Source: Paramecium tetraurelia (Eukaryota; Ciliophora; Oligohymenophorea; Peniculida; Parameciidae). From it: 64,000 nt of DNA. How positions within the stretch are numbered: position 1 is the stretch's first letter; each line of letters begins with the position of its first letter. Shown here piece after piece: positions 1-64,000 of this stretch. Under the pieces are notes generated by a model. That model saw only the letters and a list, made by a program, of their open reading frames with translations. It did no database searches and was not told the DNA's origin. Made by a program: the position numbers and the translations under genes. Where the stretch lies: positions 62,001-126,000 of the forward strand of contig NW_001799636.1 in assembly GCF_000165425.1 (NCBI RefSeq), written 5' to 3'.

Positions 1-654
1 ACAAAATCCTTCAATTTAAAAAATATTGTTGGTAGTCTTCCTTTATTGGAATTCGTTTATACTCTACTGGAGGAATATTTCATCGATTGGAGCACCAATT
101 TAAATAAATTGGCCAACACCTTAAATGAAAATCTATATGAATTCTTCAGATTCCAAAGGGATATGTAAAATCAATGTGTAGAACTCATTTCCAATAGAAA
201 TAAAGCCCAGTGTAAATACCTAAAGGAGTACTAGGATTTGATGAAGAAGAAACACAAATACTTTACTAGCGAACCAATAGAGAAGTGGGAGATGGTTACT
301 GAAATGGATAAGATAAAGATCAAATAGAATTAGGTACTCTCCTATCATTTCATGTTGCCCAAAGAAACCCAAGAAGTTGAAGGATTGAAGATGAGATTCG
401 CGTACATCAATAGACAAGCATACCAATAGATCACTTAGTACTTTGATAATAAGGGCATTTCTTATACTACGAGAATGTGCAATATGAGTATACGGAAGAA
501 GGAGAATGCTGCATAACATACTCAATTTGTGGAAATGATAGCTTCACAATTCATGTAGATAGTGGCTATGAGGAATGGTGAAATTCCAAATTTGAAACAG
601 GAATGGATAGATTAATACTTAAATCCTCTTAGAATCAGTTGTATTATTAGGTGA
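1..654 (+). CDS. 3' part of a helical protein, possibly a BAR-domain sorting nexin (partial)
   Basis: The window opens inside this gene; frame 1 is open from base 1 to a TGA at 652-654, giving the last 217 residues. The segment is almost wholly helical and charged (LLEEYFIDWS, NLYEFFRFQRDM, KEYQDLMKKKHKYF), with a basic stretch followed by IEKWEM. That pattern is like the arms of a BAR domain in sorting nexins, which bind curved endosomal membrane. No PX domain is visible because the 5' part lies outside. No intron is needed in this part. It converges on the next gene with only about 36 nt between the two stops, so the 3' UTRs probably overlap. The BAR assignment rests on general pattern only; coding status is solid. 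Confidence 0.6.
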
Positions 655-690
655 TAATTTGGAGACAATTATGTTATAATCATATATTAA

Positions 691-1742
691 TCATTATAAT
701 CTCATTATGGCCACATCTGTACATTCTTCAAATTTGGCATTCGAATATTAAACCATCCCTTTCTTATAAATAAAGGTGCCATCACTCAATCCTATCAATC
801 CATCCAAACCATTCAATGTATTTATTAATAAATGTTGATAATTCTTGGCATCTGACTGATTCATTATTTTATAATCATTTTCATCAATTTTCTTATTTCT
901 TTCAATGAGTTTGATTTCTACCTCCACAGGATCCTTGTAGTAAAGAAAAGCTATTTGTTAAGCTTTCTTTAGAATCTACACCAAGATTTTCGTATAGATA
1001 CTCACACTTTCAGGCAAAGCATTACCAACAAATTTTGATTCATTACTCATAGTCGAAATAACTAAAAAGAATCTAAACACAAGTATTAATTAAAACATAC
1101 CCAAAAATAAACCCTGTGATGAGGATGATAATCATTTCAAAGAAATCAATGTCAAAGCAAGTGATAAATAATTGGAAAACAATCAAGCCACTTGTTAAAA
1201 TGTATAATGATTGTTGATGCAATTGCAGATCCTTCTCATTATTTGCTGATAGGACGCTTAAAAATTAAGCCAGCACCTATCCTCCAAAGGTGAATATGAT
1301 CATCAGAGCTACATTCATATTATTCACGGCTTTTATGCAGGCAAATAAAAAGTAGAATAGAATAACAAATAATGCATAGAGCAATGAATTCTCTGTGCTA
1401 AGAGACAACATCGATATTAATAGGAGTGCTCCCAAAAACAAATATAGAAAATATCCATTCTGATTAAAGAATGAGTTCATCGATTCAAATTCAATCTAGT
1501 TAGTATAAATATTCTACTAAATTAAACAACGCAATGAAATAGCATAGGAGCATCATAAAGTAGAGCTTTGTTAAATGATGCAAGTGTTCTGATGAATTTG
1601 AATTAGTATTCTCTTATTCTAGTTGTTAGTGATTATATTGCTAATTCTGATTAACCTACATGGATTATCCTATTCTTGGAGATATCACATATCTGGATTG
1701 AGCATTCGGTATAAACGCATTGGGAGTTTAACTGCTAAACAT
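691..1742 (-). CDS. Six-span membrane protein with cytosolic tail, unknown family
   Basis: About 333 residues, with introns at 1496-1517 (22 nt) and 1073-1100 (28 nt). The first ~65 residues are polar and rich in Q, N and S. Then come six hydrophobic helices, including YFMMLLCYFIALFNL, YFLYLFLGALLLISML, LLYALFVILFYFLFACI, NVALMIIFTFGGQVL, LTSGLIVFQLFITCF and EMIIILITGFIFGFF. A charged tail of roughly 110 residues follows. The start is the ATG at 1740-1742; the stop is TGA at 691-693. I do not recognise the family: the helix count is near that of TMBIM proteins, but no signature was found. It is convergent with the gene on its left and tandem with the EFHC-type gene on its right (34 nt from that gene's stop). 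Confidence 0.75.
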
Positions 1743-1775
1743 TAATTATATGTGAAATTATTTATTTTATAAATC

Positions 1776-3500
1776 TCATTTGAAGTTTTGAGCATACCAT
1801 TTCTTGGTAAACTCATCGCAATCAAGCAACTAGAATTTCCAACCGTTTATGACAACCTCATTCCCAACTATAAGATCATTTGGAGTGAAGAACTCATTGT
1901 TGTTATTGACATTTTTGTACTTCCTCTTTTCCAAGAACTTCCCATCAGGTATTCCTAATAAGAATTAGAACATCACATACCTGAGTTTCGCACTGTGGGT
2001 TCATAGACTAAAAGACTGTCATCATTTAAGAAGAAAGTGATTACAAACACTCTGTCCTTGTCTTCTGGTTTGGTTGTGTTGAACATGGCCAGAAATCTAA
2101 GATTCACTTAGTTGTCAACCCATTTGAAGAAATCCTTCCTTGGTGGTTTGGGTTACAATCTGTAAATGTATCCAAGTGAATCCTGCTCATCTCCAATACC
2201 ATTGTGAGGAGGGATGATGATATCTAAATAGATTCTAATTATTTATAATACTTGATCTTTCTTATTGCACTTGTTCTTCCTATCCTCCTAATGGGAAGTC
2301 TACATTGAACTTCTCTAAATAGTAATATCTAGTGAATTGATCACATCCAGTGATGAGGAACTTGCGATTATAAATAATTAGAGGTTGTCCAAATTAAATA
2401 TCCTATGGTCTTATGAAATCCTCAGCATATGTCTGTCCTGGTTGATTCAGTGAAAACTTTCTGGGTAACTTTTATCTTCTCAACATCATTGGGAATGGAA
2501 CTCTACCAGAGTTGGCTGAATTGATTTCCTTGATTTCAATGGTATCATCTGCTAAATAGTAATGAAGGATATATTCGATATCTGAGAACACATAGAATTT
2601 GAGAACCTATAGATTAGATATAATTTAATCGAAACCTTTCTGTCATTCTCCAGAAATTGTTTTTAGGATGTCACTCTACCACCTCCCAATTTATGTTCTA
2701 AGTAATCTTTCATCACAGTGTCTTTCTGAGGAATGAACTTAGTCATTGTCTTGGTTTCGAATGAGTCAGACTATGGGACAAACGAGGACTCTTGAGGTAT
2801 TCCTTATAACTAGAAGATTGTCAAGGGGATTTGATACCTCGTAAAACTCCCTTGTGTACTGATCGCAATCGTAGAGACGGATGGTCTTGCCAAAGATTAT
2901 GATGTCTTGATTAATTCTGAAATCCTCAGGGAGAATAAAGGTCTTGGAATCATCAGCGCGTAAGACCTATCATTATTTGAATATGCATACTTTCTATCTC
3001 TTTAGGAAGGCTCCTTGGGGGACTCCACTGTTCTCTTGCTTTGGTTCTGTTATGCTTAATGAATGATCCTCAAGGTAGTAGCAGATTGTGATTTTGCGAA
3101 TCCTGTAATTTTCAAGTGCAGATTCAACAACAGCCTCTTTGAAATATCCACTGAATCGTAGAACATGTCTATCCATTTTCACCCAAGATGGTTAATACAA
3201 TTCTTCAGAATCATTGTTTACATTCTAAGAGTGTAACTGTTTTTTGTACTTTCGGAAGATGCATAGCATGAGTTGTACTCATATAATCAGGATTGAACAT
3301 CCCTGTTTGAGGAGGTATTTGAATTGGTTATTTACGAGGTACTGCATATTCCTTATTTGGAAGATGATTCACTTCTCTATTCTATTCTTATTTAGTTGAA
3401 GAGACTTTTCTGAAGTTTGGTTTCTAATTCAAGTCAATTAAATTACATCAATCTCTTATGTGGGTACAAAACCTGGCAATTTTGGAAAAGCAGATGCCAT
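1776..3500 (-). CDS. EFHC1/Rib72-type protein with three DM10 domains
   Basis: EFHC/Rib72 proteins are built into the lumen of ciliary doublet microtubules. About 513 residues remain after seven introns: 3424-3446, 3225-3249, 2967-2990, 2810-2837, 2607-2635, 2224-2251 and 1955-1980. Three DM10 domains are seen. The first runs from DRHVLRFSGYF through ENYRIRKITICYYLEDHSL and NSGVPQG to RLYDCDQYTREFY. The second has YYLADDTIEIKE, NSGR and ITGCDQFTRYY. The third has NLRFLAMF, FLNDDSLLVYEPTVRNSG, NEVVINGWKF and LLDCDEFTKKWY. Known EFHC1 and Rib72 carry a C-terminal EF-hand region; here the protein ends eight residues after the third DM10 domain. Divergent from the hydrolase gene on the right. Confidence 0.93.
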
Positions 3501-4334
3501 TTAATAATAATTATTAATTAATTAATTCAACACACATAAATATACATAAATCATTCACGTTTAAGTCCAATTACATCTAATCTAAATTTACTCCTCCAAC
3601 TTAAGAAATGAAATTTGAAATCCATTAGTCAAACTAAAATCTCCCTTAAACTGCTAATGATTATCATTTTTCATAATATTTGTATACTTCTCAATATTGT
3701 CTTATTAACCAAATGAAAACTTGACTTTTACAACCAATATTTATGATTTAAATCAGTTCTAATTTAAACTTTAATTTACATCAAATTACACGCATAAGTG
3801 AATAATCATAATTAGGTTATCATGAAACAGTGCTGAATTTAATCAAGTTACTCCTTATTAGATATTAGTTAATTCTATTTGAATCTACTTAAACCTGATT
3901 TTCAAATTAATTGATAGTTTTACTAATTTTCATCTATTTCATTATTCTAATCATATTTCCTCAATAATATATTGTCGTGTTGATAAAATTAATTTAGCAT
4001 TTAATATTCCTTTGAGAAAGTAATTTAATTTGTACCGACCGTGATTCTAAAGTTACTATTATATTTAAACCTTAACATTTATTAATATATTCCTATTTAT
4101 AAATTGTTTAATTTAAATAATAATTATTTTCAAGTAGTTCATTAATGCACTATGTTAAGGAATGAGTTTAAAGTTCAGGTTGATAGATAAACAGATTTTT
4201 TCAAAACGATAATATTAATTGATTAATTTTCAAAATTGAATAGGAATAATTATTTTCTGATTTAAACAGAGAACATTTAATTTTACATAATAATTTAATT
4301 TTTAGAATTACAGAACAATTCAATATTATTAATA
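3501..4334. other. AT-rich divergent intergenic region
   Basis: About 830 bp between the start codons of the EFHC-type gene (minus) and the hydrolase gene (plus). It must hold both promoters. It is much more AT-rich than the flanking exons. Short open frames exist, as expected when TGA is the only stop, but none has the composition or intron pattern of its neighbours. No RNA gene was recognised. Confidence 0.6.
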
Positions 4335-5443
4335 ATGCTTTTTTGTAAACCTTAGGTGGAATTGTCTGAAGAATAGAAGAAGTTAAGAAGATGGGTTAAG
4401 GAAATCTAATTGCTATAGCATTATGGTATATTAACTTTGCTAATGTTTAGGGTTGAAGATTGGTTTAAATTATTGCATATTTGATTTCGATGTTGAATAT
4501 CTAGGGAAGATCTATAAGATACACACATTTAGTGGAGGTCAGAACAATAAAGTATGTCATATCCTTATGTAGGAAATATTAATACTCCTTCATGGATACG
4601 GTGGATCAAATCTTCATTATTCCAGGATTTATGGTGAATTGATAGAGAAATTCAAGGTATATTCCTTGGATCTACCTGGAATGGGATATTCAAGTAAATC
4701 AGATATAAAAATGGACTCTTGCGAAGAAGCAATGGATTTTTTTATGGGGACTATTTCTAAGTTGGTGATGGGGTTGTGTCCAAATCTGTAAGTGACTCTG
4801 ATTGGTCATTCCTTTGGTGGTTTTATAGCTGCCCATCTTCTTGTGAGATTCCCAAAACTATTCAAAAGATTAATACTATTAAGTCCTGCAGGCACTACTT
4901 ATTACACAGAGGAATAGATTATGTATATATGTTGATCATTGTAGTCAAAAACAAGACTTCTCTCAATTGTCATTTCTGAGAAGAAAGATGATTGAATATG
5001 CCAAAGGATTATGGGAAGGGGTGTTTGCCATCCCGTAATATTTGAATGATCGTTTTATTGGGAGATAGTTTATTAAAATCTATTTAAAACACAGAATGCG
5101 TTTAAGTGGGATTGAGTATACTCTCTGGAAATCTTACATTGATGAAATGTTGGAATTGCCAGAGGGATCAGAAAAGTCTATATGCTTATTTTTCCATTTC
5201 CCAATATTTGCTAAAGGTCAAAATTCGATTGAGAGTATATTATCGATGAATGGAAATCAAATTAAGAATATTCCAATTTCGTTTTATTTTGGCAATTCTG
5301 ATTGGATGGATTTTAGAGGAGCAATGAACTTGAATTTCAATTAAAATATTAGACTCAGAATAATCCCTGATGCTGGGCATCAATTAAACTTCGAGAACCC
5401 TTAAGGTGTTGTTCAAGCTATCGTTTAAGAAATATTTCAATGA
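4335..5443 (+). CDS. Alpha/beta hydrolase of the ABHD4/ABHD5 (CGI-58) type
   Basis: 346 residues after removing introns 4426-4450 (25 nt), 4552-4572 (21 nt) and 4923-4944 (22 nt). The alpha/beta-hydrolase fold is clear: oxyanion region LLLHGYGGSNLHY, DLPGMGYSSKSD, nucleophile elbow GHSFGGF (Ser), a candidate acid in FGNSDWMDF, and the catalytic histidine in DAGHQLNFENP. This layout matches the ABHD4/5 and plant/yeast CGI-58-like lipases, which act on lysophospholipids or N-acyl phospholipids or regulate lipid-droplet lipase. Human ABHD5 lacks the serine; this protein keeps it, so an active enzyme is likely. No signal peptide is seen. The next gene starts 67 nt downstream on the same strand. 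Confidence 0.88.
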
Positions 5444-5510
5444 GATTTACTGTCTTTATAGACCTATTGATTATATATATATTTATAAAAATTATTTATT
5501 ATTTACAGAA

Positions 5511-6169
5511 ATGTGGGACCCCAATGCATCGATTTAAGAAAAATAAAAAATGGAGCAATACATGAAGGAGAAGATTCTAGAAACATTCAACCTATTTGCT
5601 CAAGATAAGAAGGGATATGTTGATAAGAAGTAATTGATCACTTAATATAAACAAGGGAAATTCCTTACATCATGAGATTCTTAGGTAAATTCCCTAGTGA
5701 AGCCTAAGTGAGCAAAACCATTCTTCCATAGATTGAAGAGGACGAACCTAGTGAGTCAATCAAATATTAAAAATTTGAACCTTACATGATTCAAGGTACT
5801 ATCGACTATCCCTTAATTGTAGTATTAAAGACCAATGAATATGATCCAGATGATACAGATACTCTATTAGCAGCATTTAGATAATTGGATGAGGAAAAGA
5901 AGGGATATATTGAAATCGATACATTAAAATAGAAACTTACTACGATGGGGTAATTACTATGTTGATTATATGCATTAGAATACAATTTAGACCTCTAGAG
6001 ATTGAAGACTTTATCAGATTTGCAACAAATGGAGATCCTAAGTACAAAATATTTATATATACTTCATAGTGCAACTGTTATTTATTATGAAGATTATATT
6101 TTGAGATTACAATTCTTTATTGAGAAACACATGGATTCCGTAACGAAATAATACAATCCTGAAAAATGA
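5511..6169 (+). CDS. DRC8/EFCAB2-like EF-hand protein of the nexin-dynein regulatory complex
   Basis: 182 residues, with introns at 5630-5655, 5796-5822, 5950-5978 and 6042-6069. The order of motifs follows EFCAB2/DRC8: an N-terminal helix ending in TFNLFAQDKKGYVDKKEI, then IMRFLGKFPSEAQV, IEEDEPSESIKYQKFEP, LLAAFRQLDEEKKGYIEID and a final EF-hand-like NATVIYYEDYI. DRC8 is a calmodulin-like subunit of the N-DRC that links outer doublets in cilia. The calcium loops lack several standard acidic ligands, so strong calcium binding is doubtful. The first intron ends in AAG instead of TAG; its use is required to join the two halves of the conserved KKEI-PYIMRFLG region. The 27-nt intron has no in-frame TGA. 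Confidence 0.87.
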
Positions 6170-6241
6170 TTATATGTTTTAAGTAATCATTACCATTATT
6201 TTTTGTATCTAATTAATATTTCTGAGATTTTAATTAAATTA

Positions 6242-7294
6242 ATGAAGCAGTCCTTTTAAATCAAATCAGACATGTATTTATTATTATATAGTTTGAGATA
6301 GCTTTGCTTTAAAATTGTATTCCTGGGATCCAGTTCAGTTGGCAAAAGTTCCATAATTAAGAGATTCCTCAAAAATGAATTTGCAATGAAATCGATGAGC
6401 ACTGTCGGAGTTGCATGTGTATTACATATTGATTACCCAAGGAATCGAAAGTAATTACTATACACAACCAATAAGTAAAGGTGCAATTGTGGGATACTGC
6501 AGGACAAGAGAGATATAGATCCCTGACTAAGAATTACTATAGGAATTGCGATGCAGTGGTGATTGTCTATGATATTGCAAATATGAAAAGTTTCTATTAA
6601 GTGAAAGGCTGGATTGCTGATTTTGAAGAGTATTCAATTGATTCATCCCACTAGCAAATGTGAAAGACCAGCAATTAAGATGTTGCTAGGAAATAAAATA
6701 GATCTGAATCGAGAAGTGGGAATTGAATTGGGTACTCTCCTTGCCCAAAAACAGAAGCTATTATTCCAAGAAGTATCAGCAAAATAGAATACCAACGTTG
6801 AAAATGCAATGATAAAGTTAATAGAAATTATGATTCAAACAAGATAAATTGATTCTGGAGGCAAATTAATCAGAAGGGGATCTCTCGTTGAAAGTAAATC
6901 GAGCAGCGGAGACATGTCCTCCAGTGGGATTAGTAAATCCACTAGGCCTGTTTCTTATAAGCCCCTAGAAAAGGATGTATCGAGTTTTGATACTTCCAAG
7001 TTATAGGCTATTAAGTCTGGGGGTGAAAGTTCATAGGAAGAATCTCCCTTTACTTCTGGGCCTCTTCTATACCAGACTTCTCCTCCGACCATAATTGTGA
7101 CTCCACCAGAGGATGCTCTTGTTGCCAAACAAGATGAAAACAACAACATGTGGTTAAGTATTTCGAAACATAAAAAGAAATCCCATAGTGTGAGTATGAC
7201 TTTGAAATTGGTTCATCCCAGAGAATCTGAAACTATTAGGGATGAATATTTTCTCAGATAAAATGCAAATGAGAGTTGTTTCTGCTCTTGTTGA
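6242..7294 (+). CDS. Rab-family small GTPase with long C-terminal tail
   Basis: About 334 residues with introns 6419-6441 (ends AAG) and 6630-6654. GTPase motifs are complete: P-loop GSSSVGKSS, switch I threonine in STVGVA, WDTAGQE, NKIDL and EVSAK. This is the Rab pattern ([21 protein letters not shown]), closest in feel to Rab6/Rab-like vesicle regulators. After the G domain there are about 150 residues rich in Ser, Pro and charged residues, and the protein ends ...CFCSC, suitable for Rab-type prenylation. A typical Rab is 200-220 residues, so the tail is unusual. An in-frame 18-nt GT...TAG stretch near the start (within MYLLLYS) could be a further tiny intron; both versions keep the frame. 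Confidence 0.9.
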
Positions 7295-7359
7295 TTATAT
7301 ATAAATTCTCTATTAATTAATTAGGAAAAAAAAAGATTTAAAAAATTATTTTAAATAAA

Positions 7360-7837
7360 ATGCCAAAGGGACAGACAACAACAACAACATAAAAAGCATA
7401 GAAGGCTGCCAAGAATGCTAGAGTTGCTAAGAAGGTCATCAGAGCTAGAACTCATTTCCAAAATAGATTCCACACAGCCAAACCTTTGGCACTTGCAAGA
7501 AAACCAAGATTCACCAGATTGACAAGATAATTGAAACCCATAACCAAAGGTTTAGATTTCTAAAATGTCCTCAAACACCCTCTTATTACAGAAAAGGACA
7601 TGAAGAAGATGGAAGATGAAAATACCATGGTCTTCTATGTCAATTAAAAAGCAACTAAACCATAAATCAAAAGAGCATTCTCTAAGATCTACGAAGTCAA
7701 AGTCAGAAAAGTCAACGTAATATTTACATGCCTATATTCAGATCTTAAATACCTTTGGAGGCAAAAAGAAGGCATACATTAGATTGGGAGGTGAGAATGA
7801 TGCACTCAATTTGGCCAACAAAATCGGAATCATCTGA
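7360..7837 (+). CDS. RPL23A: Ribosomal protein uL23 (L23a)
   Basis: 150 residues with one 25-nt intron at 7717-7741 (ends CAG). The lysine/arginine-rich N-terminus (KAAKNARVAKKVIRART) and the conserved core HPLITEKDMKKMEDENTMVFYV, IKRAFSKIYEVKVRKVN and LNTFGGKKKAYIRL identify L23a. It binds 25S rRNA at the polypeptide exit tunnel and is a docking site for the signal recognition particle. Length equals the family norm. Codon choice is GC-richer than in the neighbours, as expected for a highly expressed gene. The start is 65 nt downstream of the Rab stop, on the same strand. Confidence 0.97.
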
Positions 7838-8009
7838 GTGACAAAGTCATTTTATTGCATAGTAAAATATATATAAATATATCTATCCTTTCTTATATCA
7901 TTTATGAACACTAAAATAAGTATATAATTATATATATATATTCAAAAAGAAATAAAAGAGTTTCGATAAAACAAGTATTGTTAAGTATGTTCAGGACATA
8001 CTAAGTAAT

Positions 8010-8382
8010 ATGGTTGCTGAGAAGGCAGACCTTCCAGTGCCTTCTGAGATCTGCAAAACTGAAGAAGATCTTGATTTAGACGATCTGATCATAAATGAGA
8101 TGCCAAAAACAGAAGGTCCTGAATTAATCAACTCAACAACTGATTAATCACAAAAACTTAATGATCTTGCCAGTCCCAGAAGGAAATTAGTTACTTTTGA
8201 TTGAGATACCTATAGACTCATTTATAGATATTAAAAAGTCTAAATCTAAAATTATTGTTATACCTTGCTAAGTGGCCAAACGCTCTTTCAAAATGATAAG
8301 ACCAAGTCCAAGTGAAATAGACTTTTTAATTCGCTACAATGAATTTTATGAGAAAATCAATGAAATTGTGATGAATGAATGA
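8010..8382 (+). CDS. Small acidic protein, reading frame uncertain
   Basis: Two overlapping open frames. The first starts at ATG 8010 and ends at TGA 8202-8204 (64 aa, acidic: KTEEDLDLDDLIINEMPKTE). The second is one base ahead, open from 8089 to TGA 8380-8382, and contains IEIPIDSFIDIKKSKSKI and IRPSPSEIDFLIRYNEFY. Both look coding. Joining them needs a very short intron: 8190-8205 (16 nt, GTTACT...GAG) restores frame, while a more ordinary 26-nt GT...TAG choice at 8190-8215 gives a different, shorter tail. Codons upstream of 8010 are also open, so the true start may lie further left. The product is not recognised. It is convergent with the trichocyst-like gene on the right. Confidence 0.45.
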
Positions 8383-8427
8383 ATGAATTGTGAATACATC
8401 TTAATGATATTTAATTTGATTAATATT

Positions 8428-9529
8428 TCAAACTTGTATATTGGTAAAATCTGCAGATCTTACTAATAACAAAGCCTATTCACTTATAGCTTATTCACGT
8501 TGGAATTCATTTTTGGTGTCATTATAAATTTAAACTTCGTCGGCATACAAGTCATTTTCCAATTAGAGTTACTATTCATAAGTGGCTTGGTCCAATCTTC
8601 TTTGATCTCTGAATTGAGTGACTTGATCAATCTTTTCTAGAATGTTAATAGTATTTATTGATACCTAAAGTTGCTGTCAAATCAACATTGAGAGCATTTA
8701 TTTGTTTCTAGAATTCAGCGAATTCAGCATTCAATTAAACTATTCTGGCTTCGAAATTCTCTTGGTCTTGGACTTCTTACAATGACAAGTCATTGATTGA
8801 ATCTACGATGGCATTTCTAAATTCATTAAGAGTGTTGACAATTTATGTTAAGACTCCTTGATCTGAGAAGTTCTGATTTGATGCCAAAGAAATCAATGCC
8901 TTTAAAAATGGAGCCATTTTGCTTCTTGGTTTGATACTCTATTCAATTTTCTTAAGGGAATTCTAAAACTTCTTGACTTAAGCCAATGATGGGTTATTGA
9001 GTGTTGACAACAAGGCCAATGCATCATCGACTGCAGCTGTTGCATCATTCAACTCAGCAATCTAAGCTTCATATGCTTCGTGCTCTTGTTCTCTTGTGAG
9101 ATTTTCTTCATCGACCTTTTATCTATTTTGAGCCTAGTACTCCTCAAGAGTCTCGATTCTCACTTCCAATTATTCCTTTCTGGGTACCAAGAGATTTTCA
9201 ATAAGATCCTCTGATCTGCTTACATCAATTTGAGCCTATTGGATTTGTTAATTCAATTGAACAAGAAGAGCGTTGTGTTCATTTGTTCTACGCTAGAAAT
9301 TGAAATCTAAGAACTAGAGTCCTTCATCCAAGTCATTGACAAGTTCTTCAATAGCATCAACTAATTCAGAGACCGCTCCTCCAGCCATAGAATGCAATTC
9401 AAGCAAATGTAACAAGGCTCTTCCATAATTTGACTTTTGCAATTCTGCTTGTAATTTCTGAGGACTTTAACTTCTCAGCTTAGCACATGTGGCCAAACAA
9501 ATCACCAATGCAATGATCAAAAATCTCAT
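8428..9529 (-). CDS. Trichocyst matrix protein-like secreted coiled-coil protein
   Basis: 357 residues, intron 8637-8664 (28 nt). An N-terminal signal peptide (MRFLIIALVICLATCA) is followed by almost continuous helix with heptad-like spacing (LVQLNQQIQQAQIDV, ENLLVPRKEQLEVRIETLEEY). The length, signal peptide and central segment KMAPFLKALISLASNQNF ... QGVLTQIVNTLNEFRNAI resemble the two related genes near 21-22 kb and 41-42 kb. Paramecium trichocyst matrix proteins are a multigene family of secreted, proteolytically processed coiled-coil proteins that form the crystalline core of the extrusible trichocyst. I infer membership from architecture and the match to its paralogues, not from a search. 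Abundant Q is encoded by TAA/TAG. Confidence 0.72.
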
Positions 9530-9583
9530 TTTTTAATATTATTATGCTCACAGCATTACCGTTTTTGTTTTTCTTTATATAAT

Positions 9584-9833
9584 TCAACCATAACATAACT
9601 TCATAATATTTCCATTTGATTCCTTATTCAAATTATGCCCAAAGCAATTGCAGATTCCCCTCTCTACTGAAGCATCAACATGAGCAGAATCTAATCTCTA
9701 AAAATTGATTACTCACTCTGTTGTTGGGGTTATGATACTCAGTGCAAATCTTGATTTCTTTTGAATGGGAAATGGGGACAATGTTCAACTTCTCAACTGG
9801 AACCCATATGGAGAGGTTTTTCAATGATAATAA
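9584..9833 (-). CDS. Possible small gene, 3' exons only
   Basis: On the minus strand a frame is open from 9833 to a TGA at 9584-9586 if a 19-nt GTGAGT...TTAG intron is removed near 9703-9721. The peptide reads like coding sequence (IWVPVEKLNIVPISHSKE, EIKICTEYHNPNN, ASVERGICNCFGHN), and the stretch is GC-richer than its surroundings. No ATG lies in this frame, so a 5' exon would be needed and I could not find a convincing one. It could equally be the remnant of an old gene. It lies 54 nt upstream of the trichocyst-like gene start, on the same strand. Confidence 0.3.
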
Positions 9834-10396
9834 TCAATTGGGGGAGATATGGAGACTGAAAATATATCTGCTGATATATTATTATAATATCTTGCATAAT
9901 GATTGATATCAATTGTTATTATTAATTATAATTATTAATGATTATATTAAATCTTATGTAATAAAATTTTGAAATTAATTCCGTTTTCTTCTTATTCCAC
10001 ACAATTTTATGATTTTGGGCTTATGTAAAAAGACATTTACAATGTCAATGATCACTGTAATGTTTAGGATAATTGATAATATTAAATCAATATCGATTCA
10101 GTTATTATTATTAAGATTATAAGTGCGCGAGGATGGTTGGAAAGTAACGGTTAATAGTTCTAAGTGTGACCAAAATTATAAAATGGTGATCAGTTTAATT
10201 GGTGATGTGGAATCATAATGAGAATTAAAAAATAAAAATATAAAGAGGGCGAGATATGGTTATATTTTTGAAAGCGATAACTGTTTGAATTTTTATCAGC
10301 GAAAGGTTTTTGATTATTAATAGTAGGTGATATTATATTTTTGAGGAGCAAGATATTAAGTTTTAGAGAGAGGAAAATTAAGTTTAAATATATTTT
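9834..10396. other. AT-rich intergenic region upstream of the giant gene
   Basis: About 560 bp with no supported gene. It should contain the promoter of the giant membrane protein gene on its right. The open frame on the minus strand at 10190-10411 overlaps the giant gene's first codons and has no protein-like features. Confidence 0.5.
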
Positions 10397-13300
10397 ATGT
10401 TTTACTTTCAAGGTAAAATTTTGTTACTATTTCATATATTCAAGTACACTATCAGTTTATGTTTGAAGCTTTGCGTTTGGGTCTGGATGCCAATAAGAAT
10501 TGCTGGAGTAAAATGATTATGAGATTCAGCATACATCCTCAATTTATTAGACCATTGGTATTTGGTTTCAATGGAATCCTACGTTTTAACAGATGAAGGG
10601 ATTGCAAGGGTACAACCCTAATTATCTCTTATATATCGAGAAGAACGAGATAGATGCAACAACGAGTGCTTCAAGGATATTTCAAGAGTTGGAATATAAC
10701 TATTTTCTTATATAACACTACGCATTTCAAAGCTACGCGTCAGCACCTTAAAATGCATAGCACCAACAAATCGAGAGAGTTTTTAGTTTTAGACTAGACC
10801 CATTCCTTATGGAAGGGAATTGGGGCTTTCATTGTTTTAGCTACGATTCAACAAGCAAAGAGTATAAAGTTTATCTTTGGTTTGCAAAGAAAGGGTCAAT
10901 GACTGAGGACTTTATTTTCGAATCAAAAGGGTACAACTTAGATAGGGATCCAGGAACATAATACACGTATATAGTGGGCGACATATAGACGCCCCCTTTT
11001 GGTTAAGTGTATCGAAAGATGGACGACGAGGTGATTCCGTTGAAGTTTCGAGGTCTGAGAAGTAAGCTTTACTTTAGTGACACTTACTTGGGGACATTGG
11101 CAGAGTTTTTAGCATTAGATTAATTGAGTTGCCAAAAGTATAATTATTGTAATGCCATGGGAATAACAAGAGCATTTGTTCCTTTGATCGATGGAATAAC
11201 TTCGAACTTCCCTCAAGTGTCAATCCAAAACTATAGGGAGGAGAGATTTAGTTTTTCAGGATGGGTAAAGTTAAATAAGATGTATGGTGCATCTTAGGAT
11301 ATAACAATAGTTAGAGTGGCCATCTATGAGTTTTACTCAAATGATTATATTATGGGAGATAGACTGTTTATGATGAGTTATCATTATGATCCTGAATACC
11401 TGTAAAATTCATCAATTTAAATTGATACATATTCATATGACTACCCCTACATATCCTTTTATACGACCACTCTATTTGACACCTACAAAAAGCAAGGCTT
11501 GAGTATGTTCGAGTTGATGACCAAATGGCATTACTTTATGTTTGAAGCAGGAGTTCAATCATATGTCTCTAATGTTAATGTTCGAATAAGGGATGGAGCA
11601 ATCTCAGATCCCAATTATTACGACATAAAATATAATTACTAAAGAAGGAATCAATTCAAACAATCCTAAGTAGTTGTAAATTTAGGAGGAGATAAGTTCA
11701 GTCCTAGTCCTATGAATGGATTCTTAGCCAATGTGGCGATGGAGTATTGTTACTCAAGTGATTAAGTCTTTGAGTTCAGTAAATATCTTATGTTATTTTG
11801 AAAAGGATGCCATTCTATTTGCCAAACCTGCTTTGGTCCTGATAAAACACATTGTCTAAGTTGTAAGGATACCACAACAAAGGTGTTGAAGAATAATTAA
11901 TGTCTGTGTATACGAAATTATTACGAAGATGAAAACAATGCTTGTCAAAGTATTTATTATCGAATCTAAAATATAGCTCACAATTCATATTTGGGATCAC
12001 TCCAATTAGTGTAAACTAATCGTAATAATGCGTGTCAAGAGGATCAATTTCTAATTCCAGGAGACAGTTCCACAATCTGTCAGAAGTGTCCATCATCAAA
12101 GAGTGATTTTCAAATAATGTGCAGTGATTGTTTATTGAATCAAAAGACATGGTATCAAAACCCCATTTGCTCACAAGATTACATCCAACACCAAGAAGGA
12201 GATGTGTTCGACGGGAGTAGCGCTTATCAATTGATAAAAAGGGATAAGATTGATTAAGATTATTATCTGATTGGCAAGGATGGAAGTTTAAGTCTCTGTG
12301 AGGGTTGTTTCGGAGTAGTGACAGATGATACACAATCACACATATTGTAATATTAATTGGATAAACTTACCAAAATCTACTGCAAACCTTGTCATCAAAT
12401 AATTAATAACTCTTGTGTCAATCTCAATCTTAATTGTCTTGAATGTGACGATGACTTCAAATGTCTGACCTGTTAATCAGACTTTCAATTACTGAATTCA
12501 GACTGTATTAAATGTCCCTCTCATGAATGTTCCACATGTATAATTAATTAAGGCAGGGTGAAATGTGCATCATGTCCAAAGGCTACTTACCTAAATAACG
12601 GCGCTTGTGTAAAATGCGGTCAAAACTGTTAAATATGCGACATTGACAGGTGTTAAAGATGCGTTGACATTAATCAATACTATCTATCACTTGATGGTTT
12701 GAATTGTTATCCAAATCCTATTCCTAATTGTTTGATTGCTTTCGAAAGAGTCAATGGTCAAAGAACATCGAGTCTCCAATTCAATTACCCTCTCTTGCAA
12801 AGAGATCAGACTACAGTTGTGGAATGTGCTTTGTGTAAATCTAATTATATCAATAAATTGACCAGTTGCTCATACTACGATCAAATGGATGAAACTGAAT
12901 AGAGTCTAGATATCAACAATGATGGTAACATCCTGTAATTAGACATCTAAATTGCTAAAGCTACTTAATGCTAGAATATTGAGGCTAAAAATATGAAAAT
13001 CGATTGTCAAAGTCCCTGTTTTTAATGTGTTAAGCAAAACAAATACTTATTGGATGGATGGAAACAACAATTAATGCCCTTTTATCAATCCTATTTCTCA
13101 TCCTCTAAATTTGATAATGCCCCAGATCCCCTCAATACCAATCTAGTCTATAGCAAAGATAATCTTCATATACACTGCACTTCCTGTCGAGAAGGATATG
13201 AATTATATATAACAGAATGCATCCCCATTTGCTCATCAAATTGTGAATGTAAAATAGTCAATAATCAAAATATGTGTTATAAATGCAAATCAAATTAAAG

Positions 13301-16300
13301 AGGTCAACCATTGAGTCTCTTTGATGGCCAATGCATAGAATGTCCATATAATTGTGCTCACTGCAAAATAAGAACTAAGACAGAGATCAAATTGATCAAT
13401 CAGTACTTCGATCCAGAATATTCAGACTTACAAATCTATGGCCATCAGTGTCTCCTCCCTTACGCTGACACCACTCTCTACTATGACATTGATATAGGAG
13501 TGTACGTAGAATGTTCTTCTTCCCTTTGTGAAAATTCCCTTAAGTTACCAATCAATTATTATTGCGACCTTACTAGCTACAATACTGCCAAATCCAGTTA
13601 TTCGGGTACTCTGGATGAGTTCTTAAAATATAATGTCCTTTTGACTGATTATGAGTCATTCAAACCCTTTTATGAAACCTAATTCTTTTATTTGATCATG
13701 AATCAAAGGACTCTGAAGACCATATCTTTCGAAGTCACTTTAATATCTAGCAATGCATATTGTGAATTACCAAAAAACTTTACATTAGCAACCAATTTAA
13801 GACGCAACATCTTTACTTTAATCAACCTTCCCATTGTCCTCAAAAGCAACGTCAACTAATTACAATTATTCACCAAAACCTTATAAATCATTGGATATTC
13901 AGATGTTACAATTAAGAATCTATAGATTACTAATTTCCCATTAGCCGATGTTTCGATCTTTATATCTGATACCTTTGGATTTGTTGTCACAATGAAAGAC
14001 ATGCTTTTTAGTTGCTAGAATGTCAAATTATAAGTCACTATAAATAATCCAAAGTAGATAAAATGTGATTCACTTACATTTAAGGATATGATAGTGCCAA
14101 ATACCTATGGAATATTTATGTATTAAGGATTAGACAACGATAAGATTGTACAAGTGGAATTTATCAACGTCAAGGTTATCAATACAATTCTTACGAACTC
14201 CTCTCTTTTTGTATTGTCACTTTTTGAAACCTTTTAAAATTAGAATGTAAAATTTAATACCTTCTTGGTTCAAGATTCCTAATTTACTGATTCTACAATC
14301 CTATAAACCAACTATTAGACATCAATAAGAAAGGCTGTCGTCGAATTTACTCAATTGAAAACCATAACTTCAACATTCATTTCTTCAGTATTTCTTCATT
14401 TCGAAGGATTCCTCAATGTGAAACTAATAGATTGTTAATTGGATCAGAGTGCCTTTAAAGATGGTTCAATTTGGTTATTGCTTCCATTGTTCCAATTATA
14501 AAACATCAAAATTACTGACAACACTCTAGAGACTTCAAATGATAGGTTTATTACAAACAAAGGAACAGTGGCATACTCAGATTCTGATAATGATCAAAAC
14601 TTCAACTAGATTTAAAATTTACTTTTTGAGAATAACCAATTTGCAAGTGGCAAAGCTTTTATAGAAATCTATTAGAATGTATTTATTGGGCTATCCATAG
14701 AGATTACCGATTTGAACATCCATTCGAATTAATTATTTGGATCATCTAGCAAGTATAAAAATAGAAATGTGGTTTCTGAAAATTCAACAATCTATCTTGA
14801 CGTCTATAAAATTGCACTAAAAAACGTAGATATCATAAGGAAGCAATCTTTTCCTGAATTGGCAATCCTCAATAGCATAGATGTTCAAGTCCTAAATCTG
14901 AATGCTCGACATTCTGAACTGAAGACATCCTTCTTGCACAATTCCTACTCCTGTGCTCAAAAGTCCATCTTCGTGTAAGGATATACGGCCTTGATGTACA
15001 TTTACAATGCCTAGAACATTAAGTTTGAGAAGATATATTTGAATAATTTGAGAAGTGCCAACTTGCCCTTCATTTTTATAAAGTCTTCAGATAAAATGAA
15101 AGTAAGATAGAATGAAAGTGTTCTAATCCAGAACAGCTATTTCTCTCAAAACTTACTTCTCTTGACTGCGATCAGTGAATAATAGGCAATAATTCAAATT
15201 AGTTCAGAGCAGTACTAGAATGTAATCATAAGAAATGTCACCTTCTTTCATAATTATTAGCACAGTTACGTATAAGACTTATCGTTTATATCGTCCTCTA
15301 CTATCCTTTTTTCAAGTCCCTATTCGACCATAAAAATAGAGCAAGTAACATTTGAAAGGAACATGATAACAAGTGGATAAAATTCCAATTTGGTGCTAAA
15401 GTGTTCGACAATTAAGGTAATCAATTGTAGCTTCTTGCAATCCAATTTGCCTCCTTTGGATACCATTCAACAGAACATCTACTGGGGTATCAAATAGGAC
15501 CAAGTGTTATATTTTGAAAACTATACCCAGTCTTTCCCAATCTATTCTCAAGGAGGCAGCGCATATTTATCTGCAAATTCATTAGAGATTGAGAATGTAT
15601 TGGTTTTGGAGTCAAGATCATAGAAGGGAGGAGCCTTTTACATAGCACCAGTGTAATATGGAGTTATTAACATTCAAAACATCACCTTCTTAGATTGCAG
15701 GGCTAGTTTGGAAAAAGTATCATCTGCACAAGGAGGGACTATGTATATCGATGCCTCATTAGCTCAATTAGATATCACAATTAAAGATGTTGAGATAACC
15801 AGAAGCTATAGCAGAAGAGAAGGAGGAGTCTTTTTTATCAATCCCTCCAAAACCAAGAATTCAGTGAGATTGATCAATATTATGGTCAGCGAATCCTATT
15901 CACTGTTTTATTCATTTCTAAGGATCCCCTAAACTTCTAGTGCTGACGTATATATTCAAAACTTTGTTGTAAGAAACAGTTATTAAGGATTCAAGGATTA
16001 TCTTGGATTACTTTTTTATTTATCTGAGATAGAACTGAGTACATTCTAAAGTAGTTACTTCATATCTTTGATGGGCAACTTAACTATTGATATCAGCACT
16101 ATTTCAAATCAATTCAGTGGACTATTTGAGATTCAATCAGGATAGGCAATCTTTAAACAGATGAGCATTTCAAATTGTTTCATGTATTCTCAACCAATGA
16201 TGATCTTTACTTCAGTGAACTTATTGACTTTCTAGGATATCAGAATGTACAATATATCAAATCACTAATACGATGAAGATCCTGTTGACTAATTTGAAAT

Positions 16301-19300
16301 AACTTACCAGGCATTATAAATGGGTTGCACTCAAGAAACATCCAAGCCTTCTTATCTTTATGATGCCTTAAATAGTTCAATTATAAATTATTACGGACAG
16401 CAGAATATCAAAAGTATTAGTGCGAGTTTCGCTTATCCCACTAGTTTGATTCAAATAGATTCAATAGAGAAGGACTTTAAGATCACATATAAAGATAGTC
16501 AATTCTCAATGTTAACTTGTTCAAATTGCTAGAAAGCGTTGATACTCCATACCTTTAATACCTATTATAATATGGGAGTCAACATAGTTCAGATTGATAA
16601 TATCAAATTCCACCAGAACATCTGCGGATACAGTTGTATTGTTTTTCTGTAAGAGAACAGTAATCGATTGCTATCTTTAACCTCTTCATCTAAGGAAAAT
16701 CTCATCTACACAGTTTCAGTCAGATCGAGTGAGTTTCTTAGAAATACTGGATAGAATGGAGGAGTATTTTATGTGGATGATATAAATTTCCTTATTGATT
16801 CCTGTGTTTTAAACTATAATCAGGCCTCGCAATCGGGAGGTGTTGTTTACTTCATTTCCAAATCTGCTGCATTCAATATCTATGATTCTGATTTGACATC
16901 CAATTCTGCCTAAATTGGAGGGGCATTCTATCTAAATAATTATACTCTCAATTCGCCAGACAGACTCAATCTACATCTTATAAACAACAGAGCTATTGAT
17001 TACGGGAAGAATTATGCTGAATATCCTTCTTAATTGACAGTTTCGTTGGATGGAGAATAGACCCAATTAGACAAGAAAGTGATCTTCTCCAATTCCTCCA
17101 CAATTATAGATTTGATAACAATACAGCCCTACTCTTTCAACAATTAAACTAAAGATTTCATCGTATTACCAAGTGGATAAGCAATACGCAATTACAAGTA
17201 TTACAATGAGACTACGTAATAATTTGTGTCTTATAATTTGACATTTCGAATATTGGCTTTAAACAAACAAAATAACAAAATTCAAAATTTACAAGGGACA
17301 AAATGCACCATCAATTCTTTTCTTGTCTCCAAAGCATCTTCTAATTAGGAGATTCCAAATGTGTTGTCAGATGCTAATGCCACCTTCACAAATTTAAAAG
17401 AAGTTGCGTTTGATACAGATAATTAGGATTATAATTTAGATGACATGATAATATACTTTGACCCAACAAAAAATTCTGAATAAGTCTTACAATTGGAATT
17501 CTTTTGTGACTCAGTCAGGATACCTCAATTTGATCCAGAGCCTCCGTATTTGTTAAACACTTTAATACAAGACTATCGTTTGAGAGTAAATGTTTAATCT
17601 TTGGATTGCTAATTGGGTGAACAAAAACGATTAGATGATGGTACATGTGTAGTGTGTGATTCAACACTGGATCAATATTCAGTTTAGCCTGGCTAGCAAT
17701 GTTAAACAAGAGACTCAATATCCACAGAAGCAGTGACATCAGCAAGTGTAAAATTGAGACCTGGGTATTGGAGACCTTACACTTACAGTGTTAGGATTGA
17801 GTACTGTTTGAATATGGAGATCAATTGCGAAGGAGGATGGATTCCAGGTAATCCTTCCTGTTTCACTGGACACATAGGTGCATTATGTGAATAATGCGAT
17901 GTCTATAATATTGAGGGTAATGGATCTTGGTCAATTAGTGGGCAGTATAAATGTGGTAGTTGTGATTCTATAGGTGACAATACTATCAAAGTGGCATTAG
18001 TAAGTGCTTGGACAATCATATCCATAATGTTGTCAGTCAAGAGTACAATGGAAATGGTTGAAAACATGGTCATGGGAAAGAAATTGCAGAAGTTTTATAT
18101 TGAGAATCCTAAGACTGGTTATGGAGGTATTCTGATTAAGGTGTTGACAAATTATCTACAAATCATAGGTGTTGTGGCTACATTCCAGCTTTCTTTGCCA
18201 AGTGCATTATCTGAGGCATTCAAGACAGTTGGCAGTCCTGTGGAATCCATGAGTTACTCTCTGGATTGCTTTCTGATTAACATGTCAAAGATTGACATTC
18301 TTTACTTCAGAATGATATGGGCTTTGATTATGCCTTTGATCTACATATTCACATTCTGTATCCTTTATATTATAGCAATCATTGTTAGGATTGTAATCCC
18401 GAATAGAAGTGCCATCACTACTACTCTAATATATTTGTTTACTTTCCTACAACCTACCTTATTAGGTGGATTCATCTCCTTGTTGTCCTTTAGATAAATC
18501 TCAGGCATCTATTGGATCCAGGGTAATGTCTCCTACAGATATGATACAAGTACTCATTTGGGATGGCTAATTACCTTTGTTTTGCCATCGGCTTTGATGC
18601 TTGGGTTAATCATACCAACTTACTTGTTTCTTAGTTTGTACAAAATTAGAAACAAGTTGGATGATGAGAACAATAGAAAGAATTGGGGTTATCTCTACAA
18701 TGAATATCAACCCAAAGCATACTTTTGGGAAATCGTTAAGGTCTATCAGAAGAGCTTCATCATCACATTTCTAACTTTCTATGAAGACTTGATTATTATT
18801 AAGGCAGCTTTAGTGTTCATTATTGTGTTCATCTACTCTGGATTAACCAAAAGGTTTAGGCCATATAAATTACCCTTTCTTAATTAAGTCGATGATGTCA
18901 GCACTCTAGTGTGTGGAACCTCCATTGTCTTGGGGATGACTTTGTACTCAGCCAATTTAAGCAATAATCAAGAGATTATTTGGCCCTTCTACATTCTCTT
19001 AATATTGATCAATGCATCTTTCATATTTGTGATTCTTTGGGAAATTCTATGGGCCAATCTTGAAAATCAGCAGGCAGCCTTGGACAAATTGAGAGACAAA
19101 CTCAATGCCAAATTTCCAAATTTAGTTAATAAAAACTGGCTCACCAAAAGACTATTCACTAATAGAGGAGAACAACTTAAGAGAAACAAAAGAAGATGGA
19201 AAATGATTCGCAATTACCTGTTCGATATCATAAGAAAATAAGGATTAGTTCAAACTGAAGATAAGTAATTTTATTATCTAATACTTTAGTGATAGTAAAT

Positions 19301-19401
19301 TGGATCGTAAAAGTTTACCAGGCATACCCAAATACTATAATAAAATCTATCCCGAAAACTTCATCGATCAGTTTGGTTCAGATATAGAAATGTCAGTTTG
19401 A
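10397..19401 (+). CDS. Giant (~2,976 aa) cysteine-rich, beta-helix-like multi-span membrane protein
   Basis: Introns at 10508-10529, 11779-11805 (ends AAG) and 19265-19289 join one long frame. From the N-terminus: a hydrophobic leader (KILLLFHIFKYTISLCLKL); a region with a lectin-like patch ERFSFSGWVKLNK and LGGDKFSPSPMNG (LamG/concanavalin-like fold suspected); about 500 residues of Cx2C cysteine-rich repeats of the furin/EGF kind (CPSHECSTC, CGQNCQICDIDRCQRC); about 1,300 residues of short repetitive strands typical of pectin-lyase-like beta-helices (GGAFYIAP, GGVFFINP, GGVFYVDD); a further cysteine cluster (CEGGWIPGNPSCFTGHIGALCEQC); then about seven hydrophobic spans and a basic tail. Large ciliate surface proteins share this plan. 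The role (adhesion, receptor or mechanosensing) is unknown. The last intron extends the tail by about 36 residues past an apparent TGA. Confidence 0.88.
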
Positions 19402-19471
19402 TGAAATTAAGAAAATTATTTAATCATTTAATAAGATTAATTCCTACACAATAATACATTAAATATATATA

Positions 19472-20779
19472 TCAATTAAATAAGACTTCATTACTGGAAA
19501 TGTAAAATGGGACCACCGACATACTCCTCTTCAACCAACCATGATTGTATGTTTATTGTGCTGTGTATCTCTCACGAGATAATCTCTTAACCAGATTCTC
19601 TATAAAATCCCTGAGATCTCTAGATGCCGTATAAGGTATCATAAAGCACGCCTACATAAAAGATATCAGTACTGTCTTCATCAATTCCTGTTAGTTTTCC
19701 TTCCAGGGAGGTTTGCCAAAACAAAGTTCATAAGTCAATACTCCCAAACCCCATATGTCTATCTTCTTGTCGTACATGTCTCCTTCCAAGATTTCAGGTG
19801 ATGCATATATCAATGTCCCACATTGTGTTTGTCGATATTCATCTGGAGAATAGACACAGAACGAGAAGTCGGCTAATTTGATCTATCCAAAACTGAGCAA
19901 TATGTTGTCTGGCTTTATGTCTCTATGGATCACGTCCTGATTGTGAATGTACATTAATGCTAAAGTAATCTATTGAACCAATTGGGCAGCCTCGTTTTCA
20001 GTGAATTTCTTGTTCTGCTTCGTCTGTTAAAGGGTATTCAATTGTCCATGAGAACAATATTCTAATACTAAAACGATTTCAGATTCTAAGTAGGTATTTT
20101 ATTAATCTTACAAGTCTGAAAGAAAGTATACAATCTTGTGATATTTGGGTGCTCTAGAAGATATTATATTTTTATTTCCCAAGCCAATTGACCTTGCATC
20201 ATCTCCTTTATTATTAATGCTTTCTGTATCACTTTCAATGCAACCAAAAATCCTGTCTGAATCTAGATCGCCAAAAACACTTCGCTATACTTACCCACCC
20301 CCAATTTCTTTATTGTCTTAAAATTCTTATACTTTGGCATCTCATTTTTCTCTACCCCAGAGATCAATTTCACCTTCACATTTTAATAACATCCATACCT
20401 TTTGACTCTCGACTTTGTTGCTATTGCTTACTGGCACTAAACCCACAATTGGGCTCTACTCTAATTGAAACGAAATTTATTCGCTTTTCTTTGGAGATGA
20501 ATACTCCAGTTTGCTTTTTAATGTTTGCTGTTGAACCATTGATTTTTAAGAAACAAGCGAAGGAGAACTAATTATGTGTTTTACATCTGTCTCTGTTTTT
20601 ATGATCCCCGTATTTGCCGAAGATATTGAAAATCTCATCTAAGGATCAGATGTTCGATGTCCATATAGGTTTCTTGATTTCTATAACACAGAGTCCACAT
20701 AAGAGAGGATATTTGGATTCGTTGGAGGAGTGTTCACAATTCTAGAGTAAGGCCTATAGGGTTAGTACGGATTATTCAT
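19472..20779 (-). CDS. Serine/threonine protein kinase
   Basis: About 418 residues, introns 20374-20398 (ends AAG) and 20086-20111. A Ser/Pro/Gln-rich N-terminal ~135 residues precedes the kinase domain: glycine loop LGVGKYSEVF, VALKVIQK (catalytic Lys), HPNIT, HRDIKPDN catalytic loop, ADFS in place of DFG, CGTLIYASPEIL (APE-like), DIWGLGVLTYEL and ERYTAQQTYNHGWL in subdomain XI. The arrangement suggests an Aurora/PLK/AGC-like kinase but no subfamily is certain. A 21-nt GT...TAG stretch within ELMKT-ACFM (about 19651-19671) could also be an intron; both readings stay in frame and free of TGA. The glycine-to-serine change in the DFG motif is notable, although the metal-binding aspartate remains. 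Convergent with the giant gene. Confidence 0.92.
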
Positions 20780-21062
20780 CACTTTTTTACACTTTGATTT
20801 ATAAAAAAATTACACTCTCTAAATTTACAACAACCAGACACGAAAATAAAAAAGAAAAACCAATTCATCTAAAACTTGATTGAATCCTTTTAAACAATAA
20901 TCTTACTTTTGACTTCGCTGAAATCACACAAATCTACGAAGATTTGATTTATAATTATTATATTAAAATTAAAAATAAAGTTTGAATCTAACAGATTAAA
21001 CTTACTTGATATGGCAATTGTTAAAATTCAAAAAAAATCATACGTTAATATATTATTTGATG

Positions 21063-22268
21063 AACTCATGCTTTTGTTATTCTTGCATTTAAGAAATCTA
21101 AGAATGGTGGTGTTTAAACAAGTTATAATGCTTTAGCTAGTACAGCTAATTCTTATTGAACAGAAGCCTATGAATATGAATAGATGATTACCACAATATC
21201 ATCATGTATTTTAAGATTGGCTGAATAGTTATTATTTTGAGTTCTTAATCTATCTTAATAGGCTTTAAGATCAGCTTATCTGGTTGATATCATGGTTTAG
21301 ACATCAGAGATTCTAACAGTTTTATCTTCTCTTTCTTAATAGAAATCAGCATATTATTAATCAAAGACTGTTTTTTCAGCTGTTAATTATTATGTTCTTA
21401 AGGAATGTTAATATTTTTAACTGTCTTCATCTTTATAAGCTTTGGTTAAAGCATCAAATATATTCAATCTTAAACTATTTAAGAAATCACAGATTTCGTT
21501 TAAAACTTATCTATCTTTGAAATCAAATCTTTCAGTTAAATTAGTTAATGCTTAAATGAATGATGAATATTAATGTCCAAAGTTTTCAGTATTAGATTTA
21601 ACTTATTTCAATGATTTATTGATTTTATGTTTTTATTCATCTGTAATTTGAATAAAAGCAGCTCTTACATCACCAGATTTAAATAAATCAGTTAATAAAT
21701 CTAATGCTTCATCTATATTTCTAAGTGCATCTGTAAATTCAGTAGTTGTTAATTGAAATGATTAATTTTATGTATTTCTTGCAGCTTCAGCTTCTTTAAA
21801 TGATTAAGTATTATCTGTTTATTTAGCTTTAAGTCCTAATAATATCTATAAATATAATAATAATAATAATAATAATATACATCATCTAATTCATGAAGTC
21901 TAGGAATCAATTCAGAATTCAATACTTTCTTTTCTCTATTGATATCAAATTCAGCTTAATTAGCTTATGAACTAAGTGATATAACTTTGGCATTATGTTC
22001 ACCTTCAACTGCTTCCCATTATGTATTTTCTAATTTCAATCTCTCTTCAATTTATCTTCCAAATGCTTTAACACCATCTCTTAGTGAATCAATAGCTCCT
22101 GTTACTCTCATTGAAACTTCAGCCAAATCTACCACAAAATGTCCAATCTTTGATTATGTTAATTCCTCTATCTACTATTAAACACCTGTATTCACATATT
22201 AATCCATCACCCCTTAATTACTTATCTCATATTCATATATTACTTTTCAATCCTTGTACATGTGACAA
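21063..22268 (-). repeat. Inverted near-identical repeat, arm A (1,206 bp)
   Basis: Reverse complement of arm B at 41391-42595 (1,205 bp). Compared by eye along its length, the arms differ by one inserted A in the third intron. Identity starts inside the coding region just after the signal peptide and stops two bases after the stop codon. Confidence 0.9.
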
Positions 22269-22305
22269 TGTACAAGATCATGGCCATACTCAATAATCTT
22301 TTCAT
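21066..22305 (-). CDS. Trichocyst matrix protein-like gene, copy A
   Basis: 385 residues, introns 22221-22243 (ends AAG), 21846-21880 (35 nt, containing a TTA/TAT microsatellite) and 21168-21191 (24 nt). A signal peptide (MKRLLSMAMILYIVTC) leads into a long coiled coil: VQQQIEELTQSKIGHFVVDL, REKKVLNSELIPRLHELD, FIQALTNLTERFDFKDRQVL, and the C-terminus LVQTPPFLDFLNARITKA. This plan fits the secreted, processed trichocyst matrix protein family and resembles the 8.4-9.5 kb gene. From 22268 down to 21063 it is essentially identical, in inverted orientation, to copy B at 41.4-42.6 kb; the signal peptide and flanks differ. It lies 70 nt downstream of the RdRP gene on the same strand. Confidence 0.78.
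22253..22276. repeat. 24-bp inverted repeat at the edge of arm A
   Basis: Arms CTTGTACAT and ATGTACAAG (9 bp, perfect) flank six bases. It spans the point where identity with arm B ends. Arm B has only the half that lies inside the shared tract. Confidence 0.8.
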
Positions 22306-22375
22306 TAAATTCGTTTTTGTAATTATTAAGTAAATTTCACAAATTTTATAAACTTCATATATACGATAAATATAT

Positions 22376-25300
22376 TCATATAAGTTCGTCTGAATCATCA
22401 TTAGTTTTTTGAGCGAAACTTAGGATTTCTAATGTAAAGAAAAACCAACTGCATCCTCTGTACCACTATGGAAATTTGTTTTTCAATCGACTGAATAATT
22501 TGTAGATCTCTTCATTTTTATTAATGGTTTTCTCCAATTCTTAATGATAGAATTTCAGGGAAGTGTATTTTGCTATTTAATCTTGATGAGACTTCGGAGA
22601 GTACATCATAAGAAAATGGATAATTGAAATTTCTGCCAATCTTTCTTCTTCATTTGCAGATAGAGTCTTATATATTTCTTATTTCAATTGAACAAGACTA
22701 AGAATAACTCTCTTCTATACATGCTCCACATTAATTTTTTTCTAATGAATAATAGACATCAATAATTACTTTTAACCTGGTTCCTTCTCCTTAAGTGAAG
22801 TTAGTAAAGTACCCTGTGTAAATTTCATATTCATTTGTAAGATCAAACATCTTCCTCAAAGAATCAAAATTGTCAAAGATATGATTTAAACATTTGAGAG
22901 CATTCCTACAAATATTGTCAGTTAGGTATTGCTAATATTCGTTTTAATAATAATCCTAATACTGCTTGGCCTAGTCTCCAACTTAAGCCAATTCATCTTC
23001 CTATTAAAATTTGTAAATAAATCTTGTGTCTATTTCAGGTAAGCCTTCTTGTTGATAGCCATCTAGAACAGATTGAGGTTCTTGATTAATACACTGCAGA
23101 ACTTCTCTGTAGAGCTTACCTAGTATACTTGTTGATTCATAAACCATGGAGTCCTTTTCCATAAAATCGGGCCATCTTTTAGTGACAAGGTTATTAGGAA
23201 TTTCCACTTTATTTCCATGTTTGACATAATCAACAGCAGCTGAATGGAGTTCTGCTAGTCTGATGCATTTTGGATCCTTAGCATAATCTGGAGATCCATC
23301 TGCAATGGCTAGATGGCTATTATCAATTTTGCCAAGGACATCAAAATTGAGATATTCAAGTAGGAATTCAATCATTTTGTTCTCCTAAAAGAAATCTTCT
23401 GCAGATATATAGCCTTGAGCCTGAATTTATTTTGAGACAACAACAGCAGGTTTCTTCTCTTCATCGTAATTCATAGGATATTCGGTGGTCTTTGGTATGA
23501 CTTTGGGATCCCATGAAACAAAATAGATATCCCCATCCAAGTCACCTCCACCACAATCAGCAGGTATAGAATTTCCTTTGCACGGAAACACAATGCAATT
23601 ATAGTATTCAGCAAATGGATTCTTCATGTTATATCTGCTCAAAATTTCATTTTCTGATAAGGCTCTGACCTTTCGAATATCTCCTGGATGCAGACAAGGG
23701 TTTCTTACCACAATGATTTCTCCAGTGATATATTTGTGATTTACATCTAGGGATTATTTCACAATACATACAACCTCTAAACAATATAATTGAATATACC
23801 TCCTTAATCCAGTATGTCGTAATCATCCACTACACCCAATACTCTAGCCGCTTGATCCATAAGAATATTAGACTTGGTTCTCAATTACATAAGACCTCTC
23901 CTTTTCAACCGATCCAATACCCTTTTAATATAGTGATTGTTGTTCTCATTTAGGTTGGCATTGATCATCATCCTTATATTATCAATAATCGATGGGAGTC
24001 CTTGCAACTCTCCATTATAGTCGACTAAAAAGTGATTATATATTGACGAATCTACAGCAGACAGATTTGCTATTTTATGCAAGTATTCTAGCCATATAGA
24101 TGTAATTCATACCTCGCTGAAGTTGCATAAACACCTCCTCTTAAATACCCAGGGTTACCAATAATATGATTATCTATCTATTTAAATATCCACCTCTAAA
24201 TTTGTTGTAATCCAATAAGGAGATCATGGTTTTATAATTCCCGTCATTCATTAAAGTTGGATTAAACTTAATCATACTCTTTCTAAGTTCAATTGTGTTA
24301 TCAGGCAAATCATCATTCAATAGTAATACACCCTTTGCTCCATGATATCTTACTTGAATAGCTGAGATGGTGTGATTATTCATTTCTACCCTGATCATTT
24401 CTATCAAATTTCTAGATATCTTCCCTATACCGTCAGTGTAGAGTTTGCCATTATCACCTACCTTATCAGGAACTTAAGTCTTCACAATTATTTATCTTAA
24501 ATCAATTGACTTACTCGAACTGAAATTCTAACCCAATCTAGCTGCATTCTTAGCCACTTAATCCATATTCAATGTATTAAAGTTTCCTATTGAATCTATG
24601 AAATTTTATCTTGATATCTAGGCTCTATTGTAATTAAAGATCCAGCAAGAACCTCCTCTCAATTGGGAAGCACTCCAAGTTAATAATCTAAACTGTTCCC
24701 CAAGCAAATGTAATCCATTTGACAGCTTTGATTTAAAGTAATATTCTGTAATGTAATGATGTCCATGAATTGTCTCCAAATTCTCATCCTCGAAGTGTAA
24801 TCTTATGAAGTTATCCAATTAATTATAATACTGCCTAATGATTTCACTTGTCTCTTCAGGCAGTTTTAGATTGAATATATATCCTGAGGGTGTCAATGAT
24901 ACTCTCTTTATCATAGCCACTCTCTTTTACTCATTCTAATCAATTGGAATAATCACATCTTCTAGACACCTTTTTAGATCTCTTTTAAAAGTTAAATAGT
25001 TCTTTTTATTTAATTCTGATTGTCTCACTGAAAAATTCAAATCTGTACTATATCTAGAAAACAACTGAAACGTAGATTCTAATATTTTTTCATGATTATC
25101 CCTTTAAAATTACGTTATATGGAGAATTAGCTATTTCAACAGATCCAAATCTGTGATCCTATTCTGTGAAACAACACATAGGATGTTATATTTCTATTCG
25201 AAACTCAATTAGCTCTACTCTATTAAGGCGTACAATTAATCCCATTATGTTTTTCTCTACTCCAACTCAAACAGATTCAGATCTATTGCATCTGAATACA

Positions 25301-26694
25301 TCAGGTTGTATTATGACAATTTCTCAATTACCATTTTATAGGCCATCTCCTCTTTGGATCCCTATTAAAATGTGAATTAAGCAGTGATCAACGTATTGTT
25401 GATTATTATCAATCTTTCAATCTCATTCTTATATTTATTATAATATGCATTCGAAAATATATTATGCACTCTGATCCAATCACTTTTCATATTGAACAAC
25501 TCGAATTTTCTTTTTGTACTCAATGAAATACTGTAATTTGGTGGACACAATAACTTAAAATGTATTTTTTTTCCAAAACTATCAGTCACAGCATGGCAAT
25601 ATTAACAATTTACTAAATCAACTTCAATTTTCAATAGAAACTTATCAAGAATATTGAGGATGAACTCCACTTTCCTTGCCAATTTCGATTCTTCACAATG
25701 GAACATCATATAGGCTTTTACCTTGAATAATTGAGATTGCAAATCTGAAAATTTAAAGTAAGGAGACAAGAACAAGTTGATAGGAGAATTAATTGGTTAA
25801 TCGGGGAGTTTGTCTTTTAAATGTTCTCCTGTAACATACGAAAAGGTTAATTCATTCAATGTGAAAGGTATTTTACCGATTTTTATAGAGTATTCCTAAT
25901 TTTGCATGCGATCATCTATAATTTGAGCATTTTTGAAGTTCATGAATACAGGCTAAGAATTTGGGATTATAGAAAAATGGAATTTCAAGAAATTACACAA
26001 ATACTTCTTCTACATCCTTAAAGTAACAGTGAGTGGACTGTCTAATTTTGCATCTAATGGAGCCTCTTTCAAATCATAAATTTGGATATCCACTTTGGAA
26101 ATCTTGCTTAATGCTTTCTCTAGTTTTTCCACTATTTAATTGATCTCTTGCAATTTATTGATCTTATTTCTTTATTTGCTTGCATCTATTAAAGTAATAT
26201 CTTGTATTTCTTCCTATTCCTCAATCATGCTTTAAAATGAAAATACTCCTTCATCGTCATCATCAACTTCATCATTTTATTATTGCATAAATGACTCACC
26301 TTCTAAATCAAAAATGCAATCTTTTAATAGATTTGTCAAAAACTTATTATTCTTGAAATTGTTGAAATTTGTATCGCTAATGATCTTACTTGAATAATCT
26401 TCATCAGCAAGTTGGGTTCTGAATTCCACTTTCAATACCTATTGCATATTTCACAATTTGTACAATGATTCCCATATTAGCAAATTATTAATTAATTGCT
26501 TATTAAAGAGTCTCCATAATTTTCTAGGCCGTAATTGTACTCAAATTCTGCTTTTGTAAATTGTGCAGGGCAGGTTTGATTATAATGTAATCATCATCTT
26601 AAAATCTTTCCAAAGTATCAATAACCTAATTAAAAAGTCTACTAAATACATGCTGAGATAGTTCACCCTCTTTACTCTAATTCTTTTGTTTCAT
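22376..26694 (-). CDS. RNA-dependent RNA polymerase of the eukaryotic RNAi type
   Basis: About 1,405 residues, introns 26439-26463, 24088-24112, 23777-23799 and 22742-22769. The conserved RdRP core is plain: KRVSLTPSGYIFNL, FRLLTWSASQLRGGSCW, DGIGKISRNL, VRYHGAKGVLLLND, NRQIIILLVTLGI, then VVRNPCLHPGDIRKV and the catalytic GGDLDGDIYFVSWDP near 23,530-23,550. These are the two double-psi beta-barrel polymerase modules of the RDR1/QDE-1/EGO-1 family, which make double-stranded RNA for Dicer. Paramecium has several RDR genes used in dsRNA- and transgene-induced silencing; I cannot say which paralogue this is. The N-terminal ~650 residues are acidic and less conserved. All catalytic aspartates are present, so it looks active. 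Confidence 0.95.
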
Positions 26695-26739
26695 TCTCTT
26701 TTGATTACTTTATTTAATATTTAATATAGATATTTAAAA

Positions 26740-27653
26740 TCAATTAAATTACTAATATGATTATGATAACTTTTCCTTCCCTTCCTCCTACTTCCAATTT
26801 TGTTTTGATTTAGTCAGGCGCCATCGATATGCTGTAATCAACAATACTAAGATGAAGGTAATCAAAATTGGAACAAATCTTTTGTAATCAGAAGCAGGAT
26901 AATTCATGACAAAAGTAGATCCCCCAAGAGGAAGATTAGAACTCTCACAAATCACTGCAAAATAGTTATAATTATCGTTAGGATTAATTTTAATATACAC
27001 AGTAGTGTAATAGTTTAGGAAAGTCATCGTATTATACCGAGATTGCTTAAAATTCTGAAGCTTGTCCTCTATTTCTATCGCATAATAGCCCAATTTAAGT
27101 AGCTCCTTATCTTTTTCATGACCAATATTAACAAGGAAGCTTTCCCCTAAGATAAATGTTCCATTTCTCCTGACAATCATAGGGATTTCAAGAATTAAGT
27201 ACTCATTTTCAAGTCTATATTAGACTGATGAATTCTTATAAGTCATAATTGAAGTCAAGTGCTGATCCTTCTCAGCTGTAATCAGAAATGATGATACACC
27301 ATAAAAGTGTCTTTCCTATGATAATAAAGATATTAAACTGAAAATCTATATTGAGGAAATGTGGCTCCACCTTCTGATCCATAACAAGCATACTTTATCT
27401 ATATTCTAGGATTACTAATCACCAAGTCAGTAAACAAATATGTTCCAGGCAAAGGTTTTAGTTCTATAAAATTTCCATCCTAATCAACTCTGGCAAATTT
27501 GATTGGGCCTTGAAATGAAAAAAACTAAACTTCTAAGTTCCAATTGGATTCAACTGTGAAATATTTGGTTTCATTTAATTCTAAGACTCCATAATTATCA
27601 ATTAGACCTGTCATAACATTTGTTATGAATAAAAGGATAAATTTATTAATCAT
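26740..27653 (-). CDS. Single-pass type I membrane protein, unknown
   Basis: 296 residues with one intron at 27316-27338. A signal peptide (MINKFILLFITNVMTG) is followed by about 235 lumenal or extracellular residues that look like beta-strand modules (LPGTYLFTDLVISNPRI, YACYGSEGGATFPQY, AVICESSNLPLGGSTF), one membrane span (FVPILITFILVLLITAY) and a short basic tail. No family is recognised. It is transcribed toward the RdRP gene, whose start codon lies 45 nt beyond its stop, so the two are tandem and the RdRP promoter probably overlaps this gene's 3' end. It is divergent from the large surface-protein gene on the right, with 247 bp between starts. Confidence 0.75.
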
Positions 27654-27900
27654 AATAATGGATTGATTTCAATCTTTACCAAAATATTACATTTTCTAAA
27701 TTAATGTGACAACATGTAATAGTATTCCATATTTATTCATTTGTAGAGAGTCTGTATTAACTGTATATACATAACATTATTTTGTGTGTATCATCACCAA
27801 CTCTATTGCCATTCTTATGGGACTTTATTCGATATATTATATAATATAATTTCAATATATTATATCACCTTTTTAATTTATTATATTATTTATATAAAAA

Positions 27901-30900
27901 ATGCTTCTGAATTGCGTAATTCTTTGGACTTTATTGCAATTCGTTCAAACTTGTATTGTAAAGTTGTCTTATTATCATAGTTGCGAAACCAATTGTTCTA
28001 AAACTCATACAATGTTTAAAATTAACCAAATATCATCCCTTTGGGATTACTATTTAATGGATCATCCTTGCAATATAGCATTTAGAACAATAACAATTCA
28101 CAAGGATACAAAATATTTCAATCTGTTGATCTATTGCAAACTTATAATACTGCTTTGAATGCTATTTAAGTTATCGCGAGTTCCCAATTTCCAATTATTA
28201 CGAATGCTCAGGTGTAAATATAGATTGTTTTCCTCACATAAACATAATCAAATTATTAGTTGCTTAAGACTATTTGGTCGGCCAGTTCAATTGATACTAA
28301 TTACTAGGTCCTTGCCACTCTAACAAATTAATAGAATTGCAATCGAGTGGCTCATATGACTCAAAATGGCATCGTCATTCTATGCTAGAATTAATTAGTA
28401 TTCTATAATATGACGTCAAATGCAATAATATATTCATAGATAACATGGCCTACATTTACAATTAGCTATTATTGGCTTAAAGCAATTAATGATGGTATGA
28501 TCAATAACTAATCTTAAGATACCGTCTATGTTTCCTTTTCTGATGGAAAATCAAGTTTCACTTCCACTAGTTATGTCAACACTAATGGACAGTTCGTTAA
28601 GGTGGATGCAATCAATTATGATGGTATAGTTACTGGGTTTGATGCCTATCCTGATAGTACCTATTTTATTCTCAGAAACTCCATCCTCTCCTACATAAAT
28701 AAGAATGCTCAAATAAACTGCAACATAACATTTAATTCCCAATCCTTCATGAGTATCTTTTCAGGCCTCAATAAATTGGGTCAAGCACACTTCTATATAG
28801 CAGTTATTAATTAGACCAGCCTAACCCAATTTATTTTCAATACAGATGACTCTTTATTTAGTTAACCTTTCCATCAATCCTTCCCTGCTATAGATTTAAA
28901 TCAACAACCGCAACTCTTTAATGATTAATATTATTTCGTCATCTAATATGGATTCAAATATGAGGTTTTCAATGGATACGAGAACCAATAGGTAGGTATT
29001 TCTCCTCTATTCTACCAATCAATTTCCTCAAACTCATTGATTTTGTACATTAGTTACTCGGATTAAATCTTAATTCAGACTGTGACTTAGGCAACCCTGA
29101 ATCAAGTTAACCAGCCAATTTTGGTATTTGAGAAACCCATATTAAATATTTAACAGAATTTTGTCTATACAATTTTCGCAGTTGATACTCTTACAGGAAT
29201 AGATACCTGCTCTTAGAACTTAATGCAAAAAAAAATATCTGCTGAGTTTAATCAAGTTCAATAATATTAAAACTGCTCTTAGATTAATGTCAATTTGTAT
29301 AATCCTCAAATCAAACAAATAGATGTTGGATATTGTGCTTTGGGACCTAATATCACATACTAAGCAGGAACCTTTGTGAACATAGAGGGATTAGGGATAG
29401 ATTCATAGATTGGACAATTTGTAATTGAGGTTGATGAATTAGAATTGTTTTTCTAAGAGTTGGCAATCTATTAAATAAATGAGATTTATACATTTTAGAG
29501 TAACCCCAGAGAGTTTACATATTTCACATATTTGATTAATCCATTAAATAGTAAGCAATACATATAATTAATTTAATTCAATGATTTTCAAGTAGAGTAT
29601 CAAATTTGTGATAAGTGGATATGTCAAAATACTACTGTCATCAATTTGGATTATCAGGTGACAATGTCATAAATAGGAGTTGACATTAGTAAAAAGGAAG
29701 ACTTTATATTATTAATAACCAATGCTGCTACATCATATTAATTGTGCATCTATCAATTTTAGAGCTTACAACAAATTGATTTATAAGTGTTGGATGTGGC
29801 AGAAGATTTGAACATTGATCCAACCTTTTCAATTGTGTAAATAATGCTTTCAGGTCCTTATTTATATTTAATCATTGACAACCCTAATTAAATGGTAATT
29901 TATGATATTTACAATTTCAATTTGGTTGAATTTGATGCTCCAAATTTATAGCCCAGGAAGTTGGAATAAAATTATGCCTCGTATGGAGATAATATCTTCT
30001 TAGACAACACAGTTGATCTTGTCATTTTCGAAATGGTCAATGGTTAATTTACTATTGGGGCTCAAATAGAATATCCTACCAATGCAGATAGTGTAGCCAT
30101 AGGATTACTAGGAGATGGTGTATATATAGCACTCTCAAGTGATACTGGAGACTCCTATTTGTACTATTATTCAAGACAATTATTATTCCAAAGTATAATT
30201 AATCCACAGTACGTAATTCAAATTCCTTTATACAATGCTTAATTTATATAACCAATGATAAGTTCATTTAGCTCGCAATTCTTTTATATTTAAATGGTTA
30301 TGCCTGACACTAGCATTTAACTTTGTATTTTCAAGTCAGATTACTATTTGCTTTACCTTACATATTATTTTAAGGAGTAATTTAATTCAATTAGTGTGAT
30401 TTAAGTTGATACTTTGTAAAATTATGATTTAATCGGTTTTTAATCAGCCTAAGAATTTACGATTCTCTAAAACTATTGGTAGGTTTCAGTCATTTTAAAC
30501 TCGGAATTCTTAGTACCTGGTATCCAATTACTGAATGATACACAAATATTGCTGATTTGCTCAAACAATTACTTAAGTGATTATGCCTTTTCATTTCCAG
30601 TATCTGTCAATAATCTATATTACGACATCTTAAGAACAAATTAATATTACCCTACAGTTAATTAAACAGAATAAAGCTTCTCCATCATGGTTGATCCTTT
30701 GCAGTACTTTTAAGGGTCGATTATTAACTACAATGTGAAATCAAGGGGAAAAAACAATGCCTTTATTAGTTAATACATCATAGATTACTACTTTGATTTT
30801 GAACCAACGATAAATAGTGCAGCTTATTCTCAATCAAGAGAATTAATATTTTCTGTGAACAATCAATAAGCAATTCAATACGAAATCGGGAATAATTAAA

Positions 30901-32123
30901 CTGTGCTAATGTATGAATTCAACAACAATCAATACACAACTTGTCCCCTCATAATTGTAGAATATTATCAATAAACACCTATCTCATTCTGTACTAATAA
31001 TACAGATACTTATGTTTATCTGAGTGGATCAATTATTTATTCGATCAATAGCCTTACAGGGACTCCAATGCCTAATTTGTTTAATGGTTATTATTTGAAT
31101 TACATATTGATCATGGGATTCTAATAGAATTCATTGCCTAATTGTTTGATAATTAATACTTATCATTTAACTTGGGTTGATTCATTTTAAATGATGTTAA
31201 TGGAAAGGACAGAGAATTGTGTATATCAACTCTTCACATTCACTATGATCAACATCAATACTAACCCTTCAAATATGAAATAACTTCAATGTGCAGGCTG
31301 GATAGGAATCACAGATGATATCTCCACCTTCCCATTCCATTATAATTGTTTCAATTTAACAGAACCAAAAATGTAAGTGAATGTTTACACTCCTAAATAA
31401 CTTTTTATTTAATCCATACTCTCCAATTCAATCCAACTAATTTAAATTACTTAAATTGGATTGCCTGTTATCTATTCCAATTATTCTGAAATTACACTCT
31501 TATTTGGAAGTCAAAACAATGCCTATTCATTTTTGGTTCAAATATTCGAAAACAGTGTGGAGATTGGAGATAAACTCTTGATCTTCTAATAATTCAGCAA
31601 TCAAAAGGCTGTTCAAACGGTCAGCGGATATAATAGCCAAGGAAATTTGACTGTGATCTCAATGTTCTTGTAAAAAGTAGGGTCTCAAATATTCCAAACT
31701 CTATGCATATATTAGCCATTCAACTTTAATTTTACTGGTAAACTCAAAGTAATTGAATTCCTATTTTGCAGAACTCTCCACTACTCATTGCCATACACTC
31801 AAAAGTATTCACCCTTCTTGTATTACTTGATTAACAATCTGGTGTTGACCAATTAGCATTTGCTTATTATTTCATAACAACTGGAAATCACAGTATAAGC
31901 GTTTCCTCATACTGAAAGTATTGTGTATCTAAATGCTTCAAATTTTGATTCATTCCAAAATCTAACCATCAATATTATCTAAACTGACTTAGATCGTACA
32001 TATGTTGGATGGATAGTGTTTTCCTTGTTAGTTGTACTCTCCATAGCCATCATTTGGGGCTATCAATATATCAAGAAATTGCGTAACATCAATACTGATG
32101 TTGAAAATTATATTGAATTATGA
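27901..32123 (+). CDS. Large (~1,399 aa) type I surface protein, unknown family
   Basis: One 23-nt intron (27958-27980) joins a short signal-peptide exon (MLLNCVILWTLLQFVQTC) to a single frame open for 4.1 kb to TGA 32121-32123. The ectodomain of ~1,340 residues is rich in Q, N, Y and hydrophobic beta-like strands, with few cysteines. Recurrent patterns such as YLIIDNPNQMVIYDIYN and SVAIGLLGDGVYIALSS suggest propeller-type blades, but no family signature was found. It ends with one span (WIVFSLLVVLSIAIIWGY) and a short charged tail. Such long one-pass proteins are common in ciliates and of unknown role. The start was chosen because only this exon supplies an ATG and signal peptide. Confidence 0.8.
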
Positions 32124-32152
32124 GATATGTAATAATATTGTAATGAATAATT

Positions 32153-32728
32153 TCAATTGCCAAAACCTGAGGCTTCCTTAAAATTCCTCATAACTTAATT
32201 ATCTGAATTGTTATCCCATTGAGCCAACTCAATACGTTCCTACATCTTATTTAAGGTCTCCTTGAGCATGTCTGCAAATTCTAATGACATATCATCAATC
32301 TTCTTTCTTAGTTCTGCAATATCCTGATCTTTCTTCTTCAGTTTCTCCTCATAATTGGCTCGATAATCTGTTATCTGCTATTCTTTGGTTTCTAGGTATA
32401 CTTTATAATATTTTTTACTGATAACCTCATCCTTCTCCTTGACAGTAGAATTCAACTCATTGATGTCCTTAAGTAATTCGTCTTGCATTTGCTTATATTG
32501 TCTATTCATATCTGTACTGATATTGAATAACTTGTCCTTCTCTCCTTTGAAGTCCTTCTCCAAACTCAAATACTTTTATTGTAACTGCATCTCCTATGTT
32601 TTGGAACGATCAGCTCTCATTTGTTCTTCCACTATTCTCATCTACAATCTTTTAGCTTCGAAATCGAGCATCGTGATTTTGGCTGCATTGTTTTATGCTC
32701 CATCGTCTTTCTATTTTTTAGGAGGCAT
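32153..32728 (-). CDS. Coiled-coil protein, probably DRC12/CCDC153-like
   Basis: 191 residues, no intron. The N-terminus MPPKKQKDDGA is followed by unbroken coiled coil (MLDFEAKRLQMRIVEEQMRAD, YLSLEKDFKGEKDKLFNIS, ELRKKIDDMSLEFADMLKET, LNKMQERIELAQWD). The size and the closing pattern, with MLKETLNKM..RIE, resemble CCDC153, which is subunit 12 of the ciliary nexin-dynein regulatory complex. Coiled coils are easily confused with one another, so the family call is tentative while the coding call is strong. It is convergent with the large surface-protein gene: only 29 nt separate the two stops. Confidence 0.75.
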
Positions 32729-32843
32729 TGTTATTTATATAAACTTATAACTTTAATAAAATTATAATTGACATAACAAAATAAACAAAAGGATGTAAAT
32801 TTTATTTAACACAAATAAATATATATATATTGACTGTTATATC

Positions 32844-33903
32844 TCAATGCTTGTGGTGTTTCCTAATAAATTAATATATATTTTAATTTTACTTGTTATG
32901 CTTTCTTGACTTGCTCCTCTCTTTCTCTTTTTCCTTGTCCTTCTTCTTCTTGCTACTCTTTTTCTTACTCTTCTCCCTCGAATTCTCTCTACTCCTCGAT
33001 CTCTCCTTTTCTTTCTCCTTCTCTTTCTTGTCTTTCTACTTCTCTCTCTCCTTTTCCTTCTCCTTCTCCTACTCCTTATCTTTTGCAATATCCTCCTTGA
33101 ATTCTTACTTCCGAGCTTCCTCTTCCAATATCTTCTCCAATACCAATCTTCGCACCTACAACTTTTGCAATTCCACTCTAATTGTTGAAAATCCTTAGTG
33201 AATTCTACCATCCAGATGAGTTCTAAGTAATAATACTAAGATCTATACTTGACTTTGTTCTCTGTCTCGTAAAGAGATTATCTAGCCCCACAAACCTCAC
33301 AAATTTTATATGTTTTAAATGGATTGTTTGTGCCCTCATATGCAAGTAATACATCTTCTCGAGCCTTCTTTAAATTGTCTGCCTCCATGATCAATCTTTC
33401 TGACTCATCTATTTTTCCTTATTCTCCCATCTTCTCACTCTAATCTGTCAATAGATTAATCTATCTTTCCATATTGTCAAGTCTATCTTGAATTTCCTTG
33501 GGTCTATCTGCCACTTATAGTTTACTTGATTATTCAACTTACTCTTCATGCTTGGTCAATATCTTGTCTACTTCCTTCAACTTGTCTTGGATGTAAGCTA
33601 TTATAATTATTAGGTTCATACTAAACCTATCGCTTCTTCTATGTATTTCTTCTCTCTCTATTGCTTCTTTAGACTCCTGTCACTGTTGAATTCATTTATG
33701 AAGAATTGATCATGTCTCTTATTGCATTCTCCCTCATGATCATACTTTGTATGCTTCCAAAGATCATTGAAACACTTCGAAACTAGTATATTCTTGCACA
33801 CATCATCATTCCAATAATGAGCATCATTTTTCCTCTTACTCGCAATCACATTTCTCTCCTTTCCGAAAAGTTCATCAAGGAGTGCTCGAGAATCTTCGCA
33901 CAT
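32844..33903 (-). CDS. LUC7L: LUC7-like U1 snRNP protein
   Basis: 334 residues, introns 33598-33626 and 33223-33248. The N-terminal zinc-finger region has ALLDELFGKERN, VCKNILVSKCFNDLW, and CNKRHDQFF, matching the CCCH finger of LUC7. Coiled coil follows, then the second finger CEVCGARQSL ... HLDGRIHQGFSTIR (C2H2). The C-terminus is a long KE/RS-rich tail (ENSREKSKKKSSKKKKD). LUC7 proteins sit in U1 snRNP and help choose 5' splice sites. The tail's repetitive coding sequence creates long false open frames on the other strand. One gene separates it from the PRP40-type gene, another U1-associated factor. Confidence 0.95.
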
Positions 33904-33990
33904 TAATTTGTTAATTTAAATATTTTATTCATTTATACTCTACCCTTCAAAAATGAATATAAATATAGATATACAATAATCTCTTATATC

Positions 33991-36092
33991 TCAAATTAAC
34001 TTTATAGTTGACTCACCAATCGCTAGTATCTTGTCTTAAATAATGCAAAAGTCATAAACTTTAAAAAGTGGAATTTATTTGCATTGATTACTCACTAAAT
34101 CCCACTCATATAAGTTTTATTTCTAGTTAATCACACATTTCTTATCTAAAAATTGACACTTGTTGATCATTTCTCCCTTCGTTTTGCAAATTTAAGCCAA
34201 TTTCAGATCCCTTACTATCCATTCCGATGGCCCATTTAAAAATAAATACTGTGAAGAGAATCTTATCTACTTGATGATGCTCGGTCTGCAATCAGCTATT
34301 AATTTAAATATACAAATATACCTTTCTGAACCTACTAAGATGTCACTACATCCCAAACTTCAATTTGATTTTTGTTATTTAGAACATATAAAAGATCTGG
34401 AGTAGGCATTCCAAATACGTCAGCATTGAATTACTATTAAAATTGCACCTTCAATAACCGCTTAATGTTTTCATCGTAGACGCTTATGCCAGTGCTTTGA
34501 TTCTGATCATCTACCCTTTTAGGTGCGAAGAGATTGAACTATTGGGAAGGAGGATTATGAAAATCATAACTAAATACAGAACGATTCTGATATAATTGAC
34601 AACTCTTATATTTCTCAACAAGCATCTCTGATTCGCTATATTCATTGGTTATGAAGTTCCATTTAACGAGGAGAGGATAAACACTCTTGGAGATCTTGAG
34701 AATACATTATATTGTGGAATCATTGAGGAACATGACAGTCTTGATCTCAAGATTGTCAATTTCCTTTCTTCTCTAGAATTCTAGTTTGTTGTCGAAGGGA
34801 TAAATTTCTATTTCTATGTGGAAGATCACTTCTTCATCATAAAGCAACCCACACTTTTGTACAACAGCCAGAAATTGCTGATTGGGACTTGAACAGCAAT
34901 GTAAGACTTACTTTACTCTAGCTTTGTAAAAGAATTGCTTTTCTAAATTAGCATTTAACAAAATAAAATCCTTTTTAACTTTGTGTTCAGCAATTATGAT
35001 TTCTTAATTCATTGCGATTAGAGAATATACACCTGGACAAAACTTGACTTCAAATGTCTTCGTTTTTGCTCCCGACTAGATATTCCAACTAGTAACTACT
35101 GCATTCTTACTGATTGAAAATAATTGGTTGTTGGTGTAGCATAAATCATGATGAATGTCATCTTTTGATGAATTCAATATGATTTAAACTACAGCCTATT
35201 TATTAGTTTAGAATTTAGTAATAACAATCTGGCCATTTGAAGCAAATGCAACTGAATCATAAGTTATGGGTGTCCAACATGTCACTGCACAACCATAAGT
35301 AGTTTAGAGTTCCTCCAATTAATCATTCACAAAATCAATTATGAAGACTTCGCCTACCTTTTTCTACTTACCAAATACCAATCCATTTTAAAGCATAAGT
35401 AAATCATCACAATCATCAAGTTTCCCTGACAACACTTTTTATAATTCAATCACATTTTTAGTTTTTGGTTCAAAATTGTTATACTTGGGTTCCATTTGAT
35501 TGGGTTTTCCCAAATTGGATGTTCTCCATAACATGAGTTCCCCATCTTAGACACCTATGATTCTAGGTATGTATATGACACTACCTTGGATTAGGATGAT
35601 CTGATACACAAAATGCTGTAAGTGCTTATTCAATCAGAAATGTTTTCTTATTGGTTTCTGGCTCAATCATCATTAAAATGTCTCCGAAAATTAAATAGAT
35701 CTTATCGTGAACTGCCACCATTTAATAAGGCATATTCTCTATTAATCCTTTGTATTCTTTTTTCAATTTCATCTCCTTGTCCCAAATTGCCAATGAGTCT
35801 GCTCCAGATGTATCGCACAAATAGCCATTAAATGCAATGAGGTTGTTCATTGAAGGTTCCAAATAATCTTCGCTAATTGGAATCTAATTGCTCAAAATAT
35901 CCTTACTTAATCGAATTGTTAATCTTAAACTGTGACCTTTAATTCCAAATTCAATGATTCCAATGAAGTCTATTAAAACTATTGACTCTATTTTTTATTC
36001 ACATGAAACTTCTTCTTCTGTGGTATGTCAATGCCAGGAGGTGGGCCAATTTGATTATCATCATCATCACCTAATCCAGGAGGCGGGTTCAT
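33991..36092 (-). CDS. WD/beta-propeller-like protein, unknown
   Basis: 676 residues, introns 35884-35906, 35563-35584 and 34296-34321. The first ~50 residues are proline- and lysine-rich (MNPPPGLGDDDDNQIGPPPG). The rest alternates short strands with WD-like ends: SLAIWDKEMKL, LMLWRTSNLG, AVVTSWNIQSG, IEVWDVVTSQ, LYEWDLVSNQ. This suggests one or two beta-propellers, but the repeats are too divergent for a family name. No membrane segment is present, so it is probably a cytosolic or nuclear scaffold. It sits between LUC7 and the PRP40-type gene on the same strand; the gap to the LUC7 start is 87 nt and to the PRP40 stop 70 nt. Confidence 0.75.
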
Positions 36093-36162
36093 TCAATTAT
36101 TTAATTTATTCTTTAATTACAGAATAGGTACTTGTTATTTATATCTTATTATTAAATAATAT

Positions 36163-38095
36163 TCATTATTTGTGATGTTTCTTGCTCTTATAGTGACTTT
36201 TATGATGTTTCTTTCCTTTGCTCTTAGATTTCTCTTAATCATTAAAATCGTAATTGGGCTAAATTTCTCCTGGTTCAGGTTCATGTTCTTATTTTACATT
36301 TTTAGTTTTCTCTGGTTCTACTTAGCTGAGATCTTGTCGAACAGAGCCTTCCTCTTTTGATTTCTTTTCCTTCTTCTCCTTTTTCTCCTTCTTCTTTTTC
36401 TTCTTTCTCTCACTCTAATCTTTTTCAGAAGTTTATTATTATTATTATATAGGTTCTTCTTGAATTTACGTAGATTATTATTATTATTATTATTACTATT
36501 AGATCTATTGCTATTATTATTAATTAACTATAGGTACGATAGGTATTTGCTAGGATTAGGTTTGTTATTATTATGATTACAGTTACTATAGATTGGCAAC
36601 AAATGATTCATATTGCGCCTTCTTTTGCTCTTCAACCAATCCAGCAAGTTTTGGGTTCTCCTGAATCTTTTAATTGATGATTGGTAACATCTCCTCATAA
36701 GATTTGTAATCAGGCAATGATTTTAATAATTTAATGTATCTTTTACACATCTTCTTATATCGCTTGGACTGAATGTTGGACGACTGCTTGATGTTTTCTT
36801 AGAAGTAACGATAATAATATTTTTTCTCGTGTGATGGCATTTTGGTCCAAATCTGATTATCAAAAAAGTAAGCATCCACTTCCTCAAAGCTAACATTGGT
36901 TAACACCTTGACTCCCTTTTATTAGAGATGCATCTTTAACTCCGATTTATACAACTAGTGGTTCTGCTTTAAATGTGATATGAAATCTAAAAACAACTCA
37001 TGAGGCTGTGAGCCTGGCTATCCGAGCATGCAAATAAATCTATCATCTTATTATATTGTCTATACAAATTAACCCCATTTAGTCTTGTGTGTCAACAAGC
37101 CTTCGGCCAGGTGTTCCTAGAGCAATTCCCTGAAGTTGATCCTATTCTACCTGTATTTAGAAATGATTGACTATCTCCATTGCTCATAGAGAGGATTGAT
37201 GACCTAAATATGGAGAGAATGTACCTCTTCAAAGACTCCGAGAGCATCGATTGGCAACATCTGTTACAAGAGTCTATCCTGACTGAATAACTTTAAGCAC
37301 TCCTCCCAAGTGGAACTATGACTTAAGACTCCTATTTCTATATGTCTTTGTAACCTCTTTCTGAAATCCTCAGTGGTAGTTTTGCGATTCTCCTTCATCT
37401 GCTCTTACTCTTGCTTATATAACTTATCTAAATAATCCTGGAATAAATTTTCCCTTTCCTTTTCATCAGGGATTGCTTTCCATCTTGCATCTGTAACAAG
37501 ATAACTTTATACTTTCCATAACTTTATGTCCGAAGAGAGGATCTTATGTTCCTCCAACATCTTCATAAAATCCTCCTTCGCCATACTAAACTTGGTCTTG
37601 TTCTCCTCCTTCTCTTGCTTTTTCATCTCTTCCAAATATTGATTATAGATCTTCTTTTTGTGACTAATACTCACTATACATTTCCATCTTGAATCGCTTT
37701 ACAATTGCTTAACGACTGAATCCCACTTTACACTAGATGTAATCTTATTATCCTTCAGTAATTGAGTGAATTAGTCAATCGGATTTGGCGGGATGATGTC
37801 CTCTTCCTCTCCTGATCTGCACTAATATTATATTTCCATACGTATATTGCTCCTCTTCTGGCTTCTGCCATTTACTCTCTCTCGTTATGCGATTGTACCA
37901 ATATGGTTTACCATCTTCGGTCAAGTATTATTGCCATTCCTCCTCAACTTCTGATTCCTCATCCTGTAAACATTCTGGCTTGTCCCACTGAGATTGTCCT
38001 GTCTTCACATTGTAGTAATACGTCTGTCCATTCGCAGATGAGTGTTTTGACCAATAACCTCTTTCAATGTCTACTTCCTTCTCTATGCTATCCAT
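36163..38095 (-). CDS. PRP40/TCERG1-type splicing factor with WW and FF domains
   Basis: 635 residues with one intron at 37817-37841 (ends CAG). Two WW domains open the protein (GYWSKHSSANGQTYYYNVKT-GQSQWDKP; WQQYLTEDGKPYWYNRIT-ESKWQKP). FF-type repeats follow, for example PIDQFTQLLKDNKI..SVKWDSV..SDSRWK and KEDFMKMLEEHKIL..LWK..TDARWKAI. Then comes a polyglutamine tract written with TAA/TAG codons, and a lysine/histidine-rich tail (KGKKHHKSHYKSKKHHK). PRP40 bridges U1 snRNP to the branch-point complex; TCERG1/CA150 is a related transcription-splicing factor. Two tandem N-terminal WW domains followed directly by FF repeats favour PRP40. Confidence 0.92.
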
Positions 38096-38175
38096 TAAAT
38101 TATTTTAATAATTATTTATTACCTGCACCAAATATATGAACTGATATATTTATAAATTCAAAATCAAATAATAAA

Positions 38176-39341
38176 ATGGAAAATTCAAAATCAGAAATTC
38201 TTCATTGGATCAATGCCCTTCTTAAAGTAATACATTCTAAATACAATAGACAAACTTTACCAAAATAGAACAACTGGGCAATGGAGTGGCATACTGCAAA
38301 CTATTAAATATGATTGATCCAACTTGTTTGAATCCTTCTAAAATAGTACTAAAAACTAAAACACAAATTGATCACATCAGCAATCTCAAGCTCTTCCAAA
38401 ATGCTATGTAGAAACTTCACATGAAGAAGCAATTTGATATTGACAAAGTTAGCAAATGTTACTTCCATGAAAATTACGACCTAGCCTTGTTTTTAAAGAA
38501 ATAACACACCTTGAGATTTGCTGGCATAAATAAAGAAAACACATCCATCAACAATTCCATTATCTATGAAAATCACCCGAATATTCTTGAAGAGCAACAA
38601 ACTACTAATAATGCCTTGCTCACCTAAATAGCATCTATTATGCAGACTACAGATTTAGCTGAATCCAAGGTGTTATAAACAATCAATTTATTGAAATCAC
38701 ATAACATTATTAATTAAAGCACTCACTTCATCGAAAATAATACAATGTATGATAGTACCAACAATATATTTAACATGTTTAACAACTCTAATCAAAATGT
38801 ATTTAATACAGACAATCTATTCAAAACAGATTCAAAAAATAAACAATCTCTGGAATAGTAAAACAATTTACTTTGTGAAACTCCAGAAATGCTTCTTGAT
38901 CCTCATCAGAACAATGAGGATATATTTGAACACTAATCTTCATCCAAATTGATAATGAAAATCTAATCATAATCAAAACTTTAATTGGAAATTAAGAAGG
39001 AAACCCCAAATTTTTGTGAATCTCCATTTATTCAACAACCACAACAAAATAGTCTTGCTGAATTCATCAAATCAGAAAGCAAATAGTAATAACAATACAT
39101 GCAATAATACTCAATGCAAAAGTAATTGCAAATGTAAAATCAAATAAATAATAACCCTCCACAAGAATATCAATCCCCATTTAGAGATTAGGTCATTTAA
39201 TAGTAGTTGTCTTAATAGAAGGAAATATTCAATTAGACTACAAATCCTTAAGTGTTTTCCTCGTACAAAAAGGAAACCCCTTAAAATAACAATTCTATGT
39301 TCTATTCCTGTAAGGATTAAGGAGCAATAATTGAAGAATGA
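38176..39341 (+). CDS. EB1/MAPRE family microtubule plus-end protein
   Basis: 380 residues, intron 38227-38249. The calponin-homology domain of EB1 is clear: ILHWINALLKTNFTKIEQL, GNGVAYCKLLNMIDPTCLN, HISNLKLFQNAMQKLHMKK, YDLALFLKKQ. EB1 binds growing microtubule ends through this domain. The remaining ~250 residues are rich in N, Q and S without an obvious EB-homology dimerisation coil, and end SCKDQGAIIEE; the acidic E-E ending recalls, but does not match, the EEY/F tail. A diverged EB1 relative is therefore the safest name. Divergent from the PRP40-type gene with 80 bp between starts. The next plus-strand ATG lies only 16 nt beyond its stop. Confidence 0.87.
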
Positions 39342-39357
39342 TAATAATATTAATTAT

Positions 39358-39861
39358 ATGATTTTATTATTATTATTTTTTTTAGTTAAATCAGAAGTTG
39401 AAACACAAGGCAATATCGTGTTGTATAGGAAGGATGCCTAGTATACCTACATAGATTTAGACACTTGCCCAATCTTATATTATAAGTAGCCTACATATTC
39501 TTCAGCAACTTTATAATTAACATGGCCACAATTCTGTTAATCAATATAGGTAGCTGATTTCCCTGAACCAACAACCTTGGATGTTATTTAATAAAGTTCA
39601 GAAGCTCAGAAACTATCTACTGATACAAGATATGAGAAATATTACTGCACTGCATTAAAAGAATTATCAGATATAGGTACAGATGCCTGTTGTTGCAAAC
39701 CTGAAAACATAGATACAGAGCTTTCTACTTAGGGATTGACGGCCGTCATCGTAGTTCCAATAGTATTTTTTATTGGCGGATTGATTATGGCAAAATTGAA
39801 TTCTCATAATAGTCGAACAGCATGGATTCATGAATTTGAATAAGCATTATCGAAGGCTTGA
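39358..39861 (+). CDS. Small type I membrane protein, unknown
   Basis: 167 residues, no intron. A leucine-rich signal peptide (MILLLLFFLVKS) is followed by ~120 residues with five or six cysteines (CPILYY, WPQFCQSIQ, YYCTALKEL, DACCCKPE), one membrane span (LTAVIVVPIVFFIGGLIMA) and a short tail. The cysteines suggest a disulphide-bonded lumenal domain. No family is recognised. The start codon is only 16 nt after the EB1 stop, so its promoter must lie inside the EB1 gene, or the annotated start is too far upstream. Confidence 0.65.
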
Positions 39862-39934
39862 GTTGATAACATTAAAATAAATTAAAATATATATGATATA
39901 GTCATAAAAATAATAATACCCTTATTGGTCTAAA

Positions 39935-41134
39935 ATGCTGGAGAATTAATTGTAGGAGAAACAACAAAATGATTTTCAATTCAAATAGGATCAAGAATTA
40001 AGAAAGCAGAGGTATAAATAAGAATTATAAACTGATATGATGCTTCATCAATAAAAGAAATAAGTGTAACAAAGTTAAAATCAACAACTGGAATCTATAA
40101 TGCTGGAAACTTTAAGATAGAGAGAATCCAAGAAATTAAAGGAAATGGAGGAAAGGAAGATCAAGTAAATTCAGACCAGTTTGGATAACCTTAATAATCT
40201 GATGATTAAAAAGAAAATGAATTTGGAGAGATCATATAACAACTAATAATTAGATAAGGAATTCATTAGACAGGAATAGATGAGGGAAATGAAAACTATA
40301 GAGGAAAAAAAATAAAAAAAAGAAGAAGAAGCAAAATTATTAAAAGTTACATACGATGATATGATCAACAATAAAAGATAATTGAGATAGGAGCTATAAC
40401 AAAATGCTCCAACATCCATTCCAACATTAATTAATGAATAAAGTAAAGCTAAAATAGATACAAAGAAATATCAAGTAGAATTATAAAAGCAGCTTGAATA
40501 AAAATAAAAATAATTGGAAGAGTTGAGATTGAAGAAGATTGAAGAAAGGTAAAAAGTGGAATAGAAGATAGAATTCGAAAAGCAAAAGATGATGGAGAAT
40601 AAACTAAAAAATTATCAAGCATATAAATAATATGAGACTGAGAATTATGAATTGTTATTAGATAGAAAATAATAGTAATAGAGTAATCCATCAGAATTGA
40701 AACTACTCCAAAATCCATCTTAAAGCAAATTACCAAGAATTTATTAAGATAACTATTATCCAATAGAACGTAAAAAACAATTAGAATTACTCGATAGAGA
40801 TCTTCTAAAGTATTAATTATTACAATAGCAGCAAAATATTATAAATCATAACCATACAATTCTCTCCCCTGTCTAAGATAAAGTATAAGATGGGACTAAA
40901 TCTGAGAGTTCAAAACAGACTAAATAATCCAAATAATCTAAATAAGCTTCAAATACTTTAAATTAATTAGTTCCATAACAATAATAGCAGCAACAAGTCT
41001 AGGTCTCCACTCCATCTCAAAAATCCAGAAATTCGAAACTAAACCCACAAAACCCGATTGTTCATTTGAATTAAAGATATGTTCCAAAAAAAAGAAGTTT
41101 TAATATTGTAACAGGAATTATCACTCCTAATTGA
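39935..41134 (+). CDS. Glutamine-rich coiled-coil protein
   Basis: 399 residues, intronless. The protein is nearly all charged helix (ESIMLETLRQRESKKLKEME, QEQMREMKTIEEKKQKKEEE, EELRLKKIEERQKVEQKIEF) and then a low-complexity Q/S/K region; many Q are TAA/TAG codons. Trichohyalin-like coils of this type are frequent in basal-body and ciliary proteins, but no family can be named. It lies between the small membrane-protein gene and copy B of the trichocyst-like pair, all on the plus strand. Confidence 0.7.
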
Positions 41135-41350
41135 TTAACCTCATTTATTGACTCAAATGTAATTAAATATTTATAATAATATCTATGTATCATCTTCATT
41201 TTAGAGATGTTAAACACATGACTCTGCCTAGTTATTGCTAGAAGCATGAAATTATGAAACAATTATTTCAATATTTTATTGTATCTTTTTAATCATTTCA
41301 ATTAATAAAAGAATTTAAGCAAGCATTATAATTTATAAAAAACGAATTCA

Positions 41351-42592
41351 ATGGCATATTAAAAAATTGTTTTAATAGCTCTGATTTGTGTTGTCACATG
41401 TACAAGGATTGAAAAGTAATATATGAATATGAGATAAGTAATTAAGGGGTGATGGATTAATATGTGAATACAGGTGTTTAATAGTAGATAGAGGAATTAA
41501 CATAATCAAAGATTGGACATTTTGTGGTAGATTTGGCTGAAGTTTCAATGAGAGTAACAGGAGCTATTGATTCACTAAGAGATGGTGTTAAAGCATTTGG
41601 AAGATAAATTGAAGAGAGATTGAAATTAGAAAATACATAATGGGAAGCAGTTGAAGGTGAACATAATGCCAAAGTTATATCACTTAGTTCATAAGCTAAT
41701 TAAGCTGAATTTGATATCAATAGAGAAAAGAAAGTATTGAATTCTGAATTGATTCCTAGACTTCATGAATTAGATGATGTATATTATTATTATTATTATT
41801 ATTATATTTATAGATATTATTAGGACTTAAAGCTAAATAAACAGATAATACTTAATCATTTAAAGAAGCTGAAGCTGCAAGAAATACATAAAATTAATCA
41901 TTTCAATTAACAACTACTGAATTTACAGATGCACTTAGAAATATAGATGAAGCATTAGATTTATTAACTGATTTATTTAAATCTGGTGATGTAAGAGCTG
42001 CTTTTATTCAAATTACAGATGAATAAAAACATAAAATCAATAAATCATTGAAATAAGTTAAATCTAATACTGAAAACTTTGGACATTAATATTCATCATT
42101 CATTTAAGCATTAACTAATTTAACTGAAAGATTTGATTTCAAAGATAGATAAGTTTTAAACGAAATCTGTGATTTCTTAAATAGTTTAAGATTGAATATA
42201 TTTGATGCTTTAACCAAAGCTTATAAAGATGAAGACAGTTAAAAATATTAACATTCCTTAAGAACATAATAATTAACAGCTGAAAAAACAGTCTTTGATT
42301 AATAATATGCTGATTTCTATTAAGAAAGAGAAGATAAAACTGTTAGAATCTCTGATGTCTAAACCATGATATCAACCAGATAAGCTGATCTTAAAGCCTA
42401 TTAAGATAGATTAAGAACTCAAAATAATAACTATTCAGCCAATCTTAAAATACATGATGATATTGTGGTAATCATCTATCATATTCATAGGCTTCTGTTC
42501 AATAAGAATTAGCTGTACTAGCTAAAGCATTATAACTTGTTTAAACACCACCATTCTTAGATTTCTTAAATGCAAGAATAACAAAAGCATGA
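41351..42592 (+). CDS. Trichocyst matrix protein-like gene, copy B
   Basis: 386 residues, introns 41416-41438 (ends AAG), 41779-41813 (35 nt with TTA/TAT repeats) and 42468-42490 (23 nt). Signal peptide MAYQKIVLIALICVVTC, then the same coiled coil and C-terminus (LVQTPPFLDFLNARITKA) as copy A. From 41391 to 42595 the sequence matches copy A in reverse orientation; the only difference I found is one extra base in copy A's third intron, which splicing removes. The signal peptides and 5' and 3' flanks are unrelated. Probable role: structural component of the trichocyst core. It is tail-to-tail with MSH6, stops 65 nt apart. Confidence 0.8.
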
Positions 42593-42595
42593 GTT
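41391..42595 (+). repeat. Inverted near-identical repeat, arm B (1,205 bp)
   Basis: Partner of arm A. About 19 kb of unrelated genes lie between the arms. Exons and introns, including the 35-nt microsatellite intron, are equally conserved, which argues for a recent copy or conversion event instead of selection on protein sequence. Confidence 0.9.
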
Positions 42596-42657
42596 AATAA
42601 TAATTGATATCAAACTGCTATAAAATAAATGTTTTAGAGTCAATAATTTAACTATGA

Positions 42658-45600
42658 TCATACTAGCTCTGTTAAGATTTGATTAAATTTTTGAAGAATC
42701 TCTCTATTCTTTTTAATATTGGATTCTTCTTTTGTGATCCTCGTTTCCATTTATTTGGCTGTTTAAATGACCTCTTATGGGATACCAGCTTTCAATGCTA
42801 CATTGGTAGAAAAACTCCTTTCAGCAACCCCTTCAACTAATTTGTATCTAAAGATAAGTTAATCCTTATTCTAATAATATAGCATAACACACTGGTTGAT
42901 ATTCTTAAACAATTCAAATTCATCCAACAAGATGTGATAATGTGTAGCAAATATAGTCAAGGGTTTGATTTTTTCTTATAAATATCTTAGAACTGCAGAA
43001 GCCAGAGCTATACCATCATATGTTGAGGTTCCTCTTCCTAATTCGTCTATTATAACAAAACTTTTAGAGGTGGAATGATCTAGTATTGTCTTGGTTTCCT
43101 CGAGCTCTATGAAAAAGGTGGATTTTCCCTCTAATAATCTATCTGTAGCTCCAAGTCTACAGAAGATCCTATCAAAAGGAGTTAAAGAAAATGAATTTGC
43201 TGGCACTGCACATCCAATTTATGCTAAAATGATAGAAACTCCAATTAATCTTAACAAAGTAGACTTGCCACTCATGTTTGGACCTGTTAATAAGAGAGTA
43301 TCAATAGAATCACTAAATTTGATTGTGTTTGGCACCCATTCTATGCTTGTATCTTTTAGTAAACATGGATGATATGCTTCAACCAGTTTAAATTCTCTCT
43401 CATCAGAATCTTTATTTATTTTTGGAAAACAGGAAGCCATCTTCTACTCCTTTGATACTATTGCTAAAGAAATTCTAAAGGATATATAAATAAACTTACA
43501 GACAATCAGCTTCAGAGAGAAATGATATTAATTAAAGGAATTCTTTCCTATAAGAATAGAATTTTGTAAAATATTCATTTATAAAGGGAAGTAACTTTTA
43601 GGAGAGTTCGTGTTCTGCTAATTTTAATTAATGTAGTTATTCTTCTATAAATGGAGTCTAAAACCTTTCATATTCTGGCGTTTTTGAAGTGATTATTAAT
43701 TCTTTATGTTTCTATTTATTCGACAATTAATTTTCAGGTATTTACATTTGATATCGTATTTTTGAATGGTAGTAAATGATATCAGGACATTTTAATTTAC
43801 TTTTCCACTTTTCAAGTTCATCTTAAAGTGAATCTGTGATGTCTGTTATTTTAGTCAAAGTCTCATCATATTCTGAACTGGCTCCTTAAATTGGTTTTGG
43901 TTCATTATCCTCCATATTCAGACATTTTTCTAATTCATTGAGTGATTATTTTAAAATTTAAGTATTCTATTTATAATTAAAGATGTCCTACAATTTTTAA
44001 GACTTAAAATTATTGTTATCTTGATCAAATATCTTAAATGCCTCTGCAGCTTATCTAACATTACTCAATACATTCTTAATTTCCTTCAATTTAGTTTTGC
44101 CACAAGATGGTACAGCTTTTAATTTGTGAGAATGAATTGTATTGAAACATCTAATGATTGCACGCTCTAGATCTGGTAATGAACTAATCTTCTTCTGGAA
44201 TTCATAACATTAAGGTAGAAAATTACAAAGTTCTTTAACACATTGTTATCTTTCAATAATCGAATTATAGTTTTATAATGGACTCTAAACCCATTTAGTG
44301 AGGAGTCTCTTACCAGGATAAGTAGAGCATCGATCCAAATAACTAAATAAACTGTCTGAATTGGTCACTTTTGTTTTAAGATTTACATCAAAGATTTCTA
44401 AACTTTCTAATGTTTATGCATCTAAATAAAGGTGAGCGCTACGGATCATATTTGAATCTAGGAAATTGAACTTCCCTCTTCTGTAAACTGAATTACTAAT
44501 TAGAAGTTATCTCAGATAACTTAACAGGATATAGAAAGATTGGAGAACGTAATAATAAGAATAAAAGTTAGATTCATTATCTTCCTAGTTTGATGACTTT
44601 TTTTCATGATTAAACTGAGTCTCCAATTCTATTAAGAGTGTAGGATAATCCTAACTCAATTAATAATTCTCAGCACATTATTCTTCTCGAATCTCTTATT
44701 TTGATATTTAATTGATATTCATTTTTTATTCAGATTGATTTTTTTGAACAGGTAAAGCTAGGTCATCTAATTATTTTGATTTATGATTAGTTTGTTTGTT
44801 GTGTAATTCCAAATATTCAATTTTTAATTGATGAAATATAAACTAACAATCACTGAAGGGTAATTAGGAAATGACAACAGTAGGGTGACAAATATTTCTA
44901 TATTATATGTTGATTATATGTATACTTGATAATCCGTTCAATCTCATATGGAATACTACATAAGATGACTTCGACAGGTTTAGTATTATAAATAACAGAT
45001 TTTAGATGATTGGATTATGCATCATCATAGAATTAATCAAAAGAAAATTGGTTAGTAGTGCAATCAACAATTGAGACTCCGTATATGTAAGAGTGGCCTT
45101 TCGAATTAGCTGGTGCATTTGAAAACACCAATACTAATAGATTCCTTTATTCATATGAATCTGTGTCTCCTAACTCTTGTAGAGTGCCTCTAGTTATCAT
45201 TTAAGTGATTTCTCTTCTAATTATTTCTCCATCCTCTTTGTTAGTCTTATCTGAAAACTCCTATTGATCAATCATCATGATTTTGTATCCTTTTTCTAAC
45301 AAAGCCCTCTAATATATTGGCAATTGATTATCATAGATAGTTAAACAAGGTGTATCTTTTCCCCAGAATCCTAGATAACGATTGAACATTTAAGCAATGA
45401 CAATAGCATCATTATAAAGCACAGCTATCCAACTACCACATCTAAAGAATGCAATGAATTCAAAATTATTCTTCTTTACATTCCAATATTACTTGAATAT
45501 TGGTGACAATTTTTCATATTCATAATTTGAAATGTATAGAGTCGAAGGATTGTAATTTGGTTCATTCGGTCTTCTCCCTTTAGAATCTCGAATATTTTCA

Positions 45601-45965
45601 GGTTGCAGGAATGTTGGTAATGTTTGTAGAGCCAATTTAAAATACTCTTTATCTCTTTTTGTTGGTTATTACTCCTTTTAATGTAATTTTTATTCTTATT
45701 ATTCAGACTTTTTAGGTTGTTTACTTTACTTTGCTCCCTTAGATTTCTATCTACGATTAGACTTGTCTTGCTTATCATCTTCAATTTTATGTTAAGAAGA
45801 AGGTTATTCTTTTGATGCTTCAGGAGTGTTATCATTATGATTATCATCGTCATCTTTTTTTGCTCTGCTTGTTGATCTATTTCTCTTAGTTGATTTATTC
45901 CTCTTTTGCTCCTTGGATATCTCGAAGAGCATGTCATCATTATCTGCATCTTCATTCTTACGCAT
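42658..45965 (-). CDS. MSH6: MutS homologue MSH6 (mismatch repair)
   Basis: 1,084 residues, introns 44898-44925 and 43475-43499. MSH6 pairs with MSH2 to recognise base mismatches. Diagnostic pieces are PTFLQPENIRDSKGRRPNE, STLYISNYEYEKLSP and IIRREITQMITRGT in the N-terminal domain; the lever/clamp region CSTYPGKRLLTKWVQSP; and the ATPase LLLTGPNMSGKSTLL (Walker A), STFFIELEETK, VIIDELGRGTSTYDGIALA (Walker B) and FATHYH. The basic N-terminus is short for MSH6 and no PCNA box was noticed. The mismatch-contact FxE motif appears altered: the aligned stretch reads FIAFFRCGSWIAVLYNDA, lacking the usual KxGKFYELY, so it may be a diverged MSH6-like paralogue. Divergent from a small gene with 60 bp between starts. 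Confidence 0.92.
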
Positions 45966-46025
45966 TTTGATTTGCTACGAAAATATTTCTTTAATTTAAT
46001 TTTAAATTTTTTGTCTCCATCCTTA

Positions 46026-46509
46026 ATGTCATCAGAGAGTAATAAAAAGCCTATAGTAATAATCCCACAACCTAACATGAATATTCGCAGATTGGAGATT
46101 GAATAAGTGGATTAGAGTGATGAATTAGAAGCTTCATCAGAAAAAATCTCAGAATAGCAATCAGATGATCCCTTTTTAAATTTTGTTGCCTCTTATTCAC
46201 TCTTCACCAATAATTCAGAGGATACTTAATTAGATCTCTGTTAAGTTCTGTAGCAACTCAATGATAAGATTTCAATCATGAAACCACCATCGAATCACTT
46301 ACTAGACTTTCATTAGTAATTATAAATTAAAGAAAATCAAATAAATGAATTAGCAGATACTCTCAAATAATTACCAGATTCCAAACTCTTCTCTTGTATT
46401 CAAGATGTTGAGAAGTAAAACTATCCTCACCTTATCTAGACTCTATTATAGACTATCCGTTGATTTTCAAGAGGAATTAAGAACTGCATAAAAACTAAGA
46501 ATTGTTTGA
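46026..46509 (+). CDS. Small acidic helical protein, unknown
   Basis: 152 residues with intron 46425-46449 (25 nt, GTAAAA...CTAG). Without splicing the frame ends at 46463; splicing gives the more protein-like ending VEKLYYRLSVDFQEELRTAQ. The N-terminus MSSESNKKPIVIIPQPNMNI is followed by an acidic, serine-rich stretch and helices (DLCQVLQQLNDKI, LADTLKQLPDSK). No membrane span or signal peptide. The product is not recognised. It shares a 60-bp divergent promoter region with MSH6. Confidence 0.6.
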
Positions 46510-46840
46510 TCTATTCTATATAACCATTAATATTTATGTTAAAATATTTAGCTTTATTTACATTGTGAAATTTCAATTTCTTCCTAATCTAAATCAATTA
46601 CGTTCATTTCATTTTGTTCTCTCCTTCTACTCCTATAATTTAGGTAGCATTGAATTTCTCCTTCTCCTATTCACAATTAAGAAGAATCATGAAATTCTCT
46701 TCGTTTTTTGATTGAATATCATCTCATTTGAAAGAGCAGGAGTTATTTATAATGATATTTGAAATTATTGGCTAACAGGAAGTGCAATAAAACGATTCAG
46801 TAAAATTAATACTATGTATAAGAAGATAATGAATATATAA
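46510..46840. other. AT-rich intergenic region between convergent small genes
   Basis: Roughly 330 bp with no supported gene. A plus-strand frame of aromatic and leucine-rich codons exists but looks like base composition, not protein. Confidence 0.5.
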
Positions 46841-47095
46841 TCATGAGGATTAGGGTATTAGTTGCCTACTATTTGGATTGGTAATCGGACTCTGAGACTA
46901 TCTTTTAGAATAAAGGGAATTTTAAGTGGCAGGCACCAAAACTGGTACTTCCACTATTTTATTCTGGTTGTAGTCAAAAATTCTAACAGTTTTCGACTTA
47001 TCAATTTTATTAGTATTTGAAGTGTATTTCCCTTCATTGTGTTTATTCTTTTGATTTTTATTCAGTTTATTAATTGAACTTTGACAGATTCCCAT
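46841..47095 (-). CDS. Small basic protein with MGxC lipidation motif
   Basis: 84 residues, no intron. The N-terminus MGICQSSINK fits N-myristoylation at Gly2 with a palmitoylatable cysteine at position 4, so a membrane-tethered cytosolic protein is likely. The remainder is basic and N/K/S-rich (RIFDYNQNKIVEVPVLVPAT) and ends QLIPQSS. Family unknown. It is short enough to arise by chance, but the ATG context and motif make it a reasonable gene. It lies 82 nt beyond the stop of the next minus-strand gene. Confidence 0.5.
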
Positions 47096-47177
47096 TTTTT
47101 ATAAGAGTGATTTTAAAAAACTAATAAATTAATATATTAAAACATAAATATCAAAACTAAATAGTGAGGACTGAATA

Positions 47178-47571
47178 TCAAATTGCTGTCAAAGAATTTG
47201 ATCTTTATCTTGATATTGTTTTTTTTTAATTTGGATTTTGTATTGCACTTTTGATCCTTTGCCGACTGTGAGTAGTGCTGCAAGAAGGCATTCTTTTTAA
47301 AGGACTAATGCAAGTCGAATTTCGAGGTGATTCTTAATCTAAATGGATAAAAACCATCTGAAAACCTTTTAGTAATTCTAAAATGCGATGCTACAACAAA
47401 CACTAGGTTTCACAATTGGCAATAGAAGCTCTCAGCACGAAATCATTTTGTATCAACATATCTTGTTTGAGTAAGTAAGTTACCTTTGATCATCCCCTTT
47501 TGTTCATAGGTAATCAAATTCTTCTGATACAAAGAGTACAGTGCATACAACACCTCGGTTTCAATCGCCAT
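47178..47571 (-). CDS. Small basic protein, unknown
   Basis: 123 residues, intron 47462-47483 (22 nt, ends AAG). The N-terminal half is helical (MAIETEVLYALYSLYQKNLI, FVLRASIANCETQCLLQH); the C-terminal half is serine/arginine-rich and disordered (PRNSTCISPLKRMPSCSTTH, SRQRSNSLTAI). No signal peptide or membrane span. No family recognised. Divergent from the oxysterol-binding-protein relative: 86 nt between the two starts. Confidence 0.6.
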
Positions 47572-47657
47572 ATGTATTAATTTATTATAATATATATTAA
47601 ATGCCCCAGATGAGTCATAATTATAAGCTAATACTTTAAATTCTATATTATTATAAA

Positions 47658-49432
47658 ATGGAAGGATTGCTTAATTGTCAAATCGGTTTCTCGACCTAAA
47701 AGTACTATTTCATTCTTCACGACTCTGTGCTGTTGTATTGTAAGAAGAAGGGAAATCGTGTGATTGGATAAATACATTTGTCAATTGCCAAAGTCGAGAA
47801 GAGAGAGTGTTAAATCAATATAACTACAGGAATTGAAAAGTTAATATTATTGTTCGAAAATAACTTCGAGAAGGATGTTTGGTTTGATTGCATCTAAAAG
47901 TAGAATCAGAAATTGCATTTGGAAGATGAATTAGAGAAAGTAAGATCATTACAATATCAATTCGAAAGCACCCTTAAATTTGTGAATAAAACTATTGAGT
48001 AAAATCCAAATCTAAATTCATATTCTGAAAGATTGTAATCCTATGGATCAACCTTCATTGGTATTAATAAAATTGATATTTAGATAAATTAAGCGAAATC
48101 GTAGATCTACTCTATTAATCAGCATAACCAGAATTTCAAAGTTGTCAATCTATAAACTCAATACACACTCAGAGTTTGAAACCAGCACCATAAATCAAAA
48201 AATCATAGAAACTCAAATAACAACAGTACAATGTATGGGGCACTGTAAAACATCAAATTCTTAATAACAACATTTATCAAATGAAATTACCAAGTATACT
48301 CTCATATACATATTTAGTCTACCTCCATTAACCATCAACCATGTTGTAATAAGTAGCTACTCAAATGAAATACATATCAATTTTAGATAGAGCAAGTTCA
48401 ATCAGAGATCCGGATTTCAAAATTGCCTTGATCTTTGGATTTCTTATATCCTAATATTCTGCTATTCCAAAATTATTGCCTCTTCCTTCCAAGATCAATG
48501 AAACCTTTGAAATTGTAGATACCTACAAGTATTTGTCATAACAAATCAATGAAAATGCAATTGCCTTCTTTGCCACATCTCCAAGTCTTGATTACAATGG
48601 ATAAATAGAATATAAGTTCTCATTTGACAATTTGATCCTCGATATTAATTTGGTCAAATCCTTGTTTATTTCTTTTAAGAAAAATCTAGACACTTATAAA
48701 ATCTATTCAACCAATCATCTTATTTCGGTTAAGAATTTAGTAACTCAAAAACCTGAAATCGTAATTGAAGGCAATTTTATAATCGACTTTAAAGGAACCA
48801 AACATGAAATCGAAATCAGATCCAATTAAATTAAGGCAATTGTTGGGTAATTCTCTATCTCTGGTACGACTGATAAAGTATTATTTAATTTTAAAAAGAT
48901 TAAAGCTAATTGCTAATAACTATTATAACGAAGAGTTGATATTGTTTTAAAAAGATGAGAAAGAATTTGAATTCAATAAACACAACCCATTGTTGCCTCC
49001 CTCAGATAGCAGATTTCGACCTGACTTGATTTCTATGCTTGAGGGTATTATTTATTTACTAAACAAGGAAATTACTATGAAGCTTAATAGGAAAAAGATA
49101 AAATGCTTTTTGAAGGCGAATTTCAATAGTCATGGTTTAATCCAGTATAAGCAGATTAAATTATGTATACTATCAATATGTTATATTAAGAAATTCAAAT
49201 GAAAAGAGATATGATTACAAAGGAGGATACTTTACTTAATCTATCCAATGAATAGTTTTATTATTGTATTCACATTAATTACATAATTTATTATATTCAA
49301 TTATCAAATCATTTAAACATACTATTATAAGAAGGATATACATTATTAATATACAATTAAAAAAATCTCTTTTTTAATGCTTCTACATTTTTTAATAGAT
49401 ATTAATAAACTATTCTATTAACAAAAGTATGA
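47658..49432 (+). CDS. Oxysterol-binding protein-related protein (PH + ORD)
   Basis: About 564 residues with introns at about 48144-48172 (or 48141-48172), 48878-48905 and 49045-49067; the last two end AAG. A compact PH domain (EGLLNCQIGFSTQKYYFILH, LSIAKVEKRECQINIT, DVWFDCIQKQ) precedes an ORD domain: MKLPSILSYTYLVYL, DPDFKIALIFGFLISQYSA, IVDTYKYLSQQINEN, NPLLPPSDSRFRPDLISMLE and NYYEAQQEKDKM. ORPs exchange sterols or phosphatidylserine for PI4P at contact sites. The hallmark EQVSHHPP is missing; QINENAIAFFATSP stands in its place. The final ~60 codons before TGA 49430-49432 look non-coding, so an unseen intron or an earlier end is likely. Confidence 0.85.
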
Positions 49433-50062
49433 TCATTTTAACTTTAACTAACAAGGATATAAAATATTTTCATTCTCTTAAATCCTTACAATAATTTTAT
49501 CCCGTAAATATTTATAATATTTAACTGAGAATGCGTCAACTCTATCATAATATAATCTAATTAAAGTAAAAGGAACATTATTAAACGGTAAGACAATATC
49601 ATAATTCAATTAGATTGAATTACTGTACCTTTCTAAGTATACCACCAGATTTATTAATTAGGTAGTATGATATTATGATGATGGTTAAAGCTCTAGAGTA
49701 ATGATTGGTGTATATATTAACATATTGAGGATATTTGGATATAAAATCAAAGAAAACAATGGATTCTTTTATATATTTATTATTTTAGGTTTTATATAGA
49801 TGAGTCTAAGGAGGCTCATTCTAATAGAAATATTTCTAAATAATCTAATAGACGATGATGGAAATAATATTACATTGATATCAGATACTTGTAAAATTGA
49901 ATATTAAGTAAAAATTTGTTGAAATTTTTAATTTTTATTATGATCTAAAAACTAAAGCTTGGATAGGAATTTATGATAAAGATTTATCTTCTAGGGGAGT
50001 AAATGCAAATGCACTTACTTTAATTATTATTTTATATAAATTATTTTAAATATATATATTAA
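49433..50062. other. AT-rich intergenic region
   Basis: About 630 bp without a supported gene. A patch around 49790-49850 has serine/lysine-rich open codons but no start or extension. Confidence 0.5.
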
Positions 50063-50278
50063 ATGTCAAGAGAAAGAGGATTATCAGATTAATTTAATAA
50101 TGATAGAGATAAGATAAGATAATTAGAATCTAACTTGACAGCCTAATATGAAAAGTTATTTGGTCTTGACAACAATTAAGAAATCAACCAATAATAAGAA
50201 AAACCTAATTAGGATTAACCACTTGATTTTTTGAATCAACTTATTGAATCATAACCTAAAAGGAAGTAGAGTTTCTGA
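50063..50278 (+). CDS. Possible 71-residue polar protein
   Basis: MSRERGLSDQFNNDRDKI begins a short Q/N/E-rich peptide with a helical stretch (RQLESNLTAQYEKLFGLD) ending SQPKRKQSF before TGA. It is GC-richer than the flanking spacer, which favours coding. No intron, no family. It could be a chance frame, given that TGA alone stops translation. Confidence 0.4.
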
Positions 50279-50951
50279 TGATTATCAATTTAATTTATTA
50301 TTTATTTGATAGTGCATGGCGATTATGTTAAATCAAATACAGAGCATTCTGTATAATTGTTCATTAATTAAACATTTTCTAATTCTTTATAAACTATTTG
50401 TGATAATTAAGTTAAGCCTATAATTCTGAAGAATGATGTGATGTTGCTCTTCAAATTATCAGTTTGTTGTTTAAAATTAGTAATTACAAGTCAATTCTTC
50501 AGCTGATGAATCTCCAATAGATCGAATTATTTACATGATTTCAATATTGATAGAAAATTAATGCCTCTAAAATGATCTGAATTTTTATATTAAATTTAGA
50601 ACATAATTTTTAATTACTCCAAAATTGTAGTTCTTATTGATTTCGATCAAAAATGTTGTTTTCCTCCATTTTTATTTATTTATAAAAATAAAAACTGTTA
50701 AATATGCATTCACTCTTAAAAATTTGTTTATCAACATCTAAGATAAAAATTTTAATGAGTATTATTTAAAAATAATTAAATTCTTAAGTTCCAAATCTAA
50801 AAAAAATATATATTAATAATATTGAGGTTTTAGTATAATAAACTTTCCTTATAGTAATATAGTAATATTAAGGAGTTGAATGAAATATATCCTAAACTAA
50901 ATTACTGGAATACCTTTTCTTAATTAGTTGATATTTAATTAATAAATTCAA
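50279..50951. other. AT-rich intergenic region upstream of the ABC transporter
   Basis: About 670 bp, very AT-rich, no gene supported. It should contain the ABCC transporter's promoter. Confidence 0.5.
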
Positions 50952-53900
50952 ATGAATTTTTAAGACCAACGATTAAATTTCGAGGACGAGATTTTAACCA
51001 TAAAAGATTATAGATAAACTTGTGGAGACAAACTACTATTTGTTAAGATTTATTCATTAATGAAAGTGAGAGCCTATGAATATGATAGATTGCATAGGAG
51101 CATTAGTTGAAAGAGGAAGAAATCGAGGAGTACGAGGAGTAGACCCCATCGGAAGCACTTTTTTGGCAATTCTATTAATTTTAAAGCGATCAGTACGGAT
51201 TGATGAAACAGCTCATCCTATTCTTCTGGAGTAAGGATTGTTTATGATTTAAAGAACGGTTGACAGTAATTTTCTTGATTCAAATTGTTTAACTCTCTGT
51301 TTAATTAGTGATGCCATTTGTTATTAGACAAGTACTTACTTATGTGCAGAAGGAGGAGAAGAGCATGATGGATGGTTTGATTATGATTGGGGTTATATTA
51401 ATCCTGAAAGTAGTGAGCTTACTTTCAGCTACCCATTTGAAATTGTAGATGGTAATAAAATTAAGATCAATAGAGACTGGTTGGATATGATGCAATGTCA
51501 ATATTAAGTCTAAAGATTATGAGTAAATGTCTAAGAATATCGATGTTAAGCAATACATAACGTACGATTGGTGAAATAACCAATTTGATGCAAGTCGATG
51601 CATAAAAGATAATAACAGCCGTCAATAACCTTATGAATATCATCATAATGCCAATTTAGACAAGTATGGAATCTGTGCAATGTATTTAGTTATTACTTTG
51701 ATTTTTATCTATTAATAAATTGGGATTTCTGTGTTGGTTGGAATTGCTATAATTATATTAACATTGGTAATAAACAATTATTTGGGAAGACACATATTAA
51801 CAACTTAAAAACAAGTGTTATTGAGTAAAGATAATAGAATCAAATAAACAAATGAAGTATTTTAATAAATTAAATTTATAAAAATAAATTCATATGAATC
51901 AATATTTAAATCGAAAATAGAATAATTAAGAGAAGTGGAAAGAAAATGTATTGATAAAAGATTAGAGTGTTATTCATTGAATGTATTTTTTGGTTGGTTA
52001 TCACCTCAATTAATATTAAGTTTAAGTTTTGGACTATATATATATTTGGGAAATTAATTGACTCCAGCTAAAGTATTCCCCATAATAAGTCTTTTGTTGA
52101 TGTTGGCAGCCAATTTATAGCTCTTCCCAATATCAATTAATGCTCTACTAGAAATATCATTATCATTAAAAAGGTTGAGTAATTTTTTTGAAACTCAAGA
52201 AATAATGGATGAATGCATTTCCTAATGTGATGATATGGAATTTTCTATTCAAATCTAAAACGGTAACTTTAGTTGGAATAAAGATTAATAAAAGATATTA
52301 AAGAATGTGTCATTCAATATCAAGAAAGGAGCATTTATTTCTATTATAGGTGATGTAGGATCAGGCAAATCTTCATTTATTTAGGGTTTACTTGGAGAAA
52401 TGGTGTATGATTTAAATGAAAAAAGTCCAAAAATTTTAATTTCTGGTACATTAGCATATGTTGGATAAAGAGCCTGGATTCAAAATGGAAGTGTAAGAGA
52501 CAATATCACCTTTGGAAGACAATTCAATCAAGATTCATATAATCAAGCAATATATTATTCATGTTTATCACAGGATTTAGATATTTTAATCGACGGAGAT
52601 CTAACAATGATTGGTGAAAAAGGCATAAATTTGTCAGGTGGATAAAAAGCAAGAATCAGTTTAGCAAGAGCTATTTATAGTGGAGCCTAAATTCTGTTGC
52701 TAGATGATCCGTTAAGTGCTTTGGATGTACATGTTGGAAACTTTATTATGAAGGAATGTTTTCTTAAGCATTTATCATCCAAAACAAGAGTGTTATCCAC
52801 TCATGCATTGAATTACTCTCAATATACTGACTATATTTATTTACTTTAAAATGGTGAAATTATAGATTAAGGGAACTTCGAAAAAATCTCACAGAGCACT
52901 AAATTCAAAGAGATCGAGTAAAATAATATTATACAATCTAATCATGTAAAATGTTTATAATTAGATGCAAAGAAGAATAATGAATCTAAACAAACAATAC
53001 AACCAATATTAGCCAAAAGAAACAAAGCAATAACCGAAGATATTATTTTGAAAGAAGATCGATAAATAGGAGAAGTTGATTTTGAGGTCTATCAGAAGTA
53101 TTTTATGTATAATGGAGGTCTTAAGAATTATTCAGTGCTAATCCTAATTATGATTTTATGGATTATTTCATAACTCATTTCTAATTTCTGGATTGCTAAA
53201 TGGGCATCAGACACTAATAGTTAAGATCATAATAGTTATGTCTATTTAAGTGTATACTTTTTACTTGGTGTTTTTTAATCCTTATTCGCTTATGCTAGGG
53301 CAGTTTCTGTTGTCAATTCAAGTCTTAAATCAGCATCAAGAATACATAACGAAATAATTGAATCATTGCTAAAAGCTCCATAATGCGAATTCTTTGAAAG
53401 AATCCCAATCGGTAGAATCATGAATAGGTTAACCAAGGATATAAACTCACTTGACATTGATATTAACATCAATATCTCCTTATTTTCTACTAAATTAAGT
53501 TAAATCATTAGTGCCACCCTACTTGCCATTATAACAAGTACTAAATTAATCGTAGCACCTTTTATAATATTCTTTTATTTAAGTTTGAAAATCAAGAATA
53601 TATACATGCAAGCTAGCCGAGAGTTATAAAGACTTGAATTAATTACTAAGAGTCCAATCCTCAGTTATTTTGTTGAATCTTTACAAGGATTAACTATTAT
53701 TAGAGCTTATTAAAAGTCAAATGTATTCCTGACAACTTTCAGCTAAAAGCTCGATTAAAATAGATAAATTATTTATGTTTCAACTGTCGCTAACTGTTGG
53801 TTTACTTAAGTGTTGGGCTTCTCAAGTTTGATCGTTAACATGACAGCTATCACTTATTGTGTTCTTTACCAAAATAATGCATCCTTTATTGGGTTGATTT

Positions 53901-54824
53901 TGACATACGTAGCCAATTTAGATGCTTTGATCTAGTCAACTATTGATACATTAAGTACCTTAGAAAATAATATGATATCCTTTGAAAGGTGTTTGGAATT
54001 TACAAAGATCCCTTAAGAAAAAAGCACTTATACCTTAGAAGTGGAACCAGATTGGCCAAAAGATGGAGTTATTTCATTTGATAATCTAGCTGTCAAATAT
54101 AGACCTGATTTACCTTTAGCTCTTAAGCACTTTTCATTTAAAATACATAAAAATGAAAAGATAGGCATTGTTGGAAGAACAGGAGCAGGTAAATCTACTC
54201 TAGCTCTTAGTTTATTAAGGATTTTAGAAGCCCAGGAGGGTCAAATATTAATCGATAATATTAACATCTCTTAGATCTCCCTAGAGAAACTTAGAAATTC
54301 AATCACTTCTATCTAATAAGATGCTATTATATTTAATGGATCTATTAGATAAAATTTAGATCCGTTTCAATAATTTAATGATGACTCAATTAAATAGGTA
54401 CTTAACGATTGTTGTCTCACTAATTTACTTAACCAAAGAAATGGCTTAGAGACTATGATCAGTGAAAGTGGTGACAATCTAAGTGCAGGTGAAAAACAAC
54501 TCATATGCATTGCTAGAGCTATATTAAAGAGAGCAAAAATTGTTCTAATAGATGAAGCCACAGCAAACATAGATATAGAAACAGAATAAAAAATACAAAA
54601 GGTTATATCAAGTTCATTCTCAAATTGCACTGTTTTAATTATTGCCCATCGTATAAACACTATTATGTTATGTGATAGGTAATTATGCGAATTAATTATA
54701 TAGAATTATAGTAATTGATAATGGATAACTAGTTGAAGAGGGTTCATCATAAGTTTTGCTTAATAATCCATCATCCATTTTTTATAATATATATTAAGAA
54801 GTAATTAAAAATGAAGTATTATGA
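50952..54824 (+). CDS. ABCC (MRP)-type ABC transporter
   Basis: 1,250 residues, introns 51066-51088, 51231-51254 (ends AAG), 51452-51473, 51664-51689 and 54679-54703. Layout TMD1-NBD1-TMD2-NBD2. TMD1 carries the ABCC landmark [18 protein letters not shown]1 has [24 protein letters not shown] and [15 protein letters not shown]2 has [20 protein letters not shown]2 has [14 protein letters not shown], the signature [14 protein letters not shown] and [12 protein letters not shown]. Proteins of this class export glutathione or other conjugates from the cytosol. There is no N-terminal TMD0, so it is a short MRP. ABCC proteins often lack the glutamate after Walker B in NBD1; here it reads DDP, as usual, and NBD2 keeps DE. 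The second intron covers an in-frame TGA. Confidence 0.95.
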
Positions 54825-55704
54825 AGTTATTAATATTTAAGAATATTAATAAGTTTTTCAGTTCCTAATTTATTTTTATTCAAAGATGTTATTTTTTTAT
54901 AATTTATCAAAAAGTTTTCTTTAATTAGTTAATTAATTTAATAAAATGAGGGAAAATAATTAGTATCAACCAATCTAAGTTTCTATAAAGCATATTTATT
55001 ATTACTCTATTAGAATTGTTATCTTTTATATTTAATCCTATAAAGTCTATGCGGTTTAAAATTAACTAATCTTCCAAAATTAATAAATCTTTGGGATTTG
55101 TAATTCTTAACATTATGAAGAAAAAATTGCAAATAAAAATAATATTGTAATATTAGGATCAAATAATTTCTAGAACTTCATATTACCAAATCCTACATAT
55201 TTAAGTTAATCAAAAATATTTTTGAGGTTAATAAAACAAAGAATATTGTTTAAAAAAAGATTTGATAAATAAATATTAGATTTTTTCATAAAAATTTTAA
55301 ACATCAATTAATTAATTAAGATTCTTTTGAATAATTTATATCATAAACAATTTTTACAATTATATATTCTTGTCTTAGTTCATTTAAAATCATTTTAGCA
55401 AAACTCTTGAGTAATGGTATCATTAAAATAGCATTACTATTGTAAAGAATATGAGATATGAAACATAGCAAAAATTAAATTAAAAAAAATTGAAATTTTA
55501 CGAAGAAAAAAGGAATTATCTTTAATTATAAATATTTTGCCTTCAAGAAAATTATTATTTGATGATAGAAAGATATGTAATACTAAAATAATTCAACCTA
55601 TCTTACTATATTTTTCTCTGATAGACATTTTATATATTAATTAATAAAATGTAGAATTTAGTCAATTAATCTGAAATTTTTTGCTCAATTATTAATATTT
55701 TTAG
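54825..55704. other. AT-rich intergenic region
   Basis: About 880 bp of very AT-rich DNA between two plus-strand genes, with many poly-A and poly-T runs. Nothing gene-like was recognised. Confidence 0.55.
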
Positions 55705-58700
55705 ATGTTTTCTATTCTAAGCGTTCAATTTACGATAATTAGTGCGACTTATACATACATTGCATAGAATGATAGTAATCTTGATGGTAATGAATGAATA
55801 ATATTCTCAGGTTGGTTAATTTATAATTCACAATCTCCGTTCATAACGAACTGTGGAGGAGTAGAAATGTTAGGTGGAATAAACTCATTTAATGAAAATA
55901 CAGTGATTAAAAGAATATTTAGCGATTTGAAACCACATTATTAACTTAGGTTAGATTTCTTGATTTGGACGTAAATTTTATTATTTAACAATAGAATGGA
56001 TTCATCTTCAATGACCGATATAGAAGTTTAATTGGATCAAGAAGATTATGCAGAATCTTAAACTTCGTAGGTTATAGAAGAATAAAATTATTGTGGACTG
56101 ACCAATAAAAATGAAAGTATTAAATTGGTTTCATTTACATTTGGACATAATATTGTTTAAGGAATAGTATTTGTTAAATTTAAATATCATGAAGATAATC
56201 GAGTAATTAATTTAACTACACTAGATTTAATGGGGAATGTAATAGATGCACTTAAAATTAGATTTGTGCTCTTTTGAATGTTTCTATTGCACTGGCCCTT
56301 TAAAATCTGATTGCTAGACCTGGCACAATATACATCATATATTTCCTCTTGGTTTATTCACTGATAAAATTATTTTCAATAATTAAATTAATGAATTTAG
56401 TTAGTATTATGAATGTTAAAAATGTGAGTCAACTCTCATTTTAGATTTAGTTTAAACAACTATAACCACTCCAACTTTAAGGTAATCTGAAATTTTTATC
56501 CAATAGGTAAAATATCACATATCATAATTCTATAATTATTGAAGTGTACAATAATGGGACATTGATAATTCTTTTGATTCAGAAATATGGAATAGCGGAA
56601 TTCAATTTACGACTATATTCAAGGTTGGAATTGGAATTATGGGGATAATAAGTACTACTTTAATACTAAATAAACTATCATTTGGATACTTTTTTTCCAT
56701 TTATACCTGGTTGTTCAGATTATTTTAAAAAGGAGTGTGTATAATGTCTGCAAGGATGGAAACTGAATATAATGGAATAATTATGTTACCCTATTTGTGG
56801 AAATAACAAAATCGAAGGATACGAAGAATGCGATGATGGTAATTTTAGTCCTTTTGATGGATGCTTTGAATGCAAATATTAATGCATTTAACATTGTGAT
56901 GAATGTATCTATGGAATTTGTAAAAAATGTGAATTTAGATTTATATATGATGAAGAGAGGAAAATTTGTTTACCAAATTGTTAAGAAGGGATGGTAATTC
57001 CATTTACTGAGAATTTATGTGATCGCTATAATTGGTTGGAGAATTGCAGGTAATTCTGTTTACTTTGTATTAATTCGGATTGTGCTCAATGCGAAAAGGG
57101 ATTTGATTTGAGGAATGGTGTCTGCAATCCTATATGTGGGGATAAAATAGTGTTACCAGATTTAGAAGAATGTGATGATGGCAATAATAAAATTGATGAA
57201 TGTCATGAATGCAAATTAGTTTGTGAGAGAGGATGCGATATTTGTGAAAAGGGTATATGCAAATTAAATTGCCAAAAAACTTATGGGATTGGGTTTTATT
57301 TTGATGATGTAAATTGCAGATAAATATGTGGAGATTCTATAGTTACAGCTTTTGAAGAGTGTGATGATGGTAATGACATTGAATATGATGGCTGCTTTAA
57401 TTGTAAATACTCTTGTGAATAGAATTGTTTGGATTGCTAAAATGGTTAGTGTGTCAAATATCAAAGCAGTTGTGGTGATGCTAAATTATAAGGCTAAGAA
57501 GTGTGTGATGACGGAAACAATGATTAATTAGACGGTTGTTTTAATTGTGCTGTAGAACCTGGTTGGAACTGCATTTAAATAAAACAAAATACTTTTTGCA
57601 ATAGAATTAACCCTCCCCAATTTATTTCTAAGTTCTTATCTATTCAAAATAACAAATAATTAGTCCTTTTCCAATTTTCATAAGAAATAAAAATCATAAA
57701 AGGATGTAATTTAACTGAATCTATGGTCTTAAGCATCCTTAATATCTCAAATTCTGAATATATATTGACATATATTGAGAAAGAAGAGCCTTTAGAAGAA
57801 TAGGTTTAAGAATCTTATTATATAATTTAAATTGAAATTAATACCTAAACTTAATCTAAACCAATCTTATATATAGATTTAAATGCTACTATTCTTAATA
57901 ATGATAATGAGAATATGTAATAATTATAATATGAATTACAACTTGAGGTATCATAATTTTTAACACCAAAATAAAGAGAATATAGCAACAGCATAAAAGG
58001 TGTAAATTCCTATTTCATTTATGGTCAATTAGCAATTGGAGGTTTTTTTTTCCTTATAGGATAACCAGATATTCTTTTTTCCATGTTGGACATTTTACAA
58101 TATTTTTCATATCTTAGGTACATCACAGTTACCTTTCCATTTAATTTAGAAATTTTCTTTCAAATAAGCGATCAAATATCTTTTTCACTGCTTTATGAGT
58201 TCATCAAATTCGAAGAAATTTTAAATTTGATTATTCCACTAAATTACATGAGTCCCTAGTTTGGTAAATTCTTATAATATGATTAAAATGCAGACTTGTT
58301 ATCAAACTTTATCCCTTAAATGATTTAAGGTTTGATTTTTATACTATTTATATTATCTAAGGGTTTTGTTTACAGATTTCTTTACTATATAATGATTAAT
58401 ACTAAACTTTTTATCTGTTTGAATTTTTTGTAATCAATTATTAATTGCAAGTTGATGTTGAGAATATATTAATACTTATATTAAGTAAGCAGATCATTAA
58501 TTAAAGTTCCAAAATATTTTAATAGTCAATAGATAACCAATTTAATGTTTATCAATGGTTGGGATCTAATATTCAAGTGTTTTCTCTACTTAAAAACATT
58601 TGAAAATTATTCAAATAGAAATATCATTTCAATTGTTCTTGCTAGTTTAATTTTAGCCTTTTATGGATACATAATACAGAATTCACTAAGCACAAGTACA

Positions 58701-59153
58701 ATCTTTATGAAAAGCAAAAAGAACTAATATCTTGAATAACGATTTGAAGCATTAGATTTAATTAAATAGATTATTCTGCTTTATGCCTTGATTTTCATTG
58801 ATAAGACTGAAATTATCCAAATAGCTATATTGTTCTTGAATTGTTTAATATCAATGGTAATAATTTTCAATAGAAGAAGACATCAGCATTTATAAAATTG
58901 TGTTTCAAAAATTTTGTCAGAAGGATCAATATTATTATTTATATTCATTTCCTTAGTATATATAAAGGATTTTCCTATTTATATATCAGGTGAACATAAA
59001 ATTATTATCGGGTGGATTCACATTTTCCTTTTGTCATTTATTCTAGCACTACCAATTATTCAGCTTGCTAAAGATTTCTCCTTATGGTTTTATAAACGAT
59101 TGTTGTAAATAAGAAAAACAATTAATACAAGAAAACAAATTTGGTTGTTTTGA
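55705..59153 (+). CDS. DUF4215-type cysteine-rich multi-span membrane protein
   Basis: 1,117 residues, introns 55787-55810, 55971-55994, 56203-56224 and 56482-56506. A hydrophobic leader (MFSILSVQFTIISATYTY) precedes a lectin-like N-terminal domain. Four DUF4215 repeats then follow: C[GND]..I...EECDDGN...DGC..C, e.g. YEECDDGNFSPFDGCFEC, LEECDDGNNKIDECHEC, FEECDDGNDIEYDGCFNC and QEVCDDGNNDQLDGCFNC, interspersed with furin-like CxxC motifs. The C-terminal ~400 residues hold several membrane spans (FILFILSKGFVYRFLYYIM, IISIVLASLILAFYGYI, ILLFIFISLVYI, IHIFLLSFILALPII) and a short basic tail. This is a known ciliate surface-protein plan of unknown role, parallel to the giant gene at 10-19 kb. Confidence 0.87.
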
Positions 59154-60100
59154 ATTGATTCGTAATTTTTGTTTTGTACATGAATATTTATGAGACATAG
59201 AATTAATCTTCAACATAATTTATAGTTATACAAATAACAGTTCAATTCATTTCAATAATATAAAATATTTTGTATATTCATGTTTATTACTTAAATTTAA
59301 CAGCCAAGATTAGATAAAAAATGAAATTTACTTAATTACCTACATGTCTCAATAATTATCAAATTAAAAGATATGAATATTCTAACATTTTCTTCTATTT
59401 TAAGAATGTTAAATATTTATTTCTTCTTTCAAGGATGTAATATCAAATTAACAACTACTTTATCTATTCCTAAACAAAAATTATAATTTATATTAAGATC
59501 ATATTATTATCTTCTTCTTTATATCTTATTATATATTTGATAATAATTTTTTCAAAATGTGTACCTACTTTGCATTCGTTTGGTGAGAAATTTATTGGAA
59601 TCATGTTTATTTTTTATTTACTACGCGGTTCAATTAAAAAAGTATTCATATTTGCTTCTAATTATTAAATTTACATCGCTTTTGAACATGAAATATTTTT
59701 GTTAATATTAGAAATTTGATACCTAGACAAACTTTTTATTATTATCTATTTTATAAGATCTCAAATCTAGAGAATTTTATTACTAATTTTATCTCAAATC
59801 TTAGGAAATTTATCTTCATTCGCTTTTCCATATTGACTTAGAGTATTATCAAAATCTATTGTTCTAGTATTTTAAAGCAGTAACATAAGTTTAAAAAAAT
59901 AAGTAACAATAGAGCAATTTTTCAAATCCTTGAATATTATTATCTTATTTTAACTAATTACAAGAAGTGAAATAATTGATATCCAACTTGTTTTTTACTG
60001 AATCGGCTATTATTCTATTTAATTTGAATAAGCCAAAAGGTTAATATAATTATATTTAATTCAAAATACAGAAAAACAACAAGAATTACAATTTTTTTAA
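59154..60100. other. AT-rich intergenic region
   Basis: Nearly 950 bp of strongly AT-rich sequence without a convincing gene. The last 100 bp open into the coding-like block that follows. Confidence 0.5.
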
Positions 60101-62880
60101 AGAAAAAAATTTAATCGTCCTAACAAAGATTCTAGTGTTAACTCCAGCAGATCTGGTTCCTTTTAAAGTCATGACTAATACTCGTGTCGTAAGCGAGGGC
60201 TTGACTTTTATTCCTTAATGTTGTATGTTAAGAAGTATCAACTGACCGAAATCAAGATGTTCTTGAACAAATTAGGCCTGGAAGGTGACAATAAATAAGA
60301 TTGGGAAGTTATAATAAAGGAATTAATAACCAAAATGGATCCAAAGGATTCTAGAGTGAGCATGATTTGAGTCATCCTATGTACCTTCGGAGAAGAAATT
60401 AATTAGTCTGGGCTAGGCCTCAGATGATTAGATGGTACACCAATATATTTAACGCATAAAATTAACTTTAAAGAATAAAAGAATATAATTGAATAAGTTC
60501 AATAATTGGCCAAAAAAGACTGGTGTAATTGGGAAAAATATATGAATAGTCACATTTTTAAAAAAAGATAAATTTTCCTATTAAAAAATTATATAATTTG
60601 GTTGGTGATAAAACAAAAATAATAATCAGCCAAGGTTTTAAATCAAATCAGACTTGGACAGAAAAATTTTAGAGAAGTAAGGTATCATCTGTTTAGGAAA
60701 TATCCTCTATGAAAGATTAGAATAAGAACTTATAGCTGAGTTAAAAGGAGCAAGTAGGATGGTTGATGTGATGAAAACGGAGTGTTCCCTAGTTAATCAT
60801 CATTATTATTTTTACGAATTTAATTATCTAATAATAAAAGATGCATTCACTTTATGAGATGGAATTACAATCTTATTCAAGTCAATATCCAGAGAGAACT
60901 TATAGATTAGTTTAAAGAGACATATGAGTGAGATCGTCATAAATTCCTAACTCAGGTAAATTGGAGAAAGAAGCCAATATAAACATTTGGAATGGAAAAA
61001 TCATAGAAATATGTCTAAAATACTTTGGAAGATATAATACTGGATGATATGGAACCTACTTCATATTTTAAAATTAAAAAACAAAGAAAATAAAATTAAA
61101 AGAAGGTTGCCTTTGTCTAGAATAGAGACATAGATACTGAAATTCCTGGTCACAAGAATAAGAAATTAAGGTAATCTTAAATAGTTAATTTCCCTGAATT
61201 TAAATAAAACCTACTAAGAACTATTCCTATAATGAAAAATAATCAGACAGCTAAAAGACAAGTTTTAAACTTCCAATGAAAGGAGAAATCGTAGATGGCT
61301 ACATAAGTAGAATAGCTACAATTGGAAATAGGATTTTTATCTAAGAGATCCTAGTTAATTCAACTGGCTAATGAAATCCAATTTGATTAAATGAATAAGA
61401 AATTAAAGAACTAAAATAAACAATTCTGGCAATGGAAAACAAGGTTAACATGCTGGATTAAAAAGTAGTTCCTGATCATTTGAACTATATCATACTATCA
61501 GATTTAGTTAGAGAGATTATTGTGGAATAGAAAATTTTCTTTTTTAGCTGGCTATTTAAAGAATAATAAGATAAACATTAAACCTTGCGATGTTTAATGG
61601 TGGAGAATTAAGATTTCTAACTCCAAAATAATACCAATCAAACAATTTAATACAGCTTAGTAAGAAAGATACATGACATTTTTGAATTATAATGCTATGT
61701 TTACTAAGCTGGCCTCGGTTTAAGAAAGGCAGAAATATTTACGATGGCAAAACAAAATGATGAGATCAATTAATAAGCTATAAATAGCTATGATTTAATA
61801 ATGTAAGGAATTAATATAAGGAAAATTGAAGGTGGTCTTATATTTATAAAGAATTGATAGTTTTTGCGAGACTATCTTGAGCTATTTTTCCTTAATTCCC
61901 TACCTTGCGGTGAAAAAGCAATTTAGGCTGTCAAAGCCCTTGTACTGTAAAGCTTTTGTACAGGCGTTACTGTTGAGTAGAATTCACTCTCAACTCATAG
62001 TATATATGTGGAGTTCACTTATGGAAGCAGTATGGACATAATTATTGTTATTGATAACTCTCCAAGATTTTGTTTCGTTAGGTATGTAGAAGATAGATTG
62101 GAAATTGTTTAAATATCAGATATAGATTATGACCTGAGAACCCTAAATTCGCTAGTGCATATGGTTTCTTTTCTAATCAACCTTCAGTAGAACTGTAGGA
62201 TGATGTCGTCCATTATCTGTTTGATTGATTTTGCAGAACATTTTAAGGATTGAGAGAGGATATCCCATTAGAATTATGACATATCAATTAAATTTAAGAC
62301 AAGAATTAAAATTGTTTACAATATATTCCTAAATGTGGTTCTATACATTATATTTAATTCTTTACTAAGATTTTTACAATTTTTCAAAATATACAGCAAC
62401 TTATTTTTCAATATACAATTAGCTAATATGGCGTCTGAGGAAATTAATATTCAAACTTTTCTATTTTAGTCTAGGTAAAGGATTTAAAAGATAAAGCGTA
62501 TGGGAACAAAATTTAGATAAAAATTATTATTGCATACAAAAAATCAATAGCCATTAATAATGAGTCTAAGCGTCATATTTATAAGTAACATTAGCTTCAA
62601 TCCATTTACAATTAGAGATAATAATGATAAAAATCCTCCTAGAAGAGAATTAAAGATAGATATTTATCAGATTATTGTATTTATGTATTAAAGTTGCTGT
62701 AACAACCCTTTATCGATATGGGCATTTTTTAATTATGACTCTTATGAAATAAAATTCATGTATCAAAGTATATATTAGAAAAGTAGAGTGAATCATCAAA
62801 TGATTCTTGACTAGCCTTTACTATAAGGGAAATTAGAGGTTTAAATCTCTGTTATTTAGCAATAAAAAGCAGTCAATTGA
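60000..62880 (+). other. Coding-like block, exon structure unresolved
   Basis: GC content rises above that of the spacers on its left, and plus-strand frames give long protein-like stretches: SLMLYVKKYQLTEIKMFLNK near 60.2 kb, and near 61.9-62.2 kb NSLPCGEKAIQAVKALVLQ, EFTYGSSMDIIIVIDNSP and FCFVRYVEDRLEIVQ. The best stretches lie in different frames. One junction is served by a plausible 29-nt intron (61832-61860), others are not. A further open frame with an ATG runs 62428-62880 (150 aa). The block could be an intron-rich gene I failed to solve, two genes, or a decaying gene. Because all frames tend to stay open in this code and composition, single open frames here carry little weight. No family was recognised. 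Confidence 0.35.
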
Positions 62881-64000
62881 TTATGTTAAAATCTGATATA
62901 TATATCAATTGAGGCATTATTTGCATAATCTACAAATGTTTTGTTAAATTTTATAAATACCCCAGATTAAAATTTCTCCATTGATATTGTTCTTCGCATA
63001 ATGCACGAAGTATAAAAGATAATTGTTTATATTTTTAAATTTCCTGTTACCCTCTTTTGCAACTCGACTTTATATTAAAATACAAATTATGAATCTATAT
63101 ATTATGAAAATACTTTTAAGGATAAAAGTTAGATGCCATCACTTATTTTAACAGTATTAGAATAATGTCTCCAAATCCAGGTTTTAGTTTAAACTTGGTG
63201 AAATCATTTCAGATAAGAGACCACAAATTAGAATTAATATTTAGTTAATAAAAACCCAAATTAGCATCTCAAATATAACAGTACAGAAAATTTGATTATT
63301 CATTTCTCCAAATTTATAAGGAAGAGTTGTTATATTGGTTTAGAAATAAATAATTTTTTCAAAGTGGAATTTACTAGCGTCGTCGTTAAAGTAGATAATA
63401 ATATCGTCTAAATTATAATCCAATTCAGTAAAAGGATTTTGTGGATAGTTTTTGAATTTTTTATGTAAAGCTATTTTCATGATTTATATCAAGTACATTT
63501 AAATTGCTGTATCATTTCAATATATGGATCACCTATATTCTGCCTCTTAAGTCACAAATCAATATGTAAATTTTATTAATTATCATTATATTTATCAAGT
63601 GCGTAGATTCGAAAACTTAGGTTGTATAATGTATTCTCATTGAGTCCAGTCGAAGCATTCATAAGCTTATACAAGCAGCCATTAGGAAAATATAGACAAT
63701 CATTATATTTATCTCTTTAAATAATAGGTATTTATAACTTACTCAATCTCGAAATTCTATTGTTCATTAAATTACACTTTTCCAATAAATAATTTTATCC
63801 CCTGAATTAGCTGATTGACTTTTTTAAATGGAGATCATAAATGTTTTGGTAAGTGTTTAATTTATGGTACCATCATTAATTTTAGAAATTAAGGCTAATT
63901 CAATAAATAGGTATTCCTCACGACCACTCTTTCAGTTCGTAGGCTTTAAAAAATAGCTTCTAAAGTTAAAGAAAAAATTGAGATAAAATTTGAATTCTAA
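62881..64000. other. AT-rich end of window, weakly coding-like
   Basis: A plus-strand frame at about 62911-63200 reads plausibly (VLLNFINTPDQNFSIDIVLR, MPSLILTVLEQCLQIQVLVQ), but no start, intron pattern or family could be set. The remainder to the window edge is AT-rich with nothing recognised. Confidence 0.3.

Follow-up and report, generated by a model that had tools for sequence, protein, structure and literature searches.

How did two genes lying 19 kb apart in divergent orientation come to carry the same coding unit, introns included, behind two different signal peptides? The genes, which we call A and B, are located in a window of 64 kb (the whole stretch of DNA that was analysed) with a GC content of 29.8%. 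Long frames emerge in the ORF listing of this window once TAA and TAG are decoded as glutamine. Introns are short, with a median of 25.5 nt over 38 candidates from a rough frame-forced scan, some of them overlapping or false; the median intron of P. tetraurelia is given as 25 nt (PMC5485702; here and below, literature statements come from parts of the cited papers). Judged by these sequence features, the low GC, the glutamine-coding TAA and TAG and the short introns fit a piece of a Paramecium macronuclear (somatic) chromosome. GC content falls to 21-24% in the 1-kb bins of 49001-51000, 55001-56000 and 58001-60000.

Gene models and neighbouring genes

The two genes were modelled as follows:

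21066..22305, minus strand: gene A, predicted secretory helix-rich protein of 385 aa (spliced model, table 6)
22243 (23 nt), 21880 (35 nt) and 21191 (24 nt), minus strand: introns of gene A (spliced model, table 6; intron 1 ambiguous)
21168..21191, minus strand: intron 3 of A, 24 nt, a multiple of three, with no in-frame TGA and the frame open through it
41351..42592, plus strand: gene B, mature sequence the same as that of A, another signal peptide, 386 aa (spliced model, table 6)
41416 (23 nt), 41779 (35 nt) and 42468 (23 nt), plus strand: introns of gene B (spliced model, table 6; intron 1 ambiguous)
42468..42490, plus strand: intron 3 of B, 23 nt, whose retention would shift the frame

The proteins of 385 and 386 aa differ in the leader only. 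For intron 1, seven GT-AG choices of 15-60 nt leave the frame open in both genes; we modelled it at 23 nt because this length is typical, although the acceptor is then AAG. An alternative intron of 47 nt, with GTA and TAG at its ends, makes both proteins eight residues shorter, and neither choice affects the leader or the extent of the identity. Intron 2 is a 35-nt (ATT)n stretch identical between A and B, a type of sequence that is expected to change length fast. A candidate third copy at 36456-36519, which resembles intron 2, was rejected as (ATT)n low complexity. Both copies keep their introns, by which retroposition from a spliced RNA was also rejected, and a hairpin RNA formed by the pair was set aside by inference, as the genes diverge and form separate units.

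Pfam was searched with B in its spliced form and with 17 ORFs out of the 171 listed for the window. On the plus strand, an open frame of 2496 codons at 11802-19292 had no match at E 0.01. A MutS-family mismatch-repair gene (42658-46028, minus strand; Pfam MutS I to V across three ORFs) points towards copy B in convergent orientation, and its frame closes about 65 nt past the B stop. Upstream of copy A, RNA-dependent RNA polymerase (RdRP) ORFs are found within 22376-26450 on the minus strand, with PF05183 at 22653-23822 and 23985-26447. Another open frame, with no Pfam match above the cut-off, extends to 22376, which is 70 nt before the A ATG, and the promoter of A may therefore be very short.

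In the encoded protein leucine, glutamine and alanine are abundant and proline and cysteine scarce, and the mean heptad moment is 0.74, compared to 0.53 ± 0.06 in 200 shuffles. Both leaders are hydrophobic, with hydropathy peaks over nine residues near the N-terminus of 2.4 in A and 3.8 in B. For the spliced B protein no Pfam family scored above the cut-off, and the sole match below it, Mistic, was taken as chance; a sequence search of the PDB gave one match at chance level (E 0.45). Searching genome and viral contig collections for relatives gave 13 and 2 pattern matches, respectively, none of them confirmed, with a single-protein query that reaches close relatives only. AlphaFold2 modelling of exon 3 alone, run on the single sequence, produced helices and loops only, at a quality too poor for a fold search (pLDDT 46, pTM 0.24). 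An internal two-domain repeat was rejected, as 91 of 500 shuffles were equally good. The composition and periodicity fit trichocyst matrix proteins (TMPs), whose mature part is largely helical and carries heptad repeats; A and B share with the TMPs of Paramecium a hydrophobic leader followed by a glutamine- and leucine-rich mature part with heptad periodicity. By this likeness of architecture, assignment of the pair to the TMPs is plausible. The Paramecium TMP multigene family counts 176 annotated genes (PMC3091696).

Limits of the identity

The elements that define the relation between the two copies are:

21063..22268, minus strand: identity tract, copy A, 1206 nt
41391..42595, plus strand: identity tract, copy B, 1205 nt
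22269..22305, minus strand: start of the A signal peptide, outside the tract (translation; hydropathy)
41351..41390, plus strand: start of the B signal peptide, outside the tract (translation; hydropathy)
22306..22319, minus strand: block before the ATG of A, common to B (12 of 14 bases agree without a gap, 11 of them in a row)
41337..41350, plus strand: block before the ATG of B, common to A (with the same agreement)
22269..41390, no strand: spacer between the arms, with the 5′ ends of both genes and ORFs with RdRP, LUC7, FF and CH domains

Across the tract A and B show no substitution and a single 1-base indel, an extra T in A, located in the third intron. It separates two exact match blocks, one of 1089 nt (22268-21180 and 41391-42479) and one of 117 nt (21179-21063 and 42479-42595). 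The first is the longest inverted repeat in the window, at 100% identity and with 19,122 nt between its arms, and the second-ranking inverted repeat (135 nt, 94%) is its continuation beyond the indel; the next pair has arms of 49 nt and is an (ATT)n stretch. Thus, the first-pass annotation was right in describing two copies that are inverted about 19 kb apart and identical, introns included, apart from one intron base. Both limits that it gave had to be moved. Identity starts not inside the mature protein but within the last codons of the signal peptide (codon 13 of A, codon 14 of B), and it ends three bases (GTT) past the TGA in both copies, rather than two bases past the stop.

The extra T brings intron 3 of A to 24 nt with no in-frame stop, so that the frame is kept when the intron is retained. 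Introns of this kind, with a length of 3n and no stop, are reported to be counter-selected in four Paramecium species (PMC5485702), and the extra T may have arisen recently and be slightly deleterious, or else be a sequencing error.

Aligning the arms together with their flanks, a check suggested with the original annotation, revealed that identity stops at both edges and that similarity is sharply lower on both sides, the bounded pattern looked for in a gene-conversion tract. Continuation of the identity into both flanks, as in a simple segmental duplication, was not seen in this alignment. Residual similarity of the flanks was scored as the fraction of 500 order-1 Markov resamplings that reached the observed local alignment score. 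Upstream, this fraction was 0.50 for 300 nt, 0.156 for 60 nt and 0.024 for 30 nt; downstream it was 0.58 for 60 nt and 0.068 for 300 nt. The signal-peptide DNA of the two genes, with a fraction of 0.066, is not convincingly alike. The claim that signal peptides and promoters are unrelated was too strong: immediately upstream of the ATGs, 12 of 14 bases agree in register. Elsewhere the flanks do not stand out.

As a control for this block, AAAAACGAATT, we compared 679 ATG contexts located outside the arms, all with a GC content of no more than 25% over the 40 bases upstream. At least 12 of 14 matching bases before the ATG were reached by 26 of 230,181 pairs, and a run of at least 11 bases by eight of 230,181, the A/B pair being included in both counts. 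The block pattern is not in excess in the window, with 10 occurrences at up to three mismatches where 7.25 are expected by chance; exact occurrences are confined to A and B, from which the pattern itself was made. Since the median 5′ UTR of P. tetraurelia is 19 nt (PMC5485702), the block probably lies in the 5′ UTR of both genes. It could be left over from older homology or be a regulatory element common to the family.

Origin of the identity

We suggest that the pair is best explained by recent ectopic (non-allelic) gene conversion between older paralogues, a reading of the sequence to which we assign a probability of about two in three. A and B would be older members of one secretory-protein family in divergent orientation, and in a recent event one copy would have served as the repair template by which the other was overwritten. 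Conversion would have covered what the two genes still had in common, beginning at the end of the signal peptide and reaching slightly beyond the stop codon, and would have halted where their sequences had already diverged. Three features lead us to favour conversion, namely the extent of the tract, the introns that both copies share and the similar bases before the ATGs: conversion would explain where the tract ends, why leaders and 3′ ends are separate and why the introns were copied. Similarity resumes outside the diverged leader, in that 14-base block (12 of 14), which hints at two older paralogues, one of them recently overwritten, over a bare duplication. Moreover, as each copy has its own ATG and a hydrophobic leader in frame, neither looks like a randomly dropped fragment. 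The earlier proposal of conversion between older paralogues fares well on tract limits, introns and 5′ block and less well on the leader DNA and 3′ flanks, which have no clear residual homology; the low GC at third codon positions (GC3) is another counter-point. Both the prior paralogy and the overwriting of one gene by the other are inferred. Conversion between Paramecium paralogues is described as common (PMC10195154), which favours this reading; counting against it, the species with the most conversion in that study has Ks shifts in 9 of 104 paralogons.

The silent positions give clues to the age of the event. The 238 synonymous sites (119 of them fourfold) and about 75 intron bases, together about 313 near-silent positions, show no substitution between A and B, so that introns and silent sites are as alike as coding sites, as looked for in a conversion tract. 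These unchanged positions bound the divergence below about 0.96% at 95%, and at the Paramecium rate of 1.94-2.44 × 10^-11 substitutions per site per division (PMC11334263) the event would be under about 2.0-2.5 × 10^8 divisions old. That the (ATT)n intron has the same length in both genes suggests an event much younger than this bound. GC3 of the B coding sequence (41351-42592) is 12.4%, far below the 23-42% measured for 11 further ORFs from the window, two of which overlap. Gene conversion raises GC (PMC5485702), and the low value speaks against a long-continued GC-biased conversion, not against one recent event.

The absence of clear homology in the leader DNA and 3′ flanks would equally be expected had the mature coding unit alone been duplicated recently and inserted, through break repair or template switching, at a locus that already had a leader or gained one later. 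Such a bare duplication accounts for the identity of A and B just as well and needs no older paralogue. However, the unit would have had to land in frame, 13-14 codons behind a ready ATG and a hydrophobic leader, and the similar 14-base block before both ATGs would then be a coincidence. Recent single-gene duplications are also rare in P. aurelia genomes, with a median of 28 per genome (PMC10195154), and we regard this origin as unlikely.

We likewise regard as unlikely an assembly artefact, in which one locus would really contain nothing, or a paralogue that has diverged, and reads of the other copy would have filled its middle. The assemblies of PMC10195154 were built from 2 × 150 nt reads, which are shorter than the 1.2-kb arms, and chimeric scaffolds and redundant small scaffolds have been reported for other Paramecium assemblies (PMC8354472, PMC3464196). 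On the other hand, wrong filling should tend to join sequences within the alike part and not exactly at both points of divergence, the one-base difference suggests that each copy was read separately, and both copies are in frame with their own leaders. That old duplicates were held alike by strong sequence selection with no recent exchange, as might be imagined for secretory structural genes, which can be highly expressed and constrained, is practically refuted by the identical introns, since selection at the protein level does not keep introns, the (ATT)n stretch included, and all 119 fourfold sites unchanged.

Inversion geometry and known systems

The 5′ ends of both genes face the spacer, and it follows from the map that a crossover between the arms, a mechanistically sound event, would invert the 19 kb between them and leave both proteins unchanged. 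Because the genes have no more than the mature part in common, neither protein would be altered by such an inversion, and each promoter and leader would be re-paired with the other 3′ flank. We find it very doubtful that the arms act as a silent flip switch for the segment with the RdRP, LUC7-like, FF and CH genes, with both orientations present side by side in different strains or in the copies of a somatic chromosome, and with the arms kept identical by recurrent exchange. Inversion isomers would escape notice where reads are not longer than an arm, and whenever an assembly was built from reads that fall short of the 1.2-kb arms, the orientation of its spacer cannot be taken as certain. The pair resembles inversion isomers at inverted repeats, as they are generally understood, in its long identical inverted arms; unlike them, it is known from a single assembly in one orientation.

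Preferring conversion, we regard the pair as a clean example of two genes of a single ciliate chromosome that have probably undergone exchange, over a stretch whose limits match those of the protein-coding part. Among the papers searched, which take in few of the subscription papers on TMP genes, none brings together trichocysts, Paramecium and gene conversion, and the one that links trichocysts with concerted evolution is a review on Oxyrrhis. The conversion cases described in the relevant parts of PMC10195154, PMC5485702 and PMC11334263 are pairs from whole-genome duplication in P. aurelia species, and not an inverted pair on the same scaffold. As in those pairs, found in the same kind of organism, A and B are far more alike than expected; in such pairs the promoter can lie inside or outside the tract. 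A and B differ from them in lying inverted on one scaffold, 19 kb apart, and in a GC content that is low and not raised.
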